DNA of 64,000 bases from Streptomyces sp. NBC_00525 (GTDB lineage Bacteria > Actinomycetota > Actinomycetes > Streptomycetales > Streptomycetaceae), in contig NZ_CP107834.1 of assembly GCF_036346595.1 (NCBI RefSeq), positions 6,696,001 through 6,760,000 of the forward strand, written 5' to 3'. Under the pieces are notes generated by a model, which worked only from the letters and a program-made list of their open reading frames with translations, had not been told where the DNA came from and ran no database searches. The first letter of the stretch is position 1. Every line of letters starts with the position of its first letter. The translations under genes and the position numbers were made by a program. Shown here one piece after another: positions 1 to 64,000 of this stretch.

Positions 1-1785
1 CTGCCGCTGCTGCCGCCCCGGGAACGCGCCGCCCTGCTCGCCGACACCACCCGCGCCCCCGGCAACGCGCACGCCACCCTGCCCGCGCTGTTCGCCGCCC
101 AGGCCGCCGCCACCCCCGACGCGCCCGCCGTGATCGAAGGCGACACCACCCTCACCTACGCCGAACTCGACGCCGCCGTCCGCCGCCACGCCCACCGGCT
201 GCGCGCCCGCGGCGCAGGCCCCGGCACCCTCGTCGGCATCGCCCTGCCCCGCTCGGCCGCCCAGCTCGTCGCCGCGCTCGGCACCCTCACCGCCGGCGCC
301 GCCTACCTCCCGCTCGACCCCGACCACCCGGCCGAACGCCTGGCGTTCATCCGCGCCGACGCCGGGCTCACCCTGGAGACCGCCACCGACCCCCGGACCG
401 CGGACCGGGACCGGCTCCCCGACACGCCACCCGCCCCCGCCCCGCCCGCGCCCGCGGACCCCGCCTACGTGCTGTACACCTCCGGCTCCACCGGCATGCC
501 CAAGGGCGTCGAGGTCCCGCACGCGGCCCTCGCCAACCTCCTCGCGGCCCTGCGGGACACCAGCGGCACGGGGCCCGGCAGCCGCTGGCTCGGACTCACC
601 TCGCTCTCCTTCGACATCTCCACCGTCGAACTCTTCCTCCCCCTCGTCACGGGCGGCACCGTCGTCCTCGTCCCCGAGGGCCGCCACCGCGACGGCGCCG
701 CCCTCACCGCCCTCGTCGAACGGCACCGCCTCACCCACGTACAGGCGACCCCCAGCGGCTGGCGCACCATGCTCGCCGCCGGGCTCCACGCACCCGACCT
801 GGTGGCCCTGACCGGGGGAGAGGCACTGCCCGACGCCCTCGCCCGCGAACTGCGCGACGCGGTCGGCCGCCTGGTCAACGTCTACGGGCCGACCGAGACC
901 ACTGTCTGGTCCACGGCCGCCGACATCGGACCCGAGGACCCCGTCACCATCGGCGGCCCGCTCGCCAACACCCGCGCCCATGTCCTGGACGCCCTCCTCC
1001 AGCCGCTGCCCAGGGGCCTGACCGGCGAGCTGTACATCGGCGGCGACGGAGTCGCCCACGGCTACCGGGGCCGGGCCGGGCTCACCGCCTCCCGCTTCGT
1101 CCCCGACCCCTTCGGCCCGCCCGGCGCCCGCCTGTACCGCACCGGCGACCTCGTCCGGCTCACCGCAGACGGCAGGATCGCCTTCGCGGGCCGGTCCGAC
1201 ACCCAGGTCAAGGTGCGCGGCCACCGCATCGAACTCGGCGAGATCGACGCCGCCCTCGCCGGACACCCGCACATCGGGCAGGCGACCACCGCGCTGCGGA
1301 ACGGCCCGGACGGCGAGCCCGGCCGGCTCGTCGCCTACGTCGTCCCCGCACCCGGCCGCGTACCGCCCACCCCAGAAACCCTGCGCGACCACCTGGCCCG
1401 GACCCTGCCCGCCGCGTACCTCCCCGACGCGTATGTGACGCTCGACGCGATGCCGCTCACCCCCAACGGCAAACTCGACCGGGCCGCCCTGCCCGAACCC
1501 GCGCGCACCCGCCCCGCACCCGCCGGACCGGCCCCCGCGGCGGACGGGGACGACGGCATCACCGCCACCGTCCTGGCCATCTGGCGCGAGGTGCTGGACC
1601 TGGACGACCTCGGCCCCGACGAGGACCTCTTCGACCTCGGCGGCCACTCCCTGACGATCACCTCCCTCGCCGGCCGCATCCACAAGCGGTACGGGGTCTC
1701 CGTGCCCTTCGACGTCTTCTTCGACAGCCCCACCGTCCACGGCGTCGCGGCCCGCGTCGCCGAACTCATCGAGGAGAACCAGTGA
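1..1785 (+). CDS. Nonribosomal peptide synthetase, C-terminal adenylation-carrier module (5' end outside window)
   Basis: The reading frame is already open at base 1 and begins with a condensation-to-adenylation linker, so this is the 3' end of a larger NRPS gene. The adenylation domain activates an amino acid as aminoacyl-AMP. Its core motifs are visible in order: YTSGSTGMPKG (A3), FDISTVELF (A4), NVYGPTETT (A5), YRTGDLVR (A7), VRGHRIELGEID (A8) and PLTPNGKLDR (A10). A carrier domain follows, with DLGGHSL carrying the phosphopantetheine serine (codon at 1648). There is no thioesterase, so release must be done elsewhere. A hand alignment to GrsA gives a specificity code of about D-I-V-A-L-G-V-V-W-K. 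This is closest to glycine-type codes I remember, but only weakly. The stop overlaps the GTG of the MbtH gene, indicating translational coupling. Confidence 0.95.
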   Translation: MPLLPPRERAALLADTTRAPGNAHATLPALFAAQAAATPDAPAVIEGDTTLTYAELDAAVRRHAHRLRARGAGPGTLVGIALPRSAAQLVAALGTLTAGAAYLPLDPDHPAERLAFIRADAGLTLETATDPRTADRDRLPDTPPAPAPPAPADPAYVLYTSGSTGMPKGVEVPHAALANLLAALRDTSGTGPGSRWLGLTSLSFDISTVELFLPLVTGGTVVLVPEGRHRDGAALTALVERHRLTHVQATPSGWRTMLAAGLHAPDLVALTGGEALPDALARELRDAVGRLVNVYGPTETTVWSTAADIGPEDPVTIGGPLANTRAHVLDALLQPLPRGLTGELYIGGDGVAHGYRGRAGLTASRFVPDPFGPPGARLYRTGDLVRLTADGRIAFAGRSDTQVKVRGHRIELGEIDAALAGHPHIGQATTALRNGPDGEPGRLVAYVVPAPGRVPPTPETLRDHLARTLPAAYLPDAYVTLDAMPLTPNGKLDRAALPEPARTRPAPAGPAPAADGDDGITATVLAIWREVLDLDDLGPDEDLFDLGGHSLTITSLAGRIHKRYGVSVPFDVFFDSPTVHGVAARVAELIEENQ

Positions 1786-1991
1786 ACACACCCGCCCTCC
1801 GCTACCTGGTGGCGGTCAACGACGAGGAACAGCACGCCCTGTGGCCCGAGGGCACCCCCCTGCCCGCCGGCTGGCGTGCCGAGGGGTTCAGCGGCACGGA
1901 GGACGAGTGCATGGCCCACGTCGACGAGGTGTGGCCCGACATCAGGCCCCTGAGCCTGCGCCGCAGACTGGCCGGAAAGGAAGGCAGTTGA
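1782..1991 (+). CDS. MbtH-like protein
   Basis: This 69-residue protein matches the MbtH family, small partners that bind adenylation domains and are often needed for their solubility and activity. The family signature is clear: an N-E-E-Q-H-A-L-W-P block, PAGW, a conserved Cys in DECMAHV, and WPDIRPLSLRRR at the end. The GTG start overlaps the NRPS stop (GTGA), so the two are translationally coupled. It presumably serves the adenylation domain just upstream. Confidence 0.96.
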   Translation: MNTPALRYLVAVNDEEQHALWPEGTPLPAGWRAEGFSGTEDECMAHVDEVWPDIRPLSLRRRLAGKEGS

Positions 1992-2266
1992 GCACCGCAC
2001 CGCACCCCGCCACCGGGGCACGCGCCCGGCTCGCCGGACTGATCAGCGACGCCATGGACGGCCAGATCCCGGCGGCCGAGATCCTTGCCGCCCCGCGCGG
2101 CACCCTCACCGAACTCGGCGTCACCTCCCTGGCACTGCTCCGCCTCGCCGACACGCTGGAGGAGGAATACGGCGTCGAACTCGACCTCGCCGACCCGTCG
2201 TTCTACCAGGAGACCATCGACAGCCTGGCAGCCCGGCTCGACGACGACCGGGAGCCCGATGAGTAA
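1988..2266 (+). CDS. Free-standing peptidyl/acyl carrier protein
   Basis: About 92 residues starting at a TTG that overlaps the MbtH stop (TTGA), with GGAAAGGAAGG as ribosome site. The segment ELGVTSLALLRLADTLEEE is a typical carrier helix-2 region, with Ser as the expected phosphopantetheine site. The usual GGHS/GGDS is GVTS here, as in acyl carrier-like proteins. As a discrete carrier next to an NRPS lacking a thioesterase, it may receive the peptide or an amino acid for the separate condensation protein downstream. That role is inference. Its end overlaps the next gene by 8 bases. Confidence 0.85.
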   Translation: MSTAPHPATGARARLAGLISDAMDGQIPAAEILAAPRGTLTELGVTSLALLRLADTLEEEYGVELDLADPSFYQETIDSLAARLDDDREPDE

Positions 2267-3677
2267 CCACCCGGCCACCACGACCGTGCGGGTCCCCTTC
2301 ACCGGGGACCGGTCCGGCACGGCGCCCCTCACCTGGGGGCAGCGGGCCATCTGGAACGCGATCCGGCGCACCGCGCCCAACGACATCTACTTCAACATCG
2401 GGCGCCTGCTCACCCTGGAGCAGCGCGGCCGCGCCATCGACCTGCCCCGGCTCACCACCGCGCTGGCCGCCCTGCTGGAACGCCACGAAGCGCTGCGCAC
2501 CCGGCTGTACGGCATCCAGGACGGCGACCCCCGCCAGTCCCTCGCGGACTCGGGCACCCTCCCGCTCACCGTGGTGGAGGAGGCCGACCCCGCACGGACC
2601 GGCGCGACCGCCCAGGCCCTGCTGGACCGGCTGGCGGCCACCCGCTTCGACTACGCGGGGGAGTGGCCGCTGCGCGTCGGCGCCGTCCACCACCGGGGGC
2701 GGGTGACGCACGTCGCGCTCGTCCTGTGCCATCTGGCGGCCGACGGCCACGCCGCCGAACAGGTGGTACGGGATCTGCGGCTGCTGGCCGTACGCGGCTC
2801 GGCGGGCCGGCCACCGCGCACCAACCCCCTGGACCTCGCCCGTGAACAGGAGGCGCCCGCCGGGGTGCGCCGCAGCGAGCGCGCCCTCGCCCACTGGGAA
2901 GGCTTCTACCGGACCATCCCGCCCACAATGTTCCCCCACGAGGCCGCCCCGCCCCGCACACCCCGGTTCTGGAGCGGCCGCATCGTCTCCGAGGCACTGG
3001 CGCGGGCCACCGACGCCCTGGCGACCACGCACCGGATCAGCGGCTCCACCGTCCTCATGACCGCCCTCGCCGCCCTGGTCGCCGCCGAGGGCGGGCACAC
3101 CGCAGCGGCCATGATGCCCATCGTCGCCAACCGCGCCGCCGAGGACCGGCGGGACCTGGTGGCGATGCTCTCCCAGGACGCCCCGTTCCTCCTCGACACC
3201 TCCGGCGCCGAACGGTTCACGGACCTGCTCCCCGTGGCGTGGCGGGCGGCCCTGGCGGGCTACCGGGCGGCGTCCTACGACCCGGCCGCCTGGGAGGCGC
3301 TGCGCGAACGGATCGGGCGGGAGCGCGGTACGCCCGTGCACCCGTACTGCTGCTACAACGACCAGCGGTTCTTCGTACGCCCACCGGCCGAAGGCCCGCC
3401 ACCCCGCCCCGCCGCACTGCGCGCGGCACGGGCCCGCACCGAACTCGGCTTCCCGGCCACTCAGGAGAAGCTGGGCTGCCGGTACTGCGTCCACGTCACC
3501 GAGGAGCGGGGCGTCCTCGCCGTCATGCTCACCGCCGACACCGCCTACCTGCCGCCGGCCAGGATCGGCGCACATCTGTGGGCGCTGGAGGAAGTGGTCG
3601 TCGCCTCGGCGTGCGGCGAGCCGCCGCCGCTCGACGAACTGCCCGCACTCCTGGAGCAGGGCGAGGCCGCGGCCTGA
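2259..3677 (+). CDS. Free-standing NRPS condensation-domain protein
   Basis: About 472 residues, the length of one condensation domain. The N-terminal [12 protein letters not shown] resembles motif C1. The active-site motif HHxxxDG appears as CHLAADG, with the second, catalytic His kept (about residue 158), Asp162 and Gly163, and Cys replacing the first His. ATG at 2259 overlaps the carrier gene end. Stand-alone condensation proteins of this kind can join a carrier-bound chain to a second carrier or to a free amine or alcohol, which would also solve chain release here. A Cys-rich [10 protein letters not shown] segment near residue 364 is unusual. The gene looks like the last member of the NRPS operon. 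Confidence 0.88.
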
Positions 3678-3696
3678 ACCCGTACACCCGCTCGAC

Positions 3697-3715
3697 CCCG
3701 CCCGGCACCGGCGGG
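3697..3715 (+). terminator. Short GC hairpin after the NRPS operon
   Basis: CCCGCC and GGCGGG form a 6-bp stem with a 7-base loop, 20 bases after the condensation-gene stop. It is short and lacks a T run, so it is only a possible terminator. Confidence 0.35.
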
Positions 3716-3727
3716 CAGACTGGTGCC

Positions 3728-5110
3728 GTGACGACACTGAGCAAGGGCGCCAACATGCCGGTGGCGGCAGCCGCCGTCCGCGCCGTACTGGGCTGGTCCG
3801 CAGGCCCCGGCGTGCCCGACGTGGACGCCTCCGCGCTGGTGCTGGCCGCCGATGGACGCGTCCGCTCCGACGGCGACTTCGTCTTCTACAACCAGCCCCG
3901 GCACGCCTCCGGAACCGTGCGCCACCTCGGCAAACAGCCCGGCTCCGACACCCTGGAGATCGAGGTGGCGGCGCTGGGCCCCGACGTCGAACGGGTCGCC
4001 CTGTGCGCCTCGGCGGACGGGGGCACGTTCGGCCGGGTGCCGGGCCTCCATCTGCGCCTGCTCGACACCGCGTCCGGCGCGGAACTGGCCCGCTTCGACA
4101 TGGCGGCGGGACCCGAGACCGCGTTCGTCTGCGGGGAGCTGTACCGGCGGGCCGGCGGCTGGAAGTTCCGGGCCGTGGGCCAGGGGTACGCGGCCGGGCT
4201 CGCCGGTCTCGCGACGGACTTCGGGATCACCGTCGACGAACCCGGCACCACACCGACGCCCGCCGCCCCCGCCCACATGCCGCCGCCTCCGCCCGTACCC
4301 CCGGCGCCCGCACCCGCGCGGCTTGCGGGCGACGCGTCGCCGCGCCCGACCAAGGGCGAGGAACAACTGCCGGTGGACATGCGCAAACGCCTGTCGCTGC
4401 GCAAGCGGCAGGTGGCCGTCAGCCTCGACAAACACGGCCTGGGGCGGCTGACCGCGCGGGTGATCCTCGTTCTGGACGCCTCCGGTTCGATGGGAGGCCT
4501 CTACACGCGCGGCACCGTCGCGGGCGTCACCGAACGCATGGCAGCCGTCGCCGCCCAGCTCGACGACGACGGCGAGATGCAGGCATGGACCTTCGCCTCC
4601 AACCCGGCCCGGCTCCCGGACCTCACCATCGGCGAACTGCCCGAGTGGCTGCGGCTGCACGTACGGGTCGGCCGGCTCGGCCTCTTCGGCCGAAGGAGGC
4701 CCCAGCGAGGGCTGGTCCCCGGCCAGGTGGACATGCGCGCCGTCGGCATCCAGAACGAGGAGCAGAAGGTCATCGCCGAGGTGCGCGACTACGTACGCGC
4801 CCACCCGGTGCCCGCCCCGACCCTCGTGCTGTTCTTCTCGGACGGCGGTGTGTACCGCAACGACGAGATCGAACGCGAGCTGCGCGCGGCCGTGGACGAG
4901 CCGGTGTTCTGGCAGTTCATCGGCCTCGGCCGGTCCCACTACGGGGTGCTGGAACGGTTCGACACCATGCCGGGCCGCCGGGTGGACAACGTCGGCTTCT
5001 TCGCCGTGGACGACATCGAGAAGCTCTCCGACGAGGAGCTGTACGACCGGCTGCTCTCGGAGTTCCCGTCCTGGCTGAAGGGCGCCCGGCAGGCCGGCAT
5101 CCTGCGCTGA
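3728..5110 (+). CDS. TerD-like / VWA-domain fusion protein
   Basis: 460 residues from a GTG start. Residues 1 to about 165 look like a TerD (tellurium-resistance, Ca2+-binding) domain: LSKGANMPV at the start, then an acidic strand-rich segment. A Pro/Ala-rich linker follows (about 178-205). Residues about 230-455 form a von Willebrand A domain with the metal-site motif DASGSM (Asp250). TerD-VWA proteins belong to Ter stress systems thought to act at the membrane with metal-dependent complexes. The exact role is unknown. It stands alone, with no terABC neighbours. Confidence 0.9.
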
Positions 5111-5218
5111 GCCGTCCGGGTCATGAGCGCTCCCGCCGCCCGGTGCGGCGGCGCGGCCCGGCACGGACACGGGTTTACGGTGACGGCCGGCCGCACCCGG
5201 CTCACGGAAGGCTCGTCC

Positions 5219-5956
5219 ATGAAGATCACGGTCATCGGCGGAACCGGACTGATCGGTTCCCAGCTCGTGTCCAGGCTCCGGGAAGCCGGGCACACGGTGG
5301 TCCCCGCCTCCTTGTCCACCGGCGTCGACCTGCTCACCGGGGAGGGCCTGGACGCGGCGCTCGCCGGAGCGGAGACCGTCGTCAACGTCTCGAACTCGCC
5401 CACCTTCGACGCCGCGTCCCCGGACTTCTTCCGTACGACCATGGGGCATCTGCTGACGGCCGGTGAACAGGCTGGGGTGACCCACCAGGTGGTGCTCTCC
5501 ATCGTCGGCGTGGACCGCGTTCCCCAGCTCGACTACTACCGGGCCAAGACGCTCCAGGAGCAGCTTCTGGCCAACGGCCCGGCCGCCTACTCCGTGCTGC
5601 GCGCCACCCAGTTCTACGAGTTCATGGACGCCGTCATGTCGTGGACCTCCGACGACGACACCGTCCGGCTCCCCGCCACACCCGTCCAGCCCGTCGCGAC
5701 GGCCGATGTGGTCGCCGCCCTGGCCGATGTCGCCGCGGCCGCGCCGCTCAACGGGATCACCGAGGTGGCCGGGCCCGACGTCTTCCCGCTCAACGAGCTG
5801 GGGCGGCTCACGCTGGCCGCGCGCGGGGACGGGCGCTCCGTCGTCACGGACGGGACGGCGGGGATGTTCGCCGCGGTGCGGGGCGATGTGCTGCTCGCGG
5901 GGCCCGGCGCCCGCATTGCCGCCACGTCGTACGAGGAGTGGCTCGCCGGCCGCTGA
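5219..5956 (+). CDS. NAD(P)-binding NmrA/SDR-atypical family oxidoreductase
   Basis: 245 residues from ATG with an upstream GGAAGG. The N-terminus MKITVIGGTGLIGSQL is a Rossmann dinucleotide site (GxxGxxG). The downstream pattern, with SIVGVDR, YYRAKTLQE and VLRATQFYEF, is that of atypical short-chain dehydrogenases (NmrA/isoflavone reductase-like) common in Streptomyces. The substrate is unknown. It is transcribed alone and ends at a strong bidirectional terminator shared with the convergent lysozyme gene. Confidence 0.88.
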   Translation: MKITVIGGTGLIGSQLVSRLREAGHTVVPASLSTGVDLLTGEGLDAALAGAETVVNVSNSPTFDAASPDFFRTTMGHLLTAGEQAGVTHQVVLSIVGVDRVPQLDYYRAKTLQEQLLANGPAAYSVLRATQFYEFMDAVMSWTSDDDTVRLPATPVQPVATADVVAALADVAAAAPLNGITEVAGPDVFPLNELGRLTLAARGDGRSVVTDGTAGMFAAVRGDVLLAGPGARIAATSYEEWLAGR

Positions 5957-5963
5957 CGCGGAA

Positions 5964-6009
5964 GGGCGGCCACCCGGTGCGGGCCGGAGCCCTCACCCGG
6001 TGGCCGCCC
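5964..6009. terminator. Bidirectional terminator hairpin
   Basis: GGGCGGCCACCCGGTG pairs with CACCCGGTGGCCGCCC (one mismatch in 16 pairs) across a 14-base loop, between two convergent genes. Confidence 0.85.
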
Positions 6010-6038
6010 TCCGTTCCGGCCGGCGGTTCAGTCGCCGC

Positions 6039-6923
6039 TCAGGTGTTGTTGGCCAGGGCCAGCAGCCGGCTGGCGTCGCCGTTGAACCGGTCGCGGTCCA
6101 CGGCGCCGGAGATGCCGCTCACCGAACCGGAGTCGGTGTACTGCCAGAACGTCCAGTAGGGGAAGCCCTTCGGAATCGCCGGGCTCGACGCGGTCGTCCA
6201 GTGCGCGGTGAACAGCGGGCTGCGCGCGGACATGCCGCTCCAGCCGCCCGTGCAGGAGTTCCACCAGCTCGCGCTGGTGTAGATGACGACGTCGCGGCCC
6301 GTTTTGGCCTTGTAGGTGTTGTAGAAGTCCAGAATCCACGACTGCATGGCCGAGGCCGACTTGCCGTAGCAGCCGCCCTCCAGGTCGAGCATTCCGGGGA
6401 GTGTCAGGTTGTCGCGCGACCAGCCGCCGCCGTGGCTCGCGAAGTACGCGGCCTGGGTGGCACCGCTGGACAGGTTGGGGCGCGCGAAGTGATAAGCGCC
6501 CCTGATGACCTTGGCGTTGTAGGCGTTGAGGTAGTTGGTGTTGAAGTTGGGGTCCTTGTAGGAGGTCGCCTCGGTCGCCTTGATGTAGGCGAACCTGATG
6601 CCCGCCGCCTTCACCTTCGACCAGTTGATCGACCCCTGGTAGTGGGACACGTCGATGCCGGGGAGTGTGGTCGCCAGTGCGGAGGACTCGGTTTCCGGGG
6701 TGAGGTCGAGCTGCCGGGTGTCCGGGGCGAACTTCCTGCCGTCGGCGAGGTAGCCGGCGCCCATGTATCCGTCACCGAGGGGGATGGCCGCACCCGACGA
6801 GGGGACCGGCTCGGCCGCGGCGGGCGTCGTCGCGACGGTGGGGATGAGCGCCATGCCCAGACCGGCGGCCCCGAGGGCCATCAGCTTGCGAAGTGCGGGT
6901 CTGCGGCTGCGAATGGATAACAA
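6039..6923 (-). CDS. Secreted GH25 lysozyme (muramidase)
   Basis: 294 residues. The signal peptide has an RSRR-type basic start, a hydrophobic core and AAA-E cleavage near residue 38. The mature part carries GIDVSHYQG (first catalytic Asp, about residue 90) and MLDLEGG (catalytic acid pair), followed by YTSASWW and FWQYTDSG, typical of GH25/Cellosyl-type N,O-acetylmuramidases that cut peptidoglycan. The start is TTG, five bases after a perfect GGAGG, and the second codon is TTA (6918-6920). In Streptomyces that makes translation likely to depend on the bldA tRNA and so on development. It ends at the shared terminator. Confidence 0.94.
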   Translation of the reverse strand: MLSIRSRRPALRKLMALGAAGLGMALIPTVATTPAAAEPVPSSGAAIPLGDGYMGAGYLADGRKFAPDTRQLDLTPETESSALATTLPGIDVSHYQGSINWSKVKAAGIRFAYIKATEATSYKDPNFNTNYLNAYNAKVIRGAYHFARPNLSSGATQAAYFASHGGGWSRDNLTLPGMLDLEGGCYGKSASAMQSWILDFYNTYKAKTGRDVVIYTSASWWNSCTGGWSGMSARSPLFTAHWTTASSPAIPKGFPYWTFWQYTDSGSVSGISGAVDRDRFNGDASRLLALANNT

Positions 6924-7333
6924 CGGAGCCTCCAGGGAGTGAGCGGGGTTCGTCTACTCGCGTAGCATGAGGGGCGGTTCCGAGCGTAGCGACGGGTTCG
7001 GGGGACGGCCCGTCAGAAAGTCCGGTGGAGCCACCGACTTGACGGGTTCACGTCACGAGTGACGCATGAACACCACTGTGCCGTAAAGGGCTCCGGGCCG
7101 GTCCCTGTGGTCCAGTCCAGTGAAGAATCCGCCGAGCTGCGGTGATTGCGCCGCGCGGGTGAGAACTTTCAGCTCCCTGAAACCCGCGCCCCCTCCGGCC
7201 GGCCCGAGAGACGCGGGCGGTGACCCACCGGGCACACGCCCACGCCCACGCGACCGAATGCGGGTTGTCACCAAGATCGCCAGGCGGATAGGGTCCCCGA
7301 GCACATGCGGGGAGACCAACGCGGGTGGGGGAC
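6924..7333. other. Divergent intergenic region without a gene
   Basis: About 410 bases separate the lysozyme and the next protein gene. It must contain both promoters. I see no convincing ORF, hairpin or known riboswitch (I looked for a ydaO-type leader, which often precedes cell-wall hydrolase genes, and did not find it). Confidence 0.5.
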
Positions 7334-8044
7334 ATGGCCGCAGCTGACAGCGCGTCCGAGAAGGCGCCGGGCACATGGACCCAGGTGAGCGCCGCACTGG
7401 TGCTCGTCGGCATGCTCGCAGGCGGCTTCTGGCTGCTGGTGAAGACCTCCGCCGCCGAGAGCACGGCAGCCCGCGTACCCGCCACCTGCTCCACCGAAGC
7501 ACCCTCGAAAGCGCCGCCGAAGTCGGACAAGGGCGCTGCGCACGCCTCCGGCGCACGGCTGTGCGAGGCCCTGAACCGGACCGACCTCGCCGCGCTCCTC
7601 GGCACCCCGGACGAGATCCCGAAGAGCGCGAACGGCAGCGACGGCTCCTTCGGCCTCCCCGGCGCAAAGTTCGCCCGCCCCTCGGCGGAGGTCGAGTTCG
7701 ATACGTACACCGTGAGCGTGGCGGCCACCTACGACGGAACGCCGGTGGGCGGGTCCGGCACCTATCTGCCCAGCGCGCTGGAGCAGAAGTTCCTCGGCCG
7801 GCCCGCCTACCTCTACTCGGACCGAACGATCAGCATCGCGCTCCGCCTCGACGGCAGGGACGCCGGCACGGGGCCGGGCGTGCCGGTGCGCGCCCTCACC
7901 GTCGCCGCGGACACCGAGGACAGCGGCGGCTCATTCGACGTGGCCCTGTGGCGCGCGGACGGCCGTATGCCCGACGACGCGGTTCTGCTGCGCGTCGCGG
8001 AGAAGGTGCTGCCGACGCTGAAGGCGTGGGGCGCCGGAACCTGA
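7334..8044 (+). CDS. Membrane-anchored hypothetical protein (DUF6215-like)
   Basis: About 236 residues from ATG behind GGGTGGGGG. There is one N-terminal membrane segment (about residues 17-36, VSAALVLVGMLAGGFWLLV), then a Pro/Lys-rich stretch and an extracellular domain containing ARLCEALNRTDLAALLGTP and later AVLLRVAEKVLPTL. This layout matches small anchored streptomycete proteins that I recall being called DUF6215. The domain name is from memory. Function unknown. Confidence 0.75.
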   Translation: MAAADSASEKAPGTWTQVSAALVLVGMLAGGFWLLVKTSAAESTAARVPATCSTEAPSKAPPKSDKGAAHASGARLCEALNRTDLAALLGTPDEIPKSANGSDGSFGLPGAKFARPSAEVEFDTYTVSVAATYDGTPVGGSGTYLPSALEQKFLGRPAYLYSDRTISIALRLDGRDAGTGPGVPVRALTVAADTEDSGGSFDVALWRADGRMPDDAVLLRVAEKVLPTLKAWGAGT

Positions 8045-8063
8045 CCCCGGCGCCCGGCAGCCG

Positions 8064-8600
8064 TCAGTCCACCGGGTGGCCGGGCGGAATGCCGATCGCC
8101 TCGCGGAGGGCGAGGACCGGGAAACCCCCGTCCGCCGGGTGGCGCACCTCCTCGGGGGCGAGCAGGAACCCCACGTGGTCCCCGTGCCCGGCGACCCGTT
8201 CCGCGACGCGGCCGACGAACCAGGCGGGCGCCTCGTCCAGCACCGGCACCCCACCCGGACCGGCATGCCAGGCGACCCGCGTGAACTTGTCCGCACGATC
8301 GCCCGTCTCGCCGCCGAAGACCCGCGCCAGCTCCTCCTGGTCGCGGCGCAGGAGGTGGACGGCGAGCCGCTCGGCCCGCGAGGCGACCCGGCAGGTCCGG
8401 TTCAGCTCCGAGAGCCACACCATGAACCGGACCGGCCGCATCGAGCACTGCGAGCCGAAACCGACCAGGCAACCGGCCCGCTCCCCCTCAGCCTGGGCGG
8501 TCACGACGTACATGGGGTAGTCCAGCGCGTCGGTGAACCGGTCGAATGCGATCACGGCGTACGGCTCCTGTCCGGGGCTCGGCTGCGGCTCTGACGACAC
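8064..8600 (-). CDS. Flavin reductase-like FMN-binding protein
   Basis: About 178 residues. DRFTDALDYPMYVVTAQAEG followed by CLVGFGSQCS and NRTCRVA is the flavin-reductase-like split-barrel pattern (FMN binding, NAD(P)H:flavin or related oxidoreduction). No partner oxygenase is adjacent. The GTG start at 8600 lies at the edge of a strong hairpin, and the next GTG upstream (8603) is inside it. There is no clear ribosome site, so the start is uncertain. Confidence 0.82.
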   Translation of the reverse strand: MSSEPQPSPGQEPYAVIAFDRFTDALDYPMYVVTAQAEGERAGCLVGFGSQCSMRPVRFMVWLSELNRTCRVASRAERLAVHLLRRDQEELARVFGGETGDRADKFTRVAWHAGPGGVPVLDEAPAWFVGRVAERVAGHGDHVGFLLAPEEVRHPADGGFPVLALREAIGIPPGHPVD

Positions 8601-8631
8601 CACCCCGCCGGCCAACGAACCGGCGGGGTGG
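8600..8631 (-). terminator. Strong hairpin after the PAP2 gene, touching the next start
   Basis: CCACCCCGCCGG and CCGGCGGGGTGG form a perfect 12-bp stem with an 8-base loop. It sits 35 bases past the PAP2 stop on the minus strand and reaches the proposed start of the flavin reductase-like gene. Confidence 0.8.
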
Positions 8632-8665
8632 TACGGGTCAACGTTATCCGGGGACGAGCCGGGAC

Positions 8666-10069
8666 TCAGGCCATCTCGGGCTGCGGCTCCAGCTTGGCGA
8701 CCGGCGCCGCCTTCGGCTCCCAGCGCCGCACGATCCGTACGTAGCCGTAGATCACCGAACCCATGGCCAGGATGAACAGCGGACCGAACAGCCACGGGTA
8801 GTGGGCCATCTCCAGCGACAGGTAGCGGTACGCCACCAGCAGCACGGAGAAGACCAACGTGCCGTGGACGACCAGCAGGGCGGCCGAGCGGTCCCAGCCG
8901 CGGTCGAAGGCGCGCACCCCGACTTCGAGGGTCAGCGTGAAGACCACACCGGCGACGAGGTCCGCGCCGTAGTGGTAGCCGAAGCCCAGGGTCGCGGCGA
9001 GCGTGGCGACCAGCCAGAAGGTGCCCGCGTACCGGAGGAACTTCGGGCCCCGGCGGGAGTGGATGTAGATCGCGGTGGCCCAGGCGGTGTGCAGACTCGG
9101 CATGCAGTTGCGCGGGGTGATCTCGTCGAACGGCATGTGATGCGGGGTGCCGACCGGCACGGCGGCGTCGGGCCAGAGATCGGCCATCGCCCAGTGCCCG
9201 CCGTCCGACCCGAACGCGAAGATGGGGCCGACCACCGGGAAGATCATGTAGATGGCGGGGCCGACCAGGCCGATCACCAGGAAGGTGCGCACCAGGTGGT
9301 GGCCGGGGAAGACGCGGTCGCGGGCCACGTGGCGCAGCTGGTACACCGCGACGCAGACGGCGGCGACGGGCAGCTGCGTATAGATGGAGTCGAGGAAGAA
9401 GTCGCCGGCCGGCCCGGTCGCCTCGACGAGGCGGCCCACCGCCCAGGACGGGTTGCCGAACGCCCGGTCGGCGTTGGCCAGGTACTGGTCGAGCACCAGC
9501 GGGCGGGTCTTCGAGGTGATGAGCAGCCAGGTGTCCCCGGTCTTGCGGCCCGCCACCAGCAGCAGTCCCAGACCGACACCCTTGAGCAGCAGCATCCGCT
9601 CCGGGCCCGTGCGGCGCGTGAGCGCGATGACCGTGACACCCACGATCACCCACAGCGCGCCGTTGCCGAAGGGGTGGCCGTCGGTGATCGGGGCATCGGC
9701 CACCAGCCGGATCAGTGCGACGACGGCGTCGATGCCGACCGCGACACCGAGCGCGATCAACCGCTGCCGCCAGGTGAGGACCACCATCATCAGCCCCATG
9801 CTGGCGTACAGCAGGAAGCCCGACTGAGGGGCGACGACCAGCTCCTGGACCTGCGTGGTGACCGGCCCCGGCAGGCCGTAGTGGCGGGCGGCGATCTCCA
9901 GTGCGACGAGGAAGGCGAGGGTTACCGCCGCGGCCGCCGTCCACAGGATCACTCGCGGTCGGCGCCACGCGGCGAAGGGTATTCGGCGGTCTGTCCGCGA
10001 ATCCCGCGATGCTTTTGATATCAATTCTCTGGCCGATGTCCTGGTTTTGGGCAAATGGTCACTTTTCAT
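8666..10069 (-). CDS. PAP2-superfamily integral membrane phosphatase / AUR1-like
   Basis: About 467 residues from ATG 10069 (a GTG at 10081 is the alternative). It has a basic cytoplasmic start and roughly nine or more membrane helices. The C-terminal half carries the PAP2 motifs RNCMPSLHTAW (catalytic His) and YHYGADLVAG (second His). The spacing and the MPSLHTAW form resemble the AUR1/inositol-phosphotransferase branch, so it may transfer or hydrolyse a phosphate on a lipid at the membrane. The substrate is not predictable. It is followed by a perfect terminator hairpin. Confidence 0.88.
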   Translation of the reverse strand: MKSDHLPKTRTSARELISKASRDSRTDRRIPFAAWRRPRVILWTAAAAVTLAFLVALEIAARHYGLPGPVTTQVQELVVAPQSGFLLYASMGLMMVVLTWRQRLIALGVAVGIDAVVALIRLVADAPITDGHPFGNGALWVIVGVTVIALTRRTGPERMLLLKGVGLGLLLVAGRKTGDTWLLITSKTRPLVLDQYLANADRAFGNPSWAVGRLVEATGPAGDFFLDSIYTQLPVAAVCVAVYQLRHVARDRVFPGHHLVRTFLVIGLVGPAIYMIFPVVGPIFAFGSDGGHWAMADLWPDAAVPVGTPHHMPFDEITPRNCMPSLHTAWATAIYIHSRRGPKFLRYAGTFWLVATLAATLGFGYHYGADLVAGVVFTLTLEVGVRAFDRGWDRSAALLVVHGTLVFSVLLVAYRYLSLEMAHYPWLFGPLFILAMGSVIYGYVRIVRRWEPKAAPVAKLEPQPEMA

Positions 10070-10191
10070 GCCGTACGGCACGGTGTGCGGGGCGATGAGG
10101 GCCGTCGCCGGGGTGGGATCATGCTAGCCGAGGGGTTTCGGAGGGTATCCGCTGGTCGGGAGTGCGTCGGGAGGGGTGTCCCGAATGAGGT

Positions 10192-10216
10192 GCAGCCCGC
10201 CACGGGGGCGGGCTGC
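10192..10216 (-). terminator. Terminator hairpin after the cellulase gene
   Basis: GCAGCCCGCC and GGCGGGCTGC form a perfect 10-bp stem about 40 bases beyond the cellulase stop. Confidence 0.75.
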
Positions 10217-10254
10217 GGTGCTCCTGCCGCGGAGCGGATCGTGCGCGGGGCCGG

Positions 10255-12267
<2,013 letters not shown>

Positions 12268-12310
12268 TCATGTGTTGAACGCGGGCGGGAGAGGTGTCCT
12301 CGATCGGGTG

Positions 12311-12628
12311 CTAGCAGTCGCATCCCGTCGCGTAGAGGGCGAGGTAGAGGGCCACTCCGGAGGAGAGTGCGAAGAAGGCCGTCGTGGCGGCGGCGACACC
12401 TCGGCGCGGGCCGCCCTTCGTGGGGGTGCGGAGGGTGGTCCAGGCTCCGTGGGTGAACGCGACGCCGGCGAGCGCGGTGCCCGCGACGGTGAGGCGGGGA
12501 TTGATCTGCCAGCTCCGATGGGCCACCCAGAGCAGGCTGCCGAGCAGTATGCACGCGAGCACGGTGAGCGCCGCCTCGCCGACGAACTCCGTGATCAGCT
12601 CCCGCAGGGGCTTGCCCCAGTTCACCAT
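12311..12628 (-). CDS. Small membrane protein, three predicted helices
   Basis: 105 residues from ATG 12628 behind CGGAGG (short spacing; ATG 12646 in the same frame is the alternative). Three hydrophobic segments are visible: about residues 15-35, 45-65 and 78-98. The tail is GCDC. I do not recognise a family. It is divergent from the ArgJ-like gene, with about 140 bases between them. Confidence 0.65.
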   Translation of the reverse strand: MVNWGKPLRELITEFVGEAALTVLACILLGSLLWVAHRSWQINPRLTVAGTALAGVAFTHGAWTTLRTPTKGGPRRGVAAATTAFFALSSGVALYLALYATGCDC

Positions 12629-12767
12629 GATCCTCCGTTCGCTCATTTCGCTTTGCTCGTCGGCCTGTTGGCTGATCCATGGAGGAGGACCTTCTTGGGG
12701 GTGTGTGGGTTGCCCGCTCATGACATCGGGTGGACGGCCGGACATTGAGGCTGTAAGTATATGTTGC

Positions 12768-13964
12768 ATGACGCATGATTATGCAGCTACTGAGGCGGGC
12801 GAGACCCTGGTCTGGCCCGGCGGTTTCTTCGGGTATACCGGGCATGGCGGGTTGCGTGAGAGTGGGGACGATATTTCGATCGTCGCCTCGGACCGGCCGG
12901 CGGTCAGTGCCGCCGTGTTCACGCGAAGCCTCTTCGCCGGCCCCGCCGTGGTGCTCAGCCGTCGCAACGCCGCCGGGCGGCAGCTGCGCGCCGTGACCAC
13001 CCTGGCGCAGAACGCCAACGTCGCCACCGGGCGCGAGGGGGAGCGGAACGCCGCCGAGGTCGTCCGCCGGGTCGCCGGGATTCTCGGCGTCCCCGAGGGC
13101 GATGTGCTCATCGGTTCCACCGGGGTCATCGGCCGCCCCCTGCCGATGACCACCATCCTCCCGCACTTCGACCGGACCGCCGAGCGGGGCGTCGAGGCGT
13201 TCACCGCCGGACCGCTGGACGTGGCCCGCGCGATGATGACCACCGACACCCGCCCCAAGACCGCCGCCCGCACCGTGGGGGAGGCCCGCATCGTGGGTGT
13301 CGCCAAGGGCGTCGGCATGCTGGAGCCCGACATGGCCACGATGCTGGCCTATGTGTTCACCGACGCCGAACTCTCACCGGAGGACCTGGACGCCGCGCTG
13401 CGCGGGGCGGTGAACCGTACGTTCAACTGTCTGAGCATCGACACCGACACCTCCACCTCCGACACCGTGGCCGTCCTCGCCAACGGCGCCGCCGGACCGG
13501 TCGACCCGGCGCTGTTCGCCGAGGCGCTGGCCGACCTGTGCCTGGACCTCACCCTGCAGATGGCGCGCGACGGCGAGGGCGCCACCAAGCTCCTGCGGGT
13601 CACCGTGGGCGGCGCCCGCGACCACGCCCAGGCCAAGCGGGTGGCCAAGAGCGTGGTCAACTCGCCGCTGGTCAAGACCGCCGTGCACGGCGCGGACCCC
13701 AACTGGGGTCGCGTCCTCATGGCCATCGGCAAGAACTCCGACGAGATCGACATCGTGCCCGGCGACGTCACCGTCAGGTTCGGCGACATCGCGGTGTATC
13801 CCGACGAGCCCGAGGCCGACACCCTCGACGCCCTGGTGGAACTCATGCGCCGGGACGAGGTGGACATCGTCATCACGCTCGGGCTCGGCACGGCCGAGGC
13901 GACCGTGTACGGCTGCGACCTGTCCGCCGGGTACATCCGCGTCAACGCCGACTACACGACCTGA
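12768..13964 (+). CDS. argJ: ArgJ/OAT2-family ornithine acetyltransferase
   Basis: 398 residues. The family moves acetyl groups between N-acetylornithine and glutamate, and the precursor cuts itself before a conserved Thr. That motif is present as KGVGMLEPDMATMLAY, with Thr191 the nucleophile after self-cleavage into alpha and beta chains. STGVIGR, MTTDTRPK, SIDTDTSTSDT and HGADPNWGR are also conserved. The ending VYGCDLSAGYIRVNADYTT is, from memory, closer to OAT2 of the clavulanic acid cluster than to housekeeping ArgJ. No other arginine genes are adjacent, so an orphan or secondary role is likely. It ends at a strong terminator. Confidence 0.93.
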   Translation: MTHDYAATEAGETLVWPGGFFGYTGHGGLRESGDDISIVASDRPAVSAAVFTRSLFAGPAVVLSRRNAAGRQLRAVTTLAQNANVATGREGERNAAEVVRRVAGILGVPEGDVLIGSTGVIGRPLPMTTILPHFDRTAERGVEAFTAGPLDVARAMMTTDTRPKTAARTVGEARIVGVAKGVGMLEPDMATMLAYVFTDAELSPEDLDAALRGAVNRTFNCLSIDTDTSTSDTVAVLANGAAGPVDPALFAEALADLCLDLTLQMARDGEGATKLLRVTVGGARDHAQAKRVAKSVVNSPLVKTAVHGADPNWGRVLMAIGKNSDEIDIVPGDVTVRFGDIAVYPDEPEADTLDALVELMRRDEVDIVITLGLGTAEATVYGCDLSAGYIRVNADYTT

Positions 13965-13983
13965 CCACCGGACCGCTGCCACC

Positions 13984-14020
13984 GGGCCGCCGCCTCCCCG
14001 TTGCGGGGTGGCGGCGGCCC
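13984..14020. terminator. Bidirectional terminator hairpin
   Basis: GGGCCGCCGCC-T-CCCCG pairs with CGGGG-T-GGCGGCGGCCC around TTG, nearly perfect over 17 bases, between the convergent argJ-like and DoxX-like genes. Confidence 0.88.
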
Positions 14021-14023
14021 GCC

Positions 14024-14392
14024 TCACACCCGTACGAAACTGACCACCAGCACGGCCAGCGACAGCGTCAGCAGGCCGAGGCAGTTCACCCAGAACGTCC
14101 GGCCCAGCGCGCGGGCGCGGATGTGCGCGGCGGCGGCCGCGAGGAAGTACACCACGATGGCCGCGGTCGTCGTCATGGCGACACCGGGCACCCAGAAGCC
14201 CACCACGAGGCCCGCCACCGACGCCGTCTTGGCGGTGGTCAGCAGCCACCACCAGTCGCGCGGCAGCCGGACGCCGTCCAGGCAGTCGGCGATGAACCGC
14301 GGCGGCCGCAGCATCATCGCCGCGTCACCGGCCTGGATGACCAGCAGGATCACCACCGGCCATATGGGGGAGGGGAGTTCGGAGAGAGTCAT
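14024..14392 (-). CDS. DoxX-like small membrane protein
   Basis: 122 residues with four hydrophobic helices and the layout of DoxX-like proteins (VVILLVIQAGDAAMM, a central KTASVAGLVVGFWVPG helix, and a final hydrophobic helix). Members are linked to redox or oxidative stress, but the role here is unknown. It starts three bases after the TetR stop, so it is the second gene of a tetR-doxX operon. Confidence 0.75.
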   Translation of the reverse strand: MTLSELPSPIWPVVILLVIQAGDAAMMLRPPRFIADCLDGVRLPRDWWWLLTTAKTASVAGLVVGFWVPGVAMTTTAAIVVYFLAAAAAHIRARALGRTFWVNCLGLLTLSLAVLVVSFVRV

Positions 14393-14395
14393 CGG

Positions 14396-15001
14396 TCAGT
14401 TCCCTTCCTGGGCGGTGATGAAGCGGGCGGTGGCTTCGAGCCGCGCCGCCGTCTGTTCGGGGTCGGTCGTCCGGGTGGCGAGGAGCATCAACTCGCCCAG
14501 GTAGCCCGCGAACATCACCTGCGCGCCGAGCCGGGCGCGCGCCTCGGGCATCCCCGCGTGCACCAGAGCGGCCATCAGGTTCTCCTCGGTGAGCGTGCGC
14601 AGCGCGCCCAGGGCGGCGTTCTCCGGCCGGCCGCGGGCCAAGGTCCGGAAGTACGCGCGGGCGAGGTCGTCGTTCTCCGCGAACAGCGCCAGGAACGGGT
14701 CGAAGTAGTGGCCCAGATACTCGGCGGCGTCCGGCGCCTCCGCTCCCGCCACCGCCACCGGCGGAGCCGGAATGCGGTCCGCGATGGCCTGGTCGTACAC
14801 CAGGCCCAGCAGCGACTCCTTGTCCCCGACCGCCATCACCGCACCCACCGACACCCCCGCCTCCGCCGCGATCCGGCGCACCGTCGTGCGCTGGAAGCCG
14901 AGCTCCGTGAAGAGCTGGGCGGCGGCCTCCACGATGCGTGCGGCGGTCTGCCGCTTCTGCACCGCACGCGTTGACTGAACCTGTTCACCGAACATGTTCA
15001 T
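14396..15001 (-). CDS. TetR-family transcriptional regulator
   Basis: About 201 residues. The N-terminal helix-turn-helix is clear: RIVEAAAQLFTELGFQRTTV, then IAAEAGVSVGAVMAVGDKES. The ligand domain ends at FITAQEGN. ATG 15001 or ATG 14995 could be the start. The start region carries two TGAAC/GTTCA-type palindromes, which fits autorepression. It probably controls the DoxX-like gene behind it. Confidence 0.9.
   Translation of the reverse strand: MNMFGEQVQSTRAVQKRQTAARIVEAAAQLFTELGFQRTTVRRIAAEAGVSVGAVMAVGDKESLLGLVYDQAIADRIPAPPVAVAGAEAPDAAEYLGHYFDPFLALFAENDDLARAYFRTLARGRPENAALGALRTLTEENLMAALVHAGMPEARARLGAQVMFAGYLGELMLLATRTTDPEQTAARLEATARFITAQEGN
14976..14999. promoter_or_regulatory. Paired palindromes at the tetR start, likely operator
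   Basis: TGAACCTGTTCA (14976-14987) and GAACATGTTC (14990-14999) lie side by side over the first codons. Both have GAAC/GTTC arms. Assignment to the adjacent TetR is inference. Confidence 0.5.
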
Positions 15002-15030
15002 AATGTACGAGCGGGGCGCTGCCCACGCAA

Positions 15031-15065
15031 GAGCCCCGGTCCGCACAGGGGACGGACCGGGGCTC
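15031..15065 (-). terminator. Terminator after the LLM oxidoreductase
   Basis: GAGCCCCGGTCCG and CGGACCGGGGCTC form a perfect 13-bp stem with a 9-base loop, 26 bases past the stop. Confidence 0.88.
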
Positions 15066-15090
15066 GGCTGCGCGGCGCGGACGGCCGCGG

Positions 15091-15981
15091 TTACAACTCG
15101 TCGGCGAACGCGTCGGCGAGCGCGCGGTACTCGGCCAGCGGCAGGGTCATCGCGCTCCGCTCCGCCGTGACCACCTGGAGCGCGACGTGGTCGGCGCCCG
15201 CCGCGAAGTACTCGGCCGCCCGCGCCTTCACGCGCCCGGCGTCACCGAGCGCGAAGAGGGCGTCCAGCAGGCGCTCGCTGCCGCCGCCCGCGAAGTCGCC
15301 CTCGGTGAACCCGAGGCGCAGCAGGTTGCCGGTGTAGTTGGGCAGTTGGAGGTACATCGCCAGCATGGCGCGCGCCGTGGCGCGGGCCCGGTCGAGGTCC
15401 GTGTCGAGCACGACGGTCAACTCGGGGGCGAGCAGGGCGTCCGGCCCCAGCGCCTCGCGTGCCTCGGCCGTGTGGGCAGCGGTGACGAGGTAGGGGTGGG
15501 CGCCCAGCGCCCGGTCCGAGGCGAGCCGCAGCATCTTGGGGCCGAGCGCCGCCAGCACCCGGCGGCCGGGCCCCACGGACGGGTCGGCGGCGTCCAGCGC
15601 GTCGAGGTACTCCACCATCGCGCTGTACGGCTTCGCGTACTGCGGGGCGAGGGCGCCGTGGCTGACGCCCAGGCCGAGCACGAAGCGGTCCCGGGCCGCC
15701 GGGTCGAGCGACGCGATCCGGGCCGCCACCTCCTCGGCGGTGTGGTTCCAGATGCTCAGGATGCCGGTCGCGACGGTGAGGGTGCGGGTCGCCTCCAGGA
15801 CCGTGGCGGCATCGTCGGGGGAGGGGCTGGCGCCGATCCACAGCGTTCCGAAGCCCAGTGCCTCGATCTCCGCTGCCGCCGCCGCGATCGCCTTCTTCCC
15901 GTCGTCATCGGCCTGCGACGCGTTCAGCGCGCCGTTCCAGATGCCGACCCGGCCGAACTTCTCACGTGTGTGCGCAGTCAT
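15091..15981 (-). CDS. LLM-class F420-dependent oxidoreductase
   Basis: 296 residues with the luciferase-like monooxygenase (TIM-barrel) pattern: VGIWNGALNASQ, a GFGTLWIG strand, ATGILSIWNH, FVLGLGVSHG and VLAALGPKMLRLA. Proteins with this opening form a mycobacterial/streptomycete family believed to use coenzyme F420. The substrate is unknown. Monocistronic, with its own terminator. Confidence 0.88.
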   Translation of the reverse strand: MTAHTREKFGRVGIWNGALNASQADDDGKKAIAAAAAEIEALGFGTLWIGASPSPDDAATVLEATRTLTVATGILSIWNHTAEEVAARIASLDPAARDRFVLGLGVSHGALAPQYAKPYSAMVEYLDALDAADPSVGPGRRVLAALGPKMLRLASDRALGAHPYLVTAAHTAEAREALGPDALLAPELTVVLDTDLDRARATARAMLAMYLQLPNYTGNLLRLGFTEGDFAGGGSERLLDALFALGDAGRVKARAAEYFAAGADHVALQVVTAERSAMTLPLAEYRALADAFADEL

Positions 15982-16185
15982 GCCGGAGACAACAGCCCCC
16001 GGCCCCCGCTATTCCCGAAGGCGGCCGAACGGGTGGCGCGGGCCGACACACCGTCACCCGCCCGGCTGCGCAACCCGTGTGGACCAGTCACCGCGTGTGC
16101 GGCGGTGGTGGCGGGGGCAACCGGCGGATATTGAATGCTCTGCGGCCCCGCAGGGACGCACCCGCCCCGACGAGGAGGAGCTGCC

Positions 16186-17730
16186 TTGACGACCCCCGCC
16201 GCATCGGAGGGCCCCGGCGACCGGGAACGGCGCCCGCGCGGAAGAGATGACCGGGAGCGCGAGCGGCGCGAGGAGGCGGCGGCGCCGGGCGACTCCGGAC
16301 TCGGCACCATCACCACCGCCGTCCCGGCCAGGCTGGACCGGCTGCCGTGGTCCCGCTGGCACTGGATGATCGTCATCGGCCTCGGCACCGTGTGGATTCT
16401 CGACGGCCTCGAAGTCACCACGGTCGGCAACATCGCCAGCCGGCTCTCGGAGGACGGCTCCGGCCTGGACATCACCTCCGCCCAGGTCACCGGGCTCGCC
16501 GCCGCCCTCTACGTGGCGGGCGCCTGTACCGGCGCGCTGTTCTTCGGCTGGCTCACCGACCGCTACGGCCGCAAGAAGCTGTTCATGGTGACGCTGGCCG
16601 TCTACCTGGGCGCGACCGCCATGACCGGTCTCTCGTTCAGCGCCTGGTGGTTCTTCCTCTTCCGTTTCCTCACCGGCTTCGGCATCGGCGGCGAGTACGC
16701 GGCGATCAACTCGGCCATCGACGAACTCATCCCGTCGAAGTACCGGGGCCGGGTGGACCTCATCATCAACGGCAGCTACTGGCTGGGCGCGGTCGGCGGC
16801 GCCCTGCTGTCGATCGTCATGCTGAACACCGACTACTTCCCCAAGGACCTCGGCTGGCGGCTCACCTTCGCCCTCGGCGTCGTCCTGGGCCTGGTGATCC
16901 TGCTCGTACGCCGGCATGTGCCGGAGAGCCCGCGCTGGCAGTTCATCCACGGCCACGGCGAGCAGGCCGACGAACTGGTCGACTCCGTCGAGCGGGAGAT
17001 CGAGGAGGAGAAGGGCGAGAAGCTGCCGCCCCCGGCCGGCGAGATCACCATCCACGAACGCAAGAGCATCGGTTTCGGGCTCATCGCCAAGACCGTCTTC
17101 CACAGCTACCCCAAGCGCGCGGTGCTCGGCCTCTCCCTCTTCATCGGGCAGGCGTTCCTCTACAACGCGATCACCTTCGGCTTCGGCGCGATCCTCACCA
17201 CCTTCTACGACGTCGAGAGCGGCCACACCGGCTACTACTTCGCGGTGATCGCGGCGGGCAACTTCATCGGCCCGCTGGTGCTGGGCAAACTGTTCGACAC
17301 CATCGGACGGCGCGTCATGATCGCCACCACGTACATCCTGCCGGGCATCCTGCTGTTCATCACGGCCTGGCTGTTCGATCGGGGCTCGCTGACCGCCAAC
17401 ACCCTGACCGCCTGCTGGTGCGTGGTCCTGTTCTTCGCCTCGGCCGGCGCCAGCAGCGCCTACCTCACGGTCTCCGAGGTGTTCCCGATGGAGACCAGGG
17501 CCATGGCCATCGCCTTCTTCTACGCGATCGGCACGGCGGCCGGCGGGATCAGCGGCCCCCTGATCTTCGCCGACCTCACCGAGTCGGGCGTTCCCGGCGA
17601 CACCGCCCTCGCCTTCTCCATCGGTGCCGGGCTGATGTGCGCGGCCGGACTCGTCGCGGCCTTCCTCGCGGTGGACGCCGAACAGCGCTCCCTGGAGGAC
17701 ATCGCCAAGCCGCTCTCCCAGACCACGTAG
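16186..17730 (+). CDS. MFS transporter, sugar-porter type
   Basis: 514 residues from TTG with a perfect GAGGAGGAG ribosome site. A charged, Arg/Glu-rich N-tail of about 45 residues precedes 12 predicted membrane helices. The MFS signature between helices 2 and 3 is GWLTDRYGRKKLF. FRFLTGFGIGGEYAAINSAI, VPESPRWQF and VSEVFPMETRAMA mark the sugar-porter (SP/metabolite:H+ symporter) branch. A cytoplasmic loop with EREIEEEKGEKL lies in the middle. Substrate not predictable. Followed by a strong terminator. Confidence 0.92.
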   Translation: MTTPAASEGPGDRERRPRGRDDRERERREEAAAPGDSGLGTITTAVPARLDRLPWSRWHWMIVIGLGTVWILDGLEVTTVGNIASRLSEDGSGLDITSAQVTGLAAALYVAGACTGALFFGWLTDRYGRKKLFMVTLAVYLGATAMTGLSFSAWWFFLFRFLTGFGIGGEYAAINSAIDELIPSKYRGRVDLIINGSYWLGAVGGALLSIVMLNTDYFPKDLGWRLTFALGVVLGLVILLVRRHVPESPRWQFIHGHGEQADELVDSVEREIEEEKGEKLPPPAGEITIHERKSIGFGLIAKTVFHSYPKRAVLGLSLFIGQAFLYNAITFGFGAILTTFYDVESGHTGYYFAVIAAGNFIGPLVLGKLFDTIGRRVMIATTYILPGILLFITAWLFDRGSLTANTLTACWCVVLFFASAGASSAYLTVSEVFPMETRAMAIAFFYAIGTAAGGISGPLIFADLTESGVPGDTALAFSIGAGLMCAAGLVAAFLAVDAEQRSLEDIAKPLSQTT

Positions 17731-17752
17731 AGGAGCACCCGCACACGACCTC

Positions 17753-17788
17753 GGGCCGGACCCGCGCGCACGGCAGCGGGTCCGGCCC
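17753..17788 (+). terminator. Terminator after the MFS gene
   Basis: GGGCCGGACCCGC and GCGGGTCCGGCCC form a perfect 13-bp stem with a 10-base loop, 23 bases after the stop. Confidence 0.88.
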
Positions 17789-17897
17789 CTCCGTGCCGCG
17801 GCGACAGGACCACCGCCCGGCACCCCGGCCGATCATGGACGGCCCCGTTCGGGGCACACGACGGGCGACGACGTCCGCGACCCGCCGAGGAGACACC

Positions 17898-18650
17898 GTG
17901 CCGATACGCAGACCGGGAAGCACCGCACCCGACCCCGTCGCCCGGGGGCCGCTGCTCACCCTCGCCCTGGCCGGTGCCCTGATCGGCGGGGCGGCCCTGC
18001 TCTTCGTCCGGTTCGCGCACTGGGCGGGCGCCCACCCCGTCCTCGCCGTCCTGCTGGCGCTCCTCGCCCTCCCCGTGCTCTACATCCTCTTCCGCGCCAT
18101 GCCGCGCGCCCGCGAACTGCGCCGGGCCGCCTGCGCGGGCATGGCCCCGCCCCCGGCGGAGGAGAGCGTGCCCGCCCCCGCACCCGTGACCCTGCCGTCG
18201 CCCGCCGGTGCGCGGGACGGGCTCACCGAAGTGCTGCCGCCGCCGGTCCCCGACTTCGCCGCCCTCGACCCCGACGGCTTCGAGGCCGCCGTGGCCGCCC
18301 TGTGCGAGCGGGACGGCTGCCGGGACGTCGAGGTGGTCGGCGGGTCCGGCGACCTCGGCGCCGACGTCCTCGCGACCGCGCCCGACGGGCGGCGCGTCGT
18401 CCTCCAGTGCAAGCAGTACGGCCCCGAGCACAAGGTGGGCTCCCAGGACCTCCAGCGCTTCGGCGGCACCTGCTGGACCGTGCACGGCGCCCAGCTGGCC
18501 GCCGTCGTGACCACAAGCGAATTCACCGCACCGGCCCTCGAATACGCGCAGACGTGCGGCATCCAGTGCGTCGACGGCACAACGCTCACCGCCTGGGCCG
18601 ACGGCACCGGCCCGGCCCCCTGGGGCCCCGCCATGGTGGACACCGTCTGA
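17898..18650 (+). CDS. Membrane-anchored Mrr-like restriction endonuclease-fold protein
   Basis: 250 residues from GTG with GAGGAGA seven bases upstream. Two hydrophobic helices (about residues 18-38 and 45-65) are followed by a Pro-rich linker. The C-terminal Mrr-type catalytic domain begins PDFAALDPDGFEAAVAALCE. The catalytic residues of the PD-(D/E)XK fold are present: Asp in SGDLGADVLA and Gln-x-Lys in VVLQCKQYG, followed by QDLQRFGGT and TTSEFTAPA. Mrr-type enzymes cut modified or foreign DNA. Membrane tethering suggests action on incoming DNA, which is inference. Confidence 0.88.
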   Translation: MPIRRPGSTAPDPVARGPLLTLALAGALIGGAALLFVRFAHWAGAHPVLAVLLALLALPVLYILFRAMPRARELRRAACAGMAPPPAEESVPAPAPVTLPSPAGARDGLTEVLPPPVPDFAALDPDGFEAAVAALCERDGCRDVEVVGGSGDLGADVLATAPDGRRVVLQCKQYGPEHKVGSQDLQRFGGTCWTVHGAQLAAVVTTSEFTAPALEYAQTCGIQCVDGTTLTAWADGTGPAPWGPAMVDTV

Positions 18651-18686
18651 GCACCCCACACCACCGGGCCGCCCCGGACACGCGCG

Positions 18687-18719
18687 GGGGCGCGGACCCC
18701 GTACGGGAATCCGCGCCCC
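18687..18719 (+). terminator. Terminator after the Mrr-like gene
   Basis: GGGGCGCGGA and TCCGCGCCCC form a perfect 10-bp stem. The loop contains a second palindrome, CCCGTACGGG. Confidence 0.8.
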
Positions 18720-18738
18720 TGCCCGGAACGGTGGGACC

Positions 18739-18987
18739 TCACACCGGGACGGCCCCCGAGTGATCGGCGCGCCCCGGCTCCTCGGCGGGGAACTCGCGGT
18801 CGAGCAGGGCATCCGCCCTGCTCAGGGCCTCACGTACCTCACTGACACCCGTCATCACACACAGCGTGTACGCCGTGTCCTCGCGCCGCCGTACGGACTC
18901 CGGGGTGGAACGGCGCTCGTCCTCGATCACGGCATCGGCGTAACGGGACAGCGCGGCGCGCAGGTCTGCGGGCGTGGGAAGCAGCAC
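18739..18987 (-). CDS. Small regulatory-type hypothetical protein (DUF5133-like)
   Basis: 82 residues from a GTG placed six bases after GAGGAGGAG, which fixes the start. The opening LLPTPADLRAALSRYADA and the EDTAYTLCVMTGVSEVREAL motif match small streptomycete proteins that I recall as DUF5133. Function unknown. Confidence 0.8.
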   Translation of the reverse strand: MLLPTPADLRAALSRYADAVIEDERRSTPESVRRREDTAYTLCVMTGVSEVREALSRADALLDREFPAEEPGRADHSGAVPV

Positions 18988-19271
18988 AGCCAACTCCTCC
19001 TCAACTGAACTGACCCTCCCGAGCCGGATCGACGGCCGGGGCAGGGGTCGTCGCTCACGACGATCTTCGATCATCGGATTCCCCGTATCGCGCAGACCAA
19101 TCCCACCATTTTCGGCCGAACCGGAAACCCGTTCCCCGCCAGGCGCGGCCGAAACGCGCCGGACGCTCGGACAGCACAGAACCGGCGCACCGGGACCGGG
19201 GCCGTGTTGCGCCGGACGGCACGGTGGAACGTAAGGTCTCCTCGCCGAGCTACTTGGACCGGGGGGTCTTC

Positions 19272-19829
19272 GTGAGTCTGACCAGCCAGATACTGCCGCT
19301 CGCCGGCGTCGTCCTGGGGGCCGTCACCTCCTTCGTGGTGACCAGCACCAACGAGCGCACGAGATGGCGCCGGCAGCAGGCCGCCCGGTGGGACGACCGC
19401 CGCCTGACCGCGTACGCCGACTACGCCCACGTCGTCAAGGAACTGGCGGCCCACTACCAGAGGCTCGCCGCGGGCCGGGGCCTCACGACCGGACCCATCC
19501 CGGCGGAGGCGACCCCCGAAGTGCTCGCCGAGGTCGCCCAGCTGGAATCCCGCCGCTCCGCTCTGTCCGAAAGCCTCGGCCTGCTCGGCGACACCGACGC
19601 GAACACCGCGTCCAAGTCCGTCGACCGGAGCCTGTGGCGGCTGGAGGCGCTGGCCAGGGGCGTCGACACCTCGGACGACCAGGACTGGGGCCGGGCCTAT
19701 CTCCAGTTCCGGCAGGCGCGGGACCACTACGTCGAGCGGGCTCGCGCCAGCCTCGGCGTACCGGGATCGGCCGGCCGCCCCGTGCCGCTGCGAGCGGACC
19801 GGCGCCCCGCCCAGCCGCCCGGGTCCTGA
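19272..19829 (+). CDS. Hypothetical protein with one N-terminal membrane helix
   Basis: 185 residues from a GTG behind GGGGGG. A hydrophobic segment near the N-terminus (SQILPLAGVVLGAVTSFVV) is followed by a long charged helical part (RWRRQQAARWDDRRLTAY, then LARGV...WGRAYLQFRQARDHYVERA). It looks like a membrane-anchored coiled protein. No family recognised. Confidence 0.7.
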   Translation: MSLTSQILPLAGVVLGAVTSFVVTSTNERTRWRRQQAARWDDRRLTAYADYAHVVKELAAHYQRLAAGRGLTTGPIPAEATPEVLAEVAQLESRRSALSESLGLLGDTDANTASKSVDRSLWRLEALARGVDTSDDQDWGRAYLQFRQARDHYVERARASLGVPGSAGRPVPLRADRRPAQPPGS

Positions 19830-19876
19830 CCTTCCCGCCGCGTCCCCGGCGCCCCGTGCGCTACCGTCCTGGGGAC

Positions 19877-20224
19877 ATGGACGACGCGGCCGAGGCACCC
19901 TTCATCGACCCGGAGTCGGACTACCCGTGCTGCTGGTTCTGCCCGGCGCTGCGGCTTCCGCGCACCGGGTTCCTCGTCGCGGACCGGCCCAGCCGGGACT
20001 GGCCGTTCGACGCGGCGGACGGCTTCCGGTACACCACCGACACCAGGACACCGGTCTGCGTCCACCCCGGCCGCGTCGGCCTCGCGGCGCAACGCACCGC
20101 CCGGACGTACCCGGAACCGCCGCTGCCCGCCCTCGACACGGGCGAGCCGGGCGGGCCGGGCCGTCCGCGGAGGTGGTGGCGGTTCGGGCGTCCCGGTCCG
20201 CGGGCCGGGGCGGCGCCTCGGTAG
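19877..20224 (+). CDS. Small hypothetical protein with a CxxC-like motif
   Basis: 115 residues from ATG. The start CCWFCPALRLP could bind a metal, and the tail is Pro/Arg/Gly-rich. Codon use is normal for the region. It is followed after 11 bases by the glutaredoxin-like gene, so the two may be co-transcribed. No family recognised. Confidence 0.55.
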   Translation: MDDAAEAPFIDPESDYPCCWFCPALRLPRTGFLVADRPSRDWPFDAADGFRYTTDTRTPVCVHPGRVGLAAQRTARTYPEPPLPALDTGEPGGPGRPRRWWRFGRPGPRAGAAPR

Positions 20225-20235
20225 CCTGGGGCGTC

Positions 20236-20679
20236 ATGATGCGTGTCTGGCTGGCGCCGATCCTGTTGCTCGTCTCCGGCGGGGCCGTCGCCGCCAAGCT
20301 GATCGCCGATGGCAGCACCCTGGGAGGGCCCCTTTTCCTGCTCGCCTTCGTGCTGCTCGCGGTCCTCAACTCGCCCCTGGTGTTCCCGAGGTCGATCACC
20401 GCGGCGGAGGCCCACCGCCGCAGCGCGGCCGACGGCCGCCCGATCGTGTTCTGGCGGCCGGGCTGCGTGTACTGCCTGCGGCTGCGGTACGCGATGCGCC
20501 ACCGCGCCCGCCGCCTGCACTGGGTCGACATCTGGCGCGACCCGGAGGCGGCGGCGGAGGTACGGGCGGCCAACGACGGCGACGAGACCGTCCCCACGGT
20601 CGTCGTGGCCGGCACACCCCACACGAACCCGCCCCCGAGCTGGCTGGCGGCCCAGCTGACACGGTCCTCGCCGAACTGA
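20236..20679 (+). CDS. Membrane-anchored glutaredoxin-like protein
   Basis: About 147 residues. Two hydrophobic segments (residues about 4-22 and 32-48) precede a thioredoxin-fold domain with the redox pair in RPGCVYCLRLR and TVPTVVVAG, which holds the cis-proline strand. It resembles mycoredoxin/glutaredoxin-like proteins that reduce disulfides or mycothiol mixed disulfides. The anchoring suggests action at the membrane. Confidence 0.85.
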   Translation: MMRVWLAPILLLVSGGAVAAKLIADGSTLGGPLFLLAFVLLAVLNSPLVFPRSITAAEAHRRSAADGRPIVFWRPGCVYCLRLRYAMRHRARRLHWVDIWRDPEAAAEVRAANDGDETVPTVVVAGTPHTNPPPSWLAAQLTRSSPN

Positions 20680-20700
20680 CCCCGCACCCGCGAGCAGGCC

Positions 20701-21582
20701 CTAGACCCCCACCCCCAACCGCTCCGCCACCGCCCCCAGCGCCGGGCCGAGCGGCAGCGCGATCCGGGTCACCGCCTCCGCGTCGCCCCGTGTCGCATCG
20801 CGGTTGATGATGAGCACCGGCTTCCCCGACCGGGCCGCCTGCCGGACGAACCGGAGGCCCGACATCACCGTCAGCGACGACCCCAGGACGAGGAGCGAGG
20901 TCGCCTCGTCCACCAGCGCGCGGCAGTGCGCGACCCGCGCCGGCGGCACCGACTCGCCGAAGAACACCACGTCCGGCTTCAGGATGCCGCCGCAGACCGC
21001 GCACGGCACCACCCGGAAGTCCCCGACCTGCTCGTCCGTGAGGTCCGCGTCGCCGTCCGGGTTGATCCCCGCCGCCACCGGCCGGAACCCCGGATTGGCC
21101 TCCTCCAGCCGCCGGGCCAGCTCGCGCCGCGCGACGAACGTGCCGCACGTCAGACAGACCACCCGGTCCAGGCCCCCGTGCAGCTCCACCACGTCCTCGC
21201 TGCCCGCGGCCTGGTGCAGCCCGTCCACGTTCTGGGTGATCACCCCGCCGAGCGCCCCACCGCGCCCGAACGCGGCCACCGCCCGGTGGCCCGCGTTCGG
21301 CCTGGCACGCCGGAAGGTCTTCCAGCCGAGATGGCTGCGCGCCCAGTACCGGCGCCGGGCATCGGGGCCGGCGACGAAGTCCTGGTACGTCATCGGCGTG
21401 TGCCGGCTGAGGCTGCCGCCCTCACCCCGGTAGTCGGGTATGCCGGATTCCGTGGAGATACCGGCCCCGCTGAGCACCAGCACACCGCCGGCGCCGAGCG
21501 CGTCGACGACGGGCTCCAGATCAGTGGTGGCGGGCGGCAGCCCTTCGGCGGGAGTCCAGCTCAGAGTGGGGCGCATGCGCAT
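20701..21582 (-). CDS. Sir2-family NAD-dependent protein deacylase
   Basis: 293 residues. Sirtuin motifs are complete: VLSGAGISTESGIPDYRG (NAD site), TQNVDGLHQAAGS, the catalytic His in VELHGGL, two Cys pairs for zinc (CLTC and CAVC), GSSLTVMSG and LIINRDATRGD. It removes acyl groups from lysines using NAD. The start has two adjacent ATG codons, six bases apart (21582 and 21576). Not obviously in an operon. Confidence 0.95.
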   Translation of the reverse strand: MRMRPTLSWTPAEGLPPATTDLEPVVDALGAGGVLVLSGAGISTESGIPDYRGEGGSLSRHTPMTYQDFVAGPDARRRYWARSHLGWKTFRRARPNAGHRAVAAFGRGGALGGVITQNVDGLHQAAGSEDVVELHGGLDRVVCLTCGTFVARRELARRLEEANPGFRPVAAGINPDGDADLTDEQVGDFRVVPCAVCGGILKPDVVFFGESVPPARVAHCRALVDEATSLLVLGSSLTVMSGLRFVRQAARSGKPVLIINRDATRGDAEAVTRIALPLGPALGAVAERLGVGV

Positions 21583-21621
21583 GCGTCCAGGGTACGGAAC
21601 CGGCCTCCCACCGCCTCGTCG

Positions 21622-24228
21622 TCACGACAGCAGCTCCACGTACCCGTCGGTGCCGTGCACACGGATGCGCTGCCCGTCCCGGATCAGCCGGGTGGCCCGG
21701 TCCACCCCCACGACAGCCGGCAGACCGTACTCGCGGGCGATCACCGCGCCGTGGGTCATCAGACCACCCACCTCCGTCACCAGACCCGCGATGCCGACGA
21801 ACAGCGGCGACCAGCTGGGGTCCGTGAACGTGGTGACGAGGATGTCCCCGGCCTCCAGATCGGCCCCGGACACATCGAGGATCACCCGCGCCCGCCCCTC
21901 CACGGTGCCCGCCGACACCGGCAGACCGTTCAGCGCGCCCTCCGGCGCGTCGTCCCGCCGGTACGCCCCGTTCACCGCCTCGCCGTCCGAGGTGAGCACC
22001 CGGGGCGGAGTGAGGGCGCCGAACACCCGGAACTCCTCCTCGCGCCGCCGGATCAGCGCCCGGTCCACCTCGTGCGTGCGTACGGCGTCCCGGAACTCCT
22101 CGAAGGTGAGGAAGAAGGCGTCGTCCCGCCCGCCGAGCACCCCGGCGTCCACCAGGCGCTCCGCCTCCCGCAGCAGCGCCCGCTTGTAGACGAAGTAGCG
22201 GCAGACGATCCCGTACTTCGGGTATTCCCGGTATCCGATGAAGGTCCGGACCCGGTCGATCATCCGCTTGGTCTCGTCGGCCTTCCGGTCGCCGTCCGGC
22301 AGGGCCCGCAGCCGCGCCAGCACCTCCCGCTCCTTCGCGAGGGCCTTGTGCCGCCCTTCCTCGAAGCGCCGGGCTGCGGCACCCGGCCCGAACAGCCGCA
22401 CGTTGTCGAGGAGGACGGGCACCAGCGCGGTGGGCCGCTCGCCCCAGCGCGGGCGGGTGATGTCGATCTCGCCGACACACCGCATGCCGTACCGGTCGAG
22501 ATACTCCTCGATCGCGGCGCGCGCCCGCCGGCCGCCGTCCACCTTCGCCAGGCCGTCCAGGAACCCGTCGTCGTCCCCGGCACCGCGCAGATACGCCACC
22601 ACCTCCGGATACGGACGGATCGCGTCGGCCACATCGAGGAGGGCGAGGCCCATCTCGGACGTCACGTTGCCGGGCGCGGACAGCGTCAGGGTGTCGGCCG
22701 CGTTCTTCTCGCCCAGCCACTCCCACAGCTTGTCGTTGAGCCACCACGTGGACTCCATCCCGGCCATGATCGCCTGCATCGAGACCGGATCGCCGAGGAC
22801 CCGCTTGTGCTCCTCGAAGGCGGCCGTCAGGAAGTCGAACAGGGCCGGCCCCGAGTGCGTACGGATCTCGCGCTCCAGATCGGCGACGGACTCCTCGCTA
22901 CGGGCGACCAGCTCCCGCACCACGACCGGATCGGTCTCGATCGGGGCGAGGCCACCCGAGGCGGGCAGCGGGGCGGGCACCGGCTCCGGATCGGGGCGCG
23001 AGGGTACGAAACCGGGGCGGTCGAGCACGGTCTCCAGCGCGTCCCGGACCAGCGGGTCGCCTCTGCCCATGAGGTCCAGGAGACCGGGGCGCACGGCGGG
23101 CGAGGCGAGCCGCGGGGTGACGTCCACGAACAGCCGGCCGCCGGCCTCCAACATCGGCGCCATGGCCGTCAGCCGCCACATCGACAGCCCCAGCGGCCTC
23201 ATCGCGTCGGTCATCATCTGCTGATGCCCCACGGACACGTAGACGTGGTTCTCCCCGTCGTCCACCTCCGGGACCGGGAACAGCGTCGTGATCGGCCGGC
23301 TCTGCACGATGCGGAAGCCGTCGTCGGCCAGACACCACTCGATGTCCTGCGGGCTGCCGAAGTGCGCCTCGACGCGCCGTCCGAGCCGTACGAGCGCCAG
23401 CACCTGTTCGTCCGTCAGGGCGGGCTCCTCCCGCCGTCCCGCGCCGACCGGCACCTGCCGCGTACCGCCGCCCGCCACGGGCTCGACGGCACACTCCTTG
23501 GCCGCGATCGACCGGTGGACGACCTCGTCGTCGCGCACCCTGAAGACGTCGGGGTTCACCAGACCGGACACCAGGGCCTCACCGAGCCCGAAACCGGCGT
23601 CCACGGTGGCGTCCCTACGGTTCCCGGTCACCGGATCGGCCGTGAAGAGGATGCCCGACGCCTGCGGGAACACCATCCGCTGCACGACCACGGCCATCCG
23701 GACCGCGCGGTCGTCGATGCCCTGACGCCTGCGGTACGTCACGGCCCGCTCGGTGAACAACGAGGCCCAGCACCGGCCGATGTGCCGGAGAACCGCCTCC
23801 GTACCCACCACGTTCAGATACGAGTCCTGCTGCCCGGCGAAGGAGGCCGCCGGCAGATCCTCCGCCGTCGCGCTGGAGCGTACGGCGTACGCGGCGTCCC
23901 CACCGTGCCGCGCCAGCGCCCCGGCGACCTCCGCCACCAGCCCCTCCGGCAGCGCGAGCCCCGCCACGGCCCGGCGCAACTCCGCGCTCAGCACGCGGAT
24001 CGCCTCCCGGTCGCCCTCCTCCACGCGCCCCAGCCGGCCGCACAGCTCGCCGACCTCCGGCGCCCCGGCCACGGCCTGCCGGAAGGCATCCGTCGTGACA
24101 CAGAAACCGCCGGGCACCCGCACGCCCCCGATCCGCGACAGCGCGCCCAGCCGCGCACCCTTGCCACCGACGAGCGCGATCGGCGCACCCTCGGCCTCGT
24201 CCAGCTCCCACACGTACCGCTCACGCAC
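21622..24228 (-). CDS. rph: Rifampin phosphotransferase (PEP synthase-like)
   Basis: 868 residues, the typical length of Rph. The enzyme uses ATP to phosphorylate rifamycin on the ansa bridge and inactivate it. The N-terminal ATP-grasp domain has LVGGKGARLGALSR, VRSSATAEDLPAASFAGQQD and IEWCLADDGFRIVQSRP. A rifamycin-binding middle part follows, then the swivelling phosphohistidine domain with GLMTHGAVIAREYG (His826). GTG start with GAGGAC upstream. An RAE-like element 60-80 bases upstream supports the assignment over ordinary PEP synthase and predicts induction by rifamycins. Confidence 0.93.
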   Translation of the reverse strand: MRERYVWELDEAEGAPIALVGGKGARLGALSRIGGVRVPGGFCVTTDAFRQAVAGAPEVGELCGRLGRVEEGDREAIRVLSAELRRAVAGLALPEGLVAEVAGALARHGGDAAYAVRSSATAEDLPAASFAGQQDSYLNVVGTEAVLRHIGRCWASLFTERAVTYRRRQGIDDRAVRMAVVVQRMVFPQASGILFTADPVTGNRRDATVDAGFGLGEALVSGLVNPDVFRVRDDEVVHRSIAAKECAVEPVAGGGTRQVPVGAGRREEPALTDEQVLALVRLGRRVEAHFGSPQDIEWCLADDGFRIVQSRPITTLFPVPEVDDGENHVYVSVGHQQMMTDAMRPLGLSMWRLTAMAPMLEAGGRLFVDVTPRLASPAVRPGLLDLMGRGDPLVRDALETVLDRPGFVPSRPDPEPVPAPLPASGGLAPIETDPVVVRELVARSEESVADLEREIRTHSGPALFDFLTAAFEEHKRVLGDPVSMQAIMAGMESTWWLNDKLWEWLGEKNAADTLTLSAPGNVTSEMGLALLDVADAIRPYPEVVAYLRGAGDDDGFLDGLAKVDGGRRARAAIEEYLDRYGMRCVGEIDITRPRWGERPTALVPVLLDNVRLFGPGAAARRFEEGRHKALAKEREVLARLRALPDGDRKADETKRMIDRVRTFIGYREYPKYGIVCRYFVYKRALLREAERLVDAGVLGGRDDAFFLTFEEFRDAVRTHEVDRALIRRREEEFRVFGALTPPRVLTSDGEAVNGAYRRDDAPEGALNGLPVSAGTVEGRARVILDVSGADLEAGDILVTTFTDPSWSPLFVGIAGLVTEVGGLMTHGAVIAREYGLPAVVGVDRATRLIRDGQRIRVHGTDGYVELLS

Positions 24229-24287
24229 GCAGCGTCCTCATTTCCGCAGGTCGGGGTGGTCAGGCCGACGATTGTGCGACACCCCCC

Positions 24288-24306
24288 GACCCTTGCGGCA
24301 AGCCCC
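24288..24306 (-). promoter_or_regulatory. Rifamycin-associated element (RAE)-like palindrome
   Basis: On the minus strand the sequence is GGGGCTTGCCGCAAGGGTC. The core CTTGC-C-GCAAG and the left GGGG arm match the RAE reported upstream of actinomycete rifamycin-inactivation genes. Only the right arm is degenerate. Confidence 0.85.
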
Positions 24307-24329
24307 CCGGTGCGCTATACGTTGAGCAC

Positions 24330-24353
24330 GGCAGGGAGAAGGACCTCCCTGCC
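24330..24353 (-). terminator. Hairpin after the cyclase gene
   Basis: GGCAGGGAG and CTCCCTGCC form a perfect 9-bp stem with a 6-base loop, between the cyclase stop and the rph promoter region. Confidence 0.7.
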
Positions 24354-24431
24354 TTCGCCTTTGTCCCCGGCCTTTGTACGCGGATGAGGCGGGCCCGCGC
24401 GGGCGGCACGCACGACGGGCACCCCGCCGGG

Positions 24432-25466
24432 CTACGAGGCGCCCTTGGCCCTCCGCAGCAGCACCGGCCGCAACCGGCTGTATCCCCGCACCGACACCGG
24501 CCGCAACGGCCGCAGCGCGTACGCCGCCATCCCCGCCAGCTCACCGGCGAGCGTTGTGTTCACGAGCACGGAAGCGGGGCGGGCCACGGCCGTGAGCCGC
24601 GCCGCGATGTTGACCGCCGCGCCGTACACGTCACCGAACCGGCCGATGACGGGGCCGTGGGCCAGCCCGGTGCGCACCTGCGGCAGCTCCGGGTCCGCCA
24701 GGGCACGGGCCGTCAGCTCCAGCCCGATGTCGGCGGCGCCGGCCGCCGACTCGCACACGAACAGCACCTCGTCCCCGATGGTCTTCACCACCTCGCCCCG
24801 GCCCTCGGCCACCACATCGCCGGTCATCGTCTCGAACCGGTCCAGCACCCGCACCAGTTCGGCCCCGTCCAGGCCCCGGCTCATCCGGGTGTAGCCGACC
24901 ATGTCGGTGAACCCCACGGCCCGCTCCCGGACATGCGCCCCGTCCCCGGCCGGCCCCGCCACCGCGCCCTCCGGTCGGCCCTCGGCGAAGGCGTGCCCGG
25001 CGTACGCCACCAGATGCCGGTGCCAGACGTACCGCTGGAGGTGTTCGATCTCCGGCAGCAGCGCCGCCATCCGGTCCAACAGGGCCCGGCCGCCGGGGGA
25101 GTGGTCCCCGTCGCGGGCCATCCAGTCCCGCAGCGTGTCCACCTGCCAGTCGGCGAGCCGGGAGAGGTGGTGGCCCAGGGCGCGGGCCATCAGCGTCTCG
25201 CCGTGCTCGGTGATGAGCCCGGCCGCGATGAGTCGTTCACCGGCGAGCAGGGCTTCGACATCGGCGTCGGTGAACACCCTGGCGCCGTCGTCGACCGCCG
25301 GGAACCCGAGCGCGCGCCACACCCGTACGGCCCGCTCGAACTCCACCCCGGCCCGCGCGGCCACCTCCCGGCGCGTCCAGACCCGGCCCCCGCCGAGCAG
25401 CACCTCCTCCACGGACTCCGGAAGCCGCGCCCCGTCCCCCGGCTCCGCGGCATGCGCGGCGCTCAT
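24432..25466 (-). CDS. Class III adenylate/guanylate cyclase with Rv1264-like regulatory domain
   Basis: 344 residues. The N-terminal about 170 residues look like the autoinhibitory domain of Rv1264-type cyclases (VWTRREVAARAGV, a winged-helix-like region, then HHLSRLADWQVDTL). The catalytic domain has both metal Asp (FTDMVGYTRMS and KTIGDEVLF), the substrate-selecting Lys and Asp (VKTIGDE and GDVYGAAVNIAAR), and the transition-state Asn and Arg. All canonical residues are kept, so activity is expected. ATG overlaps the stop of the stress-protein gene (ATGA), so the pair is translationally coupled. Confidence 0.92.
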   Translation of the reverse strand: MSAAHAAEPGDGARLPESVEEVLLGGGRVWTRREVAARAGVEFERAVRVWRALGFPAVDDGARVFTDADVEALLAGERLIAAGLITEHGETLMARALGHHLSRLADWQVDTLRDWMARDGDHSPGGRALLDRMAALLPEIEHLQRYVWHRHLVAYAGHAFAEGRPEGAVAGPAGDGAHVRERAVGFTDMVGYTRMSRGLDGAELVRVLDRFETMTGDVVAEGRGEVVKTIGDEVLFVCESAAGAADIGLELTARALADPELPQVRTGLAHGPVIGRFGDVYGAAVNIAARLTAVARPASVLVNTTLAGELAGMAAYALRPLRPVSVRGYSRLRPVLLRRAKGAS

Positions 25467-25912
25467 GTGGTGTGCACGATCAGCACGTCCAGGCCCGCCT
25501 TCCTGGCGACGTCCGCCGGCACGGAGCCGAGGATGCGCCCCGCCAGCGAGCGCAGCCCGCGGTTGCCGACGACGAGGAGATCGGCGGAGCACTTTCGCGC
25601 GGTCCGCACCAGCGCCGGAACCGGCTCGCCCTCGACGGCGACCGTACGCACCTCGACCGCACCCTGCAGCCGGGCCCGGTCCCTGGCGGTCAGTAACGTG
25701 TCCTCGGCGGGCGCCGAACCCACCACCTGATACGCCTCCGCCCCCAACTGGTCCTGGGCGGCAGCCAGTTCCTCCCCGCGCATGGGCGCGTACGCGCAGG
25801 TGATCACAAGCTCGGCGCCGCAGACGGCGGCGAGCCGCGCGGCGGCCTCGACCGCCGCGAACGACGATTCCGATCCATCCGTGCCGACGAGCAGAGTCCG
25901 GTAGGCGGTCAA
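25463..25912 (-). CDS. Universal stress protein (UspA family)
   Basis: 149 residues from TTG behind AAGGAG, which decides the start. The single Usp domain has LLVGTDGSESSFAAVEAA at the start and the ATP-binding-type GNRGLRSLAGRILGSVPADV near the end. Codon 73 is TTA (25694-25696), so translation of this gene, and by coupling the cyclase, may depend on bldA. Paired inverted repeats overlap the ribosome site and upstream region. Confidence 0.92.
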   Translation of the reverse strand: MTAYRTLLVGTDGSESSFAAVEAAARLAAVCGAELVITCAYAPMRGEELAAAQDQLGAEAYQVVGSAPAEDTLLTARDRARLQGAVEVRTVAVEGEPVPALVRTARKCSADLLVVGNRGLRSLAGRILGSVPADVARKAGLDVLIVHTT

Positions 25913-25922
25913 CGCAAACTCC

Positions 25923-25953
25923 TTACTCCGAAGTAAACTTACTTGAAAGTAAG
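25923..25953. promoter_or_regulatory. Tandem TTACT/AGTAA inverted repeats, likely operator
   Basis: TTACT-CCGA-AGTAA (25923-25936) and the perfect dyad CTTACTT-GA-AAGTAAG (25938-25953) sit end to end just upstream of the stress-protein gene. The AT-rich dyads stand out from the GC-rich surroundings. Binding protein unknown. Confidence 0.6.
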
Positions 25954-26058
25954 GTAAGGGCTGCGCACGAAACCGGGCAAGAGTGGAACGGGTGGGCTCG
26001 CTCACCCCCCCCGAAAGCCCGCAGGGCGCGGCGACCCGGTGGGATAAGGTGCCCGTCC

Positions 26059-26652
26059 ATGGCCGAACCGACCACCCGCGACCAGGACTTCACCCCCTGG
26101 CCGCCCGCGCCGATCAACACCGCGCGCCTGGTGCTGCGCGAGTCCGAGCCCCGCGACCGCGCGGCCTTCGTGGAACTGCTCTCCTCCCCGGAGGTCCACA
26201 CCTACCTCGGCGGCCCACGACCACGCGAAGCCTGCGAGCAGTCCCTGCCGGAAGCACCGGGCCGCCGCCCCGGCTGCTTCGTGATCGACCTCGACGGCGA
26301 GATGATCGGCCTCATCGAACTCAAGCACCGCGACCTCACCACCCCGGACGCCGTCCGCCCGGACCTGGGCAGAACCGAACTCGGCTACCTGCTCCTACCG
26401 AAGGCCTGGGGCAACGGCTACGCCACCGAAGCATGCGAGGCGGCCCTGTCCTATCTGCCCCCGACCACCCCGGTCGTACTCATCACCCAAACCGCCAACA
26501 CCCCTTCCATGCGCCTGGCAACCAAACTCGGCTTCACCGAAGCCCACCGCTTCGAAGCCTGGAACGCACAACAATGGCTGGGCGTACGCAAGGCGGCCCG
26601 CGAGGTGCCCGTATGCCCCGAAGGGGATGCCGCTCCCGTTCGTACCGGTTGA
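26059..26652 (+). CDS. GNAT-family N-acetyltransferase (RimJ/RimL type)
   Basis: 197 residues from ATG. INTARLVLRESEPRDRAAFVEL is the usual start of RimJ/RimL-like acetyltransferases. The acetyl-CoA loop appears as LLPKAWGNGYATEAC, followed by NTPSMRLATKLGFTE. It would transfer acetyl from acetyl-CoA to an amine. Acceptor unknown. Stands alone. Confidence 0.9.
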   Translation: MAEPTTRDQDFTPWPPAPINTARLVLRESEPRDRAAFVELLSSPEVHTYLGGPRPREACEQSLPEAPGRRPGCFVIDLDGEMIGLIELKHRDLTTPDAVRPDLGRTELGYLLLPKAWGNGYATEACEAALSYLPPTTPVVLITQTANTPSMRLATKLGFTEAHRFEAWNAQQWLGVRKAAREVPVCPEGDAAPVRTG

Positions 26653-26708
26653 GCAACCGTTCTCGGTGCTCCGCGCACCCCCGTTGGCGGGCTCCCTAGA
26701 CTCGCCGC

Positions 26709-26933
26709 ATGAACAACCTCACCTGTACCCACTGCGGCACCGTCGGCCTCGATGACGGGTTCATCGAGGACGCCGGCGACCACTCGCGCGGGTACGCGCG
26801 CTGGATCGAGGGCGCGTTGGAGCGGGGCATCTTCGGTGGGGCCAAGCGCATGGGGCGGCCGCGCCGTCAGATCGAGGCGTTCCGCTGCCCCAAGTGCGGC
26901 CACCTCGAACTGTTCGCGACTCACCAGGCGTAG
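26709..26933 (+). CDS. Small zinc-ribbon protein
   Basis: 74 residues from ATG with two CxxC knuckles (CTHCG and CPKCGHLELF) at the ends, as in zinc ribbons. A basic GGAKRMGRPRRQI stretch lies between them. No specific function recognised. Confidence 0.8.
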   Translation: MNNLTCTHCGTVGLDDGFIEDAGDHSRGYARWIEGALERGIFGGAKRMGRPRRQIEAFRCPKCGHLELFATHQA

Positions 26934-26957
26934 CGAAGGCCGCCGGCGGGAAGTTCC

Positions 26958-27542
26958 TCAGCCGCCCTCGGGCCCGGCCGCACGGAACAACGCCGCCATC
27001 GACCGGCCCGCCACCCGCAGCGGTTGTGGATCGCGCGCGGCGCGGCTGAGCATGAAGGCGCCCTCCAGCATCATGACCATCGAGTACGCGAGAGACCGCG
27101 CCGCCTCCGGTTCGGGCACCCAGCGGCCGAACCATCCCGCCGCCGCGCCCACCCACTCCTCGAAGACGTCCGCCGTCGCGACCCGTAGCGCCTCGTCGCT
27201 GCTCGCGACCTCCAGGGCCACCGTCCCGATGGGGCACGCGTCGGCATAGTCGGCCGCCGCGAGGTCGTCCGCCGCCGCGTCGAAGGCGTGCACCAGCGAT
27301 TCGGCGGGGTCCGCCACACTGTCGAGGAGCGCCAGCACCATACGGCCGTACGCGGTCCCGGACGTCCGGATCATGTCCTCGGCCAGTTGCCGCTTGCCGC
27401 CGGGGAAGAAGTGGTAGATCGAGCCGAACGGCGCCTCCGCCTCGACCGCGATCCGCTTCAGGCCCGTGGCCGCGTACCCGTGCCGGCGGAACAGCGTCGC
27501 GGCGGCGCCCCGGATTCTGGTTCGCGTGTCCGACCGTCCCAT
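26958..27542 (-). CDS. TetR-family regulator (LmrA/YxaF-like)
   Basis: 194 residues. Helix-turn-helix: IRGAAATLFRRHGYAATGLKRI, then APFGSIYHFFPGGKRQLAEDM. The YHFFPGGK form and CPIGTVALE in the ligand domain match the LmrA/YxaF branch, which often senses drugs or small aromatics. It is divergent from an alpha/beta hydrolase gene 62 bases away, with a dyad in between, so it probably represses itself and the hydrolase. Confidence 0.92.
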   Translation of the reverse strand: MGRSDTRTRIRGAAATLFRRHGYAATGLKRIAVEAEAPFGSIYHFFPGGKRQLAEDMIRTSGTAYGRMVLALLDSVADPAESLVHAFDAAADDLAAADYADACPIGTVALEVASSDEALRVATADVFEEWVGAAAGWFGRWVPEPEAARSLAYSMVMMLEGAFMLSRAARDPQPLRVAGRSMAALFRAAGPEGG

Positions 27543-27575
27543 TGGCCTTCCTTCCCTCGCTCCCTGAGATTACAG

Positions 27576-27587
27576 TAGAACGATCTA
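27576..27587. promoter_or_regulatory. TAGA-N4-TCTA dyad, likely TetR operator
   Basis: TAGAACGATCTA, symmetrical in 10 of 12 positions, is close to LmrA-type boxes (TAGACC-type) and sits between the divergent tetR and hydrolase genes. Confidence 0.55.
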
Positions 27588-27604
27588 TCAAGTGAGGGGT
27601 AGAG

Positions 27605-28456
27605 ATGCCGAGTATCGAGTTGTCGTCCGGCCCGATCGACTACCAGGACACCGGCGGCGAAGGCCCCGTGCTGGTGTTCGGCCACGGGCTGCCCATGAAC
27701 GAGACCCAGTGGCGCAAGGTGGTCCCACTGCTGACCGGCTACCGCTGCGTGCTGCCCACGCTGCCCCTGGGCGGCCACCGCCGGCCGATGCACCCGGACG
27801 CCGACCTGTCCCAGCGCGGAGTCGCCCTGCTCCTGGGCGAGTTCATCGACAAGCTCGGCCTGGACGAGGTGACCCTCGTACTCAACGACTGGGGCGGCGG
27901 GCAGTTCCTGGTCTCGGAGGGGCGAGACCAGCGCCTCGCCCGGCTCGTCCTGGTGGCCTGCGAGGCGTTCGACAACTTCCCGCCGGGACCGGCGAAGGCC
28001 ATGTCGTACGTGTGCCGGATTCCCGGCGGCGTGTGGCTGCTGACAAGGCTCATGCGCGTCCCCGCCTTCCGCCACCACCGGGGCGGCTACGGCGGGATGA
28101 GCCTGCGCGGCATTCCCGACGAGATCGTGGACGACTGGTTCGCCCCCGCCACCCGCAGCAAGGAAATCCGCCGGGACTTCGCCAAATTCGCCACCGGGGC
28201 ACCGGGACGCGAGACCCTGCTCGCCTGGAGCGAGCGGCTGCGGACATTCGACCGCCCGGTCCTGGTCGTCTGGGCCACCGAGGACCGGCTGATGCCGCGC
28301 GAGCACGGCCCCCGGCTGGCCGACCTGTACCCCAGGGGCCACCTGGTCGAGATCACCGACTCCTCCACCCTCGTCCCCGAGGACCAGCCCGAACGGCTCG
28401 CCCACGTACTCACGGAGTTCCTGACCCGGACCGGAGCGCAGCCGGTCGCGCCCTGA
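27605..28456 (+). CDS. Alpha/beta hydrolase with Asp nucleophile (dehalogenase/epoxide hydrolase-like)
   Basis: 283 residues from ATG with GAGGGGTAGAG upstream. The nucleophile elbow is LVLNDWGGGQFL, so Asp replaces the usual Ser, as in haloalkane dehalogenases and epoxide hydrolases. VFGHGLPMNETQW is the oxyanion-hole region. VVWATEDRLMPREH gives an acid residue. The expected catalytic His near the C-terminus is not obvious, with SSTLVPEDQPERL in its place. That makes full activity uncertain. Divergent TetR probably controls it. Confidence 0.88.
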   Translation: MPSIELSSGPIDYQDTGGEGPVLVFGHGLPMNETQWRKVVPLLTGYRCVLPTLPLGGHRRPMHPDADLSQRGVALLLGEFIDKLGLDEVTLVLNDWGGGQFLVSEGRDQRLARLVLVACEAFDNFPPGPAKAMSYVCRIPGGVWLLTRLMRVPAFRHHRGGYGGMSLRGIPDEIVDDWFAPATRSKEIRRDFAKFATGAPGRETLLAWSERLRTFDRPVLVVWATEDRLMPREHGPRLADLYPRGHLVEITDSSTLVPEDQPERLAHVLTEFLTRTGAQPVAP

Positions 28457-28546
28457 ACGTCGGGAGCGGAGCGGGCCGGCACCCGACGCCGGGGGCCCAC
28501 GGTTCCGACTTGACCCTCACGTCGCGTGAGGCCACAGGGTGGACCC

Positions 28547-29083
28547 ATGAGCGACTACTACAACGCGTTCGAGATGAGCCCCGTCCCCGCACCCGGCCCG
28601 GACGCCGTTCCGCCGGAGCCGTTCCACGGCATCTACGGCATGCCCGCATTCGTCACGATCCCCACCACCGACCTGGCCGCATCGACCGACTTCTGGGTAC
28701 GCGGTCTCGGCTTCTTCGAGCTGTTCGGCATCCCCGGCACCCTCGTGCACCTGCGCCGATGGGCCTTCCAGGACGTCCTCCTGGTCGCGGCGGACGCCGT
28801 CCCCGAGCAGCCGCCCGCGATGAGCTTCAGCTTCTCCGGCGTACTCGGCCAGATCGAACCCCTCGCCGCGGCCTGCCGCGCCCTGCGCCCCGGCTCGGTC
28901 GACGGTCCGAGGGACACCCCCTGGAACACCCGCGACGTGGAGGTCGTCACCCCGGAGAACGCCCGCGTCGTGTTCACCGCGGCGAAGCCGTACGACCCGG
29001 CGAGCGAGGAGGCGCGCAACCTCGCGGCCATGGGGATCACCGCCCCCGACGACGGGCACGGCGACAATGTGAAGCATGCCTGA
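28547..29083 (+). CDS. VOC (glyoxalase/bleomycin-resistance fold) protein
   Basis: 178 residues from ATG behind AGGGTGG. PAFVTIPTTDLAASTDFWV is a VOC-type opening, with a second half ending VEVVTPENARVVFTAAKP. Such proteins bind metals, drugs or small electrophiles. It overlaps the MerR gene by eight bases (ATGCCTGA), indicating one operon. A second VOC gene follows the regulator. Confidence 0.85.
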   Translation: MSDYYNAFEMSPVPAPGPDAVPPEPFHGIYGMPAFVTIPTTDLAASTDFWVRGLGFFELFGIPGTLVHLRRWAFQDVLLVAADAVPEQPPAMSFSFSGVLGQIEPLAAACRALRPGSVDGPRDTPWNTRDVEVVTPENARVVFTAAKPYDPASEEARNLAAMGITAPDDGHGDNVKHA

Positions 29084-29900
29084 CACCACTGACGCCGATG
29101 GCCTGACCGTCGGACAGGTCTCGAAGCGTCTGGGCGTGACGGTCCGCGCGCTCCACCACTGGGACGAGATCGGCCTGGCCCGGCCGTCGCTGCGCACGGC
29201 CGCCGGATACCGGCTCTACACCGCCGCTGACCTGGAACGTCTGCACCGCATCGTCGTCTACCGCGAGCTGGGGCTCGGCCTGGACGGAATCCGGGCCGTC
29301 CTTGACGACCCGGCCTCGGACGTCACCGGCGCACTGCGCGCCCAGCGCTACCAGGTCGCCGAACGGATCGACCGCCTCCAGCGGCTCGGCGCCGGCCTGG
29401 ACCGCATGATCGAGGCCCATGAGCGCGGCCTGACGCTCACCGTCGAGCAGCAGGCCGCGATCTTCGGCCCGCAGTGGGACCCGGACGGACCGGCCGCGGC
29501 CCGCCGGCGCTACGGCGACACGACGCAATGGCGGCAGTACGCCGAGCGCGCCGCCTCCCGCGGCCCGGAGGAGTGGCAGGCCATCGCCGAAGAGGTCGCC
29601 CGCCTCGACCGGGCCCTCGCGGACGCGATGGACGCGGGCGTCACACCGGGCAGCCCGGAGGCCGGCCGCCTCGCCGAGCGGCACCGCGAGGTCTTCGCCT
29701 CTTACTTCCCCCTCACCCGGCAGATGCAGGTGTGCCTCGGCCGCATGTACGAGTCCGATCCGGGCTTCGCCGCCCACTACGACGGCGTCCGTACGGGCCT
29801 GGCCGCATGGTTCCGCCGCGTCATCGACGCCGACGCCCGCGCCCACGGCATCGATCCGGACACCGCGACCTGGGAAGGAGAAGGCGGGGAATCCCGATGA
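29076..29900 (+). CDS. MerR-family regulator with TipA-like C-terminal domain
   Basis: 274 residues. The MerR head is plain: LTVGQVSKRLGVTVRALHHW, AAGYRLYTAADLERL. A coiled helix (RYQVAERIDRLQRLGAG) follows. The C-terminal part has the TipAS drug-recognition pattern (EEWQAIAEEVARLDRALADAM, HREVFASYFPLTRQMQVCLGRMYESDPGFAAHYD). TipA-type regulators trap thiopeptide-like antibiotics and activate transcription. It lies between two VOC genes, so a small drug-response operon is a fair guess. Confidence 0.92.
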   Translation: MPDTTDADGLTVGQVSKRLGVTVRALHHWDEIGLARPSLRTAAGYRLYTAADLERLHRIVVYRELGLGLDGIRAVLDDPASDVTGALRAQRYQVAERIDRLQRLGAGLDRMIEAHERGLTLTVEQQAAIFGPQWDPDGPAAARRRYGDTTQWRQYAERAASRGPEEWQAIAEEVARLDRALADAMDAGVTPGSPEAGRLAERHREVFASYFPLTRQMQVCLGRMYESDPGFAAHYDGVRTGLAAWFRRVIDADARAHGIDPDTATWEGEGGESR

Positions 29901-29954
29901 CTTCTCTCGTCTCGAACGGTCTACCCCCTACACGACCGCCGAGACGGGAGCACC

Positions 29955-30329
29955 ATGTCCACCATCCAGCCAGTGATCCTCACCGCCGACCCGGACGCCC
30001 TGCTGGGTTTCTACACGCGGTTGTTCGACGCGGAGGAAACCTTCCGCATTCCGGAGAAGGGCCCCGCCTTCTACCGCGGCCTGCGCATCGGTGACACCGA
30101 CCTGGGGCTGGTGACCAAGAAGCGGCCCGACGACCGGCCGGACGCGGGACCGCGCATTCTGCTCAGCATCGCCGTGAGCGACGTGGACGAGACGTTCAAC
30201 CGGGTGACGGCCCTGGGCGGCTCTACCCAGGGCAGTCCCACCGACATGCCCTGGGGGGAGCGAGTGGCCCACATCAAGGACCCGGCGGGCAACGCCATCA
30301 ACCTGACCCAGCCGGTTCGGCAGGGGTAG
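29955..30329 (+). CDS. VOC-family protein
   Basis: 124 residues from ATG with CGGGAG upstream. ILTADPDALLGFYTRLFDAE, ILLSIAVSDVDETFNRVTAL and AHIKDPAGNAINLTQP are typical of single-unit glyoxalase-like proteins that dimerise. It lies 54 bases after the TipA-like regulator and is probably in the same transcript. Confidence 0.9.
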   Translation: MSTIQPVILTADPDALLGFYTRLFDAEETFRIPEKGPAFYRGLRIGDTDLGLVTKKRPDDRPDAGPRILLSIAVSDVDETFNRVTALGGSTQGSPTDMPWGERVAHIKDPAGNAINLTQPVRQG

Positions 30330-30362
30330 GCGGGGCGGGGCGCGTACGGGGTCGGCGCCGCC

Positions 30363-31178
30363 CTACGAAGGATCGCGGCCGGTGTCCGCCGGGCCGGCCG
30401 CGACCGGAGCCGGCGGCAGGAGCTCGGGGCGCTTGGCGGTCCTGGTGTCGCCCGACGAGCGGCCCCGCAGACGGCGTCCGAGCCACGGGCCGAGGAACCC
30501 GCCCACCCAGCGTGCCTCGGCCACCACCACCTGCCGGAGCGGCGGGACGGGCCGGGGAGGCAGCGGGAGCGTCCACGCGTCGCTGCTACCGGGGAGTTCG
30601 AGGGCGTGGGCGAGGGCGGCGGCGATCCGCTCATGGCCCAGCGGGCTGGCGTGGAGCCGGTCCGCCGTCCACAGACGCGAGTCGGTCGTCACCGGGTAGT
30701 CGGCCGTCTCGGCGACCGTCACCCCGTGACGGGCCGCCGCGGTACGGATGTGGGCGTTGAGGGCGAAGACCCGCGATCTGAGGGGCCGGGCCAGGGGCGC
30801 GATCCTGCCCAGGTCGGGAAAGGTCACGGTCACCACCCGCGCCCCGGAGGCCGTGAGCGCCGAGAACGTCGCCTCCAGGTGCCCGGCCACTTCGGCCGCG
30901 TCGAACCGGGGCCGGAGTACATCGTTCACCCCGGCGACGACGGTGGCCAGGTCGGGGCGCATCGCCAGCGCGGGCGCGAGTTGTTCCTCGCGTACCTGGC
31001 TCGCGACCCGTCCCCGTACCGCCAGGTTGGCGTACCGCAGTGCGGGGTTCACCACTGCCAGGTGTTCCGCGAGCCGGTCGGCGAAGCCGCGCAGGCCGGT
31101 CGTGTCGTCCCCGTCACCGAGCCCCTCGGTCTGGCTGTCGCCCAGGGCCACGTAGCGCAGGTATTCACCGTTCGACAT
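30363..31178 (-). CDS. SGNH/GDSL-family hydrolase
   Basis: 271 residues from ATG with GAGGAAGG upstream. SGNH blocks are visible: YVALGDSQTEG (catalytic Ser), LAVRGR (block II), VVAGVNDVLRP (block III Asn) and DRLHASPLGH (block V Asp/His). No signal peptide, so cytoplasmic esterase or lipase is likely. The tail is Arg/Pro-rich. Its start overlaps the end of the padR gene by 14 bases, so it is controlled together with that regulator. Confidence 0.92.
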   Translation of the reverse strand: MSNGEYLRYVALGDSQTEGLGDGDDTTGLRGFADRLAEHLAVVNPALRYANLAVRGRVASQVREEQLAPALAMRPDLATVVAGVNDVLRPRFDAAEVAGHLEATFSALTASGARVVTVTFPDLGRIAPLARPLRSRVFALNAHIRTAAARHGVTVAETADYPVTTDSRLWTADRLHASPLGHERIAAALAHALELPGSSDAWTLPLPPRPVPPLRQVVVAEARWVGGFLGPWLGRRLRGRSSGDTRTAKRPELLPPAPVAAGPADTGRDPS

Positions 31179-31734
31179 GGGCGGCTTGCCTTCCTCGCAG
31201 TACCGCGGCCATCCGCCGGCACCAGTCCCTGTGACCCTGCTCGAACGCCAGACCGCGCAGACACGTGAGATACGGTCCGATCCGGGTGCCCTCGCGCAGG
31301 AACTCTTCTTCCTCCACATCACCGCGCAGCTTGCGCAGCAACGCTTCGAGGAGTTCGATCTTGGCGTCGGCCGCCGAGGCCCGGTCGTCGAGCTGCTCGA
31401 TGACCGACGCGGTGCCGATACGGTCCGCGACCTGGACCTTGACCATCAGATCGTCGCGGATGGACGAGGGCTTCGCCGTGGTGGAGGCGAACTCCTCCAA
31501 CAAGGCGCGGCCGGCATCGGTGACGCGGAACAGCCGCTTGTTGGGGCGAGTCTCCTGAACCACCTCCCGGCCCGCGACCAACCCCTCCCGCTCGAGCTTC
31601 GTCAGCTCCGCGTACAACTGCTGGGGCAACGCGTGCCAGAAGTTGGCGACACCGATGTCGAACGCCTTCGCCAGCTGATACCCGCTGTACTCGCCGTCCA
31701 GCAACGCCGCCAACACCGCATGCCGCAACGCCAT
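31165..31734 (-). CDS. PadR-family transcriptional regulator
   Basis: 189 residues from ATG behind GGGAGGGGGG. The winged-helix domain reads ALRHAVLAALLDGEYSGYQL, FWHALPQQLYAELTKLEREG, RLFRVTDAGRALLEEF. The C-terminal helical dimerisation part runs to residue 189. PadR proteins usually repress themselves and an adjacent gene, here the overlapping SGNH hydrolase. Confidence 0.92.
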   Translation of the reverse strand: MALRHAVLAALLDGEYSGYQLAKAFDIGVANFWHALPQQLYAELTKLEREGLVAGREVVQETRPNKRLFRVTDAGRALLEEFASTTAKPSSIRDDLMVKVQVADRIGTASVIEQLDDRASAADAKIELLEALLRKLRGDVEEEEFLREGTRIGPYLTCLRGLAFEQGHRDWCRRMAAVLRGRQAAHVER

Positions 31735-31865
31735 CGAGCAGCCCCCCTCCCACATCCGTCACCGCATCATACTCAAGAAAATGACTAATCCGGTTGATGA
31801 TTAGGGGAGTTGGGGGGAGGGGCTTGCCGGCAGGGGTTGCGTCCGCAGTGCCCGGCCGCGAGGGC

Positions 31866-32831
31866 TCACTTGGATTCGACGCGCCCCACGGCATGGTGGT
31901 CGGCCGCCAGCGCCTCGCACGCGGTCTGCCACGCCGTGGCACCGGGGTGGAGCGCGGAGTGGAGGAAGGCGGCGGCGAGCCGCGCGAGAGCCGCGACCCG
32001 CTCAGGGTTCTCGTCGGTGGTCTCGGCGGCGTCGTACCCGGCGACCCCGCCCAGTCCGTGCTCCGCGTCGAACAGGGTGAGCAGGCTCTTGGGGCTCGGG
32101 GCGAGCGTGTAGGGGTCGGCGTGCCATTCCGGCCCCATGTCCGTGAAGTGCCGCGAGTCGTCCTTGTCACCGGCGACGACCAGCGTGGGCGCGGCCATGG
32201 TCGAGAAGTCGACGCCGCCGATGACCGGCCACTGCTCGGCCATGGGCCCGTTGAACGCGTCGCCGCCCCGGCCGGGCGCGGCGAGCAGCACACCGGCCTT
32301 GATCCGGGGCTCGACGAGGTGCACCAGATCACCGGTGTCGGGGTCGGTGAGGCCCGCGCCCAGCAGAAGGGCGGCCGTGAAGCCGCCGAGCGAGTGGCCG
32401 GCGACGGCGACCTTGGACGCGTCGACCCGCCCGGCGAGCTGCGGCACAGTGTGCTCGAGTATGTCGAGCCGGTCGAGGACGTGGGTCATGTCCTCCGCAC
32501 GGGACCGCCAGAAGTCGGGCGCTCCGGGTGCGTCGGCGACGAGGTGGCTCAGTGTGCGCGAGGTGAGGTGCGTGGGCTGGACGACGACGAAGCCCTGAGC
32601 GGCCCAGAGGTCGGCGAGGGGCGCGTACCCATGGAGCGAGGAGAGGTGGTTCGAGGGGCCGTGGCCGTGGGACAGAAGGATGACCGGGAGGCCGGTCCCG
32701 GTCGCGGGTGCGGACACACGCACCTGGAGATCCACGGGGCGTCCGGGCACCGGCAGGACCACGGGCCCGAAGGACAGGACCGGAACGGGGGCGACGAAGG
32801 AGTCGGCGGCAACGGGGTTGGCTGTGCTCAC
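31866..32831 (-). CDS. Alpha/beta hydrolase (chlorophyllase/dienelactone-type)
   Basis: 321 residues from GTG behind AAAGGAAA. PVILLSHGHGPSNHL is the oxyanion region and VAVAGHSLGGFTAALL the Ser nucleophile elbow. LVVAGDKDDSRH supplies Asp. DAEHGLGG supplies the likely His. No signal peptide. Divergent from the TetR gene at 32997, with a dyad between them. Probable TetR target. Confidence 0.9.
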   Translation of the reverse strand: MSTANPVAADSFVAPVPVLSFGPVVLPVPGRPVDLQVRVSAPATGTGLPVILLSHGHGPSNHLSSLHGYAPLADLWAAQGFVVVQPTHLTSRTLSHLVADAPGAPDFWRSRAEDMTHVLDRLDILEHTVPQLAGRVDASKVAVAGHSLGGFTAALLLGAGLTDPDTGDLVHLVEPRIKAGVLLAAPGRGGDAFNGPMAEQWPVIGGVDFSTMAAPTLVVAGDKDDSRHFTDMGPEWHADPYTLAPSPKSLLTLFDAEHGLGGVAGYDAAETTDENPERVAALARLAAAFLHSALHPGATAWQTACEALAADHHAVGRVESK

Positions 32832-32933
32832 AGGGGGTTTCCTTTCGGTGGCACCCGCCTCCACCGGCCGTGGCGACGGGCGGAGGGCAGGGCGGACAGG
32901 AGCGCCCGCTTCGACTAAGCTGAAACGAAGCGC

Positions 32934-32956
32934 CGCTCCACTTAGTATCCGGAGCG
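32934..32956. promoter_or_regulatory. CGCTCC-N11-GGAGCG dyad, likely TetR operator
   Basis: The arms CGCTCC and GGAGCG flank an AT-richer 11-base spacer (ACTTAGTATCC) in the divergent promoter region between the hydrolase and tetR. Confidence 0.5.
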
Positions 32957-32996
32957 CTGTTCCGCTTTGTCAATCGGTGGTCGAGGGAGTGCACGG

Positions 32997-33620
32997 GTGG
33001 CCATGGACAGTCCTGCGGGGAAGCCGCCGTCCCGAGGTAAGCGGGCCGACGCCCAACGCAACCGGGAGACGGTGCTCGCCGCCGCCGCGGAGGTGTTCGT
33101 CACCTCCGGCGTCGACGCGCCGATCCGCGAGATCGCCGCTCGGGCCGGAGTCGGCATGGCCACGATCTACCGCCACTTCCCCACTCGCGCGGACCTCATC
33201 ACGGCCGTCTACCGCCACCAGATCGAGGCATGCGCGGAAGCCGGCCCCGACCTGCTGGCCGGCGCCGACACCCCCTTCGACGCGCTGCGCGAGTGGATCG
33301 ACCTCTTCGTCGCCTTCCTCGTCACCAAGCACGGCCTGGCCGATGCCCTGCAGTCCGACGACGACCGCTTCGCCGCGCTGCACGACTACTTCCTCGACCG
33401 CCTGCTGCCGGTCTGCGCACAACTCCTCGACGCGGCGGTCGAGTCCGGCGACATCCGCCCCGGCACACAGCCGTACGAGCTGATGCGCGGCGTCGGCAAC
33501 CTCTGCATCGGGCACGGCAACGACCCCCGCTACGACCCCCGCCGTCTGATCGCGCTTCTGCTCCAGGGCCTCCGGCAACCGACGGGAACCGCCGGCGCAC
33601 CCCTCACGAGCGCCGAGTGA
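32997..33620 (+). CDS. TetR-family transcriptional regulator
   Basis: About 207 residues from GTG (ATG 33003 also possible; GAGGGA favours the GTG). Helix-turn-helix: RETVLAAAAEVFVTSGVDAP, IREIAARAGVGMATIYRHFP. The C-terminal domain has RYDPRRLIALLLQGL. Likely controls the divergent hydrolase and itself. Confidence 0.92.
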   Translation: MAMDSPAGKPPSRGKRADAQRNRETVLAAAAEVFVTSGVDAPIREIAARAGVGMATIYRHFPTRADLITAVYRHQIEACAEAGPDLLAGADTPFDALREWIDLFVAFLVTKHGLADALQSDDDRFAALHDYFLDRLLPVCAQLLDAAVESGDIRPGTQPYELMRGVGNLCIGHGNDPRYDPRRLIALLLQGLRQPTGTAGAPLTSAE

Positions 33621-33660
33621 ACGTAATGTCGTTTTCCCGCGACAGCAGTGAGGGACTGAC

Positions 33661-34074
33661 ATGAGCCAGTACTACGGCATAGGTGACCGAACCCTGTGGA
33701 ACCCGTCGAACGGAGCCTCCCACCTCTTCAGGAGCCAACTACCCATCTACGAGGCAGAAGTGGGGCTGCCCTCCGGCATCGGCCCCATGGCGGACGACGA
33801 GTGCCGGATCGACCCCGTCGCATTCGCGGCGTTCGTCGACGCCCTGCTCGCCTGGCACAGCAGAACCAGGCACGCCGTCATGGCCACCCTGTCCGAGGGG
33901 TTCCTCACCACGGTGCTCGCTCTGGCCGAGATAGCGAACATCGAGGTGAGCTGGTACGCGGCCGAGCGAGCCGAGAGCCACTACATCAGGCTGACATCGG
34001 ACCCGCAGGCCCGGGAGTGGACGGCCGCACTCAGGCAGCGCTCACACGAGTTGGTCCGGCACATGGCGTATTGA
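33661..34074 (+). CDS. Hypothetical protein (DUF6086-like)
   Basis: 137 residues from ATG. MSQYYGIGDRTLWNPSNGA and PMADDECRIDPVAFAAFVDA recall a streptomycete family I remember as DUF6086, found near toxin/immunity-type genes. Recognition is by memory only. Neighbouring toxin-like and immunity-like genes lie just downstream on the other strand. Confidence 0.7.
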   Translation: MSQYYGIGDRTLWNPSNGASHLFRSQLPIYEAEVGLPSGIGPMADDECRIDPVAFAAFVDALLAWHSRTRHAVMATLSEGFLTTVLALAEIANIEVSWYAAERAESHYIRLTSDPQAREWTAALRQRSHELVRHMAY

Positions 34075-34080
34075 GAAAGC

Positions 34081-34108
34081 GGTCGTCGGTCGTCGGTCGC
34101 CGGTCGTC
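34081..34108. repeat. Short tandem repeat of GGTCGTC
   Basis: Four consecutive 7-base units (third one GGTCGCC) between two convergent genes. Confidence 0.85.
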
Positions 34109-34120
34109 GGGTGGAGCGCT

Positions 34121-34654
34121 TCACGCCGGCGGCGAGGGCCGATCCCACCGCGCCACCAGGTCACCACTCACCACACGGAGCACCCCCTCCGTGAAGGCGA
34201 TCTCGTGCGACATTCCGTGCGGGTGCGGGAGAACCTCATCCAGCTGAAGATCGCCCAGCGAAGGAAGCTCGTCGACGCGCTGAGCGAACGCGGCGGCATC
34301 GGCGACTCCACCGAAACCGGAGACCTCCGCGAGTCCGGCTTGCTCAGCCTTCACCGAGAAGGACTGAACGTCCGAGTACCGAATACGCAGACCGCTTTCA
34401 TGCTTCCACTCATTCGGGGCCAGTGACAATTCGACCGACACGCTTCCGGGCCCTTCGTGCACATCCACCCGCTGGAGCGTCAGGTCCTTCACGCACCGCG
34501 CACCGCTGAAGTCGTAGTGGTCGGGGTCCGAGACGAATTCCGCCGCGCCGGCGGGCAGGTCCCGCACGATGTCCGGAAGAGCGCTGAGGTATGCGCGCGG
34601 GTCGAGATGGAAGCCGTACATGTCCCGCAGCGGTCGCACCTGAACGTACTTCAT
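34121..34654 (-). CDS. Putative immunity protein to the upstream toxin-like protein
   Basis: 177 residues. It begins MKYVQVRPLRDMYGFHLDPR and is acidic, with no signal peptide, and mixes strands and helices. No family recognised. Its ATG shares one base with the stop of the large surface protein upstream (TGATG). A tight toxin-then-immunity order is the classic arrangement of polymorphic toxins, so immunity is the best guess. Confidence 0.7.
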   Translation of the reverse strand: MKYVQVRPLRDMYGFHLDPRAYLSALPDIVRDLPAGAAEFVSDPDHYDFSGARCVKDLTLQRVDVHEGPGSVSVELSLAPNEWKHESGLRIRYSDVQSFSVKAEQAGLAEVSGFGGVADAAAFAQRVDELPSLGDLQLDEVLPHPHGMSHEIAFTEGVLRVVSGDLVARWDRPSPPA

Positions 34655-36558
34655 CAGCAGCCACCGGTGATGCGCTTGCGCTTCCAGTTGTCGCCCTTGA
34701 TGTTCTCCGTGCCCTTGGAGCCGATGCGGCCGTCGCGCCTCAGCTCACCCACCGCCAGTCCCTTGACGAGATTGTAGACTTCGCGGGGCACCTGCACATC
34801 TGCGCTCTTCCCGTGCTTGGCGAACCACCCGTTACTGCCGAAGATCCCGATTTCCCTGCCGCTCCTGTACACGTGGATCTCGAAATCCGTTTTTCCGCCG
34901 ATTTCGAACCGGTCGAGACGTCCCGTGTAATTGCTGCCGAAGTTGAGCGGGTCCTTCTTGCGCTCAGCCGCCCGGTCAGCGGGCGGCCCCAGCTCCGTAC
35001 GCACCTGTCGCATCGCGCCACCCGTAGCGGCTTCTGGCGCGAGGAATCCGGAACGGAAGTCACGGAAGGCGGAGCACGGCTCGGCGCCCCCGCGTTCCTT
35101 GCCGACCTGCTTCACGAGCCTCTTGACCTCGACCGTGGCCAGAGCTCGCGCACTGATCAGGGAGTTGGCCCGCAGCGGAATCGTGTACCGCACGGGCCGG
35201 CCGCCGTTGGCGCGCGAACGGGCGCGGGCCTCCGACTTCTTCTGGGCCTCCACCGAGACGAAGGTGCCGCCCGCCCCCGGGTTGGAACAGGTGAGCCGGC
35301 CGGAGACGCCCCCGCCCTTGACCGGGAACGTCGCCGCCGGACTCGTGCAACTTCCGCCGGAACGCCCGTCGATGGTGAAGGTGGAGGTCATCACCGCAGT
35401 GATGCGACCGCCCGTGAGCCGTGCCTTGGCGTCCGTGGTGATCTGCCCCGAGAAGTGCCCCGTGGCCGTGCAGCCGCCGGCGCTGCACCGCACCGATCCG
35501 TCGCCCCGCATGGACAGCGAGATGCCGCTGTCTCCCGCCTGGCTCAGCTCCTTGGTCTGCTTCTCCAGGGTGTCGTACATCGCGGGGGCTTCTGCGGGAC
35601 CGACCGGTTCGAGGTCCAGGGCCACGGTGTCCTTCCCGTCGAAGGGACCGTTCCCCGTGGATTCCGCGTCGTCCTCGGCCGGGACGGCGTAGTTCACCGT
35701 CCGTGCGGACCCGCCCGCTGCCGCGCCCTCGGGCCGTTCGAGCCGCAGCAGCCGGTAGGGTTCGCCGGCCGTGATGACCATGCGCCCGGCCGGCGTATCG
35801 AGGGCACGGGCGGGCACACCATCGACGTTGCGGTGCTCGGAGGTGTACCCGTCGCTACCGGGGTTGGCCTCCAGGTCGGCCAGGGCTTGCAGCAGCGACG
35901 CGGCGAGCTCCGGGGGAGCCGGCCGGTGCTCGGTGAGTTCGTCGGTGAGCCCGTCGTTCACGTCCGCGCCGGCGTCCCACCTGCTCGGTTTCTTCTTTCC
36001 GGCCTCGGCCGCAGGGTCCAGACGCCACCGGGTGAACGTCTTCCCTCCGACGTTGAGGAATTCGCGGTCCAGCTCCGCACTGCCGAAGCCGTTGCTGCCG
36101 AAGCGGCTCCCGGCGGAGGTGACGGTGACCTCGCGTTCCATCATCCCGCCCGGCAGGTCGTCCTTGTAGCGCAGCCCCGGTGCGGTGACGAGGTCGACCA
36201 GCGCGAGACGGTAGGGCGCGAGCAGCCGGGGATCGGGCTTCGTCTGCCCGGCGTCGTCGGACGAAGCGGGAGAACGGGAGTGGTCGTCGCCGAGAAGGCC
36301 GAGTCCGGCGACGAGCGCGAGAACGAGCACACCCACGCCGGCGGTGAGCAGCAGCACCGCAGGTTTGCCCACGCGGAGAAATGGTTTACGAGGCCCTCCG
36401 GGCCCACCGGGCGGGCCAGGAGGATGCGGCGGCAAGGGCGGGTACGGCCCCACCGGCGGCACGGGCCCCCCATGGGGTGCCTGCCAGGGCCCACCAGGTG
36501 GTGGACCGAACACACCGCCCTGGCCCCAGCGGTCCTCGTGCTGCTCCGGCGTTGCCAT
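34654..36558 (-). CDS. Membrane-anchored large protein with possible C-terminal toxin domain
   Basis: 634 residues from ATG behind AGGAG. A Pro/Gly-rich cytoplasmic N-tail (about 55 residues) is followed by one membrane helix (AVLLLTAGVGVLVLALVAGL) and a long extracellular part. Two Cys-containing, beta-rich regions lie near the middle (RCSAGGCTATGHFSGQI). The last about 90 residues form a separate basic domain: FEIGGKTDFEIHVY, EIGIFGSNGWFAKHGK, then ENIKGDNWKRKRI. This compact basic tail looks like the toxin tip of polymorphic toxins, though I cannot name the class. The downstream overlapping gene would be its immunity partner. A receptor-like function is the alternative. Confidence 0.75.
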   Translation of the reverse strand: MATPEQHEDRWGQGGVFGPPPGGPWQAPHGGPVPPVGPYPPLPPHPPGPPGGPGGPRKPFLRVGKPAVLLLTAGVGVLVLALVAGLGLLGDDHSRSPASSDDAGQTKPDPRLLAPYRLALVDLVTAPGLRYKDDLPGGMMEREVTVTSAGSRFGSNGFGSAELDREFLNVGGKTFTRWRLDPAAEAGKKKPSRWDAGADVNDGLTDELTEHRPAPPELAASLLQALADLEANPGSDGYTSEHRNVDGVPARALDTPAGRMVITAGEPYRLLRLERPEGAAAGGSARTVNYAVPAEDDAESTGNGPFDGKDTVALDLEPVGPAEAPAMYDTLEKQTKELSQAGDSGISLSMRGDGSVRCSAGGCTATGHFSGQITTDAKARLTGGRITAVMTSTFTIDGRSGGSCTSPAATFPVKGGGVSGRLTCSNPGAGGTFVSVEAQKKSEARARSRANGGRPVRYTIPLRANSLISARALATVEVKRLVKQVGKERGGAEPCSAFRDFRSGFLAPEAATGGAMRQVRTELGPPADRAAERKKDPLNFGSNYTGRLDRFEIGGKTDFEIHVYRSGREIGIFGSNGWFAKHGKSADVQVPREVYNLVKGLAVGELRRDGRIGSKGTENIKGDNWKRKRITGGC

Positions 36559-36832
36559 CGAATCTCCTGAACGTGCCGCCGACCCGGCGGTGCGCTCAAG
36601 GGAGAACGCTGCGGGACCAGCCCCTGCCAGCCTGAAAACTGGAACTATGCGGGAGTAAGCCGTGATCGGCAACAGTCTTTCACGCCAAAGGACCCGTAGA
36701 CATCCGTGTGGTCGTGCAGATGTACGACTGAGGAGCGACTGTTCGTACGGTGCGTGGCTCCCACCAGCCACGGGGGAGTGGTCTTGCGGCAAATCGCCCT
36801 GAAGGGCTGCCTGTTGTCACCAGGATGTGGGC

Positions 36833-37930
36833 ATGAGGCAACAGGACGCCATGGGCCAGCAGCCCGTTCTCGTAAGAATTCCGGTCGAGCCCGTCGAGGC
36901 CGCGATGGAGGCCGACGCCCGCGATGCGGCATTGCGCCAGACGGTGGCGGTACGCGGACCGGTCTTCGGGGTGGTTTCGCAGAAGGAGGGGGAGGGACGA
37001 CGGTGGCGGGTGGTCATCGAGGTGACCCACAGCTGTCCGCAGGTGGCGCGGGACGAGCTGAACTCGCGGCTGTGGTTCAGGGCGAAGGACGACGCGAAGG
37101 ACAAGACGGAGCGGCGCGCGCTGCTCGCGGCGGTCAGCCGGCTGGAGACCGAAGAACTCACCGATCTCACGGTGCTCGATACCCGATACCGCGTGGTGCG
37201 CGCCGAGGAGTACGCGGGCATGAACGCGGACGGGGGCCTGGAGTTTCCGCGGCCCACCGATGTGGAACCGCTCAACCCGACCTGGGACCACTCAAGTGGT
37301 CCGGGTGTCGATGACGGCCTGGTCCTCGACCCGGACGCGCCTCTGTCTCCGGTCCAGGGGGTGGAACGGCTGTCTCTGAGGTCTCTCGCCTACACCGGGA
37401 GCAGATATCCCGACAACGTACGCCGCGATTCCGCTCGGGCCGTGAAGACCCACCCCGACGTCGTGCTCATGCCGACCGGCTTCATGGTCGTCGAGCGTTC
37501 CGGCGACAAGGGCTGGACGATGGGAGGCCGGCTGCACGCCACCCCGCACGACGCGCGCAAGTCCCTGAACTTCATCCTGACCGTGTGGGAGCCACGCATG
37601 CGGGGCCTGATCCCCATCGGCGCCCTCATGGACACCGACGCACACAGCGTCGTCGCGGAGGGGACCAGCCCGGCAGTCGCGGAACTGGCCGAGTACGCGG
37701 CGGCCTCCGACCGGCTCCGTGAGGGCATGCTCAACGAGCTCGAGGCCCACGGCACCACGTACCGGATCGCCCGTATCCGGCGCCTGGTGCGCTGGGGCCC
37801 GGACGGCCCGGAATCCCAGCGCCCCTCGGACATCGCCTCCCAGCCTCCAGCCGTCCTGCACCTCCGCCTCGACGAGGACGGTGTGGTCCACCCGGACGAG
37901 CCCGAGGAGGAGAAGAGCACGTCATCGTGA
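36833..37930 (+). CDS. DUF5954-family protein
   Basis: 365 residues from ATG. The pattern VRIPVEPVEAAMEADARDAA, VRGPVFGVVSQ, LNSRLWFRAKDDAKD, RYRVVRAEEYAG and LRSLAYTGSRYP matches a streptomycete family I recall as DUF5954. The later LMPTGFMVVERSGDKGW and YRIARIRRLVRWGPDGPE fit too. Function unknown. Codon use is normal. Confidence 0.85.
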   Translation: MRQQDAMGQQPVLVRIPVEPVEAAMEADARDAALRQTVAVRGPVFGVVSQKEGEGRRWRVVIEVTHSCPQVARDELNSRLWFRAKDDAKDKTERRALLAAVSRLETEELTDLTVLDTRYRVVRAEEYAGMNADGGLEFPRPTDVEPLNPTWDHSSGPGVDDGLVLDPDAPLSPVQGVERLSLRSLAYTGSRYPDNVRRDSARAVKTHPDVVLMPTGFMVVERSGDKGWTMGGRLHATPHDARKSLNFILTVWEPRMRGLIPIGALMDTDAHSVVAEGTSPAVAELAEYAAASDRLREGMLNELEAHGTTYRIARIRRLVRWGPDGPESQRPSDIASQPPAVLHLRLDEDGVVHPDEPEEEKSTSS

Positions 37931-38041
37931 TCGTACGGTGAACTCGGCCGGCGCGCCTGCCCTCTGGCGGGCGCCCGCTGAGCCGAGGATGGCGCACACC
38001 TGGACGCGGTCGAGCAGAAAGCGCTTCACGCCTCGGCCCCG

Positions 38042-39595
38042 TCAGGACATGCTCCCCTCACACACCGTCCCCGGAGCCGGGGTGCGGCCCGTCCGCAGAT
38101 ACCGGTCGACCGCCTCGACGACGCAGCGGTTCCCCGGATACGTACCGTGTCCCTCCTCCTCGGCCGTCAGGAGCACGCCGACGCCTTTGCCCAGGTCCCG
38201 CGCCATATGGCGGGCTCCGGCGTACGGGGTGGTCGGATCACCGGTGCCGCCGACCACCAGGACGGGTGCCGCACCGCCCGCGTCCACCTGGAGCGTGGCG
38301 CGCTCGCCGTCGAAGGGCCACTCGAAACAGAGGTACACCCCGGTGGACCAGGCCGCGCCGAAGACGGGCGAGGCGGCTTCGACGCGTGCCGCGTCCTCGG
38401 CGAGGCGCTCGACATCGGGCCGCAGGCTGGAATCCGCGCAGGTGATCGCGGTCAGGGCGGTGCGGCCGTTGTCGTGGGGCGCGTCGGCGGCCTCGGCCGC
38501 GCCACCGTCGTCCAGGCCTTCGCTCAGCGGGCCGCCGTCATTGTGGTCGATCAGCGCGGTGAGGGCCTTGGCGAGCGGCGACCAGCCATCCGTACCGCGG
38601 TCGAGGAAGCCGCTGACGGCGTACGCGAGGTTGTCGGCGTCGAGGCTGCTCCCGGCAGCCGCCGGGGCGGACTTCTTCTCCAGGCGGTCGGCCAGACGCG
38701 TCATGCGCCGCGCCGCCTCCTTCGGTCCGTCGCCGGTCGGGCAGTCGCGCATACGGGCCGCGCAATGCTCAGCGAACCTGTCGAAGGCTGCCTGCACCGC
38801 CTTGACCTGCGACACCTGCTCCTCGGTGAGGTCCTTGGTCGGATCGACGGACGCCTCCAGGACTAGTCGTCCCACGTGCGACGGAAACAGATGGGCGTAG
38901 ACGGCACCGAGCGCCGTCCCGTACGACACACCGAAGTAGTGCAGCCGCTTGTCGCCGAGGAGATAGCGCATCAGCTCCATATCGCGGGCGGTGTGCGAGG
39001 TGCCGATGTACGGCAGGATCGCCCCCGAGTGCTTCGCGCAGGCGTCGGCCCCCTCATAGCCCATGTCGTCTGCGGTCTTCCCGCAGCGCACGGGAATGGT
39101 CGCGCCGACGCCGCGCGGATCGAAGGAGACCAGGTCGTAGCGGTCGAGAAGCGACTCGTACTGTCTGATGTGATCGGGCAGTCCACTCACGCCGGACACA
39201 CCGGGACCACCGAAGTTGAGGACGAGCGAGCCGATGCGCCGGGCGCTCGACCCGGTCGCCTTCCGACGTATCAGGGACACGTCGATGGTCTTGCCCGTCG
39301 GCTTCCGGTAGTCGAGGGGAGCCTTCATCACGGCGCAGTCGTATCCCGTACGCGCGCGGGGCGGTGAGGTGCAGCGGGACCAGCGCAGATGCTGGCCGGT
39401 GGTGAGCGCGGTGGGCAGACCGGCGGGCGGATTGCCTGCGGCGAACTCCGTACGAGGCGGCGCACTCCGACCGCCGGAGTCGCGCTGGAGCCAGGCGCCG
39501 ACGGCACCGACCGCGACGAGGAGCACCACGGCCATGATGCGCGCACCGACCGAGAGGCCCGGCCTGCGGCTTCGGATCGGATGTACGTCATGCAT
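38042..39595 (-). CDS. Anchored or secreted S33 peptidase (tripeptidyl aminopeptidase-like)
   Basis: 517 residues. A membrane or signal segment (about residues 18-37) precedes an alpha/beta-hydrolase peptidase. LVLNFGGPGVSGVSGLP is the oxyanion region. YFGVSYGTALGAVYAH holds the catalytic Ser. VVGGTGDPTTPYAGA gives Asp and EGHGTYPGNRC gives His. Cys residues and the C-terminal TAP-like lid match streptomycete tripeptidyl aminopeptidases (SlpD/SlpE type). It would trim short peptides from protein N-termini outside the cell. Confidence 0.92.
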   Translation of the reverse strand: MHDVHPIRSRRPGLSVGARIMAVVLLVAVGAVGAWLQRDSGGRSAPPRTEFAAGNPPAGLPTALTTGQHLRWSRCTSPPRARTGYDCAVMKAPLDYRKPTGKTIDVSLIRRKATGSSARRIGSLVLNFGGPGVSGVSGLPDHIRQYESLLDRYDLVSFDPRGVGATIPVRCGKTADDMGYEGADACAKHSGAILPYIGTSHTARDMELMRYLLGDKRLHYFGVSYGTALGAVYAHLFPSHVGRLVLEASVDPTKDLTEEQVSQVKAVQAAFDRFAEHCAARMRDCPTGDGPKEAARRMTRLADRLEKKSAPAAAGSSLDADNLAYAVSGFLDRGTDGWSPLAKALTALIDHNDGGPLSEGLDDGGAAEAADAPHDNGRTALTAITCADSSLRPDVERLAEDAARVEAASPVFGAAWSTGVYLCFEWPFDGERATLQVDAGGAAPVLVVGGTGDPTTPYAGARHMARDLGKGVGVLLTAEEEGHGTYPGNRCVVEAVDRYLRTGRTPAPGTVCEGSMS

Positions 39596-39930
39596 GAAAG
39601 TCCCCGTGCCCCCACAGCCGTGATCGTCGACTGAGTGCAGAGTACAAGCCACCTCCGACAACTCGACCCACGTACAGCCACCCGGTACACGCACCGGTCC
39701 GCAGCCGTCCGGCAGGCTGCCGCGCTCCGGTGGCGGGGTGCGGAAGGCCGATCCCAGTCTTGGGCATGCTGCCCGCAGTGGAAACGGGCGAGGAGTGGGG
39801 GACGCCGTCGTCGTCGGCGAGAGCGTGATGCGCCCCGGCGTGGAGGACCTCTGCACGCGCCTGGGGCTATGCCCGTGCCTGGCGCAACGAGCCGACGCCA
39901 ATCAGGGCAACCGCTCTGGTAACCCGTGAC

Positions 39931-40128
39931 GTAGGTCTCCAGTCGCCGCTCTGGGAGTACGGGACGGAGACGAGGGTTCCCCAGCTGTAGCTGTTCTCGC
40001 AGTTGTAGCTGTTGTACGCCTTGACCGTGAGCTCGCCCCGCCACCACCAGCCGAAGATCGGGGGTGTTGCCGCCCGAGTTGATGTTGAAGCAGCCGAGGC
40101 TCTCCGCGCCGTTCTGGACCTGGTCCAA
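39931..40128 (-). pseudogene. Frameshifted remnant of a small secreted-type protein
   Basis: On the minus strand one frame reads LDQVQNGAESLGCFNINSGG and then, one base out at a C run near 40064, the next frame continues IFGWWWRGELTVKAYNSYNC and SYSWGTLVSVPYSQSG. Both parts look like protein, rich in Cys, Trp and Tyr, and join naturally with one indel. No start or signal peptide remains. Family not recognised. Confidence 0.45.
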
Positions 40129-40247
40129 CGGCCGAACAACGTGCCTCCAACGGGAGCCCGGTAGTGGTGAGCCGACCGAGCCGAGTGGGCGGTACGAAGG
40201 TTTGCCGGTTTCCGGCGTTGTCGGTCCCCGGTGCTAGCGTCCCCACC

Positions 40248-40781
40248 ATGGCAAATCGCTCGTATCTCTACGCCGCCGACTCGACGCCGAACGAGGCGGA
40301 CATACCCAAACCAATCCGGTGCATATCCGAGCACAATTGGGCCATTCCGCTCGCGCACAAGCTTCTGGTGGGACGAGGGACGACGATCGTCCCGTCCATG
40401 ATCTGGAACCCCCGCATCGGCATTGCCGCGGACTACGCCGATGGGGCGGCCTTGCTCCGTGACCTGCTGCACGCGGTCGGCAAGGGCCTGGAGAACGACG
40501 CCGAGTTCAACGAGTGCGTGGCCAGGACCACGGCCCACCTCGAGAAGCAGCAGGCGAAGTACTTCATCCTCGAAACCGGGGAGATCGTTTCGATGGAGGG
40601 CGACGATCCCGTAGCGAGCGTGCAGTACCTGGTGTCGACCGACATCCCCGACACCGTGGCCAAGGCCGAGGCGGCGATCGCCGGTCGAAACGATGACTGG
40701 CTGACCGCACTGCGCACCGACTGGCAGAACCACTTCGCGTCCTTCTACAGCGAGACGCTGTACTTCTCCTTCCCTAACTGA
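40248..40781 (+). CDS. Hypothetical protein
   Basis: 177 residues from ATG. MANRSYLYAADSTPNEADI, SEHNWAIPLAHKLLVG and DDWLTALRTDWQNHFASFYSE suggest a soluble alpha-helical protein found in several actinomycetes, but I cannot name it. No signal peptide or membrane segment. Followed by a strong terminator. Codon use is slightly less GC-biased than in its neighbours. Confidence 0.75.
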   Translation: MANRSYLYAADSTPNEADIPKPIRCISEHNWAIPLAHKLLVGRGTTIVPSMIWNPRIGIAADYADGAALLRDLLHAVGKGLENDAEFNECVARTTAHLEKQQAKYFILETGEIVSMEGDDPVASVQYLVSTDIPDTVAKAEAAIAGRNDDWLTALRTDWQNHFASFYSETLYFSFPN

Positions 40782-40802
40782 CCGACTGCCGACCCCGCTG
40801 AC

Positions 40803-40838
40803 GCCGGCGCCGCCCTCCGGAAGGGAGGCCGCGCCGGC
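40803..40838 (+). terminator. Terminator hairpin
   Basis: GCCGGCGC-CGCCCTCC pairs with GGGAGG-CCGCGCCGGC around GGAA, starting about 20 bases after the stop. Confidence 0.75.
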
Positions 40839-41055
40839 GCGGGTCGCGCTGGTGATCGGCACCCTTCCGCTCCTCCACCGCCTCCGCCACGCGTACCGGC
40901 TCCCCGGCAGACGTCGATGCCGGTCCGGGTGATGCTGCAGGTCCCACGACGGGTGATGCTCGCTCCGGCGCCGTGGCACGGACCCGCCTCGTACCGTACG
41001 GAAGGGGCCCGTCGCAGTCGGTAGGACGGCGACGGCCCGGCAGACCGCTGCGCCC

Positions 41056-41517
41056 TTACAGCCGACGCTCTTTTGCCACGATGTCACGTGCGTACTGGTC
41101 GTCCGGTCCGATCTCCTGGATCGCCCCCTCGGCTTCTTGCACCCGACCCGTCTCGCACAGCAGCCGCACAAGCACGTACAAGGCGCCACGGTCACCCTCT
41201 TCGGCGCGGTCGCGCAGCGCCGCCGCCATGCCCCGTTCTCGAAGCAATCTGTTGAGCCGCCGACGTGCGTGGCTGTCCGTGAGGGCACGCTTCGTAAGCT
41301 CTGGAATCCGTCCTGCCCGGGCCAGCAGATCCATGTGCCACAGGTGGTTGTCGTGCATGTCGGGATCGTCCGAGAAGCATTCGGCACGCGGGTGTACCAG
41401 CGCGATAGCCACGTCCCATTCTTGAAGCTGTTCCGCCGTCCGAGCCCGCTCCAACCAGTCCACAGAACGATTATCGCCCGTCGGCCCGCACAACAACGCA
41501 GCCGGAGTAGCCGCCAT
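41056..41517 (-). CDS. Helical-repeat (TPR-like) hypothetical protein
   Basis: 153 residues from ATG 41517 (a weaker ATG at 41571 is in frame). Repeated amphipathic helices such as RTAEQLQEWDVAIALVHP, DLLARAGRIPELTKRAL and LCETGRVQEAEGAIQEI look like tetratricopeptide-type repeats. Function unknown. Start uncertain for lack of a clear ribosome site. Confidence 0.65.
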   Translation of the reverse strand: MAATPAALLCGPTGDNRSVDWLERARTAEQLQEWDVAIALVHPRAECFSDDPDMHDNHLWHMDLLARAGRIPELTKRALTDSHARRRLNRLLRERGMAAALRDRAEEGDRGALYVLVRLLCETGRVQEAEGAIQEIGPDDQYARDIVAKERRL

Positions 41518-41583
41518 CGAGGGTGCAACCGAGCGACGGGGGAGCGATCGGAGTACGGCGCCCGGCGCCACGCGACCCGCCGT

Positions 41584-42144
41584 CTATTCCGCCGGCGACC
41601 AGGGGGCGGAGAGCAAATGCGCGACGCTTCGCCGGTCGCGGCCCTCTGAAGGCCCGTCAGCCGCCTTGCCCACCGCGACCATGGAGACGATCACCCAGCC
41701 CGGGTTCGGTTCCAGCTCCTTGGTGAGCCCTTCCAGGTCGAAGGCGCGGAATTGGTGCGCGGCAAGTCCGAGAACCTGGGCCTGAACAGTCAGGTGAGCG
41801 ACGGCCTGACCAAGGTCGTAGTCCGCGAACTCGGAGTAGGTCAGCTGTGTGTCATCGACGTATCGGCGCGTCAGCGTGACGACGAGCAGGCCCGCATCCG
41901 TCGCCCAGCGAGCCGAGCTCGGTGCCAGGTACGGGAGCAACCGATCATGCTTCGGCTCACCGGGCCTGCCGACGAAGAAGCCCCACGGCTGAGAGTTCCC
42001 TGCGGACGGTGCCCACCGCGCGGCTTCCAGCAGCAGCCCGAGGGCACGGTCGTCGACCACCGCCGAAGCATCGAACCGGTAGGGGCTGAAACGCTCGGCA
42101 AGCAGGGGGTGTATGCCGTCGTACGACGTCTGAGGATCATGCAC
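41584..42144 (-). CDS. Nitroreductase-family flavoprotein
   Basis: 186 residues from GTG with GGAG upstream (ATG 42201 is the longer alternative). LAERFSPYRFD, LLEAARWAPSAGNSQPWGF and YDLGQAVAHLTVQAQVLGLA are the FMN-binding motifs of nitroreductases. The protein would reduce nitro compounds, quinones or related substrates with NAD(P)H. Near-complete family length. Gene stands alone. Confidence 0.88.
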   Translation of the reverse strand: MHDPQTSYDGIHPLLAERFSPYRFDASAVVDDRALGLLLEAARWAPSAGNSQPWGFFVGRPGEPKHDRLLPYLAPSSARWATDAGLLVVTLTRRYVDDTQLTYSEFADYDLGQAVAHLTVQAQVLGLAAHQFRAFDLEGLTKELEPNPGWVIVSMVAVGKAADGPSEGRDRRSVAHLLSAPWSPAE

Positions 42145-42548
42145 GTTCTGCTCCAACCGGCGACCGTGGGTGCGTATTCCGGCCAGCGCAAGCAATGCCA
42201 TCGCTTACGCCGGACGATCGGCTGTACCAACGAACACGGGGGAAGCCCCCGCACTGATCATGGATCGACACGAACACCAACGCGCCCTCTCCGAAAGGAC
42301 GTTGGCGCCCACCACTCAGCACGAGGGCAGGCGACCGCGACGAGGCGTCATCGAGTTGACGAACCGCGTGACGTCCAGCAGGGAGGCCCCGCTGTTAGCG
42401 GAGTTGTGTGGCGCGGCTTCCGACTGGGCTCGGCTCTGGGACAAACCACGGGCGCCATTCATCGCAATGGCTCGTCCCCGGCAAAGACGCGGTTGTAGCG
42501 TCAGCCGTGAGCCCTCGTAGGAGGGCCACGAGAGTAGGGGGAGGGACC
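42145..42548. other. Intergenic region without a supported gene
   Basis: About 400 bases between divergent genes. A 116-codon plus-strand frame exists here, but its composition is irregular and it lacks a ribosome site, so I do not call it. Confidence 0.5.
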
Positions 42549-42932
42549 GTGTCAGACATTTCCCGGCGCGCGCTCGTGGGTGCCACCGGCGCAGCTGTCG
42601 CATCGACACTTCTCACGGCAACCGGAACCGCTCAGGCCGCCGAGGCCGAGCCCGCGGGTGGCAAGAACGGACACACACCACACAGCACCTCGAAGGAGGC
42701 CGAGACACTCATGACCAGTGGCAGCCAAACTCTCAAGTACGTGGCATACATCGGGAGCCCTGACATGGAAGTGCTGAGCGACGCGACGTTCGGCGTCTGC
42801 GCAGACCCGGCCGACATGTGGGCGTATCTGGACGATGCCACTGCACGTCTCCAGGCGAAGCACCCCTCGTATTCCTTCGTTCCTCATCTCGTCCGATTCG
42901 ACCAGGTCACCACCGACATCCCGCGCCCGTAG
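42549..42932 (+). CDS. Small secreted hypothetical protein
   Basis: 127 residues from GTG behind GGAGGG. The N-terminus SRRALVGATGAAVASTLLTA ending AQA-A is a signal peptide, possibly Tat-type because of the Arg pair. The mature part has a single Cys in FGVCADPADMWAYLDDA and is otherwise unrecognised. No repeats. Confidence 0.7.
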   Translation: MSDISRRALVGATGAAVASTLLTATGTAQAAEAEPAGGKNGHTPHSTSKEAETLMTSGSQTLKYVAYIGSPDMEVLSDATFGVCADPADMWAYLDDATARLQAKHPSYSFVPHLVRFDQVTTDIPRP

Positions 42933-43148
42933 CAACACACTGCGCCGGCCCTGCCCCCAACGGGTCCGGCGCACTACTGGGGGTGTCGAGCCGCATTGCA
43001 TGCTAGAGCGTGTCTGTCCGAGAATCACACGCTCGAATGTTCCCGCAGCGGGCGACGGGCAAAGGCCGAAGGTGGTCAGCGACAGCCGAGCCCGTCCTCC
43101 AGGCACCTACGTCACCGGCGGCGCGGCAGCGAGACACGACTGCAGCAG

Positions 43149-43604
43149 CTACAGGCCCAAATCGGAGACGAAGCCCGAGAAAGTAGGTGCTACGACTCGC
43201 CACTCGCACAGGAGGGGGTCTGCCCAGAAGTCACTGCCGACGACGCGGGGGTCCGAGGGGTCGGTCCGGTAGTCGAGAGCCAAGGCGCCGTCATCACCGG
43301 GATGGCGAGTGGTGGCGATCAGCACTGCCTGGTCAACGTCAAGCCATGGAAGCTCGAGCGGAGCGACGCTCCTGCTTCCGCGTGCCTGGCGAAAGAATGC
43401 GGAGTGTGGATCATCGGCGAACATGTCCATTGATTGGGACGCGTACGCCATCTGCTCAGGGTTCGACACGAAGCCAAGTGGGTCCTTGAACCACGGAATG
43501 GCCTTCACCAGCACCGCATCGCCCGGATGACGCCAAAGGTCGCGAGCAATGAGCGACGTCAGCAGGGCGGGCAGAGGAAGTCCACGGACTACCGAAGGTG
43601 CCAT
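43149..43604 (-). CDS. SMI1/KNR4-like (SUKH) immunity-type protein
   Basis: 151 residues from ATG. LELPWLDVDQAVLIATTRHP, GDDGALALDYRTDPSDPRVV and WRVVAPTFSGFVSDLGL match the C-terminal core of SMI1/KNR4-like proteins, a fold used by many immunity proteins against secreted toxins. No adjacent toxin gene is visible, so it may be an orphan immunity gene. Family from memory, moderately sure. Confidence 0.75.
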   Translation of the reverse strand: MAPSVVRGLPLPALLTSLIARDLWRHPGDAVLVKAIPWFKDPLGFVSNPEQMAYASQSMDMFADDPHSAFFRQARGSRSVAPLELPWLDVDQAVLIATTRHPGDDGALALDYRTDPSDPRVVGSDFWADPLLCEWRVVAPTFSGFVSDLGL

Positions 43605-43761
43605 GGCACACAGCTTCGCACGGCGGAGAGGGCTCGGGTGCCCGCCCAGGGCCGGCTCGGCTGCGCCTCGCCCCCAACCGGGACTGTGCGGACAAGGTGT
43701 GCGCCCCCGTAATAGCTACGCCTCCCTGTATTGCTGCAGATGTCCGTGGAACCGCCGGGGT

Positions 43762-44754
<993 letters not shown>

Positions 44755-44823
44755 TCACCAGATAGTCATATTTCTCGATAGGCTCCGGCACGCTGCATCC
44801 GCACCACAGAGGGGGGAATCCTC

Positions 44824-45327
44824 ATGCGTGTCCGTCATGCCCTGACCGCCGCCGCGACGGCGGCTTCGGTCGTCTCGCTCGGTCTCGTGGCCGGGGCCCC
44901 GGCCCAGGCGGCCGAGTACTCCTCGGCCCTGAAAATCAAGGGCGTCCAGTACGACGCTCCGGGCCGCGACTCCAACAAGTGCTCGGGCGGCAACGCCGCG
45001 AGCGAGTACCTGACGATCAAGAACTACTCGCGCACCGCGACGGTGAACCTCAAGGGCTACGTCGTGAAGGACGCCGCCGGAAACAGGTTCACCTTCACCA
45101 AGTCCCACTCGTTGCAGCCCGGCGACTACGTAAAGCTTCGCGGCAACCGCGGCACCGACTCCGACGCCAAGAACGTGGTCTACCGCCAGAACTGCAACTT
45201 CATCTGGAACAACGACAAGGACACCATCTACCTGTACAAGCCCTCGGGCGCCCGCGCCGACGTCCACTCCTACAGCAAGAAGAGCAACGACCGCGACGGC
45301 AACGGCTACATCACGTACCACGGGTAG
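44824..45327 (+). CDS. Secreted lamin-tail-domain protein
   Basis: 167 residues. Signal peptide MRVRHALTAAATAASVVSL with AQA-A cleavage. The mature part is a lamin-tail (LTD) Ig-like domain: ASEYLTIKNYSRTATVNLKG, PGDYVKLRGNRGT, FIWNNDKDTIYLYKPSG. Two Cys could form a disulfide. LTD proteins occur on or outside actinomycete cells, often with nucleases or binding roles. Role unknown. Confidence 0.9.
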   Translation: MRVRHALTAAATAASVVSLGLVAGAPAQAAEYSSALKIKGVQYDAPGRDSNKCSGGNAASEYLTIKNYSRTATVNLKGYVVKDAAGNRFTFTKSHSLQPGDYVKLRGNRGTDSDAKNVVYRQNCNFIWNNDKDTIYLYKPSGARADVHSYSKKSNDRDGNGYITYHG

Positions 45328-45415
45328 CCCTGCCTGGGGCGGAGCCGTCGCACAGCCGCTGACCGCGTACTTCGACGCGGCGGGGACGGCGTACGTACGG
45401 CTCCGCGAGCCATCC

Positions 45416-45452
45416 GGAACCGGCACGGGCCGCTGCGCCCGTGCCGGGTTCC
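45416..45452 (+). terminator. Probable terminator after the lamin-tail gene
   Basis: GGAACC-GGCACGGGC pairs with GCCCGTGCCGGGTTCC (one bulged base) about 90 bases past the stop. The rest of 45328-45727 holds no supported gene. Confidence 0.65.
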
Positions 45453-45727
45453 GAAGCACCCGCCGAACGAGTCGCACCGGTCGCCCAGGTGGTGAAGGGC
45501 GGCACGCGCGGTGCGTACGGTGCGAGGTTGGCCCTCGTACGGCCGGCCCGGGGGCATCGGGCGGGCATGGGCTTCGGCCCGGCCTGTGGTCGTGGTCAGG
45601 GCATTGCGGACAGGTGCAGGTGGTTCGACGTGGGGAAAGTGAGCCGGCGTCCTTCCCCAACTTCTTGGCTGGACCGTTTCCGGCACCGCTCGATGGTGGC
45701 GGCAGAAGGTTGCTGGGCATCACGGGC

Positions 45728-46249
45728 TCACCAGGCTCCTGTGTGGTCTGCTGCTGCGGCCCAGCGGCGGATGCGCGGGTCGGGATGTCCCTGGGCGGAT
45801 GCGAGTGTGCTTTCAAGTAGTTCGTACAGCGATGGGGGATAGGCCGCGCTGGAGGTCGGCAGAGCCAGCAGGACACGGTGGCGCATCCGCAGGTCGGTGG
45901 ATTCGGCGAACACCCGCAGGCATGCCTCCAGCCAGGCGGCCTTGATGTCCTGTGCCTCGTCCAGGGCGGGATCACGTACCTCGGTCGGCGCGTACGCCGG
46001 AGACCGGTCTGCGCGCAAGGGCACATGGGCGCTGTACCAGGCCCGCGTGGCACCGGCGCGCTCGGCATCCGTGCCGATCCGTAGGTAGTCGACCAAGGCC
46101 GCCATCACACGGCGGCGTCCGAATGCGTAGACCGCCGGCTCGACAAACCAGCGGCAGAAACTGGGGTCCGGGTCATACACGGCTGCCGCCATCAGCGGAG
46201 CGAACCACCCCTCGGGGAGATCGACACGTTCGAACAGGGGCTTACGCAC
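45728..46249 (-). CDS. HEAT-like helical hypothetical protein
   Basis: 173 residues from ATG. Regular helices (FAPLMAAAVYDPDPSFCRWF, RRVMAALVDYLRIGTDAERA, RMRHRVLLALPTSSAAYP, AQGHPDPRIRRWAAAAD) suggest HEAT/ARM-like repeats. Streptomyces proteins of this kind are common near toxin-immunity genes. Function unknown. Confidence 0.75.
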   Translation of the reverse strand: MRKPLFERVDLPEGWFAPLMAAAVYDPDPSFCRWFVEPAVYAFGRRRVMAALVDYLRIGTDAERAGATRAWYSAHVPLRADRSPAYAPTEVRDPALDEAQDIKAAWLEACLRVFAESTDLRMRHRVLLALPTSSAAYPPSLYELLESTLASAQGHPDPRIRRWAAAADHTGAW

Positions 46250-46321
46250 CGCATGGGCGAGGTGGCGGGCACGCCGGTCCTGTCCGGGTTGTCGTGCCTC
46301 CTCACCGCCCCGGCGCGGCGG

Positions 46322-47200
46322 TTACGACCCCTCCGTGAACATGGAGGCGTGGTCGGCGGCCCACTGGCGAAACGTTCGCGGCGATGTCCCGAGAATGTCG
46401 GCCACCGCAGTGGTGATGTACGCGGGCTGCCCGACCGCCGCTTTCCACGCGGCGAGCAGCATGTCGACGGCCGAGCTGGGCGCCGTACCCGCCCACAGGC
46501 TTCGGAACTTCTCCGGCGTGATCTCCTCGAACGCGATCCGGCGCCCCAGGGCGTCACCGATGGCGTCCAGCTGCGCGGCTTGGGTCAGTGATTCGGGGCC
46601 GGTGAGGACGTAGTCGCCCCCGACGTATCCGTCCTCAGAGAGCGTCCGCGCCGCGACGGCTGCGATGTCGCGGTCGTCGACCGGTGCGGACTCGGCAGCG
46701 CCGTACGGCCACCGCACGACTTCACCGGCCCGGATCGCGGGCGCCCACCAGGCCAGTGAGTTCGATGCGAACATCCCCGGCCGGATGATCGTCGCATCGA
46801 GTCCGGTGGCCGCGATGAGCCTTTCGATGTCGGCGTGCAGCACGGCCATGGGATTGGGCTGCTGAAAGAGGGGGTGCGGCGTCTGATGCGGGGAGGAGAG
46901 GAAGACGATCCGCCGCACGTGGGCTGCCAGCCGCTCGACGACCGCCGCGGCGGTCTGAGGCGGGGCGGTCCAGACGAGGAAGACCGCACCGGCGCCGCTC
47001 AACGCCGGGTCGAGCGACTCGGGCACGGTGAGGTCACCGACGAAGACCTCGGCCTTCGCCGGCAGAGTCGCCGCAGCAGCAGCGCTGCGGGTGAGGGCCC
47101 GGACCGTAACGCCCGCGTCGAGCAACTGGTCGACGACGAGGCGGCCGACCCGGCCCGTGGCCCCAGTGACGAGCACGGGGGAGTGGTCTATCTGATTCAT
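46322..47200 (-). CDS. NmrA-family NAD(P)-binding protein
   Basis: 292 residues from ATG. PVLVTGATGRVGRLVVDQLL is the nucleotide site. VFLSSPHQTPHPL, IIRPGMFASNSLAWW and YVLTGPESLTQAAQLDAIGD match NmrA/NAD(P)H azoreductase-like proteins. Divergent from a TetR gene with repeated sequence between them, so it is probably that repressor's target. Confidence 0.92.
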   Translation of the reverse strand: MNQIDHSPVLVTGATGRVGRLVVDQLLDAGVTVRALTRSAAAAATLPAKAEVFVGDLTVPESLDPALSGAGAVFLVWTAPPQTAAAVVERLAAHVRRIVFLSSPHQTPHPLFQQPNPMAVLHADIERLIAATGLDATIIRPGMFASNSLAWWAPAIRAGEVVRWPYGAAESAPVDDRDIAAVAARTLSEDGYVGGDYVLTGPESLTQAAQLDAIGDALGRRIAFEEITPEKFRSLWAGTAPSSAVDMLLAAWKAAVGQPAYITTAVADILGTSPRTFRQWAADHASMFTEGS

Positions 47201-47217
47201 GCGCCCATGAAATCGTT

Positions 47218-47249
47218 ACTCAGTTAAAAATGCAACTCAGTCACAAATG
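47218..47249. promoter_or_regulatory. Two direct 15-bp repeats in the divergent promoter, likely operator
   Basis: ACTCAGTTAAAAATG (47218-47232) and ACTCAGTCACAAATG (47235-47249) differ at two positions and are spaced by 17 bases from start to start. They overlap the space between the NmrA-like and TetR genes. Confidence 0.6.
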
Positions 47250-47262
47250 TTACAGTGGTCAG

Positions 47263-47859
47263 ATGAGCGAGTTGACGGGACTGCGGGCCCGTAAGAAGGA
47301 GCGGACGCGCGACGCCATCGCAGGCGCGGCCGTCTCGCTGTTCCTGGAGCGCGGCTTCGACCGCGTTTCGGTCAACGACATCGCTGCGGCGGCCGAGGTC
47401 TCCAAGCCAACTCTCTTCCGGTACTTCCCCACCAAGGAAGACCTGGTGCTGTACCGCTTTGCGGATCACCAGGGCGAGGCCGCACGCGTCGTACGGGACC
47501 GTGAACCCGGCATCAGGCCGGTGACGGCGCTGCACCAGCACTTCCGGGCCGGCCTCGATCAGAACGACCCCGTCACCGGCCTCAACGACCATCCCGAGGT
47601 GGTGGCATTCCATCGGCTGGTGTTCACCACACCGAGCCTGGCGGCACGGCTCACGCGCTACCAACTCGAAGACGAAGAGGCACTGGCGGCCGCCCTCGGC
47701 GAAGACATCCAGGCACGCCTGCTGGCCGCCCAGGTACTCGCGGTCCAACGGGTGCTCGCCCGCACCAACTGGCAGAAGATCGCCCACGGCCGCACCGCCC
47801 ACGACGTCCACCCCGAAGCCACAGCCGACGCCGACCAGGCATTCAACCAACTGCCGTGA
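47263..47859 (+). CDS. TetR-family transcriptional regulator
   Basis: 198 residues from ATG. Helix-turn-helix: AIAGAAVSLFLERGFDRVSV, IAAAAEVSKPTLFRYFPTKE. The ligand domain includes FHRLVFTTPSLAARLTRYQL. It likely represses the divergent NmrA-like gene through the direct repeats just upstream. Confidence 0.93.
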   Translation: MSELTGLRARKKERTRDAIAGAAVSLFLERGFDRVSVNDIAAAAEVSKPTLFRYFPTKEDLVLYRFADHQGEAARVVRDREPGIRPVTALHQHFRAGLDQNDPVTGLNDHPEVVAFHRLVFTTPSLAARLTRYQLEDEEALAAALGEDIQARLLAAQVLAVQRVLARTNWQKIAHGRTAHDVHPEATADADQAFNQLP

Positions 47860-48154
47860 ATCTGCGGTCCGAGGGGCTGGGCAGGAAGACCGGTTCGGTA
47901 CCGCGCGCGTCCGAAGAAACCCGGCTTCGCCGCGGACACCAAGCTGTACGGCGGAAACCGATATTGCTTCACCACGCGGCGCTGAACACCCCCACCGGAC
48001 AACGGGCGAGCCGGTGGGCACGACGGTGTGCGATTGCCGCACCGGCGACGTGGCCCGCGAAGTGGCGCCCCGCCTCCGTGCTACCGCGCGTACCTCCGCA
48101 ACAGCCCGTCCCTCATGATCGTGTTCTCAGCAAGGGGCGGACGGGTTCTGAGCA

Positions 48155-48544
48155 GTGTCGGCGCATGCGGAGAAGGACAGCGTTGTGCTGCAGCGTCTCG
48201 CGCAATGTCCGTACCCCTTCGTCTGGCAGGCCCTGGCTGCAAATCCCCACACCCCGCCAGTCGCCCTGCAGGAGCTGAGCACGGCCCGAGACAGCATCTG
48301 GAACGACAACCGGCTCCTTTGTCTGCTGGCAAAACATCCCGGCGCGAACCCTGACGTCCTGCGAGCCGTCCTCGGCGCCGTTGCCGCGAAACTCGAGGAG
48401 GGCGAACGGCCCTACGCCGCCGTGCTTGCTCTCGCAGACCGGCTGGAGCTTGAAGCGGACGAGGTGAGGAAGCTCGGCAACCTCCGCGCTGCCTCTGCTC
48501 GTCTACGCCACCTGCTCGGACTGCGGTTGAGCCTTCGCGCCTGA
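48155..48544 (+). CDS. Small LRV-repeat-like protein
   Basis: 129 residues from GTG. PYPFVWQALAANPHTPPVAL and LLAKHPGANPDVLRAVLGAV are units of leucine-rich-variant type (N-P/H-P-x(4)-L). The short length and missing repeats suggest a truncated member. The 295 bases upstream carry no convincing continuation. Function unknown. Confidence 0.65.
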   Translation: MSAHAEKDSVVLQRLAQCPYPFVWQALAANPHTPPVALQELSTARDSIWNDNRLLCLLAKHPGANPDVLRAVLGAVAAKLEEGERPYAAVLALADRLELEADEVRKLGNLRAASARLRHLLGLRLSLRA

Positions 48545-48649
48545 TGCGTCCTTCTGGTCACGGGCGAGATGATCTTGTCGTGCCTGGTGTGCTGCAAGTT
48601 CTGAAATGATCAGTAGAGACAGGCCCGTTCAGCGCTTACGATCACGCTC

Positions 48650-49519
48650 ATGTCCCTCACCTCACCCATACCCGTCCTGCGTGGTTCCGGCGGAGCCGTC
48701 CTCCAATCCGAAGGCGACGACCTGGTACTGAGCCGGGCGGACGTGGAGACGCGGATTCCGCTCCAGGCCGTCCGGCGGATCCGCGCCGAAGGGAGCGCGG
48801 TCGCCGTGGAGCTCACCGCCCCCGCCGGGACGGCCCCGGCCGTTCACCGGGTCGACGGCTTGAGCCGGGCGGCCGTCACGGTCTTCGCCGACGCGGTCAA
48901 CGCGGCCCTGCCCGAGCGCGCCGAGGAGGCCGGGGAGACCGCCGACGGTTCGGCCCTCGTCACGGTCCGCGCCCTGACCGAGCCCCCCGAGTCCGAGCAG
49001 GACAGGCGTACGCGCGTGTTCAGGCTCTGGCTCAAGACCGTCGCCCTCGTGACCGTCGTGCTCGCTGTGGCTGTCGGTATCACGTCGCAGGCGGTCCTCG
49101 GGTTGTCGGTCCTGGTCCTTCTCCCCATCGGCCTTACACTCACCACGGGCGGCTACATGGGGCTGAAGATCGTCTGGAAGCAGTGGTACCTGCCCCGCAA
49201 GGGCATCACCGTCGTGGCGGTACGGCGCGAAGGCGCGACCGACGAGTTCGGCGGGACGGGGAACTTCGTGTACATGGACCTGCACGGCCAGAGCCGTGCC
49301 ATGTACGCCCAGAGCCGCGCCGAGGACATCCCGGTCGCCTACCACCCGGAGCGCCCTGGCACCGTGGCGGCCTGCCAGTCGTGGCTGCGCAATTCCGTTG
49401 AGACCGTGTTCAACGTGGCCCTCTTGCTCCTCGGCCTCGCCATCGACGCCCTCATCGTCGGCCTGGCCGTCGGCGCTTTCCTGGGCCTGTACGACGATTA
49501 CGTGTACACGCTCGGCTGA
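48650..49519 (+). CDS. Membrane protein with DUF3592-like C-terminal part
   Basis: 289 residues from ATG. The N-terminal about 90 residues look like a soluble, PH-like sheet (VLQSEGDDLVLSRADVETRI). Two or more helices follow (KTVALVTVVLAVAVGIT, VLGLSVLVLLPIGLTLTTGG), then a strand-rich stretch (RAEDIPVAYHPERPGTVA), as seen in DUF3592 proteins, and a last helix pair. Function unknown. Confidence 0.8.
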   Translation: MSLTSPIPVLRGSGGAVLQSEGDDLVLSRADVETRIPLQAVRRIRAEGSAVAVELTAPAGTAPAVHRVDGLSRAAVTVFADAVNAALPERAEEAGETADGSALVTVRALTEPPESEQDRRTRVFRLWLKTVALVTVVLAVAVGITSQAVLGLSVLVLLPIGLTLTTGGYMGLKIVWKQWYLPRKGITVVAVRREGATDEFGGTGNFVYMDLHGQSRAMYAQSRAEDIPVAYHPERPGTVAACQSWLRNSVETVFNVALLLLGLAIDALIVGLAVGAFLGLYDDYVYTLG

Positions 49520-49818
49520 CCCAAACGCCCCGCGACCCCACCCGGCCTGGTGATCCACTCCGAGCGGCACGGCACGGTCGCCTGTGCGGGCGGCTCACCG
49601 CACCCAGCAGACCGGCCGCGGTGAGCCCCGGCGCCGTGACCACGTCGTAGCCGACCACCACAACCACCTGCCCGGAGGGAACCCATGCTGGATTCCGCGT
49701 CGGGTGAATCGTACGGTCAGTTTCTTGTGCGGTGTGTTCGACTCGTCTTCCGCGGCAGCTGGGCGGGTGTCACCACCTCCGCTGGAACCGCTCCTCCCTG
49801 GGTGATGTCTGGGCAGAC

Positions 49819-50262
49819 GTGGCTGATCTTCTGTTCCTTGCAGTGCTCTTTGCACCCTTTCTGGCGCCCGGGGTCCTCCTGGGCGCTGCCATCGTCTTCG
49901 TCCTACGGGTCCGTAAGCAGCGACCGATCCTGGTCGGGCGCCTGCCAAACCTCGCCACCTCCGTCCTGCTGGCGGTCATGGCCGGCGCAGCGGCGTTCGG
50001 AGCGTACTCGTGGGGCGTGCTGTCGGGGTTCTACATCCTGGACCCGGATCAAATGTGCGCAGCGCAGGGCGTACCTGGCGATCACATAGTGACGCGATGG
50101 ACGTTGCCGGTCAGTGCCCAGTGCGTCACATCGGACGGTGTGGGAACCGAGCTGGCGCCAGGCTGGGTGAATCCTGTGATCTTTGCAGGCCTCGCGCTGC
50201 TGCTGCTGGCCCTCACCACAGGATTCCTCGCAGCGGTGCGCCGGCGCCCTTCCCCGCGGTGA
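49819..50262 (+). CDS. Hypothetical membrane protein, three helices
   Basis: About 147 residues if the GTG at 49819 is used (the frame stays open back to an ATG at 49729-49732, but the first 29 codons look non-coding). Helices: ADLLFLAVLFAPFLAPGVLL, TSVLLAVMAGAAAFGAYSWG and VIFAGLALLLLALTTGFLA. A Cys-containing loop lies between helices 2 and 3. Its 3' end overlaps the convergent Tpg-like frame by about 50 bases. Confidence 0.6.
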   Translation: MADLLFLAVLFAPFLAPGVLLGAAIVFVLRVRKQRPILVGRLPNLATSVLLAVMAGAAAFGAYSWGVLSGFYILDPDQMCAAQGVPGDHIVTRWTLPVSAQCVTSDGVGTELAPGWVNPVIFAGLALLLLALTTGFLAAVRRRPSPR

Positions 50263-50596
50263 GGCGTTCGACCGCAGTGTGCCTCCGCGCCCACGAGGCA
50301 CGTCTCGCCCACTGGGACGCGCGCTTCACCGCTCGCACAGCCACCCCTGCGTGCTCCATGAGGCGCTTCTGCGGGGTCGTCAGCTTCCCGGCCCGGTAGC
50401 GCTCCACGGTCCGGCGTGAGAAGCCCAGGCGCTCCGCCAGGGCCTTGGCCGGCCCCTTCGCCCGCGTGAGAAGAAATTTCACCTGGGCCTTTGCAGATTC
50501 CGGCACGGGCCGGGTGTACACCCGCCGCTCCGCCTGTACGAGGGCTTCCAGGACTGTGCCGCGGCTCGGGGCCGGCTGCTGCTTGTGATCGCTCAT
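50213..50596 (-). pseudogene. tpg: Tpg-like telomere terminal protein, N-terminal fragment
   Basis: 127 residues from ATG. VLEALVQAERRVYTRPVPES, AKAQVKFLLTRAKGPAKALA and GFSRRTVERYRAGK match the start and helix-turn-helix of Streptomyces Tpg, the protein attached to 5' ends of linear replicons. Intact Tpg is about 185 residues, with a RWQPQVR segment and a TRARFGF segment later. Both are absent here, and the tail after residue 85 is unrelated. A C-terminal Tpg fragment lies just upstream on the same strand. Confidence 0.7.
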
Positions 50597-50611
50597 ATGT
50601 TCCAGGAGGCC

Positions 50612-50862
50612 GCGGATCGCGTGTGGACAGAGAGTGGGCGTCTGACACGCCCTGAGAAGGCCTGGGTGATGTCCCGTATGCGGACGTCGTCGGTTGTTAC
50701 CCCCGGCGGCTTCGAAGCCGAAGTGCGCGCGGGTGGAGACGACCAGCCCGGTCGTGGTCGCCGCCCTTCTTCCTCACCTTCGCGCGGACCTGCGGCTGCC
50801 ACCGCTTCGTCACCTCGCGCTCCAGGCGGCCGCGCAGCGCCTGACGATAGCCACGAAGCGTC
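50612..50862 (-). pseudogene. tpg: Tpg-like C-terminal fragment with frameshifts
   Basis: Minus-strand frames read LRGRLEREVTKRWQPQVRAK, then one frame over LVVSTRAHFGFEAAG, then another frame TTDDVRIRDITQAFSG. In order these are the conserved Tpg C-terminal segments (ER..RKRWQPQVR, TRARFGF, TDDARIRRIT). At least two frameshifts break it. It precedes, rather than follows, the N-terminal fragment, so the locus is rearranged. Confidence 0.7.
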
Positions 50863-51766
50863 AGGGGTGTGGTTTTGGTGTCTGGAGGAGGCTGAGTGCT
50901 GCTTCGTTGAAAGCACGTGTGCGGGCTGTCGCACTGTCGATGGACGAGATCAGGCCCCAGTTCACCGGTGTGGCATCCGTGAAGGGTATATATGCGACGT
51001 CGGGGCGGGCGAGATACCGTCTTGTGTGGGCTGCGACGATGAAGGCTCCCTCTCCGGCTCCCACGAGTGTCAGCGTTTCGTTGAGTGTCATGGCCGGTGG
51101 GCCGAGCTTGATCGGTTTCCCGGCGGGGGTCTGGCTCGGTGCCTGGTCCCGGCGCAGGGGTTCCGGGAGCGTCTCGGGTATTTGCAGCAGGGTCACGCGA
51201 GCCAGGTCTTCGACGGAGACGGTCGTTCGGCGGGCGAAGGGGTGTTCTGCCGGCACGGCGAGCATGCGTGCTTCCCGTACCAGGACGGGTCCCGTGACGA
51301 TACCTTTCTCGCGCATCGGGTAGCGGGTGAGCGCGATGTCCACCTCACCTTCGCGCAGCCAGGGCAGGACCTGTGGCAGGTGTGCCTCTTTGATCTCGAC
51401 CTCGCAGTCGGGGTGCCGCATGCGGAAGGCCTGTTTGGCCCCGGCCAGTAGCTGGCCCGCCGCAGGTCCGGTGAAGGCGATCCTCAACAGCCCGGTCAGC
51501 CCTTTCCCGGCCTGGACGGCCCGCTCGTACGCTTCGGTGATCCGGGACCACGCGGGGCTTACCTCTTCGAGGAACTGCTGTCCCATCGAGGACAGTTCCA
51601 CCCGGCGGCTGGTGCGGTGGAACAGGGGCATGCCCATGCGGCGCTCCAGTTTGGCGACCGTCTGGCTGACCCGGGCCGTGGAGACGTGCAGCCGCTCGGC
51701 GGTACGGCCGAAGTGCAGCTCCTCGGCAAGCGTCAGGAAGACCTCCAGCTCGTGCCGCTCCAGCAT
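50861..51766 (-). CDS. LysR-family transcriptional regulator
   Basis: 301 residues from ATG behind GGGAGGG. Winged helix: LERHELEVFLTLAEELHFGR, HVSTARVSQTVAKLERRMGM. The effector domain is complete (LRIAFTGPAAGQLLAGAKQA to the C-terminus). Divergent from the SnoaL-like gene at 51896, which it probably regulates. Its stop lies against the Tpg relic. Confidence 0.93.
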   Translation of the reverse strand: MLERHELEVFLTLAEELHFGRTAERLHVSTARVSQTVAKLERRMGMPLFHRTSRRVELSSMGQQFLEEVSPAWSRITEAYERAVQAGKGLTGLLRIAFTGPAAGQLLAGAKQAFRMRHPDCEVEIKEAHLPQVLPWLREGEVDIALTRYPMREKGIVTGPVLVREARMLAVPAEHPFARRTTVSVEDLARVTLLQIPETLPEPLRRDQAPSQTPAGKPIKLGPPAMTLNETLTLVGAGEGAFIVAAHTRRYLARPDVAYIPFTDATPVNWGLISSIDSATARTRAFNEAALSLLQTPKPHP

Positions 51767-51895
51767 CCCGCACCCTCCCATCGTTAATCGTGGCTTCACG
51801 GTCGTTGCCCAGAAGCGCGTTGATGCTCTGTGCGGTCCTCAGCACGATGAGAGCCAAGCCCTTGCCAGGGCACCTCACCCGCACGGGAGAACATC

Positions 51896-52402
51896 ATGTA
51901 CGTCACGCACGACCGCGCCCTGACCGCCCCCGCGCACGACATCGCCGCGACCGTCGCCGAACTGAGGGACCGGGCGGAAATCACCGACGCACTCCACCGC
52001 TTCGGCCTGGGCCAGGACCTGAAGGACAAGGAACTCTTCGCCTCGGCGTTCGCCGTCGACGCCGAGCTGGATTTCCGTCCCGCGGCCTCCGCATGGGGCG
52101 CAGAGCCCCCGCTGATGTCCGGACGCGATGCCATCGTCACCACCATCCTGGCCATGTTCACCGGCCGGGTGGACACCACACACCAGATCACCAACACGCG
52201 TATCTCGATCGACGGCGACACCGCCCGGCTCACGGCCCTGGTGGAAGCACAGCACCTGCTCATCGCCGACCCCGCCACGCACGCCCTGCTGAAGAACCCC
52301 TACGACGTGGACCTGGTCCGCGACGGCGACCGATGGGTCATCCGCCGGCTCCGCATCGACAACACCTGGTACACCGGCGAACCCGCCGTCATCTTCGGCT
52401 GA
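51896..52402 (+). CDS. SnoaL-like (NTF2-fold) protein
   Basis: 168 residues from ATG. LRDRAEITDALHRFGLGQDL, KELFASAFAVDAELDF and VDTTHQITNTRISIDGDTAR, ending RLRIDNTWYTGE, match SnoaL_4-type cone-shaped domains that bind small hydrophobic ligands or act as hydratases or isomerases. Divergent from LysR and followed by a cupin gene. Confidence 0.88.
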   Translation: MYVTHDRALTAPAHDIAATVAELRDRAEITDALHRFGLGQDLKDKELFASAFAVDAELDFRPAASAWGAEPPLMSGRDAIVTTILAMFTGRVDTTHQITNTRISIDGDTARLTALVEAQHLLIADPATHALLKNPYDVDLVRDGDRWVIRRLRIDNTWYTGEPAVIFG

Positions 52403-52496
52403 CCCACGCCCACCGCACGCCGCTTCCCGAGCCGGGGACCGGCAGATGTCTCCGCTCCCTGCACGACCCTCTCTGGAGAATCAGGAAGGACCCGAC

Positions 52497-52997
52497 ATGA
52501 AGAACACAGAGACCCATGTACCACTGGTGCTGACCCGTCACACCGAGGCCGAGACCTGTGCCGACCCCAGCAGTGTGATGACGCTGCTCGCCGACACGAA
52601 CAGCACCACCGGCGGTTTCACCAGCTATCGATCCACTTTCGCCAAGGGCGCCGTAGGGGCACCCGCCCACTTCCATACCAAGGCGACCGAGCTGTTCTTC
52701 GTGATCGGCGGCTCCCTGCAGGTGCTGATCGGTGAGGAGGTCACCGTCCTGGAGGCCGGTGATTTCCTGGCCGTGCCGCCCCGTACCCCGCACGCCTTCG
52801 CGGCGGCGCCGAACGGTGAGGCGGACGTGCTGTTCGTGTTCACGCCGGGCATGGGCCGGTTCGACTACCTGCGCCTGCTGGGCCGGGTGATGCGGGGCGA
52901 GGCCGACCCCGCGGAGATCGCCGCCTCCGCGGAACGGTTCGACAACCACTACGTCGACAGCCCGGTCTGGCGGGCTGCCCTGGAGACCGAGGCGTAG
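52497..52997 (+). CDS. Cupin-domain protein
   Basis: 166 residues from ATG with AGGAAGG upstream. APAHFHTKATELFFVIGGSL and EAGDFLAVPPRTPHAF are the two cupin motifs. The three metal ligands (two His, one Glu) of motif 1 and the His of motif 2 are kept. This single-domain cupin, 94 bases after the SnoaL-like gene, probably shares its operon and the LysR control. Confidence 0.88.
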   Translation: MKNTETHVPLVLTRHTEAETCADPSSVMTLLADTNSTTGGFTSYRSTFAKGAVGAPAHFHTKATELFFVIGGSLQVLIGEEVTVLEAGDFLAVPPRTPHAFAAAPNGEADVLFVFTPGMGRFDYLRLLGRVMRGEADPAEIAASAERFDNHYVDSPVWRAALETEA

Positions 52998-53907
52998 TCG
53001 GGCATCCCGGTGTCAGTCACCTGTGGAGCTGCATCACGACCGGCCTTTGTGGACTGGGGTGTTGCCCTCCTGGTGATGGGAATCTCAAGGGGTTCTGATC
53101 GTGCTTGCTGTTATGGCTGGTCCCGCCGGGGTGCCGGACCTCAGTGCCATACCCGCGCCCGGCGGGCTCCGCCGTGCAGAGGGCTACTGCATGGTGAAGC
53201 CGAGACCCCTGGACCTCGCACCGACAAAGACCTGCGCACGGCCATGGAGATGCGGCAGCTGGTTGAGCAGGGCGCCTTCGGCGCCACTGCCCTCCAGGCC
53301 ACGCTTCAGCCCTTTCTGGATGTGGATGAGGCGGAGATGGAGGACGAACGCGATGCAGGAGAGGTGCCGTGGACTGCGCATGAGGCTCCACTGCGCAGAA
53401 ATCCTGGTGATCCGGTCCGTAGCGATGCGCGGTCGGTGTACGACGTGTCGTAGGACGCGGAACCGAGAATGATCGGGATCGGGGTGTCCAAAGGACGTCG
53501 GGGTGCGCAGCAGGGCGGGTGCCGGTGAGCCCGTCATCCGCCCTGCTGCCCTCGCCTGGCTTGACGAACCGGACGCTTCCGGCTGACCGGGCCAACCGGA
53601 GCACCGGCCCGCGCGGTGGACGCCTGCCTGAGGATGGGACGGGAGCCGGTAGCCTGCCCGGGGCCGCCGAGCGAATCCCCGGCTCACCGGCTCACCTTGC
53701 GCAGCCGGTTCCCCCCGGAGGGAAAGCGCAGAGGACGACCCGCAGCGCAGGATCCGTGCCCGGCCGGATCCCGGCGACCGGGCACGACGCTGGACGGGAC
53801 GGACCACGCACCGCATCCCTGACCGGCCGAGTCCCTTCAGCCAGCAGGAACACAATCTGCGGCCCGCCGTCCAGCTCCCTCGCCGGTGCGCGCTACCTCA
53901 GCGTGCG
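52998..53907. other. Gene-poor stretch with remnant-like frames
   Basis: About 900 bases with no supportable complete gene. A short plus-strand frame near 53220-53450 (AMEMRQLVEQGAFGATALQA, then LDVDEAEMEDERDAGEV) looks protein-like but has no start. A perfect hairpin lies at 53507-53549. Confidence 0.45.
53507..53549. repeat. Perfect 12-bp inverted repeat
   Basis: GCAGCAGGGCGG and CCGCCCTGCTGC separated by 19 bases. Not adjacent to a clear gene end, so its role is unknown. Confidence 0.7.
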
Positions 53908-54930
53908 CTAGTCGAAGAGTGAGTCCTGCACGGGGGCGGTGCTGCGGGGGCGGGGGAGTGGCCGGCGCTGGTCCTTGGGGGGTGGTGGGGCGCCTTCGTC
54001 GCCGTCGGTCAGAGCGTGCCGGCAGGCGGCTCGCAGGTCGGGCAGCTCGAGGCGGGCGCCCAGCAGGCCGAGGAAGTCGGCCACGCTCCAGTCGATCAGG
54101 GCGCCCTGGCGCGAGAGATACAGGCTGACCCTCTCGATGGCGTACTGGTTGCTGTAGTCGAGCAGGAGGTAGCCGGCGAGCTGGTAGATCTCGGCGCGGC
54201 CCAGTCGTTCGGGGCGGATGGTGGCCTTGCAGTCGATCAGGGCCCGGTCGAGGATGAAGTCGGCGTCCGCGCCGCCGACGTGCAGGCTGCCGTCGAAGAC
54301 GGGCCCGCAGATCCGCCGGTCGGCCGGCAAGCTTCGCAGGGCTGTGAAGGGGCCGGGGCCGGAGGCGAGTGCCATCTGTGCGCGGATGTCGTCGACCACA
54401 TAGCCGGGAACGGCTGCCGCCAGGTCGTCCAGGCCTGCTCCGGGTTCGCACAGGCCCAGAGTGTTACCACGTACCCACCCCGCATGCCGGAAGATCGCTT
54501 CGAAGCCGGAAGCGAGGTGACACAGTCGGATGAGCCGTTCCTCGGCCGCCGGTTCAAGAGCCAGGGGCTGGCCCTCGGCCGCTTCGTACCGGTCCAGTTC
54601 CTCCAACAGCACCATGCCAGCCGCCTGGACAGCGCTGATGATTTCCAGGCTGGGCCAGCCGTCGTCGTCGAGCGCTGCGCGGCGCACGCCTTCCCTGATG
54701 GGCTGGCCCGTGGGTGCTCCGAGGCTGATGCGCAGCCGGTGGTCGATCGTATGGCCCAGCATCCGCCAGTCAGGACGCTGTCCCGACGGCGCGGCGGGAA
54801 CGACGTGCGCGGTGCTGCGCCGCACGCGCAGCCGATAGTCGGCCAGCACGTTCTCAGGCTGGGGCAGATGTTCCGAAAGGAACCGGGACATGGGGGAACC
54901 AGGGTCCTTGAGAGACGATGTGAGACTCAT
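53908..54930 (-). CDS. PD-(D/E)XK nuclease-fold-like hypothetical protein
   Basis: About 340 residues from ATG 54930 (no clear ribosome site; the frame is open to 55056). The central GADADFILDRALIDCKATIR has the Asp...Asp-x-Lys spacing of PD-(D/E)XK nucleases. It is followed by GRAEIYQLAGYLLLDYSNQY, the usual helix after the active site. An N-terminal helical half (LRISLGAPTGQPIREGV) precedes it. The Pro-rich tail is short. Neighbours are a deleted IS element and telomere-gene relics. A nuclease role is inference. Confidence 0.78.
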   Translation of the reverse strand: MSLTSSLKDPGSPMSRFLSEHLPQPENVLADYRLRVRRSTAHVVPAAPSGQRPDWRMLGHTIDHRLRISLGAPTGQPIREGVRRAALDDDGWPSLEIISAVQAAGMVLLEELDRYEAAEGQPLALEPAAEERLIRLCHLASGFEAIFRHAGWVRGNTLGLCEPGAGLDDLAAAVPGYVVDDIRAQMALASGPGPFTALRSLPADRRICGPVFDGSLHVGGADADFILDRALIDCKATIRPERLGRAEIYQLAGYLLLDYSNQYAIERVSLYLSRQGALIDWSVADFLGLLGARLELPDLRAACRHALTDGDEGAPPPPKDQRRPLPRPRSTAPVQDSLFD

Positions 54931-55167
54931 GCGCGCATCGTGATTGAAGGGTCTGACAACGGCACCCAGAAGAATCGATCCGGCTGTTGGTGGGTGCGTC
55001 CGGAACCAGACGATGCCCGGGCGAGCCATGAGGGGGACGTCCGCATTGACCAGCACCTTCCTCCAGGAGGAAGCAGCCGACTGTGCATGTGTGTCGAATT
55101 TCGGTCAACTGTGCGCTCTTGAGGCGGAGGCGCGCACCTGCATGCCTCCATTGTCAGTCCCGGCCGC

Positions 55168-55599
55168 TAGCGAGCTCGTGCACGGTATGCGGTGAGACGT
55201 CGAGCCACGGAAGGTCGATCATGGTGGGGTGGTGGGGACCGTATTGTTGCCGATGCCGGCTACGAGGGCCTCGGCGCTCCGACCGGTGGACGCGTGGTGA
55301 CACCACCGCACCGCAAGTTCAAGAAGGACGCCCCGGACTGGTACCAGGAGATGCGCGAGCGACAGTGCAAGGCGCACTCATCACGTCGCATCCGGGTCGA
55401 GCACGGCATCGCCAACCTCAAGAACTGGCGGTCCCTGGCCCGCCGCCTCGGCCGCCGTGCTCACATCAGTGACACCGTCCAGGCCGTCGCCGGCCTGCTG
55501 TCCCACAGCGCCGCGGACCTGAACCCACGACGACGGAGGCGAGCACCAGGCGTGGAGGAGCCCTCGGCGTCTCGCCACCTACCGTGCACGAGCTCGTTA
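55168..55599. mobile_element. Deleted IS5-family element with terminal inverted repeats
   Basis: Left end TAGCGAGCTCGTGCACGGTA (55168-55187, the match continuing into GTGAGACG) and the reverse complement of the right end TAACGAGCTCGTGCACGGTA match closely over about 33 bases, around a truncated transposase gene. The element is only 432 bp, so most of the transposase is gone. The ends fit a TA target duplication. Confidence 0.8.
55234..55530 (+). pseudogene. Transposase fragment, C-terminal part (IS5-type DDE)
   Basis: The frame reads GDRIVADAGYEGLGAPTGGR, VVTPPHRKFKKDAPDWYQEM, RIRVEHGIANLKNWRSLARR and DTVQAVAGLLSH. These contain the second catalytic Asp (VADAGY) and the catalytic Glu (RVEHGIA) but not the first Asp, which lay in the deleted N-terminal part. 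It cannot be active by itself. Confidence 0.85.
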
Positions 55600-56348
55600 G
55601 ACCGTTTGAGGAGCCGGGGATCCGGCTCAGGCCCGTGCATCGAGGCCTTCGATGACGACAGCAGGGGATCGCCACGCCTGCAACCGCAACAACAGTCGGC
55701 GACGGCGCAGCGGAAATCGGCCAACTCCGATCTGAGAAAAGCTGGTTAGAGGATGCCGTAGGGAGCGGAATTGTCAGACCCTTCCGTTAGGGTGACCCGC
55801 TGCCGACGCGGCAAGCAGTCGGCGGCACAACCTCCGGTGTGAAAAGCGTGGGAAGTGCGAGGAAGGGCGGCCTGGAAGACCACCGCCGCGTGCATGACGC
55901 CGGGGAGCGCCGAGGGCTTGAGGGCTACTGCCCCGCCTGCGGATTCTCCCGGTCGGGCCAGAGCGCCGCAGTGATGGACGCGGCCGAGGAGGGATCTCCC
56001 GCCCTGTGAACGCGAGGACGCGGCAGTCGGGATACAAGCGCAGCATCATAGGCGGAACATCCTGAAGATGCGGTAAGGCAATGTAAATTGTGAAATAGGG
56101 CGATCATGGTGATTCTGTAATGTTTGGGTGATTCGCTTAACCAGGCTTTCGTAACGACTGGAAGCAGCACCAACGCCGGCGCGCACGGCCTAAGTTACGG
56201 CACACCGAACCCCCTTGCGCGGCGCCTCCCAACCCTTCAGGTCCGTACATGGCAGGCCGACGCGTGCCTCCCCCAGCCGGCTCTTTGCCGCGCTTTTCGA
56301 CCCACCGCCCTTGAACGCGAACGCGCACGACTTGCAGGAGACCGAACA
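55600..56348. other. Intergenic region, AT-richer near 56060-56150
   Basis: Holds a small palindrome GAGCCGG-GGAT-CCGGCTC (about 55609-55626) and a notably AT-rich stretch (GTAAATTGTGAAATAGGG around 56083-56100), a likely promoter zone for the following cassette. No supported gene. Confidence 0.5.
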
Positions 56349-56779
56349 ATGGGATTCGGACGACTCGGAGCCCACGGGGTGCCCGCAGCGCTCGCCCTCA
56401 CCACCACCCTCGACGAGATCGCTGGCATCTTCCAGCCGTATCTCACCCCCAGGGAACGCCACCGCAGCCACCTGCTGTACCTGACCCGCTCCCGCGCCGG
56501 GTACGCCTTGATGCAGCAGAGCGGAATCCTCCTGGACCCCCGGAAGATCACCGCATGGCTGTCCGAAGAGCGCATCCCCAGCGCCGAACAGCAACAGCGC
56601 CTTGACGAAGCTTTCCGCCTGCTGCGCCGCCGTAACATGCACCAGCCTGACGCGCCGGCTCAACAGCGGCGGCGGAACCCGTGTGGAGATCCCCCCCGCC
56701 GACCAGAGCTATGCCGACGCCAAGCATCAGCGCGTGGCCAGGTGGCGGCGGAAGAACATCTACCGATGGGACCCCATAA
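56349..56779 (+). pseudogene. First gene of the Tap-like cassette: small HTH-like protein (frameshifted)
   Basis: ATG behind GCAGGAG. The first frame reads SRAGYALMQQSGILLDPRKI, TAWLSEERIPSAEQQQRLDE and AFRLLRRRN. One base out at about 56640, the next frame continues SLTRRLNSGGGTRVEIPPAD and RWRRKNIYRWD. A further one-base shift at a CCCC run near 56774 would end it at TAA 56777. The layout (helix-turn-helix, LRRR segment, GGGTRVEI strand) recalls Tpg, but similarity is loose. It leads the cassette and was probably its DNA-binding or terminal-type protein. Confidence 0.55.
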
Positions 56780-56808
56780 AGCCCCACACCGCCCACCAGG
56801 AGACACCC

Positions 56809-57626
56809 ACGACCATCGCCCCAGCGCCGGCCCTCGACGACGAGTCGGTCGGAGAACCCGACTTCTATCTCAACCTCACCGACGCCCGCATCGTCGCCAC
56901 CGAAGCACTCCTCGAGGCCAGTGAGAACATCGCCGACACCATCGAAGCCCGCGCCATGTCGTGCTTCTTCGGCGATGCTGGCCTCGGCAAGACCTTCTCC
57001 GTCCTGGCCGCGCTCAAGGAAGTCGCCGCGGACCGCGTCCTGCTGCTGCAGTTCCGCTCCCACCCCACCCCGCGCGACATCCGCATGGAACTGTTCACCG
57101 CCCTGCGCCTCGAAGGAGAACCCCCTTCCCACCCGAGCGAGTTCGACCGGCCGCTCAAGCGCACCCTGGCACGCAAGCCGTACGTCATCGTCTGCGACGA
57201 AGCCCAGCAGTTCAGCCGTGAGTGCTTCGAATTCGTCCGCCACCTCTGGGACACCGGCAAGGGCCCCACCCGTCCCGCTGTTCTCTTCGTCGGTGGCGAA
57301 GAGGCCTACAAAACCCTCTACAGCGAACCCGCCCTCGCCTCCCGCATCCACATCCGGCAGGAATACACCCCCATGGGCCTCGAAGAGGCTCAGCGCAACA
57401 TTCCCCTCTTCCACCCCATCTGGGCCAACGCACCCGCCGAACTCATCGAGTACGTCGACGACGAAGGCGGCGCTGGCACCTTCCGAATGTGGTCCAAGAT
57501 CACCTACCACATCCTCGAAGGCATGAAGCGGCGCGGACCACCGAAGCCGACGAGACCATCGCACGCTGGGCCATCCGCCGCGCCCTGCCCCACCGCAGCA
57601 GGAACCCCCGTACCAAGGAAGCCTAG
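56809..57626 (+). pseudogene. AAA ATPase of the cassette (TniB/MuB-like), ACG start and frameshift
   Basis: About 272 codons. The start codon position holds ACG after a perfect AGGAGA, where ATG would be expected. Walker A is FGDAGLGKTFS (residues about 54-64) and Walker B YVIVCDEAQQFS (Asp130, Glu131). VLFVGGEEAYKTL and RIHIRQEY follow, as in AAA_22 ATPases that accompany transposases or replication proteins. Near 57524 the frame shifts by one base, after which ADETIARWAIRRAL leads to TAG at 57624. The TAG overlaps the next gene's GTG. Confidence 0.7.
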
Positions 57627-58388
57627 TGACCAGCCCCATCGGCACCCAGGCACACCACTACCTCAACCTGCCCGACGCCCGCACCGTGACCACCCATGCG
57701 GTGCGCGCCGCCGCTCATGCCCTCGACACCACCATCCAGCACAGCGGCATCCTCTGCCTCGCCGCCGACCCCGGCATCGGTAAATCCTTCACCCTCCACA
57801 CCCTCCTTGACCAACGCCCCCACCTGCCCGCCCTCCGCCTCCTGGTCCGCCCCAAGCCCGCCCCGACGACCTGCGCCACAGCCTCCACGACGCCCTCGGC
57901 GTCGCCGGCAGCCCACCCAAAGACCCTGGCATCTGTGACGACTACCTACGCCACACCCTGCACGAACCCCACCGGATCATCGCCATCGACGAAGCCCACC
58001 AGCTCTCCGCTGCCTGCATCGAGTACATCCGCTACCTCTACGACGACCCCACACCCACCTCACCCTCGTCCTCCTCGCCAACCAGCCACGCCTACGTGTC
58101 CTCCAAGCCAAACCCGTCCTCGCCTCACGCGTCACCACCTGGCACACCATGTACCCCCTCACCCCCGCAGAGACCCTCACCGCCATTCCCACCCTCCACC
58201 CCGCATGGGAACGCATCGCACCCGAGACCATCAGCAAACTCGACGCCACCTGGGCAGGCGGCAACCTCCGGCGCTGGGCCGCCCTGACCCACCGCCTCTT
58301 CACCCATCAGCGCCGCACCCCCCAGCCCACCACCCCCGCCGCCCCCCTCCGGCCCCTGCAGCCCACCCGGGTGGCGCCCACCCCATGA
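57626..58388 (+). pseudogene. Second AAA ATPase of the cassette, two frameshifts
   Basis: GTG overlaps the previous stop. Frame 1: HYLNLPDARTVTTHAVRAAA, then Walker A AADPGIGKSFTLHT. Frame 2 (from about 57855): DDLRHSLHDALGVAG and Walker B HRIIAIDEAHQLSAACIEYI. Frame 3 (from about 58050): LTLVLLANQPRLRVL and WAGGNLRRWAALTHR to TGA 58386. The three parts make one normal AAA ATPase related to the preceding one, broken by two indels. Its stop overlaps the next ATG (ATGA). Confidence 0.68.
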
Positions 58389-59533
58389 CCCCCGACAGCA
58401 CCCAGACATCCGCGCCTCCCCACGAGACAAGCGGCTGGAAACCTCACTGGAGCCCCGAACAGACCAACCCGGACCTGCCCCCGATCACCGTCATCAACGA
58501 CCCCGACGACCTGACCCCCTTCACCACCAGCGCGCTCGCCGCCCGCCACCCCGCACGCGGCCGCATCACCATCCACCCAACCCCCTTGGCCACCGCACCC
58601 GCCTACCTGGCCCACGACCTCATCCGCGCCCTCGGCAAACACCTGCCCACCCCCAGCCCCGGCGCCGAACCGCCCTGGTGGACCGCCAACGCCGGCGAAT
58701 CCTGGCGCATCGCCACCGCCTGGACCCAGGCCCTCCACATCCACCACTACGTCCTGACCCGCGCCCACCGGATCCCCAGCCGCCACTACGAACACCTCAT
58801 GGCCCTGCGCGAACACACCGCAATCCACCTCACCCTCATCGTCAGCGGCCCCACACCCCCCGCGCTCCACGACATCCTCACCACCGTCCAGCACCACCAC
58901 ATCGACACCACCGACGCGGCCCGCGCCCACCTCACCAGCAACGAACACCCCGCAACAGCCACACCACACCCCTGGTGGAACGCCGCACCCTTCCCACCCA
59001 GTCCCGACGAGTACTGGTTCCAGCTGCCCCCACGCCCTCACGGCCACGAAGCCTGCGCGACGACCACAGCCGCCCCCGCCCACTTGCCGCCCCTCCCACC
59101 ACCAGCCCACGCCCGACCGCCATCCCCCTGCACAGCCCCATTCCCGACACCGCGCTCACCACCGTCGCTCAGCGCATCCACACGCACATCGCTCACCCCG
59201 TCCACGCGGCAGCAGTCGCGCTCAGAGCCCTCACCGGCTACGACACCGACCAGCTACGACACCTGGCAGAAGAGCCCACACCCGCCGGTCGCAGACCGGC
59301 ATTCGCCGACGACCTGCCCTCCTGGGTGACACCCCTCATCGACGCCGCATACGCCTACACCCAACTGCAGAGCCCTCACCGGCAAGCAACCCGTTCTCCT
59401 TGTCCTCCCGGGACAGAGACGACATCGCCCACGCCACCGAAACCTGCCGCCTCCTCACCCCGCCCCCGCCCCCCGATCAGCCCGCGTCCCCCACCCCACC
59501 ACGGCGCCCCGGGAAACAAAGGACCCATCGTGA
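58385..59533 (+). pseudogene. Unknown protein of the cassette, frameshifted
   Basis: ATG overlaps the ATPase stop. The first frame, to about 59080, reads SGWKPHWSPEQTNPDLPPI, TWTQALHIHHYVLTRAHRIP and HHHIDTTDAARAHL. A shifted frame continues IPDTALTTVAQRIHTHIAHP, ALRALTGYDTDQLRHLAEEP and LPSWVTPLIDAAYAYTQLQS. The last frame ends at TGA 59531, overlapping the next GTG. At least two indels. Pro/His/Thr-rich composition. Family unknown. Confidence 0.55.
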
Positions 59534-60798
59534 ACCCCTTCGACCCCATCGACACCCTCCTGGCAACCGCAGACATCCCCCTGCCGGCCGCCTCAGAACG
59601 CCGCCGCCTACGCCGAACCTTGCGCCTTGACACACAATCCGTCGCCCAGGCCCTGGACATCACCGCCAGCACCCTCAACTCCTGGGAACAAGGAAGCGAA
59701 CCCGTCGGCGCAGCGCGCGTCCGCTACGCCTACTTCCTGAGTAAAGCCCGCATGCTGACCCCGACCGAAACCAGCCAGCCCCAACCCCACACCGGCACCC
59801 ACCCACACCCCCGAGCCGCGAACCCCGCAGGGCCAGCGCCTCGACACTCCCCACGCCCACCCGCTGGCGACCCGATCAGCGATACCGTGAGTGCCGCCCT
59901 GGACTACTACGGCGGTGACTGCGGCAAGGCAACCGAAGAACTCGTCAAGCGCGCGATCCCGCACGCGATGCGCCTGTTCAACCACACCCGGGTAGGCGGC
60001 CGCTACGACGTCGTCGCCTACCCGCCGATGCCCGACATCCTCAGCCGAAGCAGCCCCAACACCTCCGACCAGATCTGGGAAGCCCGACCGAACTGGCAGC
60101 GCCCCGACGCCGACCCAACCGAGGCCGGTCCCGTCGCCGCCCTGGACATCAACGGCGCCTACCTCTCCGCCCTGAAGACCCACCTGCCGCTCGGCGCCCT
60201 GCAGCACCAGACAGGCGCTCCCCACGACCGGCGCCGTTCCGGCTTCTACCGCATCACCCCACCCCGATGGGAGCACGACGCCTACCTGCCCAACCCGTTA
60301 GGACACCGCCTCGAACCCGGTCCTCTCTGGGTCACCGAGCCCACCATGAGGCTGATCCTGCAACTCTCCGAGGGCGAGAAGCCCCTGTGTGATCCGCCGG
60401 TGATCCATGAGTCCTACACCTCGGGCTCCACCGAGGGACTCCTCGAGAAATTCCGTACTCTGCTCAGAGACGCACGAGCCACAGCCCTTCACCACAACGA
60501 CGAAGTGACCCTCGGCTACGTGAAGAGCATGTACTCCAAGTTCGTCTCCACTATGGGCGACTCGAACCACAACAGGGAACTGCACCGCCCCGACTGGATG
60601 CACATCATCCGCTCGCAGGCATTCGCCAACCTCTGGCGCAAGGCACACCACGCCCACACCGACCAACTCACCGTCGTCCGTCTGTGCGGCACCGACGAAC
60701 TCCACGTCCGAGGAGACTGGCGTCGCACCTTCACAGAAGGCACCGGACTCAACGAAGTCAAGCTCAAGCGCACCACCGAGGGCGGCGAAGAGAACTGA
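59530..60798 (+). CDS. Tap-like protein (telomere-associated, HTH + DNA polymerase B-like palm motifs)
   Basis: 422 residues from GTG with AAAGGACCC upstream, intact. N-terminal XRE helix-turn-helix (about 26-55): LRRTLRLDTQSVAQALD, STLNSWEQGSEP. After a Pro-rich linker the C-terminal half resembles Tap of Streptomyces linear replicons: LDINGAYLSALKTHLPLGAL (Asp206, Tyr211), KSMYSKFVSTM (Lys332), RPDWMHIIRSQAFANLWRKA and LCGTDELHV (Asp389). Tap binds telomeric 3' overhangs and recruits Tpg. Codon 257 is TTA (60298-60300). Last and cleanest gene of a five-gene cassette. The family call is from memory and moderately sure. Confidence 0.68.
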   Translation: MNPFDPIDTLLATADIPLPAASERRRLRRTLRLDTQSVAQALDITASTLNSWEQGSEPVGAARVRYAYFLSKARMLTPTETSQPQPHTGTHPHPRAANPAGPAPRHSPRPPAGDPISDTVSAALDYYGGDCGKATEELVKRAIPHAMRLFNHTRVGGRYDVVAYPPMPDILSRSSPNTSDQIWEARPNWQRPDADPTEAGPVAALDINGAYLSALKTHLPLGALQHQTGAPHDRRRSGFYRITPPRWEHDAYLPNPLGHRLEPGPLWVTEPTMRLILQLSEGEKPLCDPPVIHESYTSGSTEGLLEKFRTLLRDARATALHHNDEVTLGYVKSMYSKFVSTMGDSNHNRELHRPDWMHIIRSQAFANLWRKAHHAHTDQLTVVRLCGTDELHVRGDWRRTFTEGTGLNEVKLKRTTEGGEEN

Positions 60799-61336
60799 CC
60801 GCAGGCCGGGATCGGAGACGAGCAGCCGACCTCGCGGTGCCGGTTCCTGCAGTTCATCCTCACCCCACTTCTGGAGGGACGGGGAGGCATGGAACCGCGG
60901 TCAGAACCTCGGAAAGGACGCTTTCCTTGCCTTCCCCCAGGTCGGGCGGAGCCCGTGGTCAGCTCGCTGACTGGGACAAGACGGCGACCCGGCAGGTCCG
61001 CTGATCCATAGCTGGTTTCGTCTTCCCGTACGCAGGTGGGCGAGGTCTGTGCCAGGGGCCGCTGTCAGGAATGTGCGGACGTTCCCGCGTGTGTACGGGT
61101 CCCACGGCTGTACCTCTGCGTTCGTGCCGACTGCCAGCAGGGGTACTGCACTTGCGGGCTATGCGGCTCGGAGTCTGCTTGACGACAGCCACATGGAGCC
61201 AGGAGCCCGACCGGTCGCTGTCGAGGGACAGACAGGCGGGCGGCCGCTGTGGTGCCGGGTCCTGGTGACGGAAGTGAATCCGCTGGCAAGGCTAGGGTCT
61301 TGCTGATGGGGCGGGAGGAGGGAAGGAGTGACTGTC
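60799..61336. other. Intergenic region without a supported gene
   Basis: About 540 bases between the Tap-like gene and the large right-hand gene. I see no convincing ORF, hairpin or repeat. It ends with GGAAGGAG, the ribosome site of the next gene. Confidence 0.5.
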
Positions 61337-64000
61337 ATGGGGGTGTCGTTGTACTCGGTGGGCGGCGGAGGGACGGTGCTGGAGCACCGGTACGCGGCCG
61401 TCCTGCTTTCCGCGCTGCTGACCGGCAGCGCACTGGACGAACTTGGCGACGCCTTGATCGAACCGGAGCAGATCCGTCTGCAGGCACGGTTCCTCACCCG
61501 CGTCGACGACATCATGATCACCGGACACCGCCGAGGCGGGACGGACGAGTTCACCGCCTGCATCGGAGTGCGGCGCAACCCCAGCTTCGTTCCCTCCGAC
61601 GACCCGACCGTCACACTCGTCGGCACCTACCTCACAGAGATCACGGAGCACTGGGGAGAGATCGAGTCCGGGCACCGCAGGCTCGTCCTGGCGGTCGCCG
61701 AACGCAGCCCTCACGCCATTCAGGTGGCGTCCCTCACCTCACTCGCCCGGGGACAGAGCCCGGAAGGTTTCCGGCGGATCGCCGCCCAGTCCGGCCCCAC
61801 GAGCACTGACGTGCGTGGCCGCCTGGCCATGTTCGACCAGGTCGTCGCCGAAGCCGCAGCCCGAAACCGTCTGGACACCAGTGCTGTCGATGTGGCCGAG
61901 CTGTCCTGGCGGCTGCTGTCGAACCTGAGGGTCAAGCATCTGCGCCTGGAGGACGGCGATGGGCAGGACCGCAGTCACGCGATCGACCGGCTGCGCCCGG
62001 TCGCGTTCGAGGACACCCTGGAAGGGGCGGAGGCGGTTTTCTCGGACATCGAGCACAAGGTAGGCGACTGGGTTCCCAACGGCGCGTGGATCAGCGAGAA
62101 CACGCTGCGCCGTGAGCTCGCCCCCCGGCTGAAGCAGCGGTTCTCTGTCATCGCAGCGCCGCACCGGCAGCGGCGGCCCGTGGAGTCGGACGCGGTGATG
62201 CGGGGTCCCCTCGCCCACCTGGGCCTCGACCGGGACTTCGAGCAGGCCCGGCTGATGGAGACGACCCAGCCTGCCGAGGCTGCCGCCCGGTATGCAGCAC
62301 TGGCGCAGGCGCTGGACGATGCCGGCTGGCCGTCCTTCTCCCTGTCCGTGTGCCAGAGGCAGGCGGAAGTTCTGCACGAGGCGGGTGACCACGACGCCGG
62401 CACGCTGATCCACGTGTCCGTCATGGCCGCCGCTCTCGAAACAGGTGAACCGTGGCTGGCGAACTCCGTCATCCAGCGGCTGTCCGACCAGCAGATCGAT
62501 GCTGCCGACCACCTGATCCGCTCAGCGAACGCACTGGGAGGCCTGGCGGCCTTCGAGCACTACCACCAGGTCTCCCTGACGGACGTCACCACCCACATCG
62601 ACGCCCTGCAGCCTCACAGCCCTCACGCTGTTCAGGCGGCAGCATGGTTCGCCGAGCACGCCGTCGCCCAAGGGCGGCCGGACCTGGTCCATGACCGGAA
62701 GGACGCCCTGCGAATCCTTGCCGACGGCGCCGCCGAGACCGAAGTGGTGGCCCAGGTACGCCTCTATGCCTGTCTGGCGGACACCGACCGCACGGGGACG
62801 ACCTGGAAGAACTTCATCCGGTCATCGTCCTACCCTCCGCCGGTCGCCGCGCTCCTGCGCGCCCGCCACGCCCGGTTCCTGGCCGAGACCGGAGACGGCC
62901 CGGGGGCACTCGAACGGTACGGAGAAGCGATCGAGCGAGCCGTTCACTACGGCAACCATCACGATGCCGCGGCGTGGATCGACGCACAGAGCCAGGTCCG
63001 CATCCGCTACCACCTCCAGACCAAAGAGCTCGGCCAGGCGTTTCCGACAACCACCGTCCTGCGCGCAGCCGGCCAGGGCAGCATCATGGGCGCCACGGCA
63101 GCAGTCCGCGAGCGGACCCTTGGACGGCTTGCGAACCGGGTGCACCCCGCCGACCGCCGCCAGGCACTGACCCAGTACCTGCGCCACAGCGTCGCTTCGG
63201 CAAGCTGGTCGGCCGAACGCGAAGCCCATGAACTGCTCGGACGTATGCATCTGGAGCACAAGCTGTTCAGCCAGGCCGCCGGCCATTTCACCAAGGCGGG
63301 CACCAGCAAGCTCATCCAAGAGCTGAGCGAGCACCTCCCCGATGCGCCGCTCGATCTGCCCGTGCCCCACCACTGGACGGACCTGCCCCGGTGGAAACAC
63401 CAGAGCATGTTCCTCACCGCCCGGACCCTGGCCGACCTGATGCCGGATCCGCAGGTCCGGGCCTGGGCGGATCTGGCCATGCAAGAGCTCTCCGGGCTCG
63501 CAACAGCCCGGCCCGACATGCCGTACGTGCACCACGAAGCTGCCGGACTGCTCGCAGCGGCCGCCCCCGCCCTCACCACCGACCAAGCCCGCCGGTTCCT
63601 CGACTTCACCGAGCAGTGGCACGCGACACGAACCACAGCCCACCCCAACGTCGGCGGCCCCTACGCCCGGACTCTCCTCGCTATCGCCCAGCACCATTCC
63701 GGCCCGGAACGTGTCGAAGCGGTCGACAGGGCGTGTCAGGCGATGCTCACCGACTACTCGATGTCGCAGATCGTCCTCACAGCGGGAGACATCCTCCGAC
63801 TGCTGCCCAGCGTCGTCGCTGAACGCTGCACGGCCGGCGCCGGCCGCGGGGGAGTGGTCGCAGCCCTCGCGCTCGTCCTGGCCGGCGCACCCGCCGACGC
63901 GGCCCGCCCCCTCGCACAGTCACTGCTCGACGCCACACTCCTGAGACCAGGCGCCGCCCCGTTGCCCGCAGAAGCAACCCTGCCCCGCACCGCCCTGCTG
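61337..64000 (+). CDS. Very large hypothetical protein, possible defence or conflict protein (3' end outside window)
   Basis: ATG behind GGAAGGAG, open for 888 codons to the window end. The N-terminus (LEHRYAAVLLSALLTGSAL, RVDDIMITG at Asp57/Asp58, then IGVRRNPSFVP about residue 76) has the outline of a PD-(D/E)XK nuclease domain of DUF4297/Cap4 type, although the usual Gln/Glu-x-Lys is V-R-R here. The next segment (TYLTEITEHWGEIESGHRRL) is also typical of large conflict proteins. The rest is a long helical region, LSWRLLSNLRVKHLRLEDG to AAARYAALAQALDDAGWPSF and further, with TPR-like repeats such as ARHARFLAETGDGPGALERY. Activity unknown. Confidence 0.7.
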   Translation, partial: MGVSLYSVGGGGTVLEHRYAAVLLSALLTGSALDELGDALIEPEQIRLQARFLTRVDDIMITGHRRGGTDEFTACIGVRRNPSFVPSDDPTVTLVGTYLTEITEHWGEIESGHRRLVLAVAERSPHAIQVASLTSLARGQSPEGFRRIAAQSGPTSTDVRGRLAMFDQVVAEAAARNRLDTSAVDVAELSWRLLSNLRVKHLRLEDGDGQDRSHAIDRLRPVAFEDTLEGAEAVFSDIEHKVGDWVPNGAWISENTLRRELAPRLKQRFSVIAAPHRQRRPVESDAVMRGPLAHLGLDRDFEQARLMETTQPAEAAARYAALAQALDDAGWPSFSLSVCQRQAEVLHEAGDHDAGTLIHVSVMAAALETGEPWLANSVIQRLSDQQIDAADHLIRSANALGGLAAFEHYHQVSLTDVTTHIDALQPHSPHAVQAAAWFAEHAVAQGRPDLVHDRKDALRILADGAAETEVVAQVRLYACLADTDRTGTTWKNFIRSSSYPPPVAALLRARHARFLAETGDGPGALERYGEAIERAVHYGNHHDAAAWIDAQSQVRIRYHLQTKELGQAFPTTTVLRAAGQGSIMGATAAVRERTLGRLANRVHPADRRQALTQYLRHSVASASWSAEREAHELLGRMHLEHKLFSQAAGHFTKAGTSKLIQELSEHLPDAPLDLPVPHHWTDLPRWKHQSMFLTARTLADLMPDPQVRAWADLAMQELSGLATARPDMPYVHHEAAGLLAAAAPALTTDQARRFLDFTEQWHATRTTAHPNVGGPYARTLLAIAQHHSGPERVEAVDRACQAMLTDYSMSQIVLTAGDILRLLPSVVAERCTAGAGRGGVVAALALVLAGAPADAARPLAQSLLDATLLRPGAAPLPAEATLPRTALL

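Follow-up and report, generated by a model that had tools for sequence, protein, structure and literature searches.

A probable decayed Tn7/Mu-type transposition module with an open Tap-like gene in the terminal inverted repeat of a Streptomyces chromosome

Gene content and decay of the cassette

We used computation to follow up a first-pass annotation of the window, a 64,000-nucleotide stretch (positions 6696001 to 6760000) of a 6,805,448-bp contig; the second contig of this genome is 296,756 bp long. As annotated, five co-directional coding stretches are present at window positions 56349 to 60798, with the described spacing and overlapping boundaries (TAGTG at 57624, ATGA at 58385, and GTGA at 59530). 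Frameshifts were located by tblastn with the proteins of relatives. The first gene (56349 to 56778, plus strand), originally taken to encode a small HTH-like protein, proved to be a terminal-protein-like (TP-like) gene that is 88 to 89% identical to P0211, has one frameshift between 56644 and 56687, and has lost ~40 of 184 codons from its 3' end. It runs into a deletion junction (56777 to 56804, no strand assigned) at which about 2.0 kb, including a TnsB-type transposase gene, is absent. The sites flanking the missing transposase gene are 26 bp apart in the window, compared to 2,059 bp in a related locus, L078, and no transposase match for the TnsB-type gene of the module was found in the window at an E value of 1e-6.

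The next two genes encode related AAA ATPases, as had been proposed. The first, of the MuB/TnsC type (56809 to 57620, plus strand), matches AAA_22 (E value, 1.1e-15) and, weakly, TniB; it has kept Walker A and Walker B (GDAGLGKT at 56971 and VIVCDEA at 57184) and carries one frameshift near 57540. The second (57626 to 58388, plus strand) is a paralogue with 30 to 33% identity and has two frameshifts, near 57865 and 58050. Gene 4 (58385 to 59524, plus strand), with two frameshifts near 59040 and 59370, is predicted to encode a TnsC/MuB fold without Walker A, based on a model of its relative L030:14538-15680. The last gene (59530 to 60798, plus strand) is open and encodes a Tap-like protein of 422 amino acids with an N-terminal HTH. 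With four of the five genes broken, the transposase gene missing, and only the Tap-like gene open, this is not the working five-gene system that had been envisaged.

The unit starts further upstream than the cassette, since a divergent nuclease-like gene (53908 to 55056, minus strand; conserved part, 53911 to 54906) precedes the TP-like gene. This gene is open, and its product is a candidate TnsA-like subunit. The protein had no Pfam match and no PDB sequence match (best E value, 1.4); a putative motif identified by eye in an alignment (GGADADFIL..LIDCKAT followed by QLAGY) resembles those of PD-(D/E)xK nucleases. Between the nuclease-like and TP-like genes is an open frame (55192 to 55749, plus strand) with a partial match to IS5-type transposases (DDE_Tnp_4, 30.5 bits versus a cutoff of 24.8).

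We considered whether the frameshifts and the missing transposase gene could be sequencing errors at high GC content, given the presence of C-rich tracts and the fact that the two chromosome arms are identical in the assembly, such that an error could have been copied. Gene 4 of Streptomyces termitum (P0160) has the same out-of-frame tail as gene 4 of the window, indicating that this frameshift is real and shared, and we rejected assembly error as a general cause of decay on this basis; this is the one frameshift supported by a second assembly. Moreover, the neighboring Tap-like, nuclease-like, and tac genes (the last beyond the window) are open over 422, 382, and 718 codons, respectively, a 2-kb deletion would be an atypical read error, and the genome completeness is 99.99%. 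We therefore consider an artifact very improbable.

Comparison of the left and right arms using blastn revealed a terminal inverted repeat of 56,709 bp that is 100% identical between the chromosome ends (left end, 1 to 56,709; right end, 6,803,567 back to 6,746,859). Its right copy occupies the window from its inner border at 50859 to 64000; hence, the whole cassette is inside the repeat, ~50 kb from the contig end, and a second copy is in the left arm at 46,773 to 51,219. The left end contains no match to the final 1,881 bp of the right contig end. No telomere-like palindromes were found at the right end either, indicating that the assembly does not reach the telomere. The 296,756-bp contig has a palindrome-rich end, inside an 838-bp repeat.

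Relatives of the module and their position near replicon ends

Transposition was one of the options raised for this cassette, and the relatives identify a Tn7/Mu-type module, decayed in the window and with its transposase lost. Relatives carry a transposase gene between genes 1 and 2; the product is a DDE transposase of the TnsB/MuA family (best PDB match, V-K ShTnsB; E value, 5.2e-28), and the DDE residues are invariant in an alignment of 8 of 8 relatives' transposases. The ATPases of relatives are of the TnsC/MuB type by PDB sequence comparison. Among 39 public loci with gene 4, 9 have the order TP-transposase-ATPase-ATPase-gene 4, a recurrence beyond chance; 2 of these loci are identical contigs from a single strain. 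No TniQ/TnsD gene was recognized in relatives of the module. Against a transposition module, searches of loci L087, L090, and L096 turned up no nuclease-like gene, and a simple inverted-repeat scan for element ends in L030, L033, L075, and L105 gave only chance-level matches and no target duplications.

The five genes do not always occur together. The usual place of the Tap-like gene is away from this module and immediately 5' of a TP-like gene (37 of the 47 places counted among 49, the other 2 being in the window's own genome). The window is the only one of 13 subfamily loci with a whole Tap-like gene beside gene 4; L078 and its twin contig, L079, have an N-terminal Tap-like match at this position. 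Of 120 Tap-like proteins listed, 6 come from a contig equal in length to that of a gene 4 homologue.

These arrangements bear on an alternative in which the TP-like and Tap-like genes do not select targets but travel as cargo or serve to cap the element itself; the element would then supply both a terminal protein and a priming polymerase and could take over an end. In L109 (Streptomyces sp. CB02923), a Tap-like and a TP-like gene, each full length, lie behind the module. TP-like/Tap-like pairs are found at the chromosome ends of many Streptomyces strains, and in, e.g., G065, G049, and G068 they are at the very ends. However, in 11 of 13 subfamily-A loci the operon starts with the TP-like gene and has no Tap-like gene, which is a better fit to a role in transposition. 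We regard the cargo reading as a credible but somewhat doubtful one. It and telomere targeting are not mutually exclusive.

The suggested link to the ends of linear replicons was borne out. From the 60 records listed out of 88, we used the 49 from Streptomycetaceae (the other 11 being from Rhodococcus, Arthrobacter, Pseudonocardia, and Nonomuraea); related ATPases were ≤15 kb from an end in 37 of 49 (6.7 expected), with sister plasmids each counted and the linear topology of individual replicons not confirmed. The IS5 family, the sole control family used, did not cluster at ends (7 of 44 at ≤15 kb; 5.0 expected). Orientation follows subfamily: 12 of 12 close relatives face inward, and 33 of 37 others face outward. 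Of 256 genomes, 65 carry the same ATPases in the chromosome, frequently with copies in each arm (G258, G291, G051, and G129), and in Streptomyces olivoreticuli the trio is 2.1 to 5.4 kb from both ends. Other relatives are far inside the chromosome (e.g., G118:C1:4446826 and G007:C1:5278846); these, together with the distance of ~50 kb between the window's module and the end of a contig that stops short of a telomere-like palindrome, weigh against a telomere-associated transposition module. Clustering of transposons at ends can also arise because insertions are tolerated there.

Telomere genes and the predicted fold of the Tap-like protein

A tac gene starts 6.2 kb beyond the stop codon of the Tap-like gene, 3.0 kb outside the window, and is followed by tpc. 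We identified this pair as tac-tpc because the 718-amino-acid Tac protein is 55% identical to a protein of pFRL3 (L170:2787-4970), a plasmid listed as SCP1-type in a portion of PMC8743542. Either tac or tac-tpc is located ≤10 kb downstream in 10 of 13 subfamily-A loci and in 0 of 28 other loci; L075 and L076 have none, L090 is covered for just 2.3 kb downstream, and the L066 sequence includes tac but stops before reaching tpc.

We found no canonical Tap (NF047542; cutoff, 600 bits) in this genome, whereas 16 of 21 sampled genomes of the genus had a match over the cutoff. A candidate second Tap at G000:C1:4204914 was rejected, having an HTH match of only 80.5 bits in a frame that looks unrelated beyond the HTH. 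Similarly, no canonical Tpg (NF047541; cutoff, 90 bits) was over the cutoff; three partial matches (61, 26, and 26 bits) at 50315 to 50855 of the window (minus strand) correspond to pieces of a broken tpg gene outside the repeat, at its inner border. Given an open tac-tpc pair, a fragmented tpg gene, and no canonical Tap or Tpg over the cutoff, it is most likely that this chromosome relies on tac-tpc. The same is reported in passages of PMC7188733 for K. viridifaciens, which is described there as lacking tpg and using chromosomal tac-tpc.

The proximity of tac in 10 of 13 loci raises the possibility of a domesticated telomere-maintenance module, in which the ATPases, gene 4, and the TP-like and Tap-like proteins replicate or protect ends and the transposase is an ancestral leftover. 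The window would then represent an advanced stage in which the Tap-like gene was kept open. The Tap-like gene is indeed open amid broken neighbors and has 420-amino-acid relatives at 97, 88, and 77% identity, and related ATPases are found in both chromosome arms. However, four of the five genes are broken here, yet the chromosome is linear with open tac-tpc; tac-tpc occurs without the module in plasmids chosen for tac-tpc (L170 and L193 to L198); and the transposases of relatives keep their DDE residues. We consider domestication unlikely.

The description of the last protein as Tap-like was correct for the N terminus, residues 4 to 107 of which match canonical Tap (NF047542; E value, 7.9e-20), but the score of 71.1 bits is far under the curated cutoff of 600. 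We rejected the idea that the protein is truncated, as its closest relatives are also 420 to 428 amino acids long, without the zinc-finger-like insert of the ~510-amino-acid forms. The C-terminal half is predicted to adopt the palm and fingers of a family-B (phi29-type) polymerase (pLDDT, 75). Residues D206, K332, and D389 are invariant, with D206 and D389 present in 32 of 32 aligned sequences as candidate motif A and C aspartates. Beyond the HTH, profile comparison gave no match between the Tap-like protein and Tap. Comparison of C-terminal halves using hhalign gave E values of 0.0015 with canonical Tap and 0.038 with Tac (probabilities of 17% and 1%), and full-length profile comparisons gave E values of 0.31 (Tap-like versus Tac) and 0.42 (Tap versus Tac). 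Common motif order suggests that canonical Tap and Tac may share the fold.

Tap and Tac have been reported to start and elongate DNA synthesis on their terminal proteins with no added polymerase, and deoxynucleotidylation of the cognate terminal protein was shown for both; in the same passages of PMC4513846 they are said to have no DNA polymerase motif and are termed a new class. The predicted fold of the Tap-like protein, which we regard as our most consequential result, is direct evidence for a polymerase reading, and we infer that the Tap-like protein may have polymerase activity. We lean, by a small degree, toward the proposal that Streptomyces telomere-associated proteins are minimal phi29-type protein-primed family-B polymerases in which the exonuclease was swapped for a telomere-binding HTH, and that one branch, with its terminal protein, was taken up by a Tn7-like transposon. 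If so, a mobile element carries or exploits the priming machinery of linear chromosome ends. Among the papers listed in our literature searches, we recognized none on Tap as a family-B polymerase. The predicted fold and candidate catalytic aspartates make the polymerase question on Tap and Tac (PMC4513846, as excerpted) testable by point mutation, and the TP-like/Tap-like pairs are candidates for those telomere classes for which, according to a portion of PMC8743542, no proteins were known.

Interpretation and comparison with known systems

We conclude, with considerable confidence, that the cassette is what remains of a telomere-associated transposition module of the Tn7/Mu type. In relatives that still work, cutting and joining of the element would fall to the TnsB-type DDE transposase, which the nuclease-like protein may assist in the manner of TnsA. 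The two active TnsC/MuB-type ATPases and the ATPase-dead gene 4 protein would form the target complex, and these three TnsC-like proteins and the transposase would direct insertion near replicon ends. The TP-like protein is most likely the tether between the target complex and either telomeres or the machinery that replicates them, a role that would explain the position of relatives beside replicon ends. In the window's lineage, the Tap-like gene, normally the partner of the TP-like gene, would have joined behind gene 4. The module is now dead, its transposase deleted and four genes frameshifted, with only the Tap-like and nuclease-like genes staying open. A transposon operon of this kind, with a TP-like gene in first place and a link to tac-tpc, is a concrete model of how mobile elements might locate the ends of bacterial chromosomes and perhaps even capture them.

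The relatives share the core of Tn7 and type V-K CAST elements, a TnsB-type transposase with TnsC/MuB-type ATPases. Unlike those systems, they have two active ATPases and an ATPase-dead third, no recognized TniQ/TnsD, and a TP-like gene at the operon head. The Tap-like protein resembles canonical Tap in its HTH-containing N terminus, and a Tap-like gene followed by a gene for ~190 amino acids recalls the order of tap and tpg; in contrast, the TP-like protein matches Tpg (NF047541) in only 2 of 24 members (best E value, 0.011). The Tac-Tpc system of SCP1-type telomeres is represented by the genome's tac-tpc genes, which are beside the cassette and outside it. Unlike phi29 DNA polymerase, with which it shares 13% identity, the Tap-like protein has an HTH instead of an exonuclease domain.

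Telomeric (Tn7-like) transposons were reportedly described by Hsieh et al. in Science in 2025 (387, eadp1973). The relatives are like those elements, as described, in being at replicon ends with no recognized TniQ. Among the papers listed in our literature searches, we recognized none on a TP-headed transposon in Streptomyces. Telomeric transposons being already in print, we rate as new here the TP-like operon head, the three TnsC-like paralogues, one of them dead, the link to tac-tpc, and a decayed copy in which the Tap-like gene has been kept.

Sequences at the repeat border and within the module

Fragments of a broken canonical tpg, the terminal protein gene partnered with tap, lie at window positions 50315-50855, precisely where the right terminal inverted repeat has its inner border (50859), as if this border had originated by recombination in or near tpg. 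The open frame of an IS5-type transposase (window 55192-55749) is flanked by the nuclease-like gene and the terminal-protein-like (TP-like) gene; it was likely inserted later, into an already decayed element.

Related modules in other Streptomyces

In Streptomyces sp. CB02923, a module of a sister subfamily (locus L109, 4479-14444) has two copies of gene 4, and a Tap-like and a TP-like gene, both full-length, come after it. This locus may well represent an element that is complete. A minimal trio of transposase, ATPase, and gene 4 was observed 2.1-5.4 kb from both chromosome ends of S. olivoreticuli (loci L105 and L106).

Genes and repeats at replicon ends

The second contig of the NBC_00525 genome carries, within positions 1-951 and at its other end (loci L026 and L027), an 838-bp inverted terminal repeat, with strong, telomere-like hairpins at the contig end; the initial 113 bases of the left end appear extraneous. 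Two linear plasmids have a helicase gene (L193, 3805-6156, and L198, 3762-6275; product "Helicase associated domain protein") directly after the tpc-like genes. On chromosomes as well as on linear plasmids, pairs of Tap-like and TP-like genes were found at the very ends (loci L031, L032, L073, and L074; genomes G065, G049, G068, and G025). These end-located pairs are candidates for serving the telomere classes that lack known proteins (Sg2247, pRL1, and others).
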